Positions 1 to 64,000 of a stretch of DNA of 64,000 nt are shown here, one piece after another. Source of the stretch: Sphagnum magellanicum (Eukaryota > Streptophyta > Sphagnopsida > Sphagnales > Sphagnaceae). Positions within the stretch are counted from its first letter, which is position 1. Each line of letters opens with the position of its first letter. The translations under genes and the position numbers were made by a program. A model generated the notes under the pieces. That model ran no database searches, had not been told where the DNA came from, and worked only from the letters and a program-made list of their open reading frames with translations. The stretch is from contig CM038919.1 in NCBI GenBank assembly GCA_021904315.1, forward strand, positions 6,510,001 to 6,574,000, written 5' to 3'.

Positions 1-840
1 ATATCAGTGGCCTGATTGAGCAGGATGATTGTGCACTTGCAAGATATGCACCCTTACTGTCAAGCTTCACTTCCAACTGTGCCCAAGCATCCTTCTGAGG
101 CCTCAAGTAGTATGGACAGACTCAGGGGTATTGTGCCATGGCCTGGTACCACCTGATCAAACACCAATGTTCTTCTCTAGCCACAGGAATCATAGCAACA
201 CCATCTGCTTCTTTGGAGTTGTCACTGCTACTTTATTCTGCATTAGACACTGTGGACATAGTTGTAATTGCCGATACAGATTCTAAGAACCCATTTGCAT
301 TCCTTCTTATGGAAAAAAATGGATCTGTTTGCCACTTTACACAAACATGCATCTGTGGCAAATAATACTAGACTTTCCATCATCATAATCCAAATGATAG
401 TGTGGCTTGGTTAACTTCAAAAGCAGAGCTCCACTGTGACTATTATCTCAATCACCTCACGAGACTTGGTGACTCCACACAGCTCGAGCTAAAGATTTTC
501 AAGCTCGTCCTCCATCAAACAAAAATCTATCGCTACCGGGTGCAGAGATCCTTAACTTGACGTGAGATTATTCAGGTGAGTTCTTTTTCCAAATCTAAAT
601 GCCAAAAATTTGCACTTCATGACTACATATTTAGGAACAGATGTTCTTTGTCCATTTAAAACGATTTCAAGCTTCAGATGCGGTACTTGCACCAATTTTT
701 TTGGGATCGCTATTCTAACACGACAATCATTCAAGTACTTACCTTCTTGGAACCAGATTCAAATGGGCCTGGAAAAATGCTTCAGGTCATCGGCGCCTTC
801 CGCTGCGGTCGCGTACATTTGAAAGCCTCTACATCCGGGT
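1..840. other. no recognisable gene
   Basis: Unique-looking sequence without a convincing reading frame. On the minus strand a good GTAAGT-type donor follows an AAG at about 737-732. This leaves room for downstream exons of the candidate gene at 841-1023, but I could not build a consistent frame through it. Confidence 0.4.
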
Positions 841-1023
841 TTACAGAAGCTTCACGCCTTCGTCTCGCCTCATGTAAACCCTAAGCGGTACTCTGGACAC
901 AGAACCTCTTCCGAATGCAACGCTTCTACTAGATGCTGCAAGGCCGCCTGACACTGAAACCAGAGAAACAGCCATCGCAGAAGAGGCTACCGCCGCTATA
1001 TATGTGCACGCGAGAGACGCCAT
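841..1023 (-). CDS. possible first exon of a plastid-targeted protein
   Basis: The minus-strand frame opens with MASLACTYIAAVASS and runs for about 60 residues. It is rich in Ser, Ala and Val with scattered Arg and almost no acidic residues until its end, which is the composition of a chloroplast transit peptide. It ends at CTTCTGTAAAC, so a GT donor could lie at the stop codon and the exon may continue elsewhere on the minus strand below position 840. The tandem G-box array at 1110-1470 would lie upstream, in promoter position. I do not recognise the protein and no following exon is certain. It could equally be a chance frame. Transcript evidence would settle it. Confidence 0.25.
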   Translation of the reverse strand: MASLACTYIAAVASSAMAVSLVSVSGGLAASSRSVAFGRGSVSRVPLRVYMRRDEGVKLL

Positions 1024-1109
1024 CGCTGTTGCTGCGATGATAGGTATCTAAAACGCCAACAAACTGCTGTGTCTGAGATTGGCGATGCAAAGGCGGGAAA
1101 GAGGAGGCC

Positions 1110-1470
1110 ACTTTGAAGTCCTCATCCACGTGTCAGGATTTGAGAACACATTATTTGAGATCTTGTTCCACTACGACGCTTATCGGAACCTTGATTGAGA
1201 TCTTCAATCCACGTGTCAGGATTTCAGAACACCTTATTTGATTGTTCCACTCCGACGCCTATCAGAACCGTGATTGAGATCTTCATCCACGTGTTAGGAT
1301 TTGAGAACACCTTTTTTGAGATCTTGTTCCACCCCCACGCTTATCTTAAGCTTGATTGAGATCTTCATCCATGTCTTATGTTTTTAGGCACCTCTTTTGA
1401 GGTATTGTTCCAAATACTGAAATTTGGGTACCTCAACTGAGGTCTTCATCGACGTCTCATATTTCCGAAA
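1110..1470. repeat. tandem ~80-bp repeat carrying G-box/ABRE motifs
   Basis: About five diverged copies of a unit of roughly 80 bp follow each other. The anchor motif TCCACGTG begins at about 1126, 1209 and 1287, with degraded versions near 1367 and 1446. Each unit also contains GAGATCTTGTTCCAC-like sequence. The first three copies keep a palindromic CACGTG core, and two of them keep CACGTGTC, the G-box/ABRE recognised by plant bZIP and bHLH factors. The array is directly upstream of the candidate minus-strand exon at 841-1023. Confidence 0.7.
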
Positions 1471-4400
1471 GTATTTTGGAGTCCTGCACGAAGATGTTAA
1501 GACCTGCTCCAATTTTCTCTGTGTAATCAAAGGGCATGTTGTACCCAGCATATTTTTTCCTCTGGGTTTCCAAAACCAGAACTAGTCGTGTTTGCCCCCA
1601 TATGTGCTTGGTAAAAGTTAAAATCATACTTGCATGTCCACTATCTTAGGGCGATAATAAATTTTTATAACATAAAAGGCAACAAAATACAAAAAATTTA
1701 ATCAATTAAAAATTAATTTCATTATGATTTTTAAATTAAATCTTCATCAAAGCCTTATTGAAGTTTTAAAATAACATCAAATTAATTAAAAACATTTATA
1801 TCTCCAAAAAAAAAAAAATTGTTTTAAAATTGATGTGTTTTATTTTAATCAGTTCTTGCATAATCTTTCAAATCAATTTTTTAAGAATCTCACTTTAAAA
1901 ATTAGTCATGTGAATTGATTAAAAAAAGCAAGTGGCAATCCAAAAAGAAAAAAAATGATATAGAGGCATGATTAAATCAGTTACCCAACATTCATATTTT
2001 GAGAAGAAACCCAACAAATATACTTGGCTAGACTTCAAAACAACTCATCAATTGGATGGGTGCACCCAAAATCTAGACATGTGCATCCATAAGCTTGGGC
2101 CATAACAATGGCTCCGGCAGGCATTTTGTCATCAATTGGTGTTTGGGAAAACAGAATGCTTGTTTCAACTTTCAACTAATGTTTTAATTTTTTTAAATGC
2201 TCTATATTTTATTTAATTTTTTCCCACAATACTTGATGAGTATAATTGGAGCGGTCTTTAAGCTCCATAGCACCTGGGGCCTCAGGTTTTTACCTTACAC
2301 CTGTTGAAATGGTTATGCTTCTAGAGGTTATAATTCTTACATCTATGGACCTTTTATTTCGACCTGGAGGAAGAAGGCTTTTCAACCTCAAAGAATGTTT
2401 TAATTTGGAATTATGATGAGGAAATCATCTAAATCTTATTTTTTGCTATTAGGTTTTCTGAGGGCATGGAGAGCCTTGTAGACATAGGTGGTCATCTTGT
2501 GGCTCAATAGTTTTAAGTTTAACCCTTAAACCCATTTGGTCTGCCCCACTCCTGGCATTGGTAGCGGGGAGCAATAGTTTCAAAATCTGGTTGTAATGTA
2601 ATTGAATAGGGCTTGCCTTTCTAATGAGGTTGTTGTTGTTTTCCCTCTAGTCACTTATTATAAGAATTTTTGTGAGTTGTGTGTGTCTATCATGAAAGGA
2701 AGCAGTGGGCAACTTTGTGTAACATTGATATGAAAATTAATGAGAAGTTTTGTCACTCAATGTTTTCAGAATTTCAAAAAGAAGAGCTGAATCAGATGAT
2801 GGAATAGTTCTGAGACAGGGCTCGGCTTCTCAACGTGCCAAAAACCAATCAAAATTTCTTTGTATGTGTTTAAATGCTCCTTGTGTGTGCAACTTTGACC
2901 ACTCGTTTCTTGTTCATCCCAAGTTCAAATGCCTCATTTTTGTTTCCATCAGACTTATACAAATATATTCTACCTACATTGCAAATTTTTGAATTCAATG
3001 AAGAAGAACAAGAGGGTCAATGTCTCCAAAAAAAAACTCAAAAATCTTATGGCTGCCCCAGAAAAATCTTATGGCACTTTCAAATGTTCCAGGGAAATTG
3101 TCATTTGTCAACCAAATTCCAAAGTTTTAAATACAAAAGATTCAACTTGAAATTGTCTACAACATGACCAAGCTGGAATTTTAAAATAGATGGATTTGAC
3201 ATGGCTGTTGGGCAGTTGGCTGGCTGCACCTTCCTCCATGCACTTGGGACAGTTTTCCTGTTGTGACATTTAAGGGTTAAAATGTAGAGTGATCGAGCTC
3301 AGGGACATTTCTCCTCAATTATCCTCTATTAAGATCAGCAGTTTGTTTTGTGGAGAATTCTTTTTCGAAACAATATTCCTATAAAAAAAATCACCCCAAA
3401 TTGGAAAAAAAATCTGAAAATTTGCCATGTTTCTACACATTGTTCAGGCAAGTAGCTAACGTATAAAAGGATTTTAATAAATTTCTACTTTCATAGCTGG
3501 TCTACAGCCAAACATGGGTAAATCTCCTTGTGAGCAATTGCCAATGTGACAACATCACAAAAGTGAAAAGAAGACCACTGATTAAGATGCATATGTGAAG
3601 TCAAAATATGTCCAAAGCCTCAACCCTAATAAGCAAATTAAAAGTATTCCAAGCTTCAAGAAGGAATTGCTTCCCCTATGGCACTTTTGTTATTCCATAG
3701 ATTTAGGCACCAATTTTGCAACTATACTTGCATGAGTAGTCCACAATCAGGAAGAGGTGATAAGGTTGAGCCAGTGAGAGGTGATGGGTTCAGCCAGTTC
3801 TCTCACTACATCCCACAAACTGTTGATGTTCAAGGATATTACACTTAGGCATTTACCATGTCTTTGCTCTCCTTACATATAGGATAACTTCCTAGCCTTA
3901 CTGCATTCACATAATTTAAGTGGCTGTGTGCACTCAATCCTGGTAAGGTAAGTATGCCCAGAAATTGAGCCAGCACTGAGACTATGGATTCTCTGTAAGG
4001 AGATTGTGCAATTGGCAAGATCAAGGCACAATGAATGAGTTCCCAGGTTGCTGTGGAGCTTAATCTTAAGAAAAGCAGGATAGAGAAATTGCTTTCAGGT
4101 CTTTCTTTCCATATCTGTCACACCAAAGCCCACAAAAGATGCAACAGTTGAGTAATGCCTGATTCAAGAGATGGTTGAATTAGTTCATGACAACACCCCT
4201 TTTGTGGCTAATTAAAGAGTGAGATTTTATGGAGCTGAAGATTACTGTGTTTGTGACTGATATTTGGTGTTAAATAATTCTCAAGAGGTCAGACTGGTAG
4301 AAAACAAAAATATAGACCTAATCCTGTTTGGAATTCCCAGGAATTGTACATTGCACCTATTGAACTTTCAGAGCTATCCACTTCACTATGTTACCACAGT

Positions 4401-5210
4401 ACATTTTGAACTTTTGTGAGACCTTGCACGCTTATACTTGACAGTCAAAATTCTGAAACATACAAATTGGAGCTGCAGGACCCTTTCTTCAAAAGTAGTT
4501 AAATATTTTGACAAAATCTGCCAATTATCATTGGGAGCTATGATACTAGGAAGTTATGAAACAGTGTGTACATACCAGTCCATTGTAGCAGCTATCACAA
4601 TAAAAGTATTCTGAATTCTGAACCAAAGTGCTTGAAACCAAATGGCTTGTGAAGTGTAAATGAACCATCATCATGATGGTCACAGACCAAAGGCCTCTAG
4701 AAACCCAAGATGAACCCACATTCTCTCCTTTCCATCATATCACCTCACCCATGACGAATCAAGGTCTGTGCTCCAATTGTAAGTATTGAGAGGTTCCATG
4801 CCTCTCCAGACAATCACAATTGCAGTTGTTGGCATCTTGCTTGAAAATGCAAAGACCTCAGTGCTGTGCTCCTTATGGCATCCTGCACTCAGACATCGGC
4901 TTGGTAATTAGTCAGGCATGTATAAACTTGAATGCAGGCCAATTCTATGATTTCACATTGACATGTTCCATCTTCCTGCACCTTCTTACTGTTAAACCAT
5001 ATTTCCGCATTAATCCGATCTGGATTGATGAAATGCAAGATGCAGCATGATGAAGGTGATAAAAGTGTTGATAGAGCACAAATAGCATTGCAAAAATGTA
5101 GAATGAAAATCTCATTATAGGTCAGAGGTTTCACACCAATCCAACATTTGTAGAAGCCATGGAAGCATCTGCATTGAGTTGTGGATCAAAGCAAGGTACA
5201 GAAAGATACT
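1471..5210. other. intergenic, no gene seen
   Basis: A very AT-rich stretch (about 1640-2000) is followed by moderately AT-rich sequence. Reading frames of up to 97 codons occur but lack domain features, codon bias or paired splice sites. I see no RNA gene. Confidence 0.5.
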
Positions 5211-5218
5211 GTCAGATC

Positions 5219-5659
5219 CAGTGTTGGCCAGTTGTTTTCACCCGGTTATCAAGTCGGTTATCAGGTAGGTTATTCATAACTTACCAGCTCGATATTGATT
5301 TTTTGAAAACCAGTTAATAACTTAATTGCCTGTTACTGAATTTTCAAATCTTAATAACCTACCCGGGGGACATGGTTATCAATCCTAAAACTCAAAAAAC
5401 ATTTTTACGATAGACCAAAAAAAAAAAAAAAAAAAAACAGAAACAAGTTTTTTTAAATATTAATTTTGTAAAAAGCCTTACAACCAGCCAACAATTGGCA
5501 AGACAACCGGTGGATATCAACTGGTTATTTGATAACCTACCCTTATGCACAACTGATCATTATTACCCAAAATATTGATAACCTAACTGGAACCCCAATT
5601 TTTTTTTCTAAAACCCTGCCCAACGGTTATAAAAAAAAATCAATAACTGGCAAGCAGTG
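5219..5659. mobile_element. hAT-type MITE with 8-bp target duplication
   Basis: The left end begins CAGTGTTGGCCAGTTGTT, and the right end read in reverse begins CACTGCTTGCCAGTTATT; 14 of 18 positions match. Flanking octamers are gtcagatc (5211-5218) and gtcagagc (5660-5667), matching at 7 of 8. A CAGTG-type terminus with an 8-bp duplication is the hAT superfamily signature. The interior has no coding capacity and consists of repeated GGTTATCA and TAACCTACC words in both orientations plus a poly-A run. It is therefore a non-autonomous element. Confidence 0.75.
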
Positions 5660-5874
5660 GTCAGAGCATGGGACTCTGAAAGCAAGCCTCTCGTACTTCA
5701 CAAGGTTCTAGGATGAGCCCTTGTGCTGCAACCATATATATATACAGAGAGCTAAGCCATGTCCCATTGAGAGTAACCTGGACCAAAGCTGCAGGGAAGA
5801 GGCTCTCTCTCTCTCACACCAGCTCCAGCTAGAATCAAGCTTGTTTTTTTATGTCACCAACGGCTCTTATATAT

Positions 5875-6085
5875 GGTGCATTCACACTTGATGTTAAGTC
5901 AGTGTTAAATGAAAATCTAGGTGGCATCCTAGGTGGCACCCAATGTTAAATGGGCCATAGCTCAATGTTAAGTGAATGTTAGCTTAACATAAAAATTTCA
6001 TGGCAACTAGGTTTAAGTCCTAAATGGCTAGCATGGTGGTAGGGGACTTAACCTTAGAGTCCCTAACACCAAGTGTGAATGCACC
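5875..6085. mobile_element. 211-bp MITE with ~22-bp inverted ends
   Basis: The left end GGTGCATTCACACTTGATGT is repeated inverted at the right end, where the reverse strand reads GGTGCATTCACACTTGGTGT. One mismatch occurs in the first 20 positions. The interior repeats AATGTTAA words and has no reading frame of note. No clear target duplication is visible (flanks tatat and tttag), so I do not assign a superfamily. Confidence 0.7.
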
Positions 6086-7639
6086 TTTAGTAAGTTGGGC
6101 TACAAGTTCATACTTCAGACACTGTTGTTATATGACGACTTTGTGAAGATTTGGTGACTGGCATGGTCATAGGCAGAGTCTGGAAATTTTGGGAATGCAA
6201 GACTTTGGCACTGGGACAGTGGGACACCAAATTGAGGATCACCAAATGAAAGAGGCAACTAACTCTTGTTAGTTGCTAACCAAGTGTGTGTTAGGGACTT
6301 TTCATCTGTAATGCACAGCTGTTTTTTGTAGTGTATTTTGGGGTCCCTCTCTGGCCTGAAGATTCCTCATTTTCTGTGACAGGCTGTCAGGGGAACTTCC
6401 GGTGGGTGCAAGGTACCTGCCAGCCTGTCAGGGGAACCTCCACACGTCGGAAGTTACCCACCAGGCTGTCACTGCATTTTTTAATTTATTATTTCTTTTT
6501 CTTCTCTTTTCTTTTCATTTTTCTTTTTCATTCTTTTCATTTTCTATTTCATGCTCTGAAATTATTTTTAAAAACAGCAACTCAATACAGTCAAGGCAGA
6601 TTTCTAACACAAAGGAAAATGAGAATTCCTTTTCTTTTTAAAATGCCAAAAACTACGGAATTGAATAAAAACCCAAGGTGAAATAATAATAAATTTATAC
6701 TACTATTTTCAAAGTATTCCCATGCTGAATTCACTTGCACAAAGGATGCAAAGAGAAAAATTGTGGATCAAAATTCTCAATGTTCTCTTGGTGGATTCCA
6801 CTCACCCAATCAAAATCCCAACACTTCTCAAAAACAAGTTGAATGCAAGACAATGCTTCCAAAACACCGCCCATTGATCTACCAACACTAATAATAGTGC
6901 AAAGAACCCAACCACATGACATTAGTAGTCTCACAACAACCCAACCACGAACTTTGGGCATCCTCATGAATTCCAACACATTACTTGGATTTGTCATCCT
7001 ATCCACAATTCTCCCTAAATCTTTTATTATTATGGATGTGTTACAAAAGCAAGGAGGTGTGCAATGGAAATGAAAGTACAAATGAAGAGTCTATCAAAGT
7101 TTGAAGCATTCATAATGAAAATTCAACAAAATCAAGACTCACTTATTATTGTTGCTAAGGTAAGAAAAGACATCATATCAACAGTATACTATGTAATATT
7201 AATAGGACAATTATGCAAGTGATTGAAGATAAGGCCAAAACTAATGTTCACATTGATGGTCTCAAATGGGTGATGAAGGAAGATGGCATCCAAGTGGTAC
7301 TTGTATTTTGGAAACTCTTTCTCAAACATGTTGTTCCAAAAAGCAACTTTAAAATCAATGACAAAATCTAGATTTGCCCACACCCAAATCTAACAATTGC
7401 ACAATGTTCTTATCTTGATTAATAAATGCAACACCGGCATCAACTTTATTGATCGTTTTCTCTCAATTTATAGAAGTGAAAGCAATAAAAATACTATAGC
7501 TACAAGAAGGAATGGCAACAACAATCTTGGAAACAATAACTCCAAAAATAACCATAGTAAAATCACTATGCAAGCCATGATTAATAACAATTCTCACACC
7601 ATTAAACATAACAACAAAGGCAACAACTTTGGGTGTAAA
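6086..7639. other. intergenic, no gene seen
   Basis: AT-rich sequence. Frames of up to 116 codons near 6331-6681 and 6731-7081 are not supported by domains or splice signals. The only structure is the small shuffled repeat at 6378-6475. Confidence 0.45.
6378..6475. repeat. short interleaved direct and inverted repeats
   Basis: The word CCTGTCAGGGGAAC or its close variant occurs twice in direct orientation. AACTTCCG/CGGAAGTT, GGTGGGT/ACCCACC and GTGACAG/CTGTCAC occur as inverted pairs around them. The block can fold into a cruciform and may be the core of a degraded small element. Confidence 0.5.
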
Positions 7640-8290
7640 CATAGTAAAAGGAGTTAAGGGCAACAAAGTTAAAGTCCTTTTGAAGGATTTTATTTGACAC
7701 ATGGCATTCTTGCGTTGGTCAATTTTTCTAATTTTTGCATTTTTAATACCTAGTTTACAGCTACATTTTGAATATAATTAAATTTTATTATATTTAAGTC
7801 TATATCATTTATATATAATGCATCCAAGCTTTAAACAACACAAAAATGAATAACTTTTGTTAAACGCACATTTTCAAAATTCATAATTTTCAGGATCAAA
7901 AGAATATTTGAAACCAATATGTTCAAATGCGTTTTAAAATGAATATTACAAATTTCAAATGTTTTTTCTTTTGTAATCATCAATGTTACTATCCTTTCCA
8001 ATTTTGATCCTCTTCAATTTTGAGAAGGAATGGTGCACATTTGATAAGGAAAAAAGATGTTTGAAAAAAAAACCAATTGTCACAATTGTTTTTAACTTGC
8101 AAAAGGATTGAAACATAATCAATTGGCATCAAGTTTTGAACAATGAAACTTTATAAGTAATGGAACTTGAAAAGGAAAGAAATTAACAATGTAATTTATT
8201 ATGCTTCTTTTGTGATTTTTCAAAGATAAAAATCATAGTTTTAAGCATTATCACATACCTTGTGGCTCCTTTTATTGTGTTTGCACCCCT
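7640..8290 (+). repeat. direct repeat, copy 1 of an AT-rich ~650-bp unit
   Basis: The unit begins near AAAGGAGTTAAGGGC and ends near GTGGCTCCTTTTATTGTG. It recurs in the same orientation at 9585-10215 with scattered substitutions and indels. Shared landmarks in order are AAAGTCCTTTT, AATAACTTTTGTTAAA, GCACATTTTCAAA and TGGCTCCTTT. It could be a pair of decayed LTRs of a short non-autonomous retroelement or a dispersed repeat. No TG...CA termini or target duplication were found. Confidence 0.6.
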
Positions 8291-9584
8291 CTATCAACAA
8301 CTCCATCTTCTCCACCAAAATGGAAAGCATCTTGCATAAGACTCACAATGTGAGATAAATAAATAACTAAAACATAAAATTTTAGAAAGATAAAATAGAA
8401 ACAATTACCTTAATCTTTGTGACTGTATTTTTTTCTTTAATGAACACCTCTTCATAATATAATAAGTGACCAAATTTGAACTCACCAAAAAGAGTTTGTT
8501 GCATCATTCTATCATGCAAATGTTAATCAATTTGATTTTACTTACAAACAAAACAAAGATCATCATTAAAAAAAACTTAAATAAACAATCAAACAAAACT
8601 CAAAAAACTCTCAAGGATGAAATAAAATGAAAAGTGAAAAAAAGTTTTAAAACTTGTTTACCATAAAAATAGGATCCATGAGCCCATTACCTCCATACCA
8701 TACTTTTAAAAAATAAACACCTTTTTTTTTAAAGTAATTCCAATACCTTGGCATGTCTTGTTGGACAAGATTTTTTTCTTTTAAACCCAAGAAATTAGCA
8801 ATGAACTTATCCACAATTATAAGACAAAACTAACCAACCAATAAGAGTAGTGGTAAACCATGTTTTGTCAAAAGCTTTCAATTTAATATTAGAGCACAAA
8901 AACAATGAATGTGGCCCAAATTTATGCAAAAACGTTATAAACCCTAAAACATATTCGCAAAAGTTAATAACAATATGGAATTCAAAAAAAGGAAAAACAA
9001 TATAATTTGTTGGAGGAAATAAACTATCATTTTTTTTGTAACTTGCAAAACAAAAAAGGACAACATATCCACTAGGTCTTTAAAAGAATATACATCTTCC
9101 AAAAGATTAACAATGCATTTTTTTCATGTCAAAATCATCGAAAGCTTTCCATTAATCAAAAACATGTTTTGTTTGAAGCTTAACATGTTTGGCCTCCTTT
9201 ATTTACATTTTCCATCTCTTTATCATTAAATTCCAGAAAGTGACATATTGAGTACGTACCTTCACCAACTTTAGATCTAAAAAAAATAACATCAAATGTG
9301 GAAAAAAAATGATAATCAGATGCAAAAGAAAACAATAATAAATGTAAAAGGACAAAAAACATTAAATATTGGTACAAAACAAGTAACTTCATGGATATTA
9401 TCAATAATAAAATAAAATGAACATGGATTAGCACAAAGATCAAATCATCAAGGTTTAGATGTAATCAAGGTTAAATAATGTTCAAACAAATTGGGATTTA
9501 TTTTAGGAAAATGTAATTCAACAAAATTAAAAAGGGATTTATCAACAAAAAAAAATCAATAGCAAATTCATGAAGATGAAAACA
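8291..9584. other. sequence between the two ~650-bp repeats
   Basis: AT-rich with no coding potential that I can support. No primer-binding site or polypurine tract was recognised, so I do not call it a retroelement body. Confidence 0.4.
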
Positions 9585-10215
9585 TGGTCAAAGGAGTCAA
9601 GGGCGCCAAGGTAAAAGTCCTTTTCCAAGGACTACACATGACATTTGACATTTTTGTGTTGGTTTATAATTTTAAAATTAGTATTTCAAGTACCCCCTTT
9701 AACATTACATTTTAGATATAAATACATTTTGATTACAAATTGATTTTATATCGTTATGCATTCATGCCATTTATCACATAAACATGAATAACTTTTGTTA
9801 AAAGCACATTTTCAAAGTCCATAATTGTTAGAATCACAAGCACTTTTGAACCAAATGTACTAAAATGAATTATTTTTAAAAAATTATCAATTGAAGTCTT
9901 TTTGCCCTTTTAATCAACAATGTTAAAATTTTCTCTAATTTTCAGAAGGGATGGTACACATTTGGTAGAAAAAAAGGACATTTGAAAAAAACAAAGATTA
10001 TTCACTTTCAAGGTTTGAGTGCTTTGAACATGCAAAAACATTTTTGATTTGTGTCAAACTTTGAGCACGTAAACTTTGCAATTAAGGAAAAATATTCCAA
10101 AAAAATTATGACAATTCAAATTATTATGCTTCAATTGCAATCTTTCAAACATATTGAAATTCAGTTTTAAAGAGTGTCCATTCACTTGGGTGGCTCCTTT
10201 GACTGTGTTTTTACC
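9585..10215 (+). repeat. direct repeat, copy 2 of the ~650-bp unit
   Basis: Second copy of the unit at 7640-8290, beginning near AAAGGAGTCAAGGGCG and ending near GTGGCTCCTTTGACTGTG. It has the same internal landmarks in the same order. Confidence 0.6.
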
Positions 10216-13200
10216 CATAAGTCTTATTAATAAAATGTACATAAATATCAAACCCATCAATGGACCACAAAAAATCATTAACACAAGAAAAGGAACCATA
10301 AAAATCAATATAGCAAATTGATGGGGCATACCACTTGATGCACATATAATCTTTTTCAAAATCTCAACAATAACATATGCAAAATTAAAAGTACAATTTT
10401 TTTCATAGTATTAATAATATACATTACAAAAATGCAAAGAGAGATAAACATAATATAGTGAAACAAATAAACTAAAATAAATGACAAACAAAGAAAATTG
10501 AAAACAAGAGGAAGAGTTATTTTACACAACATAAGACATAAGATTTATTTCATAGTTATAACCACACAAACACTTGCACCATGAAAAAATGAAACATAAA
10601 AAAAGAATTTTGACATTTGCAAAAAAAAACAAAATGGAAGAAATCTATACACATCAAAACAATAAAATTAAAAAAACATGAAAAAACTTTCATAAACATC
10701 CATGATAGGAAAATTTGGGTTCAAGAAAGTTGAATGTGTGAAATAAAATAACATCACCAATGTTTATGTGGTTATAATCATAGAACAAAGGAATCTGCAA
10801 ACATCACATAAACAAACATTTTGAAAAAAACACAAACATATAGATGAACAAGTAAAAAGAATAGGAATTTTTAAAATAAAAAAATCATGAGGCAAGAGTA
10901 GCAAGAACAATTGTAATGTAAAAAATAGTTGTAATGTAGGAGCAACCATGGATATTGTTGCAAGATAAGTCGAAAATGTAAAACATGCAACAAACAAAGC
11001 AACCAAATGAACAAATTTTTTAAAAAAAAGACACAAAGGAAAAGCAACACAAGAAAAAAGTAGAAATAGAAGACACAAGAAGACACAATGAATGACAAAA
11101 TAAAATTAAAAAAATGTTAATGCAATACAAGATGCAACAAGAGGCACAACACTAAAATGCATCAACGAGCACAACATTGACATGCAACAAGTGCAACACC
11201 AAGATGCAACAAGATGTGCAACACTAACACAAAAGGAAACACAATAAAACACACAAAAAAAGATGTTGCATCAAGTGTAGCAAAAGGAGATATAACAACA
11301 ATGTGGAAAACAAAAATGAAGCAAATGAATGAAGGTGCTAGCAATGAGATATAATAAAAGGAGACATAATAAAAGATGCAATGATAATGCACGAAAAAAA
11401 AGACAAACAAGTGAACAAAGGCACTAAATTGAAAACCAAGGGAAAATGCAATGAACACAACACCCAAAATGATGACTAACATCAAAATACATCGATATAA
11501 AAGTTTGAAGTGTGACACACACCTCAAAGGATCTACTTCATGAAGAAACCACAAAAAGAAAAATAGATAGTTGAAAGAAAAAGACAAGAAAAAAACTAGG
11601 GAGTTTTAAGTAAGAGATTTAAAGCTCATATATTTAAAAGCTATTGACTTCATTGAAGCTTGGTGGTCATTTTTTAACCATGGTGATACCTTGGGCAATG
11701 CTTCCATGAATCGTTGTATTGTTTGATTGCAAGGTTTCTAATGCACCTATTTCATCCAGTGATCCCTACTATAATTAACTTGCTTATAAAAGGTATCTAA
11801 CTTCTAGAGATGGCCTATTGATGAAAGAAATCCACAAACACTTGCAAGGCAAACCATGAGTCCCAACTATTTGGGCTAGTGGCTTGACCCTAGGTTGGAC
11901 ATACCAAAAACAACAAACTTTTCTATGTACCCCTAACCGGTTGTTGAAGGGTGCCTAGCACTCTGATTGGTTGGTTGGATGTGGGTGATAACTAGTGTTG
12001 TCTAATTTTTCCTTTTTGAAAGAACCTTTGGTCCAATTCAAACATTTTAAAATTTATGTGATGGTTTTCCAAGTACGGGTTTGAGTTCGGTTCTTCCAAA
12101 TTTGAACCCTTCGATTATGATTTTATCACATTTTTTCAAATCCAAAAACCTCTAGACCCAGTTTTTGAACCAAGTCCGGTTCCATGTACACATTACACAT
12201 TCCCCAATGTTAAAAATTATATGAGTACAAAGTTTTACGATAAATTAAAATAAGGGTCTATGTAAATATAGAATTAAACAACTAATTAAAATTAATAATC
12301 AATTATAAAGTTTAGTCTACTTATTAACTTTTGAAAAAAGTCAACTTTTAAAAATATATATCCTTACCATCTTTTCAAAAATATTTTTTCACGATTTCAA
12401 TTCCAAATCTAAGAAAAACTTTTTTCCATGGTTTGGTTATTGTGTCAATTCTAACAAGTTGATGTCAATTCAAGTCCGAGTTACAAGGGCTTGACTTTAA
12501 ACCGTCAATTTTTACCTTACAACTAAGGTTTTTTTTCCATTTTCTCTAGGTAAGGGGAATGGCTACAATGTGAATGTGATGATATGCTTAAGTGGTTCTT
12601 TTTTTAAGGCAGGTGAATCCCATTGGCTACATAGAAAATATTTTTCTTAACATTTGGCTATTTTAAATAACATATGTTCATAAACTTGTGGTGAGGACCT
12701 AAAGTTGTTGAATGTTCATGTGGTTACATTTTTATTAGGTCTTTGAATTCATGTGGCTCCCAAATTTTGTAAGGTGTAGATTGGGGGCAACAGATGCTAC
12801 TAAAGTTTCAAAACCACAAAATTGGGAAAATAATTAAACATTGCTAGGAACCACTTCATCTTGTTTACTCATGCTACTTATTTCCATCCTCATATGAGGC
12901 ACATGATTTACCCTCCTTAAAAAAGGCATGGAAATATTTGAAAAGATGTATAGGCACCAAGCAAAATTGAGAAAGGTCTTGAAAATGGTTCCACATTCCA
13001 TAATAAATCCCACTTGCTACTATATGTCCCCCATTTGTATGTAATATCTACAAGAGATCAAAACATTTTCTAATATCATATGCTAAACAATATTTTAAAA
13101 ATTTGTTAAAGAAGGTTTTAGACATAAGGTTTCGATCTGTTACTCACGTTGAGTGGAAAAAATGAAATTTGGGGCTAGACATGTGCAATAGTTGTTGTTC

Positions 13201-14299
13201 AACTTGCCACCTTTTCATCCCATCCTTGTTAACATAATGTCTTACCACATGGATTGGCCACCCATATCCGTTCCAAACTAATGAGTTACTTATTGTGATA
13301 TGTTGTTGCAAATTTTACAAACTTTTCTAAACATTTTTTTGTTTGGACTAATTTTTGTTTTGTTTGGATATTCCAATGGCTTTCCTTGTTCCAAAATTAC
13401 ACTCAATTCCAGGAACTTGCAAAATCAACTTAAAGCAAAATTCATTAATAAAACTTCAATGGACCCCCATTTCAAAGTCATTAAGCAACTCTAGTAGCCT
13501 TGAAGGACCATGAATAGACAAACTATAGAAATAAGTGAAGGAAAGACCATAATATTATTTGTGAAATATTTCAGAAGAAAGAACACTAGATACCATAATA
13601 GGCATAAGAAACAATAGCACATCCGATTCTCAAGACATGTTTCCACAATACCATTCACATCATTATGGAGCTTAAGGGAAAAAAATTATTTAAGGTCCCT
13701 TTGTACAACATCATCATTTAGAAAGTTTCCGTAAGTCCCATATGCACAACAAATGATAAAAGGATGAACCTTACCATGTCTTCTTCCATTGGTATGGTTC
13801 CATTAGCAACATCAACAAATTTTGAACCCCATTAGCCTAGTAGCATGAAGGGGATTTGAACCCCGATCCAGTCAAGATCTTGTTCAAATTGTCGTTCACA
13901 CCCTTGCCTACATCCAAACCCTAATTAAATAACATGGAATTTTTTTAAAAATACCCTCTAGTCACAATAAGAATGGTAATAAAATTATGACAATTGACAA
14001 CCAAGATTGGGTCATCAACATTGATGAAATGTAGTCAATAGAATCCAACATAGTATGAATCATAGTCCAATAATAAAAAGCTACCATCCAAGGTTCATAA
14101 GATTGTTTCTAGAGCTTCATACAAAACTAGTATAAAACTAAAAACATAACTTTAAAGTTGTAAACCCATATAAGCAAACCCGAAAAAGATGGAAAACATA
14201 CATAAGACCTACTTTGTCATCCCATAATAATAATCCCATAAACACACACACACATACACACATAATGCACAAGAGGAGGTTGAAATGAAATTCTCATGT
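10216..14299. other. AT-rich intergenic, no gene seen
   Basis: Long AT-rich stretch. At 11115-11290 short GATGCAACAAG/TGCAACAC words recur irregularly. Minus-strand frames of up to 141 codons here are Phe/Leu/Val-rich translations of A-rich DNA and are not credible proteins. A short CA microsatellite lies near 14246-14268. Confidence 0.45.
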
Positions 14300-14307
14300 A
14301 TCCCCCC

Positions 14308-15900
14308 CTAGACTCGAGCTGGGAAAAGTGTGGCATGGTCTGAGTAGAAATCACAGTGTTGCAAGAGAACATGATGAACAGTATCAAATGCCGATGGGAA
14401 CTTGAGTGAGCTTCGGCTTAAGGCAGAAGAGATGGTATCCACCATTACAGTTATTGCAAAGCAGCATCTGATTAACATCATTTGTCCTCTGACATACCTG
14501 ACATGGATAATCAAGTGGAGGAATCCAAGTCAACATGATGATGGTAGGATCCAAATTCGGCAGGTGGTAGGGCGCACTGTTTTTGGAGTCATCCCAAATT
14601 GTGCATCCATCAGCTCCTTGCAACTCCAACACGCCAGAAGGCCTAATTGCCTTAATCCTTAAGATAGTGCGACTGGAAGAAGTGTCTAGAGTATCATAAG
14701 GTTGCCATTGGAAATACACAACATCACCAACATAAAATTGTTTCACCTTAGGTTTGTAACTACCACCTCGTGTGTGTGCATACTGTAAGGTGAAACGATG
14801 TTGTGTAATGGACAAATTCTCCATGGCCATGGGCATAATCCTTTTGAATAGAACAACCCTCTCTATAATGACCCTGGCCCAAGTGGATGGAAAGTCCAAG
14901 TCCACAACCTAGTCCATTTGAGCAACAATGGAAGAGGGTGAAATGGAATGTCTCCCAAAAAGTAGAAAGTAAGGAAAAAAATGAGACAAAAAGGTGTGTT
15001 TGGACATCCTATAACCCATGGCGATGTAAGGGAGGGCCAAGTCCTAATCCTCTTTGTTCCTAGTGAAACAAAATTTCTGAAGTCCCTTTTTGCATGTTTG
15101 AACCATCCTCTTTGTAAGGCCATCAACTTGGGGATGATCTCTTGAAGTCCGGTGATGGTTAATGAGAGCATGGTCAAGTAGGTCTTGGAATTTTCCCCTG
15201 AATTCTGATCCTTAATTAATAAAGCATTCAGCATAAGCCCCAAACTTACTTAAGACCTGTTGTAAGAAAACCTAGCTAGTGTTGTGTGATGACTTGTCCA
15301 ACAGCGCAATAAGCTTGACCCATTTTGAAAAATTCTTAATCATAATCATGATGTAAACATTACCCTTGGAGGTCTGTGATAACTCTCCAACTAAATCAAA
15401 TGACCAGCAATAGAACATGTCCTGAATAGGGATGGAAAAAACGTGAACTGTCAAGAGGAGAAAGAAGTTTTCACTCTATCACATTGTTCACACCTAGCAA
15501 TGACATCTCAGACTTGAACATACATACCTTTCCAATCGTAATGAGGAGCGAGATGGCTATAAGTACGCTTAATTCCAAAGTGTGCAAGCTCCGAGTGTAC
15601 ATTCTAAATAAGACCAGGCTGTTCATGTGGTGGAGGAACCACTCTGTCGCCTTGTGGTAAGCATTGAACGAGGTGATTATCCCTCCATGAGTAGTGTTTG
15701 GATTGCTGTTATATGCGATCTCAATGACTTGATGTAACTTGGGGAGGGTATTCCCCATGTTAAAGAAACCTCAAAGTGTCCAAGTCCTCCCATATATCCA
15801 CAATGGGATGTTCAACCAGGTTACATTGTAGTAGTGCAAGATAACTAGATGCATCAGATACATGTATTATTGGAATCTAGTCGAAGTTGTCGAAACCTTA
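14308..15900 (-). pseudogene. Ty3/gypsy retrotransposon pol relic (integrase with C-terminal PHD finger)
   Basis: Read on the minus strand, decayed pieces lie in the order expected of a gypsy integrase. An acidic upstream segment containing EHPIVDIWEDLDTLRF (near 15.8 kb) is followed by the H2C2 zinc-binding region, broken by frameshifts (15.76-15.47 kb). The core start is FYCWSFDLVGELSQTSKGN with FSKWVKLIALLDKSSHNTS (15.45-15.27 kb). The second half of the core contains RTSRDHPQVDGL and EDWDLALPYIAMGY in one frame or another. A C-terminal domain includes KPKVKQFYVGDVVYFQWQP and continues into a PHD-type zinc finger. Several frameshifts and stops make it non-functional. No LTRs or RT/RNase H domains were recognised nearby, and the ~880-bp repeat at 15912-16810 starts where upstream pol sequence would be expected. 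Confidence 0.85.
14345..14505 (-). other. PHD finger at the integrase C-terminus
   Basis: The residues follow the C4HC3 spacing: Cys-Gln-Val-Cys, then Leu-Leu-Cys-Asn-Asn-Cys, then Gly-Tyr-His-Leu-Phe-Cys, and finally Tyr-Cys-Ser-Ser-Cys. The Trp codon expected just before YCSSC reads TGA (14384-14386), so the last zinc ligand pair is cut off. PHD fingers bind histone tails. Here it sits where many gypsy elements have a chromodomain. Confidence 0.75.
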
Positions 15901-15911
15901 GTCTTGGGCTC

Positions 15912-16810
15912 ATGACCGAAGCAAGGGCTTACAAGCTTGTGGGCCAAGAGGGAAGCCTAGGGGTCACATCTCATGCTCCCGGGAGTGCAAAAGAATGTGA
16001 GGGAATGAACCCTCACACTCCCAAGTGAACTCCCATGTTAAGAGTTGGAGTCCCGGTGGATTCCCGAATGTTGAGAGAGCGATTACAAGGGTCAAAACCC
16101 AATGGTTTGAAAAGTTTTTTATACCATTGGAAGCTATTGAAATGTAGATGTCTAAAATGGGCTCACATGACCCATTTAGACATTTGAAACACAAGTTATG
16201 GCCAAAAGAAAGGTCGGGAGTCAAATTGGCAATTTAATTCCGGACCATTAAAAGTCGGGAATTGACCTGATTTCCTTGCGTGTAGGTGGTGTGCACCATA
16301 CCATTGGAAAGCTCTTGATGAGGGATATAACTTGGTTTTAGACCTCATTTCAATCGGAGGTTTGCAAACAAAGTTATGGGGCTCCAAAGTCGTGGGAATC
16401 CCAACTTTGGCAATTTCAAGATTCCCAGTTGGGAGTCTCATGACAAAAAGCCATTTGGATGTGGGTCTTGTGGAAAGGCACAAAGTACACTATAGAATGG
16501 TGGTGGTGGTTTCCCCCAAGTTCGGGCCGTGGTGAGTCTTGTGAGTCCGAGTTGCCCATGGCTCGTTCTAACACCAAAAGTGTTCCAACTATGCATTAAC
16601 CACCTTGTGTTGGTTTTGTGTAGGTCCACGTGAGTAGTTGATGCTTGTCACTCTTCCTAGTCCCATCCTGGAGCTCCAGCACGCCCCTCTACCCCCTCAA
16701 AGTTCTACGAACTAAGGAGCATGCCTTGACTCCTTGCTCTTTCGTTTTTTTAGTTTGGACTCACATTTGAGTCCATTAAGGAGCTTGGGAGTGCGTTAGC
16801 AACATTGTAA
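15912..16810 (+). repeat. ~880-bp dispersed repeat, copy A
   Basis: Aligns along its length with 22169-23050 in the same orientation. Strongly conserved blocks include GATGTCTAAAATGGGCTC, TTCCCCCAAGTTCGGGCCGT, GGTGAGTCTTGTGAGTCCG and TAGTCCC. Divergence is clearly visible, with substitutions every few bases in places and small indels. Short direct or inverted words (ACTCCCAAGTGAA, AGTTATGG) recur inside. It resembles LTR or dispersed-repeat sequence more than coding DNA. No termini or target duplications were identified. Confidence 0.8.
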
Positions 16811-17599
16811 GCTCATAGTGTTACAAGCTTGTGAGGCTATAGCTTGCATTACGGCGGCGTTATAGCTCGCGGTGACGTTGCTCGGTAGTAATGGTGGGCA
16901 GAATTACGTTGTTATGTAACTATGGTGAGTAGCATTACATTGCTCTACAACGATGGTGGGTGCCACCGTTGAAATTTTTCTTTTGGTATTTTTTTTACTC
17001 GACAACTTCAAAAGAGAAAAAGAAAGCGAGAAAGAAAAAAAGGAGAGAGAATTTTGAAACCTGCTCCAAGATCCTGACTCTGTTGGTTGGCAGAAATGTA
17101 ACAATGGAAGCCCCCTCTGACAACAATAACACTAACAACAAATTGCACTCCCTCCAGTAGCAACAACACCAGAAGCAACAACACCAGTAGTAACAACACT
17201 AGCAATAACAACATTAATAGCAACAACTCAAGAATTCAAAGGCACAAGAAATCTGCCGCATTCAACATGAAACAATAGATAGTAGAGTTTTTCTAGAATT
17301 GAATTGCAAAGAAGGAATGAACATGTAGTGTATGTAGACAGTGGTCGTGCAATGGCCACCGTGAGCATCTAGAAATCCAATCTTATTATGGAGGAAACTT
17401 TCCTAACATGAATTTTAGAAAAAATAAAAAGAGAAAAGAAAGGTTTGGCCTTTTATATAGCTGCCAACAAACTGAAACCCTAAGTACCTAATAGCGTACA
17501 ATCGCCTAAGATCATACATTAACCTTAAAAGTGCACATTAACCCTGAAAGGAATGATGGGCATGCCTATAACTGGCCATCATGTATGAGGCCATGTATG
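16811..17599. other. non-coding spacer with a short tandem array
   Basis: At 16845-16980 short words such as GTAACTATGGTG and GCATTACATTGCTC recur. At 17160-17225 a short unit containing AGCAACAACACCAG repeats several times. No gene is supported. Confidence 0.45.
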
Positions 17600-20260
17600 G
17601 GCATGACAAGCTAATTCCAAAGCTTTGATTTCACAAAGGCAAGGTTAGAGCGCATTCATTCATCTTCCACACTTCCCAACACCAACACCACCACCACCAC
17701 CATGCAAAGACACACCAATTTAAACCATTCATAAATGTTTTGCTTCAAAATCCCACTTGTTCCAAGCTTCTCCCACAATCTTGACATTGGGTTGCAATCA
17801 TGTAGGGGTTGCATGGTAGCCTGAAAATGGTTTTACATTGTTAACTTGAAAAATAAAGATTGTTGATCAAGGATTTGAGGGTTTAACAACGGCCCAACAA
17901 ACATCTTAGATGTCCCCAAGCTCTTCGAGTACTTGTAATGTGCTTAAAAAAGGGCCATGTGCCTTGGAAAAGTGGTCTTAGCTTCTGGAGTAAGCCAATA
18001 TTGAAGGTAAGTCACCCTGATTGCATTCAACAACTCTTGTGCTGGAAATCGCTTTTCCAATTCAATAATCAATCCTGTTGCAACAAATCAACATTGTTCT
18101 TTCATGGAAGTAACAATCTCAACCCAAGCTTCCTTTGGAAACAAGACTAATAGCACATGTGGTCCGATTAGTGACATGTAACATATACAATTTGTCACCA
18201 ATGAAAAAGGCAACATATTCAACTTGAAATGCAAGCTTTTTCCACCATGTCAAGCACAATTTATCATTGATGTGCTCAAATAGCTTAAGGAAAATGCTAA
18301 AATGCTTGGGGGAAATCTTGGTATCATTTCTAATAGGTTTGATTCACAAAGCTTCAAAGTAGCCACAGAATCGCAAATGAATGTATGGCATTCTTGTGCA
18401 AACTTGGATAACCCTTGCACCACTTTTAATAAGGGCAAGACACAGGCAAAATCGAACAAGGTTTCGGCACATCACAAAAAGCTCATAATTGATTTTTGCA
18501 GTCGTAATAATTGTAGAATCTCTAGCCATTTTCACAATTAATGGCTTGTACTATTATAAAACACACTTTGAGGATGATAACATAAAAATCTAGCAAGTTC
18601 TGATATTTTTCAGAATCTTGTTACCCTTGCCTTTGAGGATTTATGCTAACTTAGTAGTTTCAAGGTGGCGTTTTGGGCTATGAACAAATTAATTATACAT
18701 AGATGCCAACAAACTCTCAATCTTTGGTACCAAGTTCAAAGCATTTAGTGTTTGAATAAATAGATTTGTGTGATGTGCCATGCAATGCACACCATTCACA
18801 AATGGGGTATGTTTTTGCATAATTTGGGCTATGACACCATTCTTCACACCTTGGGAAATAATAATCCATTAGCCCCAAAACAAACAAGGAAAATTGTTCC
18901 ATCTACCACATGTTGCAAGTTTAGCAAAATTGGGACCTTCTTCGATTCTTCTGTCACATACACATGAATAGACAACCATGATTGGTTGTTGATGGTTGTG
19001 ACCTCATCATGACTCACAGAAATAAAATAAGACTTTTGCACATTAACTTTTGTGGCCCACAAGACAACATTATGCATTGCTTCTGGGTGCAAATGGGATA
19101 ACACAAGCTACACCCGCCTACTTTTGGGATTGCTTTTGGTGGAATATTTTTTAAATTATATATTTTTAAATCTTCAAAATTCCTTTTAAATATTTATATT
19201 TTATTTAATATTATTATGTCAAGGTTTATGTAAAATATTTCAAAATATATAATTGTCAAAAGTTTTGAAGTTTATTTATCTTTTAATGCTTAAAAACACA
19301 CACTACAATGTTTAATGAGTGTTTTTGAAAGCTCATTATTCATCAGATATTTTTCAAATTAATTCAAATGTTCTAATGATATATTATGAACCTTAATATA
19401 TAAAAAAATCTTATACTTTCAATACCAAATTAAATTACCACTTCTAAACATGAAAAATTAAACACTGGTTACACTTGTTGTGGCTCGTGTTGATGTGACT
19501 ACACCTTTCTACCATGGTTTAATCAGTGGAATTAGACCAGTGTTTGTGGGGGCAATTCTACACCTTCAAAAACTTGAAAAGCCCCTTCAATCCTTCAAAA
19601 TCCATCATGGGATGACCTTGTTTAAAAAGATGCCAAATTGCCACAAATTGGATGTAATTTTTTTCCCTCTCCACCTTGCCCCCACTTTCAAGTTGAATAG
19701 CAACCATGTCCAAACCTTTGGCAGCAAATAACTTTTTATTTTTCACATGTGAATTAGTAGGACAAATAGAATATTTCCTTACATCAGCTCCAAGTCTAGC
19801 AATTGTGCATTTTTGCAACCCTGAGTGTTTGATCAAAGAGTCCAATTTCGACACCAATAGTTTTTCATTACCTTTTACTTTAGAACAAACCCGACATTTG
19901 ACCATGCACATTTTCCCATCCTCTCTACAAATTGGTTCAAACCAACAAAACCTTGCTACCCATTGCTCCACATAAACCTTATTTAGTTCCCATTCACTTT
20001 TCTTTTTCTTCTTCTTCTTTGGTTCACTAGGACTAGCTTCTAGTGGATTTATAGACTAGAGAAGGTCTTCATTCACTAAAATGTCTTTACCTTTATCAAA
20101 AGTGGATGACTGAGGTGCGGTTTGAGAAGGGGTTTCGAAAGGAACATCATATGACAAAGGTGTAATTTGAGATGCATCTTAGACAAGAACATCAATTTGA
20201 CCAGGTGGTAGACTAACATATGATGATAGTGATAATGTTGGTGTCTACAAGGTGTTCAGG
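17600..20260 (-). pseudogene. decayed hAT-type transposase-like gene
   Basis: From high to low coordinates on the minus strand there is a Ser/Pro-rich N-terminus with a KKKKKKSEWEL basic stretch (~20.0 kb). A BED-like Cys-rich segment follows (MVKCRVCSKVKGNEKLLVSK, then HSGLQKC). Next is YIQFVAIWHLFKQGHPMMDF (19.6 kb), then SYFISVSHDEVTTINNQSWL with SIHVYVTEESKKVPILLNLQ (18.9-19.1 kb). Further on are LALIKSG and FACVLPLLKVVQGLSKFAQ (18.3-18.5 kb) and KRFPAQELLNAIRVTYLQYW (~18.0 kb). It ends with a hAT dimerisation-like VLGSVEDE...NLAFVKSKLWN segment (~17.7 kb). Stops and frameshifts occur throughout. No TIR or 8-bp duplication was found around it. Confidence 0.75.
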
Positions 20261-22168
20261 GTTTGTAAAAGCAAAGAAAAAAAAAAGAAATTTGAGATTT
20301 GTTGGTGGTTTCAAAGGTGCCATCACCACAAACATGGGTTTGGTCCACTTGAACAAAAAACCATAGAATGGTTTGGAAACACTAGGCAAGGGATAGAGAG
20401 GCAAATGAAAATTGATGCTAATAACTACCTTGGGGTTTGAGTTCAATCGAAACTAGTATGCATTGAAAAGCAACACACCTAAACCTTTGAACTCCAACAA
20501 CATGTCACTTCATTTCACACACATCATTTCAACTCCCTTCACTACACAAACCCTTGCAACTTTGACATTCGACAATAGAGTTTCAAACCAAAATAATTAC
20601 ACAATAAAAACACTTCAACATTGCACACAATGTCCAAAACAAAACATGCAAAAAAACACGTAGAATGTAAAGTCTTACTCTAATGTTGAGCCACAACAAG
20701 ATTACATAAAAACAAAAACAAATTGAAAATACAACAAACACCAAAATCAAAGTTGATGGAGGCAATTATGTACTTCAAGGTGGTTTATGAGACCTTAACT
20801 CCTTTGTGTGTTGCCACTTCCTAGTATTCTCCTCTTCACAATTGGAATACAAGAAAAAAATCAAAGAAAATGAAAACAAATCAACATTATGTTTTCTTAT
20901 GTACTTAAAAATTATGTTTGGACATTGTCGTTGCAACTTCCACAACTCCATGAAAGCAAGAAATCAAATAGACCTTGCACTTGATGCACACACAATTTGA
21001 TTCAACAACAATCCAACTTTCAAATTCTAAAACAATTTGCACCACAATTGCCATAATTAATGAGAACACAAGTTAATTACTATACCTTTCATGGTCATGC
21101 CATTTAGTGTTGCACTTTCATTCTAAAACAAAACATGATTATCAAAACCTTCATAATCCATTTTTCACAACTTGTGGGATTTGTTATTAAATGCCAAACA
21201 TATTAATTTCTAAACCTAAACTTTTAATGACCAAAATTTCATCCTACAATAGCTATGAACATATAAAATTGAAGTTCCATCTTGTAGGCGATTTACAAAT
21301 CTAATCTTACAATACAAGTGACGATAGCAAAACACCTTAGCTAGGTGGTGGCACGACTAAAAGTGACAAGAAGGGGGTAGGGTGGCATCCAATGGTCACT
21401 TCATTTCAATAATGATGGCGACAAATCTTGTTCATTAATCTTTTGGATAACTACAACTAGGTTGTTCATCATCAATTCCTTACAAAATTTTCAAAATTTT
21501 TCACCTTAATTCCTAAAGGGCCTTTGCAAAGGATTTTTTTTTGTCACCAATTGGCGAAATTTTTCCACAAAAAAAAACACTACTCACAACACTGGTTATA
21601 ACATGAAACCTATGTGCCTTATTGCTTAATTGCCCAAAGGTCATAACCTTGTTTCCATGTTGGTGGGAGTGCATGGGAATGGTGGAGTTTCATAACTTGT
21701 GCCTAATGAGAAGGGAGTGAATGCATGCTTGGTGCATTTAAACCACAACTATGTCCAATAACCAACTTGATTTGTTGTGTTATTGAACTTAGTCTCACCT
21801 TGCCTTAGTCACCTTTGAATTCATGTTTGATTACATTTGGTAACCCTACAATCCTTGCTAGTTGCCTAGTCCATTGAGCACTTTTAAATTTTAGGCTTTG
21901 TTATTTGAAACACCTTTTGAAACAAAATGGACAGGCTTGTGTCAGATGCAGGTCCCTGGATTTTCTCGTCGGTATGAAGACTAAAGAATTTTGCAAGTGT
22001 TTGTTAACAAGGTCAATTTAAAGAGATTGAAATATGCAATTGGAAATCATGAAGAGGTGGGAAAAAGCCAAAAAACTAAATAGAAAAATAAGGAAAAGAA
22101 AATTTAAAATGCTTTAAGTTGGAAAGGTTTCTTGTGTTACAACCTTAACTTTGGGTTTGCGATTTAGG
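20261..22168. other. AT-rich, no gene seen
   Basis: No domain, RNA gene or clear repeat recognised. Reading frames stay below 70 codons. Confidence 0.45.
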
Positions 22169-23050
22169 TAAGGACTTGTGAAGGTGCAGGCCAAGAATGA
22201 AGCCCGGGAGTCACATTTCATACTCCTGGGAATGTAAGAGAGTGTGAGGGAATGAACCCCCACACTCCCAAGTGAATTCCCACATTAGGAGTTGGAGTCC
22301 TAATGGACTCCCAAATCTTCAGAGTGCGATCGCAGGGGTCAAAACTCATTGAATTAAAAAGTTCCTTATATCATTAGAAACTCTTGGAATGTAGATGTCT
22401 AAAATGGGCTCGCATGACCCATTTGAGTAATTAAAACACAAGTTATGGCAAAAAGAAGGTCGTGAGTCAAATTGCCAATTTGACTCCTGACCACTAAAAG
22501 TCAGGAATCGCCCTGACTTTCTTTCATGAAGGTGGCGTGCCACATATCTTTGGAAAGATCTTGACGAGGGCTACAACTTTTCTTTAGACCTCATCTCCAT
22601 CGGAGGTCTATAAAAGAAGTTATGGGCCTCCAAAGTTGTGAAAGTCCCAATTTTGAAAATTTTGGGACTCCAACTTGGGAGTTGTAGGACAAAATGACAT
22701 TTGGGTGTTGGCCCCGTGACCACGCATAGAGAATACTATAAGGGGGAAGGTGGTGACTTCCCCCAAGTTCGGGCCGTGGTGAGTCTTGTGAGTCCGTGGT
22801 TGCCCTTGGTTCGTTCGTGCACCGAAAGTGCTCCAACTATGCACTAACCAACTTGTTTGGTTTGTGTAGGTCCATGTGAATAATCGAATTGCTTGTCACT
22901 TTTCCTAGTCCCCACCTCGGAACTCCAACATGCCCCTCTACCCCCAAAATGTTATGAGCCAAGGAGCGTGCCCCAACTCTATCCTTTCGTTGTTTTCACA
23001 TTTAGACTCGTAGTGGAGTCTATAAAGGAGTTTGGGGGTGCATCATCTTG
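22169..23050 (+). repeat. ~880-bp dispersed repeat, copy B
   Basis: Second copy of the unit at 15912-16810. It starts near AAGGACTTGTGAAGG and ends near GGAGTTTGGGGGTGC. The order of conserved blocks is the same as in copy A. Confidence 0.8.
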
Positions 23051-23550
23051 TGACTAATTAAGATAAGAGGATTTGGAACCCCTCTTATTATTGAACAATT
23101 CCTTGAACCATTTGTAGGGTAATTTTTGACATTTTAAATCAAGTTTGAATGTTGAGCATTGTGCTAATCAATAATCATGGTCAAATTTACATTGAATTTA
23201 GACCTACACATTCATAATCCATCCTTACATTAGTCCCATAACAAAGTGCTAAAACATGCAAGGCTTTTGAACAATCTTATGCTACAAAAACTCCAAATAC
23301 CCATAAGTAAATTTTTCTTTAAGTTTCATGGATCATGGCAAAATATTGTGTGACCAAACAAAACTAAGAACTATATATTGAACTTGATATGATTGAGTTG
23401 TGATTTGTGTTGCACAACTACTTATTACAAACTCAAAATTATTAAATTCTAGAAGATGTAATTACAATTGGAACTTAAATTCATGTAATTGTAGTTAATT
23501 TATTATTGGCCAGGATCTTACAATCATGAATGAGGTGTAGGTGAGAATTG

Positions 23551-23559
23551 CATAAATTA
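23551..23559. repeat. MULE-1 target-site duplication, left
   Basis: The nonamer cataaatta abuts the left TIR of MULE-1. The right flank has cataaattg at 35407-35415, matching at 8 of 9 positions. Confidence 0.7.
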
Positions 23560-23596
23560 GGCTTGAATGACCCAACCCCCATGATTACACCAGTTC
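23560..23596 (+). repeat. MULE-1 left terminal inverted repeat
   Basis: Pairs with 35370-35406 in inverted orientation, 28 of 36 positions identical. CCACCTACCCTACTCCT follows inside at about 23754-23770, the same subterminal word as in the right end. Confidence 0.8.
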
Positions 23597-24169
23597 CATT
23601 TTAGATGTACTAATGCTCATCCAATTACTAAATTTAGTGCAGTCACAGAGGTTGAGTCACAATTTTTTTTCCATTTGCCTTTCAAGAGATTTGTTTTTTC
23701 ATTCGTGGACCTACCTTGCTCACCCAACTAACTTGTTCCAAAAAAAATTTCCCACCTACCCTACTCCTCTACCTTTGTTAGGGATTTTTTTTCAAAACTC
23801 TCTTTCTTTTTCTTGTCATTATCACTATTGTAATGGTGCCATTGCTTGTTGCCATCATTGATGTTCTAGAAAAGAACTAGGAATTGTTATAAAAAGACAC
23901 CAAAGCAAGTATGTCTTCTACATTTTTTTTCTACACTACTAGGTTTCTCTACAATTAGGATTTAGATTTATGAGACCTTTGTTTTGTTTGCTTTTAGAGT
24001 TCATTAGTGAGGCAAAGGAGAACTTGCTGGAGTGACCATGTTTACTAAAATGATAGTGTTTGCTGGAGCAATTATTATTAGAGCACAATACCGATCATGT
24101 TCATTAGAGTGCATGTACATTTTTTTCCTAGGTTATTTTTACTAATGGTTATTTTACTACGCTTATAGA

Positions 24170-25200
24170 AGATGACAATGAACTAGCTCCTCATCTTTTG
24201 ATTTCTTTTGTGTCCCGATCGGTGATTTCTTTTGTTTTCTTATGTTTTGTCCATTACTTGTAGACAATGATGATGAGTCGAGGGCTCATTGTCTCATCTT
24301 TATAATCAAGTATCTAGCTTCTTAGTCAATTTTTTTTCAATACTTGCAAAAGATGATGACGAGCCCACGCTTGTTGTCATCTTTTTTTTTGTTTTGTTTC
24401 TGTGCACCCAGAGAAAATGACAATGAATTGGTGTTCATCGTTGACTTTTTTTGTTTTCTTTTTGTGCACCTAGAGAAGATGATGATGAATAGGCTCATTG
24501 TCATCTTTTTTTGTTTTCTTTATGTGCACCCAAAGAAGATGACGACAAGGTGGCATTTGTCATTGTTTTTTAAATTTTCTTTCTATGCACCCAAAGAAGA
24601 CAATGACAAGTTGGCACTCATCGTTGTTTTTTTTTCTTTTGTTTCTGTCCACCTAAAGAAGACAATGACAAGTCAATGCTCATCATCATCTCTTTTTCTT
24701 TGGTTTCTGTGCACCCAAAGAAGATGACGATGAGCTAACTCTTCATCATCATCTTTTTTGTTTTGTTTTTGTGCACCCAAAAAAGATGACAATGAGCTAA
24801 CATTCATCCTTGTTTTTTTTTCTTTCATTTTTGTGTACCTAGAAAAGACGATGACGAGCCAACGCTTGTCATTGTTTTTTTTTTCTTTTGTTTCTATGCA
24901 CCCAAAGAAGATGATGACGAGTGCTAGTTCATCGTCGTCTTTTATTTTTTTGTTTCTGTGCACCTAGAAAAGATGATGATGAACCAGTTCATTGTCATCT
25001 TTTTTGTTTTGTTTTTGTGCACCTAGAAAAGATGATGACGAGCCGACAAAGTTTATCATCATCTGTGTTTTTTTGTTGTGTCGTAGAAGATGACAATGAA
25101 CTAACCAAGCTTGTCATCATCTTTTTCTTTGGTTGTGTTGAAGCAAAAGATGACAACAAGTTGGTTAGGCTTGTCATTGACTTTTTTTGTTGTTGAATGA
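24170..25200. repeat. minisatellite, ~60-63-bp unit
   Basis: The word GTGCACCCAAAGAAGATGA or a close variant recurs at about 24403, 24464, 24523, 24585, 24648, 24709, 24770, 24832, 24895, 24958 and 25018, with degraded units on both sides. The minus-strand translation is a repetitive Lys/Asp-rich chain and the plus strand a Phe/Leu/Ser-rich one. Neither is a credible protein. Confidence 0.85.
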
Positions 25201-25865
25201 CATGTGTCAAGTTAATAGTTCATATAATTTAAAAATATTTTGTAATGTAAAATAATTAAAATTAATCAATATAATTATTATAAATGATTAATTATCATAA
25301 AAATTAATTTTGATCAAATGCAGAAAATAGTTAATATAAGTAATTATTGAAGTATAATAATATAATACATATTAATTTTAAATTAATTATAATGAAAAAA
25401 TGATGTGTAAAAAATTATAATATAATATAAATTAATTTTAATAAAAAATGTATTTTAGTTATTTAAAAAAGGTTCAATGATTATTTTTTTCCTTTGAAGG
25501 TCTTTTAGGTTTTCTAAAGAAAAATTTGGAATTTTGTTTTAAGATGGTTCCTTAAAGGAAACGTGCATGAAAGGCATGAAAGGTGTAAAATACAAATGAA
25601 AAACAAGTGGTGCCAAATGAAATTTAAACAATTGTCGTATATGTAACCCCACCTTCTCAAGGTATGTTATGAAAGGTGCATTCTAAATTTGCATATGGCC
25701 ACATCAAAACCCATCTTTACTCTCCATGTAAGAGTAAGGATGGGCTTTTTTTGTTAATTTTTTTTGTTGCAATACCTAAATGTTTCTAATCAAATTTCTT
25801 TCACATAATAGAATACTACCTTGGTTTTTGGTCCAGAATACTTTCATCCTTTTTTATTTAAGGTT
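25201..25865. other. AT-rich spacer inside MULE-1
   Basis: Extremely AT-rich to about 25480, with nothing recognisable apart from AT-rich simple sequence. It precedes the accessory gene and may hold its promoter. Confidence 0.4.
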
Positions 25866-26065
25866 ATGATTTAATGCAATACCTTCATATTGTTGACATT
25901 GTGGTGGTTGGCTTAGATGTAATTTTTCATTATGTATGTTGATTTAATGCAATACCTTCATTTTTTGCCGTTGTGATGGCTAACTTAAGTGTAATTTCGC
26001 ACTATGTACGTTGCTTTAGTGCAATACCCTCATCTTGTTTCATGTGTGGTGGCTAGCCCAAATGC
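25866..26065 (+). repeat. three tandem ~80-bp units with GCAATACC motifs
   Basis: Units each contain TTTAATGCAATACCTTCAT or a variant, followed by a TGTGRTGGYTRRCTTA-like block. Motif copies are near 25874, 25947 and 26020. A fourth partial copy with ATGCAATTCCCTCAT near 26061 runs into the accessory gene. Confidence 0.75.
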
Positions 26066-27000
26066 AATTCCCTCATCAATTGTACCAAATTTTGGACCTC
26101 AAGAGGTTCTTCCTCCAATTCAAGATGAGCATGGAAATGCAATGGAGGATAATGAATGGGCTTACAAAGGTTCAAGATGGTGTTGCAAATTGGATGCATG
26201 CACTAGTTCTTATGAAGCCAAATGGTTGCTCTCTTAGCATTTGGAGTGAACACACTCCTTTCGAATACAAAGGGGGGAAATCAGGGCGTTTAAATACTCG
26301 TCTTGGGGGGCCTAGGCAACAAGATCATAGTTCTATGAATGTTCATATTTTGAACAAATTGCATGCAAGGCAAAAGCATAATGAAAAGAAGGCCCTTGAT
26401 TAAATGAAGAAGAAAGAAAAATTAGGGTGGGATGAACTTCAAGCCCAAGTGTAGCAAATGCAGTAGGTTAGGTGGCCTGTGTTGGTATGTTTAGCCTCTG
26501 AGATGTTATTGGACATCATTGGGATTTTGGCATGGGGGGTGGGATTCATCCCACAAAGTGCGTGGGTGCACCTTGAAAAGGATGAAAACCTTGTTGAGGC
26601 AATTCAAGCAAGCAAAATTGCCTATGCAAAACTTCTGAAAGTTGCATGGGGCGTTTGGCATTGGACATTACAGTCCAATAAGCGTAATTGAATCAAAGAA
26701 ATGGATGCAATATCCAAGTATCACGATTCCAAAATTATTCATGGGCGATATATTTCCATATTTATATATATATTTATTTACATTGTTTGCATCTTAACAT
26801 TGGATTTTTATTTTTATTTATTATTATTATTATTATTTTGTGTGTTAGGTTTTGAGGCACAACAAAGGAGGCTTTTGTTCTAGATGCAATTTGACTTGCG
26901 CTTGAGCATCCTCTACTATTTATTCATCATCATGTAACAAAAACTATAGAAGCTGCAACAAAGTATTGCACCAATGTGGGCACTATTTTTAGTTCATCCT
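26066..27000 (+). pseudogene. MULE-1 accessory gene, C2H2-type protein (broken)
   Basis: The translated sequence runs through NEWAYKGSRWCCKLDACTSS, a C-x4-C-x12-H-x4-H zinc-finger pattern with two stops in it. RLNTRLGGPRQQDHSSMNVH follows, then LASEMLLDIIGILAWGV, HLEKDENLVEAIQASKIAYA and KYHDSKIIHGR. An intron precedes a last exon starting near 26848 after TGTGTTAG. The same blocks in the same order are present in MULE-2 at 50415-51329. Several stops, a frameshift after the finger and loss of the GT donor after IHGR make it non-functional. I do not recognise the protein family outside this element. The finger suggests nucleic-acid binding. Confidence 0.65.
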
Positions 27001-29640
27001 CTTCGAAGGGATAATTATAAATATAACTTTAATGCACATACGCACCATTTTTGTATTGAGCCATTACAGATTAACTTAACATGATATATTTTTGTCACCA
27101 TCATTTTTGTAGTGTGGTTATTTGAACATTTTTGTATCAATTCGTTTGTTTTATTTTTGACCTTTAATTTTGGGATTTTTAGATTTTGGGAACATCTTAT
27201 GCCATGTTACACACAATACCCCCATCCACCACAAATGGATTACATTTTTACTATAAACCAAATAAGCAATACCTTCATCTAATAGGGTTAGCACATTTTG
27301 TGGCCATGCTAAAACATTTAAACAATACCTTCATTATCCTTATCATGAAATATTTGCACAAGTAACCTTAAGGAAAAAATGTAATTTAATATTCTTACAT
27401 AATTACATTGCCCATTTTCATGAAAGGACCCCTTGGTGCATAAATTGGTTTGTCTATGTGGGTATTGCAAACTTTTGATCTTCTCTTGTTTATGGTGGGT
27501 TTTCCATAAAACGTTTCAAATTGCAATACCGCATATCAACCAACTCATGTTCATGTTCCATTACCCTAATATAAACTTTTACCTAATATATGTTTCAAAT
27601 AAATAAGGAGGACCTTAGGTTTAAGTTTTATGGAAATTAAACCCACTTGTTTGTCATTAATTGTTTTAAAGTAACCTTTTTCCTAACATTTATATTATGG
27701 TTGGAGTCCCCCACCCCCAAATTAGGTCTAAAACACAAGTTGATAGTCTTTACACAATTTAGGGTTATGCAAAAATAATTTCAAAATTAGGTTTAACACT
27801 TAGTTCAAAAAAATTGTTAAATTCCACCATTAATGTTATGCAACCAATTCTTTTTGTTTATTTAATTTAGGGTCAATGTAGGTATTTTTTGTTGCATACA
27901 AAGGTTTCAGCTCAACATTTTAAGCTTCATTGTATAGGTTTGCTTAATTTTTCAAATTTAAACCTATGCATCCATTAGATTGTAATGTCTACATGATGAG
28001 GGTTAAAGTTTTCAATTTGTAATACCATACCCTATCACCCTATGTCAAATCCCAAATGCATGCCCCAACCCCAAATTACAATACCTAGGTAAATCTATGT
28101 TATGCAACCCCCCTTGATTTAATAATGCAAAAAAAATCCCTTCATCATCTAAGGTTATGTAAGTACATCTTGTTACCAAATGCAATACTTGCATTTAGTG
28201 TATAAAAACAATAGGAAGTATCCAAAAGATACTTATTAAAAAAATTGTAACCAATTATCAACATAGTTATGACATTCTTGGTGCGAGAATGTTATGGAAG
28301 CCCAAAGAAGCAAGAATTTTAAAGAATTTTATGGATCAACCAGTGTAATTTGGTAAACATTCGCGGGTAAAGAATGTTATGACAAGGTGCTAAATGAAGA
28401 ATTTTAAAGAATTTTAATGTGCAAAATGAAGAATGTCATCACTAGGATTATCAATATCTTCATCTTTAGGTGTAAGCATTGACTATGGGCATGTCCCAAT
28501 TTTTCCAAACCCTAATTTGCAATACCTACTTTGTTTATAGTGAATTTTAGGGTGATCATTAAGGCAATTTTGCCTTTATTATTGTAATGTAATACTACTA
28601 GTCTACCATAATAAGCTTATCATTATACCTACATAAATCTATATTGTATACCATCACCAAAATTCCCCTTTTGGTTAATAAATATTTATTATATAGATAT
28701 TACAAAAACTTAGTCCCTCACCATCTAGGGTTACTTAGGGGGATCTTGTCCACCAAATGCAATACCTACATTTAATGGACCAAATGCAATATGAATTATT
28801 AAAATGATATTTATAACTAAAGCAAATGATCATTCTGATAAAAAAAGGTAAGACAATACCCGCATTAAGTGGTCAAATCCCCTTTCGGAAGGAGTAGGGA
28901 ATTTGTAATACCTTCATCTAATGTAATTTATACTCATGAAAGATATGAAATTATATGCAATACATGTATTAGTGATTGTTACCCTTTAACTATGATATAT
29001 TGTAAACCTTGCAATACCTGCATGTAAGACCAATTAAATGTCATAAGAAACAAGATGGGTAAGCATTACTTGCATATTGACCTTGTGATTTTTATACAAT
29101 TGACTTGCAATACCCACCTTTATATGACATTTGAATGAGATATTCTTGTTTGGGAATTTTAGAAGATATGTGTTATATAACCTTAACAATGTAACTTTAA
29201 TTTTCAAACCCTATATGTTCATTAATACAAAAATTAATGCATTAACACGTAAATAATTTATTCTTTGACATAATTGTAATATGATACACATTTTAATAAT
29301 GGAAAATTAAATTGGGGGATAAATACAAATAAATTTGTGTTGTTTTCTTTCATTCATGAGCCCTCTTCTTACAGATATTTCCATGTTCTAACATCATTTC
29401 ATTCCGATCCTTCATCCGGTGCACTGAATTACCAAGTCCATCATTGATGCAATGAAATACCATGTTAAAATGCATGACTTCATTCACCTTGGAAAGGCAA
29501 ATACCTCATACATCTGTTGCAATATCATGCAACAATGATGTGGTGTGGTCTATGAATTGAACCCCACCTTCTTTGACTTCGTTTATGATCTTTTGCATTA
29601 TGTCACCCATTTGAGTAAGTGTTTTTTCCATGGGGGTGGA
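27001..29640 (+). repeat. GCAATACC-motif-rich intergenic region of MULE-1
   Basis: Non-coding and AT-rich, between the two convergent genes. The motif GCAATACC or a one-base variant, often followed by (T/C)NCAT, occurs near 27270, 27325, 27525, 28022, 28080, 28183, 28521, 28760, 28853, 28903, 28958, 29011 and 29110. All are in the same orientation. Spacing is irregular, so this is not simple tandem duplication. Confidence 0.7.
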
Positions 29641-29904
29641 TGAACTTGAAGATTAATTACGATCTTTCTTTTTTTTCACATTGGGGGAAGTATCATTTGG
29701 TGTTATAAACCCACACATATTAACAACCCATGGTTCTTCATAACGATCTTCATTGACCTCTTCATTATCATATTCATTGTCATAAATGTGCAAATAGGTA
29801 GTGTTCGCAAACATGGTGGCAAAACCTCCATGATCAGATCCATACCATGTCCCATAATATTGAGTGATATTTTATTTAGTGAGATAGGTGCATGTAAGAA
29901 GAAT

Positions 29905-29958
29905 GGCAACTTGATGTTTGCACAAGTTTCCATGCATCACCCATTCACATGTGCAACA
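29905..29958 (-). other. SWIM-type zinc finger coding segment
   Basis: Encodes CTCEWVMHGNLCKHQVA on the minus strand. The Cys-x-Cys ... Cys-x-His pattern is typical of MULE and FAR1/FHY3 proteins. Confidence 0.8.
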
Positions 29959-30359
29959 AGCATATTTGGTGAAAGGAAGTGGGACCTTGTATGTCATATT
30001 TAAATGTTGTTGGTTTCATACCATCCATGCATGGCCAGTTTCATTCGAATCATCTATCCCATGGATGACATTGGTGTGAAGGATCAATGTGGCCTTTTCA
30101 ACACTCGATTTCACAGTGTGTTCCACAACCTTATTTTTTATGAACTTGCGTTTCTTCATTTCAGCCATGTGCATGTAATTGTCTTATAACCGTTGTTGTG
30201 ACTCTCCACATTAATTAATCAATTCATTGACTTCGAAGCCTTTTTGTTTCCAAAAAAAACCAATGTTTCAATGCCCCATGGTAATATTCAATTAATGTTT
30301 GTGTGACTTGGTTTGAATGTGGCATTTGTTGAAGCCCCACCATTCACAAATCTACAACA

Positions 30360-31270
30360 AAATATAATGTGCATCCATAAATTATCGTGTAGGCATTGCC
30401 TTACCTTCTACCATATATAGTGTGGATTAGGGTCATAATGTGGATATTGTATTTTGCCCCACATACATTGTGCATCTTTAAATTATCATGTAGGTACTGC
30501 ATTTAAGGCTCCCACATATAGTGTGGGTTAAGGTCATGATGTGGGTATTGTATTTTGCCCCCACATATATTGTGCATCTTTAAATTATCATGTAGGTATT
30601 GCATTTAGGGCTCCCACATATAGTGTGGATTAAGGTCATGATGTGGGTATTGTATTTTGCCCCCACATACATTGTGCATCTTTAAATTCATGTAGGTATT
30701 ACATTTAGTGCTCCCAAATATAATGTGGATTAAGGTCATAATGTGGGTATTGTATTTTTCCTGCACATACATTGTGCATTTTTAATCATGTAGGTATTGC
30801 ATTTAAAGCTCCCACATATAGTGTGGATTAGGGTCATGATGTGGGTATTGTATTTTGCCCCCACATACATTGTGCATATTTAAATTATCATGTAGGTATT
30901 ACATTTAGTGCTCCCACATATAGTGTGAATTAGGGTCATGATGCAGATATTGTATTTTGCCCCACATACATTATGCATCTTTAAATTATCATGTAGGTAT
31001 TACATTTAGTGCTCCCAAATATAGTGTGGATTAGGGTCATAATGTGGGTATTACATTTCGCCCCCACATATAGTGTGGATATTTAAATTGTCATGTAGGT
31101 ATACATTTAGTGCTCCCACATATAGTGTGGATTAGGGTCATAATGTGGGTATTGCACTTCGGCCCCACATATAATCTGCATATTTAAATTGTCATGTAGG
31201 TATACATTTAATGCTCGCACATATAGTGTGGATTGGGGTCATAATGTGAGTATTGCATTTTGTCCCCATA
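30360..31270 (+). repeat. ~100-bp minisatellite, about nine copies
   Basis: Each unit contains CCCACATATAGTGTGGATTA, GGTCATGATGTGGGTATTG and ATTATCATGTAGGTATTGCA. Units recur every ~100 bp from about 30421. Each holds two GGTATTG words, the reverse of the GCAATACC motif. It interrupts the transposase gene. Confidence 0.85.
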
Positions 31271-33339
31271 TGGGATTACTAAATCCATCATTGGTTTTCT
31301 ACCTTAATTCAAGGAGTGAATATTTGGGGATATGCACAACATGGTGGAACAACAATAATGGATTGAGAGTTTTTTCATGTATCAACTTGGAAATAATAAG
31401 TTTAAAAGTACCGAGTCCATGAATCACTATGCAAATGTTGGGTGAAGCTTTCAATCATTTTATTTCTTCCACGAATCATGAAGGCTTCAATGTTTTCATT
31501 TGGTTCAATGGGCATGTACATGACGATGTGAAGGTCGTCCAATATTGCACGTCGCACCCCATTGTCTTTGATTTTTTTATCAAACGTAAACATCAAGCTT
31601 TTAAGACATGCCATGCGCAAAGGTAAATGGGCATTTGATCTTCGCCTCGCACAATCCTAACCATGCATAAAATACCAATTTATTATCATTTCAACTAATT
31701 ACAATATTTATAATGGAGAATGTGGGATGAAAATTTGAAATTGTTTCATGTACATAAAAATTCAAAAAGGTAGAATGAGAATAAATCTCACTACAATGTT
31801 CGTAACTCTTGTGGAACATCATCAACGATGAAACATGAAGGTTTCCATTTAGGGTTATTCCTTAATAGTTTTGTTTTCAAAGGAATTAGCCATTCCACCG
31901 AATCATTGCATGTTTGGCAACTTGTAATGATCCATGCAACCGACACCTTGGTGTGTTGTGCATTAAACACCATCAATGTGAACAAGTGAAATTCTAGATC
32001 ATTGGTGTTGAAGGTGGCATCCACTGAGATTGCCCCATTATCACATAATGAAACCATGGCTTACAATTGAGATGGGGTTTGTATCTTATTATGAATGGGA
32101 CATGAATCCCATTATTTTCACTTACATCTTGAAAATAAAACACATCATTTGGGTAATTAAATGCCCATGTGCAAAGGGAAATGGCTGGATTTTTGTGTAA
32201 ATGCCAATTCCTTCTTTTGTGTTTATGACCCAAGTAAACAATGTTTTATTACCTAATGAAATCATCCTTTGTCATCACTTCTCTTGCATTGATTTTAGCC
32301 CACCATATTGCCTTATGTTTGTCATATATTTGTTTAATGGTGTAGCCTAAACCCAATTGAGTCCAAATGTGGTCTTTGAAGGTTTATGACATTTATGGGG
32401 AAAAAAAGATGGTCGCACAATGGAATCAAGGTCATGTTTGCCATGTGCAGGCTCACCATTGGCTCATGTATGAGGTCGATGGTAGAAGATTATCTCTACC
32501 ACTTTGGGTCATGTATACAATTGCTTAATCGAGAATTGAAGTAAACAACCCCATTTAATGGATTAATGGTGATTTGAGTCTCCACAATTGTCTTCGATTC
32601 CATACCCACATGTATACCTACAAAATGTGCAATCAATTTAAGACTTAAAGTTTGTTACACTATGAAATTAAAAAACAAGTTCCATATAACAAAAATGAAC
32701 AATAAAACATCATACCAAATGTGGTCGAGGTGGTTTTGGATTCTTGGCATTTTTACATTTTCTTGCGGGGGTATTCACTTATAAATGTTCCACCCCATCC
32801 GGGAATCTTCATGGTTTTGTTCACCATTTAGAAATTCCGAGACTTGTGCATGGGGGATGTATGCACATTCAACGTCGATTATATGTGCCCTTCCATGTTG
32901 AACATCTTTTTTTCACACCAAGTCCATGTTCTTAAAGGGTGATTTCCTTAGGATTTGGATCTCAATAAATTGAGATTTTGAAACACAACCAATGTTTGAA
33001 ACTATGCCTTGGGTTGATTGTATAAGAAAAGACGATAAATTGATGTTAATGTCCAAAACTTTATACTTGTAATATGTTGAATTACATGTTAATTGTCATA
33101 TTCAATACTAATGCAAATGTACATGTTCTAAGTACTTGATTTATATCCTTCATCCTAACCCCATAAAATCATGCACATAATACCTTAAATGCTAAGTATA
33201 GAAAACATAAGATATGGTATATGGTCATAATTGTAAATTTTAAATTACAATACTCACAAGTCTATTTTAAATCCATATTATCTATGGATAATCTAAATGT
33301 AATACCCACATGATAGTTAACAAATTGCACTATTTATGG

Positions 33340-33560
33340 CAGAAGGAAATATAATACCTTCATGACAATTTAAAGATGCACACTATATGTGGGTATCAAA
33401 ATGCAATACCCACATTATGACCTTAATCCACACTATATGTGGGAGCCCTAAATGCAATACCTACATGACAATTTAAATATGCACATTACATGTGAATGGA
33501 AAAATGAAATATTAGCATTATGACCTTAAATTCACATTATCTATGGGAGGCCAAAATGTT
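33340..33560 (-). repeat. inverted copies of the ~100-bp minisatellite unit
   Basis: About two units of the 30360-31270 array appear here in reverse orientation. They include GACCTTAATCCACACTATAT and AATGCAATACCTACATGACA. Together the two blocks bracket the 5' part of the transposase gene. Confidence 0.8.
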
Positions 33561-34619
33561 AAATCCATATATCAACCATTGAACTTTTAGTTGAATTTGA
33601 TGACCGTATTAAAACCATCCAAGGAGATTAATTTCCTTAAATTAAGAACAAAATAATAATAAAAAATGATTAAGAAAAAATATCATATCATTGATGTTAA
33701 AGGATGATATCACATTTAAAGGAGTTGTATCTTGATTTGAAAACACAACCTAAATAAATCAACACACATTTCATTAAATTTTAAACTTTAAACCCTAAAT
33801 AATCCTAGTGGTAAATGATTTCAACCTAATGATTATACAAACAAAACTACAAATGGAATACAAAAAAGATTTATAACAATTATCTTTTGAATTTAAAAGT
33901 TAATCAACTAAAAATTATAATGAATGGAAGCATTAGCCTTAGAGTTTAAAACTAATTACCCCAAAATATTTATATATAAACCTAAAAAAAATTTAATGGT
34001 AAATTTCATAAAAATTAATGACTATATAAACATATACAAATGCCATACAAAATAATCTTTTAGGAGTGAGTGATGAATTAAAATCGAAACACAATGAATA
34101 GAAGAAATTAAATGAATGAAATAAGAGTTTATTTTCTTACTTTTAATATGGTCACTTCAACTTGAAGGCCGAACTTGAGACCTTTTTCATTCACTTTCAA
34201 AAGAAATAAAAAGAATCTTGTTGCAAGTATTTTTATGTGAAGATTTGGCCAAATTTCCCCCCCAAAATCCAGCCTAGGATTGATTTTGATTAGTATTAAA
34301 AATTGTGCAAATATTCTTAAATGTTTGATATCTTTTTAACTCTAAATTTATCAAGCCTATTCCTTAATTAAATTAAGTAAATCTTGCATTAAATGGTCCA
34401 AAGTGGAGGTAGAGGACCATTGCCAAAAAAATTCTTGCAATTGCAATACCCACATTTTACATTACAATTTTTGCAATTGAAGTCCATAATTTACAAGTGT
34501 ATAGGTGGGTATGATGGGCCAATATGATGGCATGTGGGTAGGTAAGCTTTGCCAATAAATAGATGTTTTGTTAATAATTAAAGTGGCATTACTAAAAAAT
34601 GTATCTATTATTTTAGTTA
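33561..34619. other. AT-rich subterminal region of MULE-1
   Basis: Contains a segment near 34140-34300 with AATTTCCCCCCCAAAATCCAG. It resembles segments in MULE-2 at about 52086-52240, 53330-53480 and 53512-53560 (AATTTTCCCCCCAAATTTAG). It could include the promoter and first exon of the transposase gene, read on the minus strand. One GCAATACCCACATTT is at 34443. Confidence 0.5.
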
Positions 34620-35135
34620 ATTTTTGAAGTAGGAATTAGGTAAAAGTTTAACTAGTAAAATATATAGATTTTGCCAAGGAATAGAAATTTAGCCAAGAAA
34701 AAATATAGGTTTAGCTAAAAGAAATAAGTTTAACTAAAAAGATATATAAGTTTTGTCAAGGGATACAAGTTTAGCCAAAAAGAAATATAAGTTTAAGCAA
34801 GAAGAAATATAGGTTTAGCCAAGAGATGTAAGTTTAGCCAAGAAGAAATATAGGTTTTGCCAAGAGAGAAAAATTTAACTAATAAGATATATACATTTAG
34901 CCAAGAGATAGAAGTTTAACCAAGAAATATAAGTTTAACCAAGAAAAAATATAGGTTTAGCCAAGAGATAGAAGTTTAACCAAGAAATATAAGTTAACCA
35001 AGAATAAATATAGGTTTAACCAAAAAGAAATATAGGTTTAGCCAAAAAGAAATAGAAGTTAGCCAATAAGATATATAGCTTTAGTCAAGAAATAGAAGTT
35101 TAGCCAAGAGGAAATAAGAGTTTTGCCAAGGTAAG
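34620..35135 (+). repeat. subterminal TTTAGCCAAGA array of MULE-1
   Basis: Well over a dozen short units of the form GTTTAGCCAAGA followed by AGAAATATAG or GATAGAA repeat irregularly, with TTTAACCAAGA variants. Confidence 0.85.
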
Positions 35136-35369
35136 TAAGAGATTACTTGTTAGTTCATAGGCAAGGTTAAGACTTAGGCCAGTAGGGTAGCAGGTGGGTG
35201 GGTAATATAGAGGTCAGGGCTGAGAAAAAATTGGCAGCGAAACAAAAAAAAAATGGTCAAAGGTCAATAGCCAAAAAGGATTGACTGTGATAAAATGTTG
35301 GTTAACGCAAGGTAAAGAAGCGAATGAAAAAGAGGCGAATCATCCAGCCCATCCTACGGACAGAATGGT

Positions 35370-35406
35370 CAACTGGTGCAGTCATGGGGGCTGGTTCACT
35401 CTGGTC
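35370..35406 (-). repeat. MULE-1 right terminal inverted repeat
   Basis: Inverted partner of 23560-23596. Ends in TTCACTCTGGTC, directly followed by the nonamer cataaattg. Confidence 0.8.
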
Positions 35407-35415
35407 CATAAATTG
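35407..35415. repeat. MULE-1 target-site duplication, right
   Basis: cataaattg, 8 of 9 positions identical to the left flank at 23551-23559. Confidence 0.7.
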
Positions 35416-35449
35416 CACAAAATTTTGTCAAAAGTGGAGTGAAAGTGTT

Positions 35450-35690
35450 CTGCAGTGAACCAGCACCCACCAGCACACCATCCACTGAATGTGCGTTATT
35501 ACTCAGTTGTGGCTGAACTTCAACTGAGTTAATATTTGACTTCACCTTGGTAACCAAATTTGTAGGACATGGGTCTCATATATTGAGCTAACCACCATGG
35601 TTAGCTAGGGAACTTGAACTCAACAGAAAACTGTTTCCTGACCACTTACCATTCATCCTTCATGGTGCACTGGTGGGTGTGGCCGCGAAC
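35450..35690. mobile_element. small MULE-TIR-like inverted-repeat element
   Basis: The left side contains CACCCACCAGCACACCAT (35464-35481). The right side in reverse reads CACCCACCAGTGCACCAT, followed on both sides by a GAATG word. The core resembles the TIR word CAGCCACCAATGCACCAGTT of MULE-2. About 240 bp long, no coding capacity, 43 bp outside the right end of MULE-1. Exact ends and target duplication are not resolved. Confidence 0.5.
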
Positions 35691-36687
35691 ATGTAAGGGA
35701 ATGCTCAATGGCTGGGGCGTTCCCACAATAATGGCCCCCCCAAGCCAGAGGCCGAGGGCCCATTATTTTGGGAACAAACTGACCTGAGGGTGTTGCACAG
35801 TTATAAAGCCCACTCAATGGAGGCCTGTGAAATGCTCCACTAAGGTTTGATGAAGATGTGTAATCCCCCATGAAAGAGCCTAATTCCTCATGAAGATTTG
35901 AAGCTCCCAAGAGGGAAATTCAGTTGAAACCCACTCTCTGTAGCCAAAGACTTGTAAGCATGAGAAGTATTACAAACTCTATTATGAGAATGGTAGCTGC
36001 TTGCAGCTTGCTATGACTACCCATTGTTTCATATGGCAACTGACCTGCTTCTTCTTCTTCTTCTTCTCCTTCAGTCTCCTTCACATCTCATAAGTCATCA
36101 AACAGCTGCTTAGCAGCACATGCAACGAACTCTCAACAGAACCGGGCATGTCAATATTTCACCACCCAAAAATAAATAAAAAAGAAAAGTTAGAAGAGAT
36201 TTCCACATATGTATCTATCTTTTTGTCAATTCTACAAAAGATATGAGATTGCTAACGGCATGGGGTCCACAGTCCAAAGGTAAGGACTCAAAGGTCTTGG
36301 AAGTTGGACCCCATGGTAGTAGAGCCTCCAATGATGACCAACCATAGCCATGCATAAGATCCATTAGTCTTTATTCCCTTTCCCAGAGACCGCGTGTGCA
36401 AGCGTGTGCCATTCTGTTGTGGATGGATCACTACAGAACCAATATGTGCAATGATTAAGTTATGCACAGTTCTCCAATCTAAATTATCGTTCTTCTTGTT
36501 TGGACATGAGTAGCTCAGTTTGCTGAGAACTTCATCATGGCCCTGGCCCCCACTACCTTATCAAGGATTTTTCAAATTGTGCAAAGTTCTTGAGGATACC
36601 TGATCAAAGGTTTTTTAATTGTGCAAAATTCCAAGTGGTGAACTAATTTAGGTGTGAGGAAACCAAGAAGCTTGCAGGTCCTCATTA
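35691..36687. other. intergenic, no gene seen
   Basis: Mixed-composition sequence with a short TTC microsatellite near 36050. An 85-codon minus-strand frame at 35653-35910 has no supporting features. Confidence 0.4.
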
Positions 36688-36984
36688 GAGCATCTGCACC
36701 CACACCCTCTATTTGGGCCTCCTCCAGTGTTTCTCATATCAAACAGACATGGTAAAATATTCCCTCATCCCCACCATAAACATGAAAAATTGGACAGTAG
36801 AAAGTGAGAGAATGCCATCACCAGAGATTTTATTTCCCAATTTTGTGAGGTCCAAGAAATGGTGTTGAATGTTAAAAAACATGAAGATTGCACTAGAAAA
36901 TCAGAACCCTCCAAAAAAATTGCAGAAAAAGGTTGTTATCCCAGTGATAGAGTCCTAAAAACGGGTTGTGGGGTAGACATGCTC
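36688..36984. mobile_element. 297-bp MITE with GAGCAT termini
   Basis: The left end GAGCATCTGCACCCACACCC pairs with the right end, which in reverse reads GAGCATGTCTACCCCACAAC. The element is flanked by TTA on the left and TAA on the right. It is non-coding. The flanks fit a TA or TWA target duplication but do not fix the superfamily. Confidence 0.6.
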
Positions 36985-38229
36985 TAAAGGCAAGTTGCAA
37001 GCCTATGTGATATCACCTTGCAATTTTTAGAGCTAGGAAATTGGATGGTGTGGACTATCAGGGGGTTAGGATCATGATTTCATGAACACTATGAGAGTCC
37101 CTTGGAAGAAAATCGTGAGTACAACAGGTGCCAAGTGGATATTGTGAATGGGTCATGTACCTTTTTCTATATCGCCTTGTCTTTACTCAGCTGCTATAAG
37201 TTTGTTGTTGTATTGAGCAAGAAAACTTTGTGAATCTCTCTTTACCTCCAGACTCCCCTACCAATTGTTGGGTTGGATTGGATTGGATTGAGTGAGGATT
37301 TGCCTGGTTATTCTGTAGCTTCTCAACTGATTGAATGTTTTCTGGGCATATTATAACTTATATGTTGTCCAGTATTCCAAGTTATATGTTGAATATATTG
37401 TGTACAACCATTTTGAGTGTTCATATATATTCTCCTCTAGTGTAGTGGTTTCCATTTTGTAACGTTTCACAGGTTTCTTCATCAAAGCTCTGATGGGTGG
37501 AGATTCTATGGGAACCAGCACAGAACCAACACAAAAGTTCATTCATTGGATCTGATACTCATCATGCCACAGATTGGAGTGGATATGAATGATGGCTTGT
37601 GAGAGTGTTGTGTGTTTGTCTGGATACATGAAGTCAGTCCTCAACAACTGAGTTCTTTTGACTTAAATGCATGATGCATAGAGAGCAGTAGGTTTTCAGC
37701 TGTCCAAGGTTGTAAAATTCTATATTATTTGCAACATATAAAATCACAACATTTAAGTGCCAGTTTACTCAAGACAACTAAAAATAATTCAAGGCTCCAA
37801 TTCTAACAATTTCATTGGTCACAAAGGTTTCTTTTCATGCCTATTCTCAAGGGCCCATCTAGTATCTGCACTTGTGTTTATTTCTTATCCAAATAGACAA
37901 GGTTAAAACTTTGCTTGATACTCAAGAAAAGGGCCAAGAATACATGAAACCATAAAAGCTATATCAATATAACCTCCAGGGTGATGATTCAATGGTACAG
38001 TCCTCATTTGATACCACAAAAGTCAGTGGTTGAAACCTGTTGGTGAGCAAGACTTGAAATTATGGGGTAATGCCAACACCTTGTCAAGTTGGATCTACAT
38101 TATGTTCAAAAGAAAGAAGGAAGTTCTATGAGCAGCACACCTACTTGCGAGTATTGCTAGCACTTCAGCCATTAGTTGTAGGTGCATGATGTTTGAGGAG
38201 TTTGAAAATGCTTCAGAAGTTTCAACTAG
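36985..38229. other. intergenic, no gene seen
   Basis: No domain recognised. Near 37985-38045 GATTCAATGGTACAG and GGTTGAAACCTG lie about 50 bp apart and resemble tRNA-type A and B boxes, so a SINE relic is possible. The match is weak. Confidence 0.4.
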
Positions 38230-38660
38230 AGTTTGAACAAGCTGCAAAGTGCAAACCAGTGCAAAGTATGAAGTGCAACCCAATGAACATTATGCAAAGA
38301 GCAAAGTGCAAACCAGTGAACATTGTGTGGTTATTTGAAGAATGGCCTGTTCTGGCTTTTTGGAAAAAAAATTGATAATAAAAAACCATCGGTTTTGATT
38401 ATTTCAAAATCCTCAAAGAACTGATGGGTTCCATGAAAACAGCAGTAAAGAATTGGCAAGTTTCATGAAAGAACCAACGGTTTTAAGGAAAGAGCCAGTT
38501 GGCAGTTTTCATGAAAGAGCCAGTTGGCAGTTTTCATGAAAGAACCATTAAAGAACTGGCTGTTTTATAGGCAGTCGTGTGATTTTGACAAAAGAAAAAT
38601 TTGGGAGCCATGGCTATATACCAGAACTGGTTCTTTGATCTTTTGACAACCATGGTTATG
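38230..38660. repeat. short irregular tandem repeats
   Basis: GCAAAGTGCAAACCAGTG words recur at 38240-38320. CAGTTTTCATGAAAGAGCCA recurs in tandem with variants at about 38450-38560. Confidence 0.65.
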
Positions 38661-38914
38661 AAGTTCCCAAAAATGAACCCACAATTTACAGTAACAACAA
38701 CACCTGGTGAACATTCCTCAAAATGTCTACCAAATGAAAACTACAACATCCAAGGTTGCAATCTCTCCCTTTGAGGAGAGGGGCAGAGCCAAAAAATTGT
38801 ATATTCTAAGTGATCACCAAATTCAGTTGCTTACAAATTTGTGGGTGAAGAAGATGGATTGAAGAAACATATGAGTCATATGAAACAGCAAATGCTGAAA
38901 TTTCCCTGTATGAC

Positions 38915-39000
38915 CCTAAAAACCCTACACCCTAAACCCTTACAATTCCTCTAAACCCTAAAAACCATAAAACCTAAACCCTACAATTATTCTAAACCCT
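38915..39000. repeat. cluster of telomere-like AAACCCTA motifs
   Basis: Several copies of CTAAACCCT, AAACCCTA and close variants occur in under 90 bp. These are the complement of the plant telomeric unit TTTAGGG and match the telo-box. The cluster lies downstream of the minus-strand peroxidase 1. Confidence 0.6.
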
Positions 39001-39356
39001 GAATCCTCCAATGTTCTGTAGGAAATGCCGCAGTCTGCCGCAGTTCCTACATTCAGCCATGGATGCTTTTCTTCTGTACAATTGTGATTTGCTTCTTGGA
39101 TGTGTACATTGATGAAGTTCCAGGCTGCTCAATTCCAAGGAAATTTTGGCTGAATTCGCGTCAGCTTGATCATCAATCTGCAGTTCTAATCCGAGGAGTA
39201 TTTGGAGGAAATTGAGGAAAATTGATGTCTAGAACTACAAAAGAATGTTGGGTTTTGTTTCGCCGAGATCATGCAGAAAGAATGTTTGAACAAGGATTTT
39301 GTTTTGTGGAGAGACGCAGAAAAAAATTCATATTGGTGGGTTGTGTGTGTATTGGA

Positions 39357-41103
39357 CTAGTTGATTTTGGAGCAGATTCTGCGAATTTCGCCCTGTGAGC
39401 CTGTAAGGACTCCGATGTTACCCATTTTCACGATCGCTTGAGCGAAGCGGCTATCGAAGTGGGTAGATTGCCCCGCAAAAGACGTCACCAATGCCGACGT
39501 TGTGGGGTCTTGAGTCAGCTCCTGGTCGATCTGCATTATGCCATGGTTCTGCTTCAGCTGCTGGTAGTAGCTGGTGTCGAAGACGAACTCTGTGCCTTGG
39601 TCTAGTGCCACCGTATTGCCTAGGCCGTTCAGCTGCGGGCCGCACACGGACTTCAAGGAGGATGCTAGAGATGGTGTCATGTTCGGGTCTTGGTGTCCCG
39701 TTCCACTGTAATTGTACAGACGGTTGAAGAAGAATTCGCAGTGTGCCACTCCTACTGTGTGAGCTCCTAGGAGAGTAACCATGTCCTGGAGTGTGAGGCC
39801 GCGTCCCTGGAATGCGGAAGCCGCTGAGGCTACACTCATGGTCGGAGCTGGTATATTCACTGAAGACGCCAACGACACTCGGCTGTCTCTCCGCCCCGTC
39901 GGGACTGCGTAAGTGCTTCCCCCAGCCTGCAAAAATCATAGCGAGGGAAATGCTCAGAATCATCTTGAGAAAAGCCGATTGAAATTCTTGATTGATTGTT
40001 CCATCAATTTGGGTCTCTTTCCATTAGGATGCTGTGATCTGAGCACAGTAGCCTAATGGAAAACCACTCATGACAGAGAACCTCTCATGACAGAGGGCCT
40101 TGTTTCTTGCTGGATGGATGGGCACTTTCCCTTGGAGAGTTGCAACTGCGTTGAAAATATGTAGTTACTCAATGTTGGAACGTGAGGTGGTGGGGGACAA
40201 AGCCAGTTCATGGTGAGTCACAATCTGAGTCACAGCTCCCAAAGATCTTGCAGCATTTGGTCAATGCTTGACTGATAGAGCTGTGAGATGACTCTGAGCG
40301 AGGAAAACAGCGTCCGATCTTAGAGCAGCACAAAATTTCCACAAGCTCCAGGTGGAAAAAAATAATGAAAAGTTGTTGTGATCACAGAATCTCTGATCGC
40401 AATAGCCTAATGGAAAGATGTCCTTACAATGACGACGACGTCGCGAGTGGCGAGGGCGATGATGTCGGCGCAGGAGACAATGCCGGGGCAAGCCTCCTCA
40501 ACAGCGGCCTTGGCGGTCTCGATAAGATCCATTCCGTGCAATGTTAGGTTAGGGAGAGCATCCAGTTCCGCCTTGTTGGTCGGCGTGCTGACAATCAGAT
40601 TCGATGCATCACATCCCTGCAACAGATGATCCACACCCACGACGCACAAACTCAAATTCCCCGGACTGCAAGTGCGCAATGGCTAGCAGCTGGTAGTCAC
40701 ATTGCGAAATCTTCGCAAAAGAAAAAGATTTTCAAAGTGGACCCAACGAGTGTATCATGTAGTGCAGCTATGGTGATTTTTCTCCTTCTGGATGATCAAG
40801 ACTTAGAAGTACCGCAGGTGCAATAACAAGATTCTGTACCTGGACAAAGCAGTCGTGAAAAAACATACGAAGAATGCCAGCGGTGATGGTCTTGTCGACG
40901 TTCCATTTCGTTTGCGTCGCGTTCTGTATCAGCGACTCTGCCGTCGGACACGACGTTGCGTAGAACCCGATCTTCAATGACGACCGCGTGCTAGTAGCTG
41001 CGTTTGCCGAGCTGATATTCGCCGCACCCAAAACCATCAAGCTCAGGACAATAGAAACGATTAAGACCTTCCTGGCAGCTATAAACTTCCTTCCCAGCTC
41101 CAT
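39357..41103 (-). CDS. class III (secretory) peroxidase 1, three exons
   Basis: Haem peroxidase of the plant secretory pathway that oxidises phenolic substrates with hydrogen peroxide in the wall or apoplast. Exons on the minus strand are 41103-40840, 40616-40428 and 39926-39357, all phase 0 with GT-AG introns (GTACAG, GTAAGG donors; CAG acceptors), giving 340 residues. Residues 1 to about 35 form a signal peptide (hydrophobic VLIVSIVLSLMVLG). Distal Arg79 and His83 lie in RMFFHDCF, proximal His207 in LLGAHTVG. The eight conserved cysteines are at 52, 85, 90, 131, 137, 214, 246 and 336. The calcium-loop motif FVQGCDAS is assembled across intron 1. The C-terminus is RRICSKIN. Exon 3 has exactly the length of exon 3 in the paralogue at 59912-61353. 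Substrate and expression cannot be inferred. Confidence 0.95.
40019..40062. repeat. hairpin in peroxidase 1 intron 2
   Basis: TTCCATTAGGATGCTGTG and its inverted partner CACAGTAGCCTAATGGAA form an 18-bp stem with two mismatches and an 8-nt loop. Part of the right arm (TAGCCTAATGGAAA) recurs at about 40402, near the donor of the same intron. It may be a small element end. Confidence 0.6.
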
Positions 41104-41186
41104 GCGTGTTATATTTCACTGAATCTCCAAGAAGGACTGCGATGGATCGTCCTTAGACTAACTTCAACCAGTTTTCCACTATCCAA

Positions 41187-41194
41187 ATTTTATA
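41187..41194 (-). promoter_or_regulatory. TATA box of peroxidase 1
   Basis: The minus strand reads GAGTATAAAATTTGG about 85 bp upstream of the start codon at 41103. Further upstream a TGACGTCT, an as-1/TGA-type core, lies at about 41214-41221. Confidence 0.6.
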
Positions 41195-42653
41195 CTCCTG
41201 TGATCTCTCTACTAGACGTCAGATCAAAATCAGCAGCAAAGACCTCTAGTAGAACGGGAAAAAAAAAAAACCAATTCTCCTGCAACTTCTCTAGACTCCT
41301 CCAATTGCTTCAAACTCGACCTTCACATTTGGCTGCTTGTGTGTAATTAATCTTTTGCATCTGTAAACTCAAAAATTAAGATCCGAGTGCAACAATTTTA
41401 CAGACTGATACTCCAATTTTTCGTTCTGATTTGACACACATAGGACTTCACAAATAACTGATAAAAAGCCTTGGAATCTAGAATGCAGACTTGCAGGTGC
41501 GGATGATTCTCCTCAGCTCATGAGATCTGTCCCTTGAGCTACTCTTTTTTTATACTCTGCAATTCCACAGAGACTTGCATCGGCAGCTAGCTGTAGACTA
41601 CTACTGGCATTACAAGCTAGAAGACTTGTGCAAACCCAAAGGAGAGAAAATTTTGGTTGGCGCGTGAGTTCAATGCCCTCGAAAGATCATGGCAAGAAAG
41701 ACGACAAAAGACTTGCTTGCTCGCACGCAGTGCGCAGACGAGGACAGCTCGAATTTTCCCTCTGATTTCTGTGCATTTCTCATGCAAATTTTTTAATGCA
41801 ATTTTTTATCCATTTTTTAATGCTTTTCTGATGGTTTTTAACTTCTTTTTTTCACTGCATTTTCTGACATGGGTTTTCTTTGGGTTGTAGTTCAAAGTTC
41901 AAAGCAGTGTTAGTCAGATTTATATTACCCATGTGCATGGTATGTAGTTTGGTGTATGCACAGGGGTATCCACGTGATGAAACCCCTGGCCAAATTTCAT
42001 ACAAAGAAAACTCCCAAGCAAGGGAGAGAAAAAGAAACAAACCGCCAAGGACCAAAGTCCAGGCAAGCAAACAAACAGCCCAAAAGAGGTGTGCCACTCC
42101 AAGGTAATGGAACCACTAAATACTGAAACTTCCACTTAGTACCCTACCAAGCTGGTACAATGGGTGGCAGTATTAGCTCGTACCAATACCAGCCTGGTAA
42201 GAGGTACCAATACCATACCAACATCCTACTTATACCAGTTTTAATATGGGCATATATCAGAAGTTGTTAAGTTCTTGAATTTTGTCAGGTTCAGGTTGGG
42301 TTATAAAGTTAAGTTCTCAGGTCTTGCCACCAAAGGTTCCAAAAGAAAACTGCCATTGGAACTTAACCAAAAGAATCGGCTTCTCTTTAAAATTGATATC
42401 AAAACTGGAACTGGGTTGTTGCCATTGGAAAATGATGAAAACCTACCAATCATGACTAAAATAAAACACTCAAAAAAAAGGGGGAGAAAAAGGTATAAGA
42501 TAGAAAGACCCAACTCCTAACAAACGAAAAAAAAACCTCCAAAGTGGGTCGATTGCAAGGGAAATTAGAACAAATCAAGTACTTGAAACCTTCCCCTTCT
42601 CAATAGCAAGAAGCATATCGAATAATGAGAAGGGAGGACCACCTAAAAGAACG

Positions 42654-42735
42654 CCTAGCTAAAAAGAACTCACTTGCGATAATCACTTGCTTCAACTAGC
42701 TAAAAAGAACTCACCTACGATAATCACTTGCTTCA
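42654..42735 (+). repeat. 44-bp tandem duplication
   Basis: The unit CTAGCTAAAAAGAACTCACY...GATAATCACTTGCTTCAA occurs twice in a row with about two differences, indicating a recent duplication. Confidence 0.75.
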
Positions 42736-45700
42736 AAATAGAGGTTGTTATGTTCAGAGCGACATCACCAACATCCTTTACATGTAAAATGAACACAAAA
42801 TTGAAAGAGGAGGGTTTCCAATGCCCTTTGCTCTTCATGTCATGTTAGCACATCGATGAAAAAAATCGTTGATCTACTATGGCTAAAAGTAAGAACGTGT
42901 TTGTTAAATATTGATCATGATAAATGTCATTCTTAACTTGAATTGCAATTGTCACTCATTAATAGAAAAACCCCATGTTGCGACTTATTTTAGGTGATTA
43001 AAAATGTCATGTGCAACTATGCAAGTCTCCAAAATAATTGCAAATGACACTTTTAATCAACTAAAGCAAGTCACAAAAGAGCATTTTCTACTATTGATAA
43101 CAACCTCATGAGATAAAATTGTTTGCAAAACTAAATTTACTTGAATTGGGTCAGAAATGATGACACCGACCAATGTCCAAACACCATCCACTGAAATCAC
43201 AATGCCAACATGTCGACACGAAGAATGAAAGGTAAGAGGCGAAAGAATGTGGGTCTACTAATGTAAAATATGAAATCTCGCATCCCTTTCAATAGACACA
43301 AAAACATCTTGCACAACATCATGGGAAGTTGTTGTCTCCCTAGCATGAGTGCACTGAAGAATGTGAATCCCCATAGGATCCAAAGATTAACCACAAATGC
43401 AATGTGACAAACCAAAGGTTAAAGGATGGGGGAAGTCCAACCAAATGAGCAATGCAATGGAAAAAATGTTTGAAACTGACCCAAAAAATCATTGGTTGAG
43501 TAGACAACAATGATGCCTTCATATTTGGACCCACATAAGATCACAAATGTGTTCAATGCAAATCGAATGATAAATCAAAGATGATGTTAGAAAAAGAATG
43601 ATAATACAATTTTTTTGAAATATTTTCCTTAAACCAATTTGCTCCTTTTTCTACCAATAGCTCAAATGGGAACACACATCATGCCGCCATTAGAGGAAAA
43701 AACTTACATGTTAATTTAAAGTGGGCTTGGAAGAATAATGATCTTGTATTGTTTGTTCTTATCACCTCCAATAAGAATGGGCAAAAGTTCAATAAGAACC
43801 TAGAAGCTATGGTAGGGGCAATTAAAACCCAACTCTTTAAATAGGCCATTGAAACAATGCCCTATACGGAAATGAACTTAACCTTCCATTATAAATGAGG
43901 AAACAAACCTACCAATGGACTAAGGGAGCTTGAGGGCATTCCAAAAAACTTATGCTTAAAGGCCTTTCAATAACTACCAACAAGGTTGCATTGAAAATAA
44001 TGAACTAACACAAATTCGAGAAAAAAAAAACAATGGAACAAATAAGAAGACTTTTAAACAAAACACCAATAGAGTTTTGCAAATTTTATCTTAATCTTCT
44101 AACTTCAAAAATGCATCAACATGGTGAACATCATCATTTAAAACTTCTTGCAAAATAATGATGAAAAGAAACCAAAACCAAAAAGGACACACAAAATGTT
44201 ATTGATAATGTAACAAAAATTAAATGGGAGGGTGAACCTAAAAGGCAAGTTAAAAGGGGCCTAACATGAACACTTGCAAAGTTGAATAACCAACTTTACA
44301 TAAGCCAATTCAGAGGCAAAATGATTAAAGGTTAAGGGAACAACATTGACAAGACTAAAGATATGGGTGTTGTTAGCACAAGGAAAAAAAGAATAACCCA
44401 AAATAAAAAGAGGCCTAACAAAAAGGTCACCTTGACATGTGCTCATAAATGAAAGGATGATAATCAAATCTCTCACAAGGGAGCACTGACTAAAGAACAA
44501 AAGAAAATGAAAAGCATAAAAGAAATTCAAATTCTCTTAGTACATAATTACATTTGATTGGATGTACATAATTAATATTACATAATTTTCTATTTTAGAC
44601 TAATTACACTTCTTTTTTTTTAGTTTAGTTGTGTGTAATGGAGATAGAGCCTAGCGTTGTCTTAAATCAAACCAAAATTGAACTTTGTTTTCAAAATCCA
44701 AAAAATGAGTTTCAAGATTAAATCAAAATCTCCATCCAAAAAAAAGAAGAAAAAGTTTAAAACCAAAATCAAAGGCTCTTTTTGAAGTAAAAAACTAAAC
44801 AACCTTATTATATATCAATGTAGGCAACCTCCCACACTTTGAGTGTTAAACCCAAAGGCTAATGTTAGTATGAATTGGATTCAAACCAACACCATTTTGT
44901 CGCAATCAACACAAGAATTGAACCATGGAACTAACCTTGTGTTAGAAGTAGAAATATGAAACAACTCTTGAACACATGTTCTTTACGTAAGCAAGTTCAT
45001 TTTTTAAAAAGAACTTGTAAATAAATTTAACTTTAGTAAATGATTAATTTTAACTAGCCATAAAACTAAAATCTACAGTTTTAATTTATTATGAAACCTC
45101 ATACCTACTATAATACCTTGGTGGCTTCGACACAAATTATATTATTCTTAAAAATGCTGAAACTTTTAAAAATTACTTTCCTTGAAGAAAAAAAATATTG
45201 TGAAAGAAAATGAAGAATCTTCAAATTCAATTAATTATGCAACATTCATGTGCTCAAGTTGCCCTTATATTACAATGTACAATTTTTACTCTTATGCGTT
45301 GGGAGTGTGTAGTGTATACATGGAACAAGACTTGATTTTCAAACTGAGTATAGATGTTCCCGAAATTGAAAAAAAGGTGCCACAACCGAAACCTCCAAGT
45401 GTAAAGGTTTGAAGATTGAAGCTCAACCCACACCCAGAGAACATACCAAAATATTTTTATCTAATGTTGAACAGAGACCAAAGTTACTCTTAGAGCATGC
45501 GCGGCGGTGCTCAGGATGTGAACCTGCACATTAAAATCAGATTAAGAAAGTCAAAATATGTCGGTTTCTCTCAGGAAAATAGGTTTGCTCTTGCATCCCA
45601 ATGAGGCAAGTGCATAGATCCCTTTCTTTACCTTTTACTACTATAAAAGTTTTTAATTTGCAGGATTCCTTTAGGAGTAGACAGGTTCTTACTTCTGACT

Positions 45701-46049
45701 TAGACCATAGTCTCCAGTCGAAATTCATATGTGGGCAATTTGCTCCAGCTGGTGAAATGCGCAGCAAAAGCTGCGCACCTCCTAGAGAAGAGTGTAATAA
45801 ATATGATTTGTGTTACTCCGCATTTCTTATTGGCCAATCGTAATGATTGGTGCATGTGGTTTTCTGTTAGTAGTTCCCACATATCTGCAGTCCTAGTTTC
45901 AGTTTTATGGGTGGGGTTGGAGAAAAGTAAATAACTAAGCTTGGATGTGAGGATTATTTTTGCAGGGTCACATACTAAGCACTGGGGGGATGCTCTCAGA
46001 AAGGAAGAAATAGCCAACACTGGTATATTACCTACCACACAGCAGCCAA

Positions 46050-46180
46050 AAACAGTGTTGTACGCAGTACCAGGACCAGGGTGGTATAAAAGTATAAAAA
46101 GTGTCTAATACCAGAATCAGGATGCTATAAAAACTTTCAAATTGCACCTAGTACTAGGACCAGTTGGTATAGTCAAAAGT
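46050..46180. repeat. short repeats with GTACCAGGACCAG words
   Basis: Three diverged units each combine a TACCAGGACCAG-like word with GGTGGTATA-like sequence about 50 bp apart. Similar TACCAG/CTGGTA words occur at 42130-42240. Possibly remnants of one repeat family. Confidence 0.4.
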
Positions 46181-47896
46181 CATTACAAGAACAGTACAAT
46201 CACTGGTTCAAGCATCCACATTTTTCTTATATTAAACTATGTAGAGTTTAGACCAATGATCTTCCTAAATGGGTTTCTTTTTAATGTTTTTTTTGCAGTA
46301 GTTAAAAATCTGTTTTTCCTCTCCTTATTATCATGCTGCTATACGGAGATCAGTGTTTTCTTTTTAGGTTTCTTTGGTTTTGTTTGAACTTTGTAGTACC
46401 TTAAAAGCTGTTTTCTTCACCTTATTAATATGCACATAATATGCACTCGATACATAATTTTTGGTCCCTTTGATTGTGTTTGTATTCAGCTGGTTGAAGC
46501 TTTTTTCCCCCCCAGGTTTCTAATGTTACATAGATCTATGATTTTTGTTTATTTTCTGTGGTTGTGTTTCAAAGCTGGCCTATGCCATAGTCTCTAAAGA
46601 AGTCCACTCTGCGATGAACTCCAACTCAATGGAAACTACTAACTTCGGGATCCAAACTCCCACATTATATTAGTGTAGTGGGCTCCTTTTGTTTTTATGC
46701 ACAAGACTTATTAAAATTGGGTGAGAGTTTGCTTGGTCACACCTTAGTTGGCAAGTTGCACGTCTTCTCTTCTTCCAATCATTGTGAAGAGTCATTGAGT
46801 TATTCTTTAGTTGGCAAATTGTGCCCCTCTTCCCCTTTCTTAGTATTTTATAATGTGTTTGCTCTCTTTAGTTACCATCTATTTATCCAATCCCATGTTG
46901 AAATCCAAGAAGAAGAAAAACAACAAACTAAATCAAATTGTATATTTGATTTTTCCTTTTGATCAAATGGATAATCTTTTGGGTTTCACACTAAATCAAA
47001 TCTGTTGCAAGGACACTGGTACATTACAAGTTGAAAGTCAATGGATAAGAAAGAGAGAAAAAGAAAGGAAAAACTTGAAAAATTTCCCAAAAAAAAAAGA
47101 TTTAAAAGTAGCATGCTTGGTGGAGGATGAACCATTCAAAACAAGAAGGAAGAGAATGCACGAACTTTTTCCCAAGCAATTAAACATAGGGCCACCCATA
47201 TCACACGTCCTCGAGGCCATTAGACCCAAGTACTATTAGAAATGGTTTCTGGCATATACGTTTGGCTTGTTATTATCCTCAGGAAAAAAATAAATTGTCA
47301 GGTGATGTCTTTAGTGACTTTCAAAAGTTTGAATTGAATCCGTAGTTTATGGAGAGTTTGGGTCATTTTTTCAATGTTTCAGACTTAGAAAACAACACCC
47401 AACGAACTAACTTGTAAGGCTTTTGTATAAAGATTTTTAAATAATTTAATTGGCCAACTAAGCATGACTGAGTGGCTGTTCAACTGAAAAGTGCACCACC
47501 ATGTATTGAGCTCAAGTGTTGTGGTTGATGAGCTTCCAAGGATGCCGGTGGCTACTAAAAGCAACTAATAACTTCCTGCATTGGATGTGGAACATGGCAG
47601 GACAAGTGCAAGCTTGCCTACCGTTGTAGACTTTCCAATACTTGTCTAGAACTTATGGACTACAGGGTTTCCCCCACCTAATCGAGTGATTGCAATGGCT
47701 TGATGGGATTATACCATGGTCCCCATTCCTCATCATTTGGTTCTCATGCAGAAGAGGATGTAGTGAGCATCACCCAGTACCATTATGTAATAGCAAGTCT
47801 GAATCATGAAAACCTGCAAAATGAAGGTCTCCTTGGGAGTGTTAATTGCAATGGGGTTTGTTGTTCATGGACCTGTTCAACAAATAGGGGAAAGAG

Positions 47897-47905
47897 GAGG
47901 CATTG
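47897..47905. repeat. MULE-2 target-site duplication, left
   Basis: gaggcattg, identical to the nonamer at 54261-54269. Confidence 0.9.
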
Positions 47906-47942
47906 GGCTGGAGTGAATTAGCAGCCACCAATGCACCAGTTG
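47906..47942 (+). repeat. MULE-2 left terminal inverted repeat
   Basis: 34 of 37 positions match the inverted right end (54224-54260). Similarity fades after CACCAGTTG, although both sides soon reach CCTACC-type sequence. Confidence 0.9.
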
Positions 47943-48039
47943 CGGATGAGCCCGTTGAGGCCGTTTTCCGGATGAACAAAAATCCCATCCTCCCTGCCCG
48001 GATTTTTTTTTTTTTTCCACCTCTTCTCTACCCCAAAAT

Positions 48040-48140
48040 TTCCCCCCCTCCTACCTACCACCTCCCTCCCCCCTCCTACCTCCCCCCTCCTACCTACCAT
48101 CTACCTCCCCCCTCCTACCTACCACCTACCAACCCCTCCC
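48040..48140 (+). repeat. subterminal CCTACC array, left
   Basis: Units of CCCCTCCTACCTACCACCTA and variants repeat. The right subterminal region read in reverse has the related CACCACCTACCCTACTAACC, so both ends of the element carry the same kind of array in inverted orientation. Confidence 0.8.
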
Positions 48141-48429
48141 CCCTCACTCCATCGCCAGAGCTCCAGAGATGTTGAGCGGGAGTGAGCTTGGAGCTTGGAG
48201 CCGGCTTGGAGCGGGAGCGAGCTTGGAGCTTGGAGCGGCTGGAGCCGGACCCACGCAGGACCCAGCTAAGCATTTTTTTTTTGTGTTTATTTTGTTTGTT
48301 TGTTTGTGGAGTTGCGCTGCACAAGATACGCAGCGTTGCAGTGCAGCTCCACAAACAACATTTGCTTCTTCTTCTTTTTTGTGCAACGCAAGAAGTTCCA
48401 AAGAATAAGAGCTCGGAGCTCGGAGCTGC

Positions 48430-48960
48430 TTCTTTTTGTTTCCCTGTTTTTCCTTCTCTTCCTCCTTGCTCCTCTTCATTTTTTTTAGCTTCCAATTTTT
48501 CTATTCTCTTCCTCCTTGCTCCTCTGTGTTTTTTTTTCTTCCTGTTTTTTTCTCCTCTTCCTCCTTCTCTTCGGTTTTTCTTCTTCTCTTCCTCCTCCTT
48601 CTCTTCGTTTTTTTTCCTTCCTGTTTTTTTCTTCTCTTCCTCCTTCTCTTCCATTTTTTCTTTCTTCCTATTTTTTTCTTCTCTTCCTCCTTCTTCTCTT
48701 CATTTTTTTTAACTTCCAATTTTTCTATTCTCTTCCTCCTTGCTCCTCTGTGCTTTTTTTTTCTTCCTGTTTTTTTTCCTCTTCCTCCTTCTTCTCTTCG
48801 GTTTTTTTTCTTCCTGTTTTTTTCTTCTCTTCCTCCTCCTTCTCTTCGTTTTTTTTCCTTCCTGTTTTTTTCTTCTCTTCCTCCTTCTTCTCTTCGTTTT
48901 TTTTCTTCCTATTTTTTTCCTTCTCTTCCTCCTTGCTCCTCTTCCTCTTCCTTTTATTTC
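48430..48960 (+). repeat. pyrimidine-rich minisatellite
   Basis: Repeats of TCTTCTCTTCCTCCTTCT alternating with CTTCCTGTTTTTTTC, with about 50-bp periodicity. Long Phe/Ser/Leu-rich frames through it on the plus strand (up to 278 codons) and Lys/Glu-rich ones on the minus strand are by-products of the composition. Confidence 0.85.
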
Positions 48961-48984
48961 TTCTTCCTGTTCTTCTCTTCTCTT

Positions 48985-49417
48985 CCACGAAGAGCTCGGA
49001 GTTCAGAGCTGTGCTGCCGCGCAGCTCCACGAAGAGCTCGAAGCTGCGCTACAGCGCAGCTCCACGAAGAGCTCGAAGCTGCGCTACAGCGCAGCTCCAC
49101 GAAGAGCTCGAAGCTGCGCTGCAGCGCAGCTCCACGAAGAGCTCGAAGCTCGGAGCAGCTCCACGAAGAGCTTGGAGCTGCGCAGCTCCATGAACAGCTC
49201 GGCACTACAGCGCTCGGAGCTGCGCTGAGCTCGGCGCTAAGCTCAGAGTCGCGTTGCAGCGCAGCTCCATGAACAGCTTGGAGGCGCGCTGTAACGCAGC
49301 TCCACGAACAGCTCAGAGCCGCGCTGCAGTGCAGCTCCATGAAGAGCTTGGAGCCACGTTGCAGCGCAGCTCCACGAAGAAGGCGACGGCAACTGCCCGT
49401 CGCCTTCTTCTTCGTGG
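48985..49417 (+). repeat. 33-bp GC-rich minisatellite ending in a hairpin
   Basis: The unit GCAGCTCCACGAAGAGCTCG plus AAGCTGCGCTACA repeats with increasing divergence. At 49372-49417 the unit runs into a hairpin: CCACGAAGAAGGCGACGG on one side and CCGTCGCCTTCTTCTTCGTGG on the other, with a short loop. Related words also occur at 48170-48240. Base composition is far more GC-rich than the surroundings. Confidence 0.8.
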
Positions 49418-49635
49418 GGCTGCGTAGCAGCACTTTGTTTTTTTTCCTTGCTGCGCTGCGCTGCAACATTGCAGCACTTTTTTTTCTTTTTTCTTGTTGT
49501 TGCGCTACAAAGCTGCTGTCACCTTCCTATATGGTGGGGATTTTTTTTTTTGCTTTGTTGTTGCTTATGCTTTAGTTCAATTGAATTAACAATTGGTAAT
49601 AACTGGTGGTTTTTGGTTTAGGGTTGGAGGTTGTA

Positions 49636-51329
49636 ATGGGTAAGAGAAGAAGACTAAGGAAAAGCGATGGTGGGCTGTTGGAAATCAATAGGCAAGATTT
49701 AGTTGCATCAGATGAGGCTATTTTGCCAAATGTTGTTGTTTCTGATAAGGTGATTCTTCTTCCATATATTGCTGGAGGAGATGAGTCAAGTGCTGAACCA
49801 CATGTTGCTACATTAGATGCGGCAATTGTTCAGCAAAGTACTGTTGCATCAAATGCGAGAGGTGCCCAGGAAAATATTGTTACATGAGATGCGGGAGGTG
49901 CCCAGGAAAATATTGTTACATCAGATGCGGGAGGTGCCCAGGAAAATATTGTTACATCAGATGCGGGAGATGCCCAGGAAAATATTGTTACATTAGATGC
50001 GGGAGGTGCCCAGGAAAATGTTGTTGCATCAGATGCAGCAACTACTCAGCTTAATGATGCAGCAACTGATGACCAAAGTGTTGTTGCATCAGATCAGGAA
50101 ATTGATGAGCATAATTGTGCTCTATCCTAATTGAAACAGAAGGATAGCATTGGTATAGATTGTTTTAGAATTCGTGGACATTAGAAGATAGGACATTAGA
50201 TTAATTATAAATTAATAAAATTGTACAAATTTCTTGAAATTTAATTGCATCCGCACCTTCCATTTGTTGGAAAATGCGGGAATTTTTTTATCAAATTTTT
50301 TTAATTGCAATACTTTAGAACAGTTCATGTTTATAAAAGTAGTATGTAATTTTGTGATTTGATGTTTTGCAATACCTGCATTTTGTTTATTGAACTTTCA
50401 TTTTTTGGGTTTAGGTCCGGAACTAGAAACTAAGCAAGCTTTTCAACCACTTGCACTTATTTGTCCACCTAATTTGGCTCGGAAGGATAAGGAATGGACA
50501 AAGGTTGGGTTCAAATGGAAGTGCAAAGTCCACAATTGCAGTGTCGCATATTGTGCGAAATGGCTATTAACTAAACATTTGAAGGAGGTGCACGGCTTGG
50601 TGGCAAAAAAGTCCAAACCTAGGAGGCCTTCAATTGCTGCAGGAGGTCCTTGGCATCAAGACCATGCCAAGATGAACGCTCGCATTTTGGGAAATGCGAT
50701 GGCTGTGCAAAGGCGAAATGATCAGAAAGTTCTTAGTTGTGTTCGTGCCAAAGCAGAACGCGAGTGGAATCACTTGGTAACTCTTGCTAAATAGTGTCCA
50801 CCCTTCCCAAAACCACCTTTGGTCAGATTTGCTTCAGAGCAATTGTTGAAGGTGTTGGGCTTGAATGCCTGGGGCGTGGGCAGTGTGGCGCAATTGTACG
50901 AATGGAAAAGGATGATGACTTACAGGGGATGATCCGATCCACTCGTTGTGCATATGCATGACAATTAAAGACGGCATGGGATGTGAAGAATTGGGAGCGA
51001 GAGTCCAGCAAAACAAGTCGGACAAAACAGTTGTCGGATGTTTTAGATTTTCATGAATCTACAATGATTCATGGAAGGTAAGAAAAAATACTAAGCAATG
51101 TTTATTGCTTTTTTATTGTATTTGATCCAAGGTGTGTTACGGTTTAATTTTGTGATTTTTGGGTGTTTGTAGGGTTCAGGACCAAACAAAGGCGCAGTTT
51201 GTTGCAAATGCAGTTCAGGTTGAGATGCAACGCCGCCATTTTTACACTGCTCATCATGCAGCAAAGGCTGCAAATGCAGCAGCTGCATATCGAGCTAAAC
51301 ACAGGATTGTAGATACTGATATGGGTTAG
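49636..51329 (+). pseudogene. MULE-2 accessory gene, C2H2-type protein (broken)
   Basis: First block 49636-50130: a basic MGKRRRLRKSDGG start followed by a 12-residue repeat region. Whether it is the same gene's first exon is uncertain. Second block 50415-51077, after an AG acceptor: GPELETKQAFQPLALICPPN, then the finger WKCKVHNCSVAYCAKWLL with the histidines of KHLKEVH (C-x4-C-x12-H-x4-H). RPSIAAGGPWHQDHAKMNAR, FASEQLLKVLGLNAWGV, RMEKDDDLQGMIRSTRCAYA and DFHESTMIHGR follow. Third block 51173-51329, after GTAAGA...AG: VQDQTKAQFVANAVQVEMQR to a TAG stop. Stops at 49885 and 50792 and a frameshift near 50.87 kb break it. All blocks after the first recur in MULE-1. Family unknown, nucleic-acid binding likely. 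Confidence 0.7.
49846..50025 (+). repeat. 36-bp coding minisatellite (12-residue repeat)
   Basis: Five exact-length 36-bp units encode variants of ASDAGGAQENIV. In the second unit the Ser codon TCA reads TGA (49885-49887), the only stop in the array. Further degenerate DAA/DQSVVASD units follow to 50130. Confidence 0.85.
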
Positions 51330-51744
51330 GGTTTCATTTTACATAATTAGTAAGGTTTTCTAGCCCTTTTATTTTTTGGACTACCCAATTTTGAACTTTG
51401 ATCCTTTGATATGTTATAGAGATTCAATGTTTTTTTTTCATTGGGTTCTCTAGTAATTTTCCATGCACCCGTTTTTGTACATTTTTTATTAAAACAATAG
51501 TATCTTCTACTCACACTTGTTTGATGTGTATTTGGTTAATCGTATATGTCTTCTTTGTCATAATTTTGTTAGTACCTGAGATGTAAAAATCAAACCAAAA
51601 ATTAAAATTAACATTATACAATACTTACATCTAAATTAATAGGACTCACATCACCTGAAGACTTTTAAAATAATTCACACATTTTAAACATATAATACCC
51701 ACATCATTTTCTATTATGAACTCCATAAGACCATTTTCTAATAT

Positions 51745-52035
51745 GCAATACCTGCATATAAGTCCAAAAATAGCCACATGCATTTTGCATTAATTGCAAT
51801 ACCCGCATATAAGTCCCACAATAGGCGCTGGCCTTTTACATTCCTTGCAATACCCGCATATGAGTCCCATAATAGCTGTTGGCATTTTGCATTCCTTGCA
51901 ATACCCACATATAAGGCACAAATAATCGTTGACATTCTCCATTCGTTGCAATACCCACATATAGTTCCCCATAATAGTTGTTGGTTTTTTTGGCATCTCT
52001 TGCAATACCCGCATATAGGTCCCATAATAGTTGCT
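51745..52035 (+). repeat. GCAATACC tandem array of MULE-2, ~51-bp period
   Basis: Six copies of GCAATACC(T/C)(G/A)CATATA begin at about 51745, 51796, 51847, 51898, 51948 and 52002. Spacers contain CCCATAATAGNYGYTGGC. Further single motifs lie at 50312, 50371, 51621 and 51697, and inverted ones at 52729, 52810, 52928, 53706, 53787 and 53868. Confidence 0.85.
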
Positions 52036-52085
52036 GGTTTATTTTCGATCTCAACAAATTTTGTATTGCATTCAGGGTTGGGTTT

Positions 52086-53560
52086 TCACATAAGGTTTGT
52101 TTATTACCTTTGTGTGATAACTCCAACCTAATTTTCTCAATCTTTTTGAAGAAAATATAGAATGAGATTGTATTGTTTCACATATGTCTAAACCTAAAAA
52201 TTTCCCCCCAATTTAATATAAAATATTTCTGATAATTAATTTATTATCAAAAAAATTCGTCATATAATTAAATAATTAATAGACCATTATTTCAGATAAT
52301 TTAGATGAATAATTATCATGAATTAGATAATCATTTATTTATTTGGAATAATCAACTAATCATTTGGCTTAACTTTATTTACTTGGATAATGAAAAGTTG
52401 GATCCAAAAATCAGATTGATTAATTTGATATTTGATTAATTAACTTAAGTATATTTTTGTTTTAATAAGTTATTAAAATCATTATTTAAGATAATTATTC
52501 CAAATTATAGATTGTAAGTTCAGTTTTTTCATGAAAAGTTCCTACACCAAGATAAGCTTGATCACAATTGTCATTGTATTATTTGATCCACAAACAATAT
52601 AACCTCTTTTCAAATTCATGAAACGAAGTAAGAATCATGGAACTCCTAATCAACAACCCTAACCTCTATACACACATTTGTGTGCATATTAATTTGAAAT
52701 GAACTAATTATTTTTGTGTGCCCCAAAATGTAGGTATTGCATTTAGGGTAGGATTTTCATATAAAGAAACTTAAACCCTACATGCATCCTTTCGGAGTGG
52801 CCTAAATTGCAAGTATTGCATTTAGGGTTGGGTTATTTCAAAGTGATTTTGCATGTGCATATTGTGTTTAGGGCTAGGTCTTCACTTAAAGATATCCAAA
52901 GCATTTAGATGGATTTTTTTACATTTGGGTATTGCATCTAGGCTTGTTTTTCATTTCAACTTGCAATACCCAAACTTATACTTACCTTTACCAACTAGAA
53001 TTTTGGGGTTTCGTTGTAATACCTACACCCATACTTACTTTTACCAACTGGAATTTTGGGGCATAATTTCAATACTTGCACTTGTACTTACTTTTACCAA
53101 ACCCTAACAAAAAAAAATCTTAGTGATATATGCCTTAAACCTAAAAAATTATACAAGTTATACAAATCATATAATGCAAAATAAACTAATTTAAAAGAAC
53201 ATAGGAAAAAATTTAAAAACCAAAATTCAAAGGTTTTAAACTATAAATATTTATTAAGTGAAAGAAAATACGTTAATCTTTAAAAATAATCAAATAAATT
53301 TCATATAAAACTAAAAGAAAAGATATGTGTTTTATCTTTGTGTGATCCTTCCAACCTAATTTTTCCACTCTTTTTGAAGAAGATATAAAATGCAATTGTA
53401 TTACTTCACATATGTGTAAACCCTAAAATTTTCCCCCCAAATTTAGCCTACTCTAGATTAATTACTATACATTTGTGAAAAACTTATTAATTAATTTGTG
53501 TCTCAACCCTAAACCTAAAAATTTCCCCCCAAATTTAGCTTACTTTAAATTAATTACTAT
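52086..53560 (+). repeat. duplicated subterminal segments of MULE-2
   Basis: A ~150-bp segment with TCTTTTTGAAGAA, TTCACATATGT and TTTCCCCCCAA occurs at about 52086-52240 and 53330-53480. A shorter copy is at 53512-53560. A related segment lies near 34140-34300 in MULE-1. AT-rich sequence fills the gaps and no gene is seen. Confidence 0.65.
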
Positions 53561-53699
53561 ACATTTATGAAAAGCTTATCAATTAATTTATGTGTCTCAA
53601 CCCTAAACCTAATGGTTAAGTTAGTAGGGTATGTAATTAATAGAGTAGCTAGGTTAGTAGGGTAGGTGGTTAGTACAGTAGCTTGGTTAGCGGTGTGAC

Positions 53700-53890
53700 C
53701 CAAAATGCAAGTATTGCATTTAGGGTATGATCTTCGTATAAAGATGTTTAAACCCCACATGCGTATTTTCGAAATGGCCCAAAATGCAGGTATTGCATTT
53801 AGGGTAGGATCTTTGTATAAAGAAAACTTGAACCCCACATGCGTACTTTCAAAATCACCCAAAATGCAGGTATTACATTTAGGGTAAGGT
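53700..53890 (+). repeat. three ~80-bp units with inverted GCAATACC motif
   Basis: Units contain CAAAATGCAGGTATTGCATT followed by TAGGGTA and CCCCACATGCGTA. Motifs are at about 53706, 53787 and 53868. Related single units occur near 52729 and 52810. Confidence 0.75.
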
Positions 53891-53899
53891 TTTTAGGGT

Positions 53900-54065
53900 A
53901 GGGTATGTAATTAATAGGGTAGTTAAGTTAGTAGGGTAGGTGGTGAGTACAGTAGCTAGGTTAGTAGGGTAGGTGATGAGTACAATAGCTAGGTTAATAG
54001 GGTAGGTGGTAAGTATAGTAGCTAGGTTAGTAGGGTAGGTGGTGAGTGCAGTAGCTAGGTAGAAA
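53900..54065 (+). repeat. subterminal ~33-bp array of MULE-2, right
   Basis: GTAGCTAGGTTAGTAGGGTA and GGTGGTGAGTA repeat with anchor words TAGCTAGG at about 53953, 53986, 54018 and 54052. A shorter stretch of the same type lies at 53610-53690. Confidence 0.85.
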
Positions 54066-54223
54066 AGTGAACAGGGTAGCTATGTGTGAGCTCAGGTCCA
54101 GGGAAAAACGAGCAGGAACCAAAAAAAAAAAGTACAATGGTCAGCAGCAAAAAGAAATGGACTGTCATGAACCCCATCCGGTGCTGAATGAAAAAACGCA
54201 ACCCATTCAGTGGACAGAACGGC

Positions 54224-54260
54224 CAACTGGTGCATTGGTGGCTGTTAATTCACTCTGGCC
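54224..54260 (-). repeat. MULE-2 right terminal inverted repeat
   Basis: Inverted partner of 47906-47942, ending TTCACTCTGGCC. Confidence 0.9.
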
Positions 54261-54269
54261 GAGGCATTG
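54261..54269. repeat. MULE-2 target-site duplication, right
   Basis: gaggcattg, identical to 47897-47905. Confidence 0.9.
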
Positions 54270-56542
54270 CAGTTCTCAACTGGTTTCCAATCACATTAAA
54301 ATTCCAGATTGTGCAATTCGGGTAGTCTGTCAAAAGAGTGAATGCACCTTGATGATGATTAACTTATGACCATAGTAATCAAAGCTCGGGTGTGATGGAG
54401 ACCTTGATAAGAGCTTAATTTCATGTTGTTGGTATAATTGTTTTTTCTTATCTTTCTCAATGTGGGGTCTATATTTATGTCTCTCCCAAGGTTGCTCATT
54501 TTGTGATGTTTTCAGTAGTCATTTGCACACGACGTGGTACAATGAAGAACACATACTGAACTTTGTCTTCTTATGAATGTTAGATCAATGTGTAATCCTG
54601 TGACATGCTTTGATATGAATTGCCCAAGAATAAGTTGTTTTGGAACAAGTTGCAACTTGCTACATGGGGGACCTATTGCAACCATAAGCACAAATATATC
54701 AACCTTGTTTTTCTGATTGTTGTTGAGCCTTCAGGTTTCTAGGATGGGTTATGGTGTCACCACATTTGGCCCCCAATGACAAGTTTTCAATAGTTAGAGC
54801 ATCTCCAGTAGCAATGGTAAAATGGAATGTGGCATCAAGTTTCCGATGAGCTAAGTTTCAAAGTGGTGTAAAAATGGGTTTGCTCTTGCAAACTTGCACC
54901 CTACAAACAAAGGTCTCAAAAGATTGGATAAATGAAAATGACTACTTCTTCAAGTCAGCCAATGTCAAAGATTGGACTTGTATTGACTATTGATTGGTTA
55001 GCAACAGTATTAAAATGCTCCCTTGGTGTATGTGTCCAATATTTAGTTGCTCTTCGAGTGAAAAATAGCAATGTGTTCTACAAGAATGAAATGTAATGCT
55101 ATGCCACCATAGATAAATGCCTCCAAGTACCCCCAAATGCATAAGGACAAATGCTAAATAGTAGCTACGAATTAAATGCGACACTGAGCTCGACTCAATT
55201 ATCGCATGCCATTTTCAAAATTGTGGCCAAAGAATGTTCCAAAGTCTAGACATGTTTGCATGATTTTATATGGGGAATCGGCACACAAGACTTATCATTA
55301 ACGGTGCAAACTACAAACAATAGGCTTGGCATCAGAAAGAAAACAACTCAAAATACTTTACATACCAGCTCAGGTCATGACACTTCAAATTACAATCATT
55401 GTTTTGAAACCCACTACAATCTTCATGCCCTCAGGTGATATAATTTGATGTGTAAATATTTTAATCATATTCAATATAATAGTTTTCCAGGCCTACATGT
55501 TTTAGTGAACAAAAGAACAATTTTATTTGCTTCAGTAAATTAATTCGTTCATGACTTGTGCAATTTCTAACCATGATATTGTTCATATATTTCTTTATAT
55601 GAAGTTCACAAGTAAGCTGAAAATTTTACAGCATGCTCCAACTTCCACTCTCCAGTATTTATTTCTTTCCACATTCAATGGCCAATTTGGTGCATTGTTG
55701 GTTCATTCTTCAATGGTGAATTTGCAATTTGTCCACACTCCATCCTAATTTGTTTGATTACTAAGAAAGCTTACCTCAAATTAGCTTTCCTAGTAATCAA
55801 ACATCAACCTCCTTTCTTTGCAATCTACTCATTAATGACCAATTTCCAGATAGTAATTCATTACCTATATACTTACAAAGCTTTCTTCCTCCAATTGTAG
55901 GTGTCTCTTCACATGATGTTCTTTCAATTTGTTCATTGCATTTCTTTTCAATCATATACAATAGACCATTGTCTTCTTCCTCCACCTCCTCTTAACTTGT
56001 TTCATTTCATCTTCAAAAGTCCTAGTAGTCTGATGAACACACATAGTTCGTCCTCTTTGCATATACGATAACAAATATTAATTATTAACTACATTGTATT
56101 TGAGAGAGTCCATATCTTTACAATCTTGAGGGATCTCCTACTAACTATTTGGGGTCATGCTAGGTCAAGAAAATCTTAGATAAAATGTTGATTAGTACCT
56201 TGATTATAGTGACCTTAACACTCATTAGGATTGAAGTTTGATAATAAGCCAATATCAATAGAATGGTTTGGTAGGTATTTTCATGATGACATTTTGCCTT
56301 TATCGAAATGACAAATTTAATTTGAATATTTCCATGTACTTTTCCTTTAGGGTTTAAAGCCAAAGGGCAAATGCATTACCGAAATAAGAGCACACGAGAT
56401 GAGAAACCAAACACAAGTCCAATTTCAGTCATGTTCTTGCCCACATGCTTTACTCAACATACAAATTGAAGCAACCTTCATCAAGTGGCAATTTATTTGT
56501 TTTTCATTAAGCCCAACAAGTTATGCAATACCCAACCTATAA
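54270..56542. other. intergenic, no gene seen
   Basis: No coding region supported. A TTAGAGCATCTCCAGTAGC word at about 54796 resembles the terminus of the MITE at 36688, but a convincing right end was not found. A small hairpin lies at 55751-55803. Confidence 0.4.
55751..55803. repeat. short near-perfect hairpin
   Basis: TGTTTGATTACTAAGAAAGC pairs with GCTTTCCTAGTAATCAAACA across an ~11-nt loop, with one mismatch in about 21 bp. Confidence 0.7.
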
Positions 56543-56698
56543 GGGTCTGGTCGGTTCTTTGGATGCTATCCTACCAGATGGGTAGGTTCTTTACCAGTTT
56601 AATTCAAAATCATTAACTTCAAGGTAGGTTATTAATAACTTTGTTAATAATAACTGGGTTGATAATTGAATTTTTTGGTCAATAACTGGCCAACACTG
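56543..56698. mobile_element. relic related to the hAT MITE at 5219
   Basis: The right end in reverse begins CAGTGTTGGCCAGTTATT, nearly identical to the left terminus of the 5219-5659 element, and the interior shares GGTAGGTTATTAATAAC-type words. The left end is diverged (AGGGTCTGGTCGGTTCTT) and the flanking octamers do not match clearly, so its left boundary is uncertain. Confidence 0.5.
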
Positions 56699-56899
56699 AT
56701 ATATATTGAACCCTATTCCTAGTTCATCAAAACCCAAAATCATATTCTCACCTACTAGAGATTATGAAACAAACACAAGATCATAGCAATATAAGAATCA
56801 ATAATAACTCTTAAGGAAAAAAAAATCAAGATTTATTTTTTGAAAAAAATCATTAATATCTTTTTTCTTTTTTTCACCCTTTCACCAGGAAAAAATAAA

Positions 56900-56908
56900 T
56901 ATATAAAA
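56900..56908 (+). promoter_or_regulatory. TATA box of the LQY1 homologue
   Basis: TATATAAAAGG lies about 125 bp upstream of the start codon at 57032, at a suitable distance for a pyrimidine-rich leader of ~90-100 nt. Confidence 0.6.
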
Positions 56909-57031
56909 GGAAAAAAAGAGCTCTCCCCCCCTCATTTTACTTTTTGACTAAGAGGATAAGAGATGACCCTATGACCGCGCACCCCCCCCCCTCCTCTCTC
57001 TGCGTCCACCCCTGCCCTTGTTGCAGCGGCG

Positions 57032-57589
57032 ATGGCGATGGCGGCAGCAACAGGAGCTATGGCTTCTGCCTCTTCCTCTCTTCTATCGCGGTGTTCTCGG
57101 CGACGTTCGACGGGGAGTGTTGCAAATTCGATGCAAAATTTCGGTAGCCAATTTTTGGGATCCGGAACTGGGAAGTTGGGAAGCGGACGCAGCAGCTCCG
57201 CTCGGTTGCAGAAAGTGTGGAGTAAAGAGGCGAGATTGGTGGTAAGAGCATTGGAGTTGGATCAAGACAATCTGTTGGCGATCAGTGTTGGAGTAGCGGG
57301 GCTTGCACTAGGAATCGGGATACCCATCTTCTACGAGACGCAACTTAAGGCGGCTGAGGTTCGTGGGAATGACCAGCCGTGTTTCCCTTGTCGAGGGACA
57401 GGCTCGCAGACTTGTAGGTTCTGTGTGGGAGCCGGGAATATCACCGTGGAACTGGGAGGTGGTGCAGAGAGGGAAGTCTCCAAGTGCATCAATTGTGAAG
57501 GCTCTGGTTCCTTAACTTGCACTACTTGCCAAGGCACCGGCATTCAACCTCGCTACTTGGATCGCAGAGAATACAAGGATGATGACTAG
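57032..57589 (+). CDS. LQY1: LQY1-type DnaJ zinc-finger protein of the thylakoid
   Basis: Intronless frame of 185 residues. In Arabidopsis, LQY1 is a thylakoid-membrane DnaJ-type zinc-finger protein with disulphide isomerase activity that helps repair and reassemble photosystem II under high light. Here residues 1 to about 71 are Ser/Ala/Arg-rich and end VVRA, a chloroplast transit peptide. Residues ~80-101 (LLAISVGVAGLALGIGIPIF) form a membrane segment. Four CxxCxGxG motifs stand at 117-124, 128-135, 152-159 and 163-170. The C-terminus PRYLDRREYKDDD is that of LQY1. The first ATG (57032) is in good context (GCGGCGATGGCG); a second at 57038 is also possible. The symbol is by similarity recalled from the family, without a database search. 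Confidence 0.93.
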   Translation: MAMAAATGAMASASSSLLSRCSRRRSTGSVANSMQNFGSQFLGSGTGKLGSGRSSSARLQKVWSKEARLVVRALELDQDNLLAISVGVAGLALGIGIPIFYETQLKAAEVRGNDQPCFPCRGTGSQTCRFCVGAGNITVELGGGAEREVSKCINCEGSGSLTCTTCQGTGIQPRYLDRREYKDDD

Positions 57590-59661
57590 AATTTGCTTTC
57601 AGAATTCTCTCTCTCTCTGTGTCTCTGTGCTTGCAGCTGTTTCCACGTGAACTCAATGCATCGACATACAGGAATTGTATGAATGTCACAGCTAGGGTTC
57701 TTACAACATGCACATCATGGTAGTTGTGATGTAGCAATGTTTATTTTTTCCTTTCAGATTGAAGACCCATTCAGATGTTCACAATTAGGGCTAGAAGTTT
57801 TGGTCGAGTGAATGGTTCTGGAAATGGCTGATCAAGGATCTCTTTCTGTCCTCCCCCAGTCAGCCACACAGTAGCCCCTTTTTTTCCAATGAAAGTTGAG
57901 AACAATGCTGAACCTGCTTTGTTCCTTCTGAGACAGAAATTGTAAATGCTCATTGCGAAGATGATGATGATAGGAGGGAGAATTTTTGTGTTCCATTTTC
58001 AGGAATTTAAGTATTCTTGTTGTCAGAAAGCTCTTGCACTTGCTACCAAAAAGCATGGCCTACTTGCTAACTTGCTTTAAATTGTGAAAGAATTTTCTTG
58101 TGCATTGGTTTTTTGGGTTTGTGAAATGCTTCTTGATAGAGATTGAGAAAGGCAAGTTCAGCAGGTATGGTATCTATCTTCAATTGCCTATTCATGGAAG
58201 CTGCAAGTAAAGATGGTAAATTTCCTTTTGGATTTGTGAAGCTCTCTTTCTTGTGCCACTGCATGCAGATGCAGAAGCTGCAAAATGATGTACTAAGCAG
58301 CAGCATGTGGTTATGGTGAGAAAGAGAACAGTTTTACCACGTTTTCAGCTCATCTGGTACAGAACTGGTGGGGCTTTTTGGAAAACATGCTCTGCAAGAC
58401 TGATGCCAAACACAACAGGAAGTTGCAAGGTAAACAAGCTTTTTTCTAAAGTCAATTTGCATGAAATGGATTAAGTGGTGTGCAGTAGAGAGCATCTGCT
58501 TAACTTGTGGTAATATTAAGTACTGTTAGCTTCCTTCTTATGGATAAGAGCTGAATGACCAGGTTACTCAGTGTTGAACAACTACCTGGTTTCTACATTT
58601 TCTCAGTACAACAACTCTGTTTTGTCAAAATTGCACTTCTGATTTCACAAACACAAACTCAGTCATGAAATTTCAAGTTTGTTGCTGCAAAGAATGTGCC
58701 AAAAAATAGATAGAATACTAGAGTGCATAAATGATAGAAAGCAAGAATGGTTTGGAAATCACCCAAGTAATGGCACTCTTCTTCTTCTTCTTCTTCAGAG
58801 CATGGACCTGCTCTCCACCTGCTCATGAAACCTGAGAGCCTCCTTTCACTCTCACAGGCAAAGATTTACTCCATAGCCACCGCTCTACAGCAGACTTGAC
58901 TCCTTCCCAAAAGGAAAACCCCACTCACTGAGAGAAGCAGCAAGCCAAAAAAACAAACATAACAAAATTTCAAGAAGGTCAGTTGGTGCTTCTTCTTCTA
59001 CTGGGAAAAAACAAACTCTGAGAAATTCACATTGCAAAACCTGTTGTTGCATTCATGCATGCAGGGCCATGAATCTTCTTCTTCTCTTCTTTGCATACCG
59101 TTCTTCTTCTTCTTCTTCTTCTTCTTCTCTTGCAGTCAAAGAAAAAGGGTGTAGAAAGCAGCCAGCAATCCTGGAAGAATTGGAGTTGGCACAAAGAACC
59201 AACCATGATGATGCCTCCTCAATCAGCTGCTGTAAACCTCTGGAACTCCAAAACTAGCTGAGCAGCAGCCAGCAGGAATGAGTAATAGTAGCAAAAGCAC
59301 AGGCAACAACAAAAACGTCCATACCCCCCAAGTATAGCAACAACGAACGTTCGTAACCGAGAAGACTTTGTAGCGACCTCAGAACTTGGCAGCAGATCCT
59401 TCCAGAAGGATTTTGCGTTTGCATAGATCTCATCAATCTGTAACAGCAACAACAGCAACAACAACTATCCGATCTGTAGTTGTTGGATATTTTTTGCATG
59501 TTGAGATTCTCGACATTCAAACAGGAGATTCTCGATATTCAAACAGGAGATTCTCTTACTTGAAGCAAGATCGAGAGACTGATCCGATCGATATAACCAA
59601 AGTTGGGTCGTGCCAGATCTACGGGCACTACGAGAAAGGAGGGCGGGGAGAGGGAGAGATC

Positions 59662-59665
<4 letters not shown>
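57590..59665. other. 3' flank of LQY1 and upstream region of peroxidase 2
   Basis: No further gene seen. CT and CTT microsatellites occur at about 57607-57620, 58777-58797 and 59099-59130. The peroxidase 2 promoter must lie near the right end, but no clear TATA box was found. Confidence 0.45.

Positions 59666-59717
<52 letters not shown>
59666..59717 (+). repeat. (GA)n microsatellite upstream of peroxidase 2
   Basis: About 25 uninterrupted GA dinucleotides, some 200 bp before the start codon. GA/CT tracts are common in plant promoters and 5' leaders and are recognised by GAGA-binding (BBR/BPC) factors. Confidence 0.85.
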
Positions 59718-59721
<4 letters not shown>

Positions 59722-59911
59722 GCAAACCGGCGCGAGGATCTCAGAGGATGATGGGTGGGACTGAGGAAATCAGAGATTGCAATGTAATCTTAAACTTGCT
59801 TGTGGATCGTTTGTGAAACGGAAACAAAATTGATATGTTTCTACGAGACTTGCGTATGCAACGGGTCTCAATTTGAAGGAAGGAGTTTTTTCCGGAAGCG
59901 GAAGAACGTTC

Positions 59912-61353
59912 ATGACGAGTCGTCGCGTGGCCGCTGCTGCTGTTGTCGTCATCATCGTTGTCGTGATGGGCGTTGTTGCCGCCGCGCCTTTGAGACTTGG
60001 ATTCTATGCAACTTCTTGTCCCATGGCGGAGGCTCTCATCACCAATGCGACGGAAGCGAAGTGGACTGCAGATCCTAGCATCACCGCTGGCCTTCTTCGA
60101 CTCTACTTTCACGATTGCTTTGTGCAGGAAAATTCCGCAACTCTCCAGTCCTCCTCCTCCTCCTCCTCCTCCTCCTGCTCAAACAAGGCAGAATTCTGAT
60201 AGCGAACTCCGGCACACTAAATCGAAGCTTTAGCTCCAGGATCTTACATTGCATAAAACTCTCAGAATCGAGCTTTTGTCTCTCAAGAGAAGATTTGAGT
60301 CCGAGAATCTTTGGATTGTGTTTGTCTGTCGATCGGGGCAATGGGTTTTTCAAGGGGATTTTTTTCACGTGGTGGTTTCTCTCGCATTTGGTTTGATGGG
60401 TGGTTCAGGGATGCGACGCCTCGATCCTGATCAAGAGCACAGCACAAAACACGGCGGAGATGGATGTGGCACCCAATCAGCAAACTCTGCATGGCATGGA
60501 TCTGATCGATACTGCCAAGGATGCTGTCGAGAAAGCTTGTCCCGGAATCGTCTCCTGCGCCGACATCCTCGCCCTGGCGACCCGAGACTCCGTCGTTCTT
60601 GTAAGCACCCGCACCCATGCTTTTCTTTCTCTTCACAACCCATCGTCTTTCTATTGTCGAAGCTTCTCATGATCGAAGCCAAGTCCACAGTTCCCGAGTT
60701 TCCTTTCTCTTTTTGCAGCAATTCCAGAACAACAAGGGATTTGAAATAGTCTTACCGTCGTCGCCGTGGCTGGCTGGTTGCAGGCAGGTGGAGGGACATA
60801 CGCAGTGCCAACAGGACGCAGAGATAGTCGTGTGTCGCTGGCTTCTTCAGTGAATCTGCCAGGGCCTAGGCAGAGTGTAGTCTCTGCACTTCCCGCATTC
60901 ATGGGTCGAGGGCTCACTCTCGCAGACATGGTGGCGCTCCTCGGAGCTCACACAATGGGCGTCACCCATTGCCAGTTTTTCAGCGATCGTCTTTACAATT
61001 TCAACAACACATTCAGGCCGGATCCGACTATGGACCCGGCGCAGGTCACATTGTTGAGATCGGTGTGCCCTCGCATCTTTCCGGGCTTGGGAGGCACCGT
61101 GTCGCTGGACCAAGGCACGCGGTTCATCTTCGATAACAGCTTCTACCAGGAGCTGCAACAGAACCGTGGCATCCTGCAGATGGACCAGGAACTCTCTCGC
61201 GACCCAACCACGGCTGTCCTTGTGAGCCAGCTCGCTGCACCAGATTCTAACTTCACTACCATCTTCGGGCAAGCCATGGTGAAGCTGGGAAACGTGGGTG
61301 TACTCACTGGTGCTCGAGGCGAAATCCGCAAAATCTGCTCCCAAATCAACTAG
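59912..61353 (+). CDS. class III (secretory) peroxidase 2, three exons, odd intron-1 donor
   Basis: Paralogue of the gene at 39357-41103. Inferred exons 59912-60127, 60409-60600 and 60784-61353 give 325 residues. The ATG at 59912 starts a signal peptide ([18 protein letters not shown]) followed directly by the mature-like [11 protein letters not shown]. Distal Arg63 and His67 (RLYFHDCF), proximal His192 (LLGAHTMG) and the eight cysteines at 36, 69, 74, 116, 122, 199, 231 and 321 are all present. Intron 2 is GTAAGC...CAG. Intron 1 begins GAAAAT immediately after CAG at 60127, where the paralogue has GTACAG, so the canonical donor is missing. Intron 1 cannot be read through, since the frame stops at 60199. 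The gene is therefore either non-canonically spliced or newly disabled. Confidence 0.85.
60122..60133 (+). other. non-canonical intron-1 donor of peroxidase 2
   Basis: The exon end TTTGTGCAG is followed by GAAAAT. A single T-to-A change at intron position +2 from GTAAAT would explain it. The nearest GT (60123, inside the GTG codon) would remove Val and Gln of FVQGCDAS while keeping frame. Confidence 0.7.
60149..60175 (+). repeat. (TCC)n in peroxidase 2 intron 1
   Basis: About nine TCC units start roughly 20 bp inside the intron. In the exon frame they read as a Ser run before the stop at 60197-60199. Confidence 0.8.
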
Positions 61354-62348
61354 ATCCACATCTACAAAGCAACCATCCTCTCCCACACACACACACGCAT
61401 ACACACGTCCAATTTTTTCTTCCGCAACACGGAATCATCGTCCACAACATCAAAGCCACATGCTTTTGGCAATTCAAGCTCTGCAATTCCACAAGAAGAA
61501 GAAGAAGAAGAAGATTTAGTGCTCATGGAAGGCAGAGCACATTCGTGATTACTGTCCAAGCTTGCTAATCCTTTGCAATCATCTTATCCAAGTAAGCTTG
61601 CTTGATATTCTTTTGCACCCATCTGATGATGCAAGTGAGCAAGCAAGCTTGTCAAGAAGCTGATTCAACATCCAGAACTCAGAAACAAAATCAGCTCAAC
61701 AATCAAAAATGCATCTTGAATCCCTTCCTTGTCTATTCCTTGTAAGCTAAGATATGCAATGTGTTCTGGAAAAACTCTGGCCCACCTACCCACAACAGAG
61801 TTTTTTCTCTGGGAAGCTTTTTTTTCTCTCTTGATGAAATGTAAAGAAACAGGAACAACAGAGGCAAGTGCCAGACTTTCCTGAATTTCAGGAAAGAACA
61901 CAGACAGAAGAAACACAGGGAGAGGAAAAAAGTCTGTGTCATCATTGGATTCTGTCTTAAGAACTCCCCTTATCTATCACACTAGATTGTGAGAACTGGG
62001 CAACAAGCAGCTATGAAACAAGGAAGGAGCTTGACTGAATTCAGCTTGCTCTCATGTCTGATCCACTGCCAATTTCCCAAGTCAAATTCACCTTCACATA
62101 CATGCTCATGTTTTGAGAAGTACCTCTCCCTGCGTCTGGAGGGTTTTGTGGCTTGCTGCTCTGCTTCATAGCTTCCTTTTAGACTTCTGCAACTGTTTTT
62201 GTCTGTGCAACTTCTGCTGCTACCTCTTCTTCTCTACCGATTCCAGCACCTTGTAATCACAATGAAATTGAAATCAGACAGGGGTTTGTCTTTCCCCTCT
62301 TTTAACATGTAGTTGCTCAGTGATTTGTATTCTTTCCTGAGTTTGCAG
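61354..62348. other. 3' flank of peroxidase 2, no gene seen
   Basis: Contains an (AAG)n run at about 61493-61515 and otherwise unique-looking sequence without a supported reading frame. Confidence 0.5.
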
Positions 62349-63110
62349 AAGAATTTTCTATTGTCTTTTCTTCTTGCTTTTGTCATGGCCTCTTCAACTA
62401 TCTATTGTCCTCATGAAGCAGGTGTTGCACAAGCGTGGGTGTTACTAACATATACCAAGTTGTGAATCACTGGCCACCATACACAACTCCTAACCTTCTT
62501 TAATTAGTCTTACCTGACAACGTATGGGTTTTATATTGGAATCAAGTATTTCAAGCTTGAGAAAGCTCACCACTATGAACAGGCTTTTTTGCTCAAGGAA
62601 TCTGATGTCACGGGAATCCTCTCCACTTTGAGTCTGTTACAGACCTCCCTTGCCCTCACCCTCAGGTCAAAGGCTAAACCATCACAAAGTATCAAAACCT
62701 AGTAGAGATACATGACAATCCAGAGTTGCATGATAAACCACATTTTACAAACTTTTGGTCTCAACACCTCTTTGTGTCTTTGTCTCTCTCTCTCTTCTCA
62801 AACAAAATTCAGAAGCTCCCACATTTCAAAAGCATGTATGCACTGAATCAAAAGATCAAATCATGAGGTAGCCATGAGGAGAAGTTTATTCTGCTCCTGA
62901 ATTCGAGTGTGTTGCTTGCACTTGGGAGCAAAACACGATAATGCACAATATAGCTTGAGAAAGCAGCAAGCACATCCACATCCCAACACTCTAATTAGAG
63001 CACCAAGCCATCATGGGAAACCTTGCAGAGATGAACACAAAATCCCCATATGTAAATGCACACAAGATTCGGGACCAGCTCCGTGATTTCTCGATCCCTA
63101 AACAAGAAAC
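62349..63110 (+). repeat. left arm of a 762-bp inverted duplication
   Basis: Every stretch compared by eye finds its reverse complement in 63206-63967 in the same order, from AAGAATTTTCTATTG at the outer end to GATCCCTAAACAAGAAAC at the inner end. Differences are few and nearly all transitions. No supported coding region. Confidence 0.9.
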
Positions 63111-63205
63111 CCTAGCAATAGTAATCTATAAAGCCTCGAACCTTAGGAATAGCAATCTAAAACCTTGAACCCTAGACTTCTCTGGTCGCAACCACGCCAG
63201 ACAGT
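63111..63205. other. 95-bp spacer of the inverted duplication
   Basis: Contains CCTAGCAATAGTAATCTA and a diverged partial repeat CTTAGGAATAGCAATCTA. It is not part of the arms. Confidence 0.8.
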
Positions 63206-63967
63206 GTTTCTTGTTTAGGGATCGAGAAATCACGGAGCTGGTCCCGAATCTTGTGTGCATTTACATATGGGGATTTTGTGTTCATCTCTGCAAGGTTTCC
63301 CATGATGGCTTGGTGCTCTAATTAGAGTGTTGGGATGTGGATGTGCTTGCTGCTTTCTCAAGCTATATTGTGCATTATCGTGTTTTGTTCCCAAGTACAA
63401 GCAACACACTCGAATTCAGGAGCAGAATAGACTTCTCCTCATGGCTATCTCATGATTTGATCTTTTGATTCAGTGCATACATGCTTTTGAAATGTGGGAG
63501 CTTCTGAATTTTGTCTGAGAAGAGAGAGAGAGACAAAGACACAGAGAGATGTTGAGACCAAAAGTTTGTAAAATGTGGTTTATCATGCAACTCTGGATTA
63601 TCATGTATCTCTACTAGGTTTTGATATTTTGTGATGGTTTAGCCTTTGACCTGAGGGTGAGGGCAAGGGAGGTCTGTAATAGACTCAAAGTGGAGAGGAT
63701 TCCCGTGACATCAGATTCCTTGAGCAAAAAAGCCTGTTCATAGTGGTGAGCTTTCTCAAGCTTGAAATACTTGATTCCAATATAAAACCCATACGTTGTC
63801 AGGTAAGACTAATTAAAGAAGGTTAGGAGTTGTGTATGGTGGCCAGTGATTCACAACTTGGTATATGTTAGTAACACCCACGCTTGTGCAACACCTGCTT
63901 CATGAGGACAATAGATAGTTGAAGAGGCCATGACAAAAGCAAGAAGAAAAAACAATAGAAAATTCTT
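63206..63967 (-). repeat. right arm of the 762-bp inverted duplication
   Basis: Reverse complement of 62349-63110 with scattered transitions. For example, left CACTTGGGAGC corresponds to right TACTTGGGAAC in reverse. Similarity ends at the AAG next to position 63967, after which unrelated GC-rich sequence follows. Confidence 0.9.
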
Positions 63968-64000
63968 TGGTCCCGCACCTGCGGCTCGAGCTCCCAAGCT

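Follow-up and report, generated by a model that had tools for sequence, protein, structure and literature searches.

The window, i.e., the whole 64,000-nucleotide stretch of Sphagnum magellanicum DNA that was analysed, carries two MULEs, MULE-1 and MULE-2, whose features are collected in Table 1. An earlier note on this DNA had set the borders of MULE-1 at 25866 and 32945; however, the TIRs and the target duplication extend the element on both sides to the limits given in the table. Its TIRs match in inverted orientation (23565-23600 against 35401-35364, 82% over 38 columns, E = 0.004), and a by-eye reading gave a 9-bp target duplication, CATAAATTA at 23551-23559 and CATAAATTG at 35407-35415, matching at 8 of 9 positions. 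Target duplications were likewise read by eye for MULE-2 (GAGGCATTG at 47897-47905 and 54261-54269) and elsewhere in the family for element B (TGGAAGTGG) and L069 (CATTGCTGCT). The 439-Mb genome contains a related 12.0-kb element, copies of which are 96-99% identical over most compared stretches; the TIRs of element B are identical at 31 of 31 bp, and the ends of MULE-2 deviate from this repeat by 1 and 2 bases. A Pfam scan located the MULE transposase domain PF10551 in element B (E = 6.8e-8, 33.3 bits vs. a cut-off of 27.6). The TIRs, the target duplications (8-11 bp being the length taken to mark a MULE) and this domain place the family among the MULEs, and the family is large and recently mobile.

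Table 1. Positions of the two MULEs and their parts in the window
Feature	Positions	Strand	Basis
MULE-1, decayed subfamily-A element, 11.8 kb	23560..35406	.	TIRs and target duplication
MULE-1 left TIR	23560..23600	+	Inverted-match search
GCAATACC motif cores (17 exact matches) scattered over the non-coding DNA of MULE-1	25769..34450	13 plus, 4 minus	
MULE-1 accessory exon 2: C2H2 finger, GGPRQQDH, AWGVG, HDSKIIHGR; six stops and frame change	26088..26763	+	
MULE-1 accessory last exon, one stop	26856..27011	+	Homology to B last exons
MULE-1 transposase, C-terminal part, weak SWIM match	29349..30370	-	64% DNA identity to element B
Array of ~9 x 101-bp units with TGCAATACC-type motifs, between MULE-1 transposase pieces	30368..31271	.	
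MULE-1 transposase, N-terminal and catalytic parts, decayed	31372..32945	-	Window comparison and element B alignment
MULE-1 right TIR	35364..35406	-	Inverted-match search and end comparison
MULE-2, subfamily-B derivative without transposase, 6.4 kb	47906..54260	.	TIRs and duplication
MULE-2 accessory exon 1 (ends approximate)	49561..50120	+	MGKRRRLRK start, tandem peptide repeats
MULE-2 accessory exon 2 (start approximate), two stops and frame change	50411..51078	+	
MULE-2 accessory last exon (exon 3), open	51183..51314	+	
Array of 51-bp units, six TGCAATACC cores spaced 50-54 bp, directly downstream of MULE-2 accessory gene	51744..52030	+	

All five blocks of a plus-strand zinc-finger accessory gene that the earlier note had described in MULE-1 (finger, GGPRQQDH, AWGV, HDSKIIHGR and a last exon) were recovered, the first four within exon 2, in which the middle block has four stops and the finger block two, with a frame change between the two blocks. 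The last exon has homologues that are open in the B copies L041, L044, L067 and L068, and no sequence in MULE-1 was recognised as exon 1. The same gene was said to be retained in MULE-2 without a transposase, which proved correct, i.e., exons 1-3 were located there, and transposase pieces sought by window comparison gave no match. In exon 1 of MULE-2, a 36-bp DNA unit is repeated in tandem about six times, each copy encoding a 12-residue peptide, and a stop interrupts one of the repeats. Both accessory genes are pseudogenes. Their similarity within the window (tblastn, E = 7e-10 for the finger and 3e-14 for the middle), together with a genome search using the accessory protein, in which the best 150 of 927 candidates were scored and the weakest among them reached E = 4.3e-31, excludes chance likeness. 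The aligned accessory pieces of MULE-1 (subfamily A) and MULE-2 (subfamily B) are 35-44% identical, and MULE-2 derives from the B type, not from MULE-1.

The SWIM finger of the transposase scores 16 bits in the window (E = 0.009) and 9.8 bits in element B, both under the Pfam cut-off of 19.6. At the place in element B that matches the 101-bp array of MULE-1, the transposase pieces are only about 60 bp apart. Since the accessory gene of MULE-1 lies on the plus strand and the transposase pieces on the minus strand, the two genes are convergent. This orientation recurs in copies of both subfamilies, the accessory gene facing the transposase in 54 of the 56 co-located pairs among the matches listed (median spacing 5.9 kb), vs. 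a mean of 1.4 pairs and a maximum of 6 in a shifted control (200 trials). The pairing counts rest on the best 150 of 927, 150 of 929 and 150 of 1137 candidates, and for this reason a missing partner carries no weight as evidence; 94 of 150 transposases among the matches listed have no accessory gene within 10 kb among the matches listed. Together with the TIRs, the duplications and the selection described below, these pairs bear out the proposal that the MULE has two genes, with the C2H2-type accessory gene converging on the transposase, and the zinc-finger gene is a genuine part of the MULE family, i.e., an inherited and selected second gene.

The accessory protein consists of a short basic start, N-terminal tandem peptide repeats, a single C2H2 finger, a GRP (AT-hook-like) stretch and a conserved core. 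The number of N-terminal repeat units varies between copies, with one in L044, two in L039, three in L068 and four in L041. The finger has the spacing C-x4-C-x12-H-x4-H, and its zinc ligands are conserved across 52 aligned accessory copies (19 B and 33 A rows): C1 is kept in 19/19 B and 28/33 A rows, C2 in 15/19 and 29/33, H1 in 19/19 and 29/33, and H2 in 18/19 and 30/33. Within the GRP stretch, only 11 of the 33 subfamily-A rows retain the R. An AlphaFold model of exon 2 (33 rows) was poor (mean pLDDT 46.5), and the predicted order of strand-strand-helix followed by long helices is only suggestive.

Selection was examined through dN/dS, excluding pairs that share fewer than 100 codons and codons with stops. 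The ratio is 0.6-1.1 among the least diverged copies vs. 0.28-0.30 and 0.15-0.19 between old lineages; the accessory protein is under purifying selection, and change between young copies is near-neutral. This gradient is better evidence than retention, from which a role in transposition had been argued earlier. The gene is indeed retained in MULE-2, but the argument is weak alone, because deletion derivatives could keep the gene passively, e.g., L067 and L068, which share a breakpoint (element B position 7867 fused to 12354) and have kept the accessory gene and lost the transposase. The stronger claim that retention in MULE-2 proves function was set aside on the same ground.

Searches of Pfam, NCBIfam and PDB sequences with the accessory protein gave no credible match. 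A Pfam scan of 33 accessory members returned 15 weak matches and no finger family, the best of them (E = 0.0077, one member) to an unrelated family, and the finger stretch matched TFIIIA and GLI fingers among the PDB sequences weakly (E = 0.63 and 0.68). DUF1985, the VANC-linked domain, was absent from the Pfam scans, the accessory protein having a C2H2 finger instead, and the scans gave no match to the ULP1 protease domain that characterises KI-MULEs and ULP-bearing MULEs. No host parent gene, the trait of Pack-MULEs, was recognised among the matches listed, which were surveyed as a whole. Neither single-copy host loci without the TIRs nor homologues with a known unrelated function were seen among the matches listed, with TIRs compared in individual elements. 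With no counterpart in the excerpted MULE literature either, the gene may be undescribed, as the earlier note had suggested.

The note had also suggested a factor binding repeated motifs in the element, and a strong candidate for such a motif is present, i.e., TGCAATACCYRCAT, which occurs throughout the non-coding DNA in both subfamilies and none of whose 42 cores falls in assigned exons (Fisher p = 2e-6; exon limits hand-set from alignments). Genome-wide, the motif occurs 3960 times vs. 2 for the reversed pattern. The 9-mer TGCAATACC ranks first in MULE-1 (16 vs. 0.17 expected) and fourth in element B (23 vs. 0.19 expected), and the exact 9-mer occurs within about 3.5 kb at 26 of 30 A-type accessory loci, MULE-1 included (57 sites vs. 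1.3 expected). The motif was not found in the examined TIR stretches. Cores diverge less than the 40 bp on each side in six B copies (8/846 vs. 148/5649, p = 0.0016) and between MULE-2 and B (4/108 vs. 96/722, p = 0.0024). However, the MULE-2 core is not clearly less diverged than all non-coding DNA (p = 0.077), and motif divergence in A copies is not lower (94/986 vs. 787/7684, p = 0.54); the lower divergence of the motif relative to its flanks is seen in young copies, not in old ones. A literature search with the motif letters returned papers that, among the matches listed, were unrelated by title. The 3.4 kb (L080) adjoining one side of a motif cluster, L079, showed neither the accessory nor the transposase gene, and the cluster itself sits in DNA for which no relation to the elements was detected.

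VANC of the Arabidopsis VANDAL elements is, in the excerpted accounts, likewise an extra MULE gene accompanied by a dense short motif, often in tandem, in non-coding DNA including introns (PMC5735166, PMC10398659), and it combines conserved domains with tandem peptide repeats in variable regions (PMC5735166). The motifs differ, i.e., YAGTATTAY is given for VANC21 vs. TGCAATACCYRCAT in the Sphagnum family, and VANDALs are described as having absent or short and degenerate TIRs, with some relatives having them (PMC6446971), whereas the Sphagnum family has TIRs. Motif binding and demethylation are reported as demonstrated for VANC, whereas we only infer them for the Sphagnum accessory protein.

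Tentatively, and just short of calling it probable, we propose that the accessory gene encodes a nuclear, sequence-specific DNA-binding helper that binds TGCAATACCYRCAT and keeps the element open in a VANC- or TnpA-like manner. The protein would enter the nucleus and bind the TGCAATACCYRCAT sites across the element's non-coding DNA, introns included; the bound DNA would stay open and expressed, and the opened element could then be moved by the transposase. A single C2H2 finger normally reads 3-4 bp, and the candidate 9-14 bp site would therefore need a dimer or further contacts. Maize Spm, which encodes TnpA, is a CACTA element. TnpA is described as an element-encoded activator of its own element whose action is correlated with DNA demethylation (PMC10398659), and resemblance to VANC or TnpA in working, with no detectable relation, appears to be the best reading of the helper.

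The motif may instead be read by the transposase or by a host factor, e.g., as a transcription or silencing signal, with the accessory protein acting elsewhere. Motif and accessory gene are inseparable in the data, which tie the motif to the accessory protein no more than to these other readers, and motif sites also flank and interrupt the transposase gene; however, nothing speaks directly for such a reader, and we regard it as unlikely. Compared with the B transposase, those of nine A-type pairs show 60-69% identity, vs. about 40% for the accessory proteins, and the motif is common to both subfamilies, a combination that does not decide either way. The arrays might also have arisen neutrally by tandem duplication and be uninformative on binding, which would fit their several unit lengths (51, 72 and 101 bp), the fact that parts of the A and B arrays are related at about 60-70%, and the finding that motif divergence is not lower in A copies. 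This is very doubtful, however, given the many solitary cores with differing flanks on both strands, the assigned exons free of cores and the lower divergence of B-copy cores than of their flanks. Gene fragments are often captured by MULEs, according to excerpts of PMC2528002 and PMC6446971, and many accessory copies among the matches listed are decayed, as would be expected of a passenger gene that stems from a single capture of a host gene. However, passive cargo is rejected because of the dN/dS values between old lineages, set against those of the least diverged copies, and convergent pairing in both subfamilies and the lack of a host parent among the matches listed also speak against it, leaving this explanation highly improbable.

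In maize MuDR, mudrA and mudrB are convergent. The accessory protein could correspondingly be a subunit of the transposition complex like MURB, aiding integration or excision, while the motif has another reader. MuDR shares with the Sphagnum family the plan of two oppositely transcribed genes in one TIR-bounded element, and MURB is called crucial for insertion (excerpts of PMC9168764); purifying selection on the accessory gene fits such a role as well. However, a role at the ends does not need a conserved motif throughout the non-coding DNA and outside the examined TIR stretches, and the transposase-less L067 and L068 retain the motif beside the accessory gene; we regard a MURB-like subunit as unlikely. 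MURB was compared by description, and the excerpts of PMC9168764 do not mention dense internal motif arrays for MuDR. The same source describes Abermu ORFR as an extra ORF opposite the transposase that evolves faster, has Ka/Ks <1 and shows no similarity to MURB, the first three of these traits resembling the accessory gene; in contrast, as far as the excerpted description goes, the ORFRs of distant plants lack similarity to one another, and neither a finger nor a motif array is described. ORFR is missing from a rice element thought to be recently active, and the authors suggest that it is possibly unimportant for transposition (PMC9168764).

Few extra genes of MULEs have a known role in the excerpted literature (MURB, VANC), and yeast Mutyl with mutB and aphid Spectre, compared by description, are fungal and animal elements, unlike the plant family here (excerpts of PMC6446971). 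It is possible, though rather less likely than the helper role itself, that the Sphagnum family represents a second, independently evolved anti-silencing system of plant transposons, in which a zinc-finger protein unrelated to VANC, with arrays of its own 14-base motif, would play the part that VANC and YAGTATTAY play in VANDALs, and in which it is the anti-silencing gene, not the transposase, that non-autonomous derivatives retain. If the accessory gene counters silencing, such systems would have arisen at least twice, and motif arrays would offer a general means of finding them in other genomes. In this large and recently mobile family, a conserved zinc-finger helper and a sharply defined candidate motif would together make a directly testable protein-site pair.

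The earlier note described a two-gene MULE whose accessory gene, of C2H2 zinc-finger type, is convergent with the transposase gene, and this layout was found in 54 of 56 co-located pairs among the matches listed, with a median spacing of 5.9 kb for the convergent ones. The pairs come from a comparison of 150 listed transposase matches with 211 distinct accessory matches (two listings merged), in which an accessory gene lies within 10 kb of at least 56 of the 150 transposases; a shifted control, with transposase positions randomised in 200 trials, gave means of 1.4 pairs and 0.33 convergent pairs. The accessory gene is part of the element. That 94 of the 150 transposases have no accessory partner among the matches listed may reflect decay, deletion or incompleteness of those matches.

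The genome examined (439 Mb in 31 contigs, with the window at G000:C13:6510001-6574000) was searched with the MULE-1 accessory peptide, and the best 150 of 927 candidates were scored. Among these 150, subfamily A and its kin match the peptide at 46-100% identity, and subfamily B forms a large group at 38-42%, many with long open frames. Loci L048 and L049 make up a third copy group, with identities of 52-61% to an A copy and of 39-41% to B. Element B, a subfamily-B element, encodes on the minus strand a transposase with a Pfam MULE domain match above cut-off; the last accessory exon has one stop in its locus L039 and is open in L041, L044, L067 and L068. Since L044, on a different chromosome, is 99.2% identical to element B over 5.7 kb, the MULE family under study has probably been mobile recently.

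Coordinates of the elements and of the accessory gene of element B
Feature	Position	Strand	Length	Details
MULE-1	window 23560-35406			borders from inverted match read together with flanks
MULE-2	window 47906-54260			GAGGCATTG at each side
Element B (L039+L046)	C2:9486492-9498534		12.0 kb	TIRs 31 bp, identical; duplication TGGAAGTGG
Element B accessory gene	N-terminal exon; central exon 4224-4895 (L039); last exon 4997-5134 (L039)	plus

The ends of MULE-1 (23565-23600 versus 35401-35364) form an inverted match of 82% (E=0.004), and its flanks carry a 9-bp duplication, CATAAATTA/CATAAATTG, alike at 8 of 9 positions. Its close kin L043 (89-92% identity, same chromosome, 0.54 Mb off) may be a segmental duplicate, because the left flanking DNA is also common to both. 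MULE-2 is 77-95% identical to element B across its longer pieces and is a B-type derivative. Every accessory block named in the earlier note was found in the window, and both window copies of the gene contain stops and a frame change. Inside the left ends lie separate tandem arrays for each subfamily, one of 62-bp units in MULE-1 (window 24382-25035) and a GC-rich one in element B (L039 2411-3490). A small unit adjoining MULE-1 (window 35446-35690) has ends like a MULE TIR (GTGAACCAGCACCCACCAG... / ...CACTGGTGGGTGTGG) and kin pieces of 82-93% identity outside the B element at C2; it may be a small member derived from the same MULE family.

The B accessory protein begins with MGKRRRLRK and tandem peptide repeats, numbering 1 to 4 units in L044, L039, L068 and L041, whereas the repeats of MULE-2 differ, with about six units of 12 residues. 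A C-x4-C-x12-H-x4-H finger, a KPGRPST stretch, GGPRHQDH, AWGVG and MIHGR follow in that order. An alignment of 52 copies shows the finger ligands conserved in 15-19 of 19 B rows and 28-30 of 33 A rows. For the R of GRP the counts are 17 of 19 in B and 11 of 33 in A, which makes the AT-hook likeness weak in subfamily A. No credible family was found for any of 33 members in Pfam, nor for the protein in NCBIfam, and PDB sequences gave no credible match: TFIIIA (E 0.63) and GLI (E 0.68), both over the finger, ranked below other chance-level matches. An AlphaFold model was too low in quality for use.

Selection was assessed by Nei-Gojobori dN/dS on accessory exon 2, with medians of 0.57 (171 B pairs) and 0.42 (595 A pairs). 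The three least diverged pairs gave 0.90 (B) and 0.63-1.13 (A), near the expectation for neutral decay after insertion. The six most diverged B pairs, each against the older branch L054, gave 0.28-0.30 at dS 0.46-0.48; of the A-type pairs, the six furthest apart gave 0.15-0.19 at dS 2.1-3.0 in five cases and saturation in one. The protein is maintained in old lineages while individual copies decay. Between A and B, synonymous sites of this exon are saturated (pS 0.77-0.78; pN 0.39). Identity between subfamilies is about 40% for the accessory protein and 60-69% for the transposase (nine A-type pairs), the former being the faster evolving.

Retention of the accessory gene in both elements, transposase-less MULE-2 included, was taken in the earlier note as a sign of a role in transposition. 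Such retention does recur in the family, yet it can arise passively, because L067 and L068 share one deletion, with position 7867 of element B joined to 12354, by which the transposase was lost and the accessory gene spared. Many young accessory copies have no transposase among the matches listed: for 40 accessory matches reaching 95% identity, at least 12 have a transposase within 12 kb, and L067 and L068 belong to the others.

The non-coding DNA of both subfamilies carries a short repeated motif. TGCAATACC is the commonest 9-mer of MULE-1 (16 versus 0.17 expected) and the fourth commonest of element B (23 versus 0.19), and is prominent in the four other stretches analysed. Counts of the core GCAATACC are 17 for MULE-1, 25 for element B and 11 for MULE-2 (shuffle means 0.35, 0.57 and 0.18), whereas three other stretches of the window, 39.5 kb together, contain a single core where 1.0 is expected; none of 42 cores in MULE-1 and element B falls in the exons assigned in this analysis (p=2e-6). 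With its context the motif reads TGCAATACCYRCAT in subfamily A as well as in B; at R, subfamily A favours A (31/45) and subfamily B favours G (38/56). The exact 9-mer is present in 26 of 30 A-type accessory loci (~3.5 kb each, MULE-1 counted) and 15 of 24 smaller ones (~1 kb). Genome-wide, the 14-mer occurs 3960 times (1968 + 1992) versus 2 for the backwards pattern. At least 63 of its first 100 listed C1 places are no more than 12 kb from an accessory or transposase match among those listed, a zone covering 1.5% of the C1 stretch that holds them.

The core is less diverged than the 40 bp at each side in six B copies (p=0.0016) and in MULE-2 (p=0.0024; p=0.077 against all non-coding DNA); A copies showed no lower divergence than these flanks (p=0.54). 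The motif may be read by the transposase or a host factor instead of the accessory protein. The latter carries a finger of DNA-binding type, and the overall pattern repeats that of VANC/VANDAL described in PMC5735166: a second, faster-evolving protein that contains tandem peptide repeats, and a short motif found at high density in introns and elsewhere in non-coding DNA. In PMC10398659, two further element proteins, TnpA of Spm and MURA of MuDR, are tied to methylation loss of their own elements. Because of these precedents we propose that the accessory protein would bind the motif sites and, once bound, would keep the element accessible; binding, chromatin effect and help for transposition are all inferred. 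Extra genes as such are known in MULEs (MURB, VANB/VANC, ULP1 genes, Abermu ORFR and Mutyl mutB), and no description of this protein or motif was found in searches of open-licence PMC papers.

Five of six further motif places fetched match element DNA, L078 through a subterminal repeat only. The exception, L079 (C1:8369500-8372500), has TGCAATACC-type motifs spaced along its DNA, with no relation to A or B elements detected and neither accessory nor transposase gene found in adjoining L080; it is possibly a further family with the same motif. A 155-bp palindrome in the window (42949-43103), perhaps a fold-back MITE, is about 74% related to L079 DNA that is also related to L075 DNA, both loci lying near C1 motif clusters. 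Elsewhere in the window, a 1.6-kb stretch (62349-63967) aligns at 95% with its reverse complement and is read as a large palindrome or fold-back element, and 15894-16794 and 22141-23041 form a direct repeat of 78% identity over 0.9 kb.
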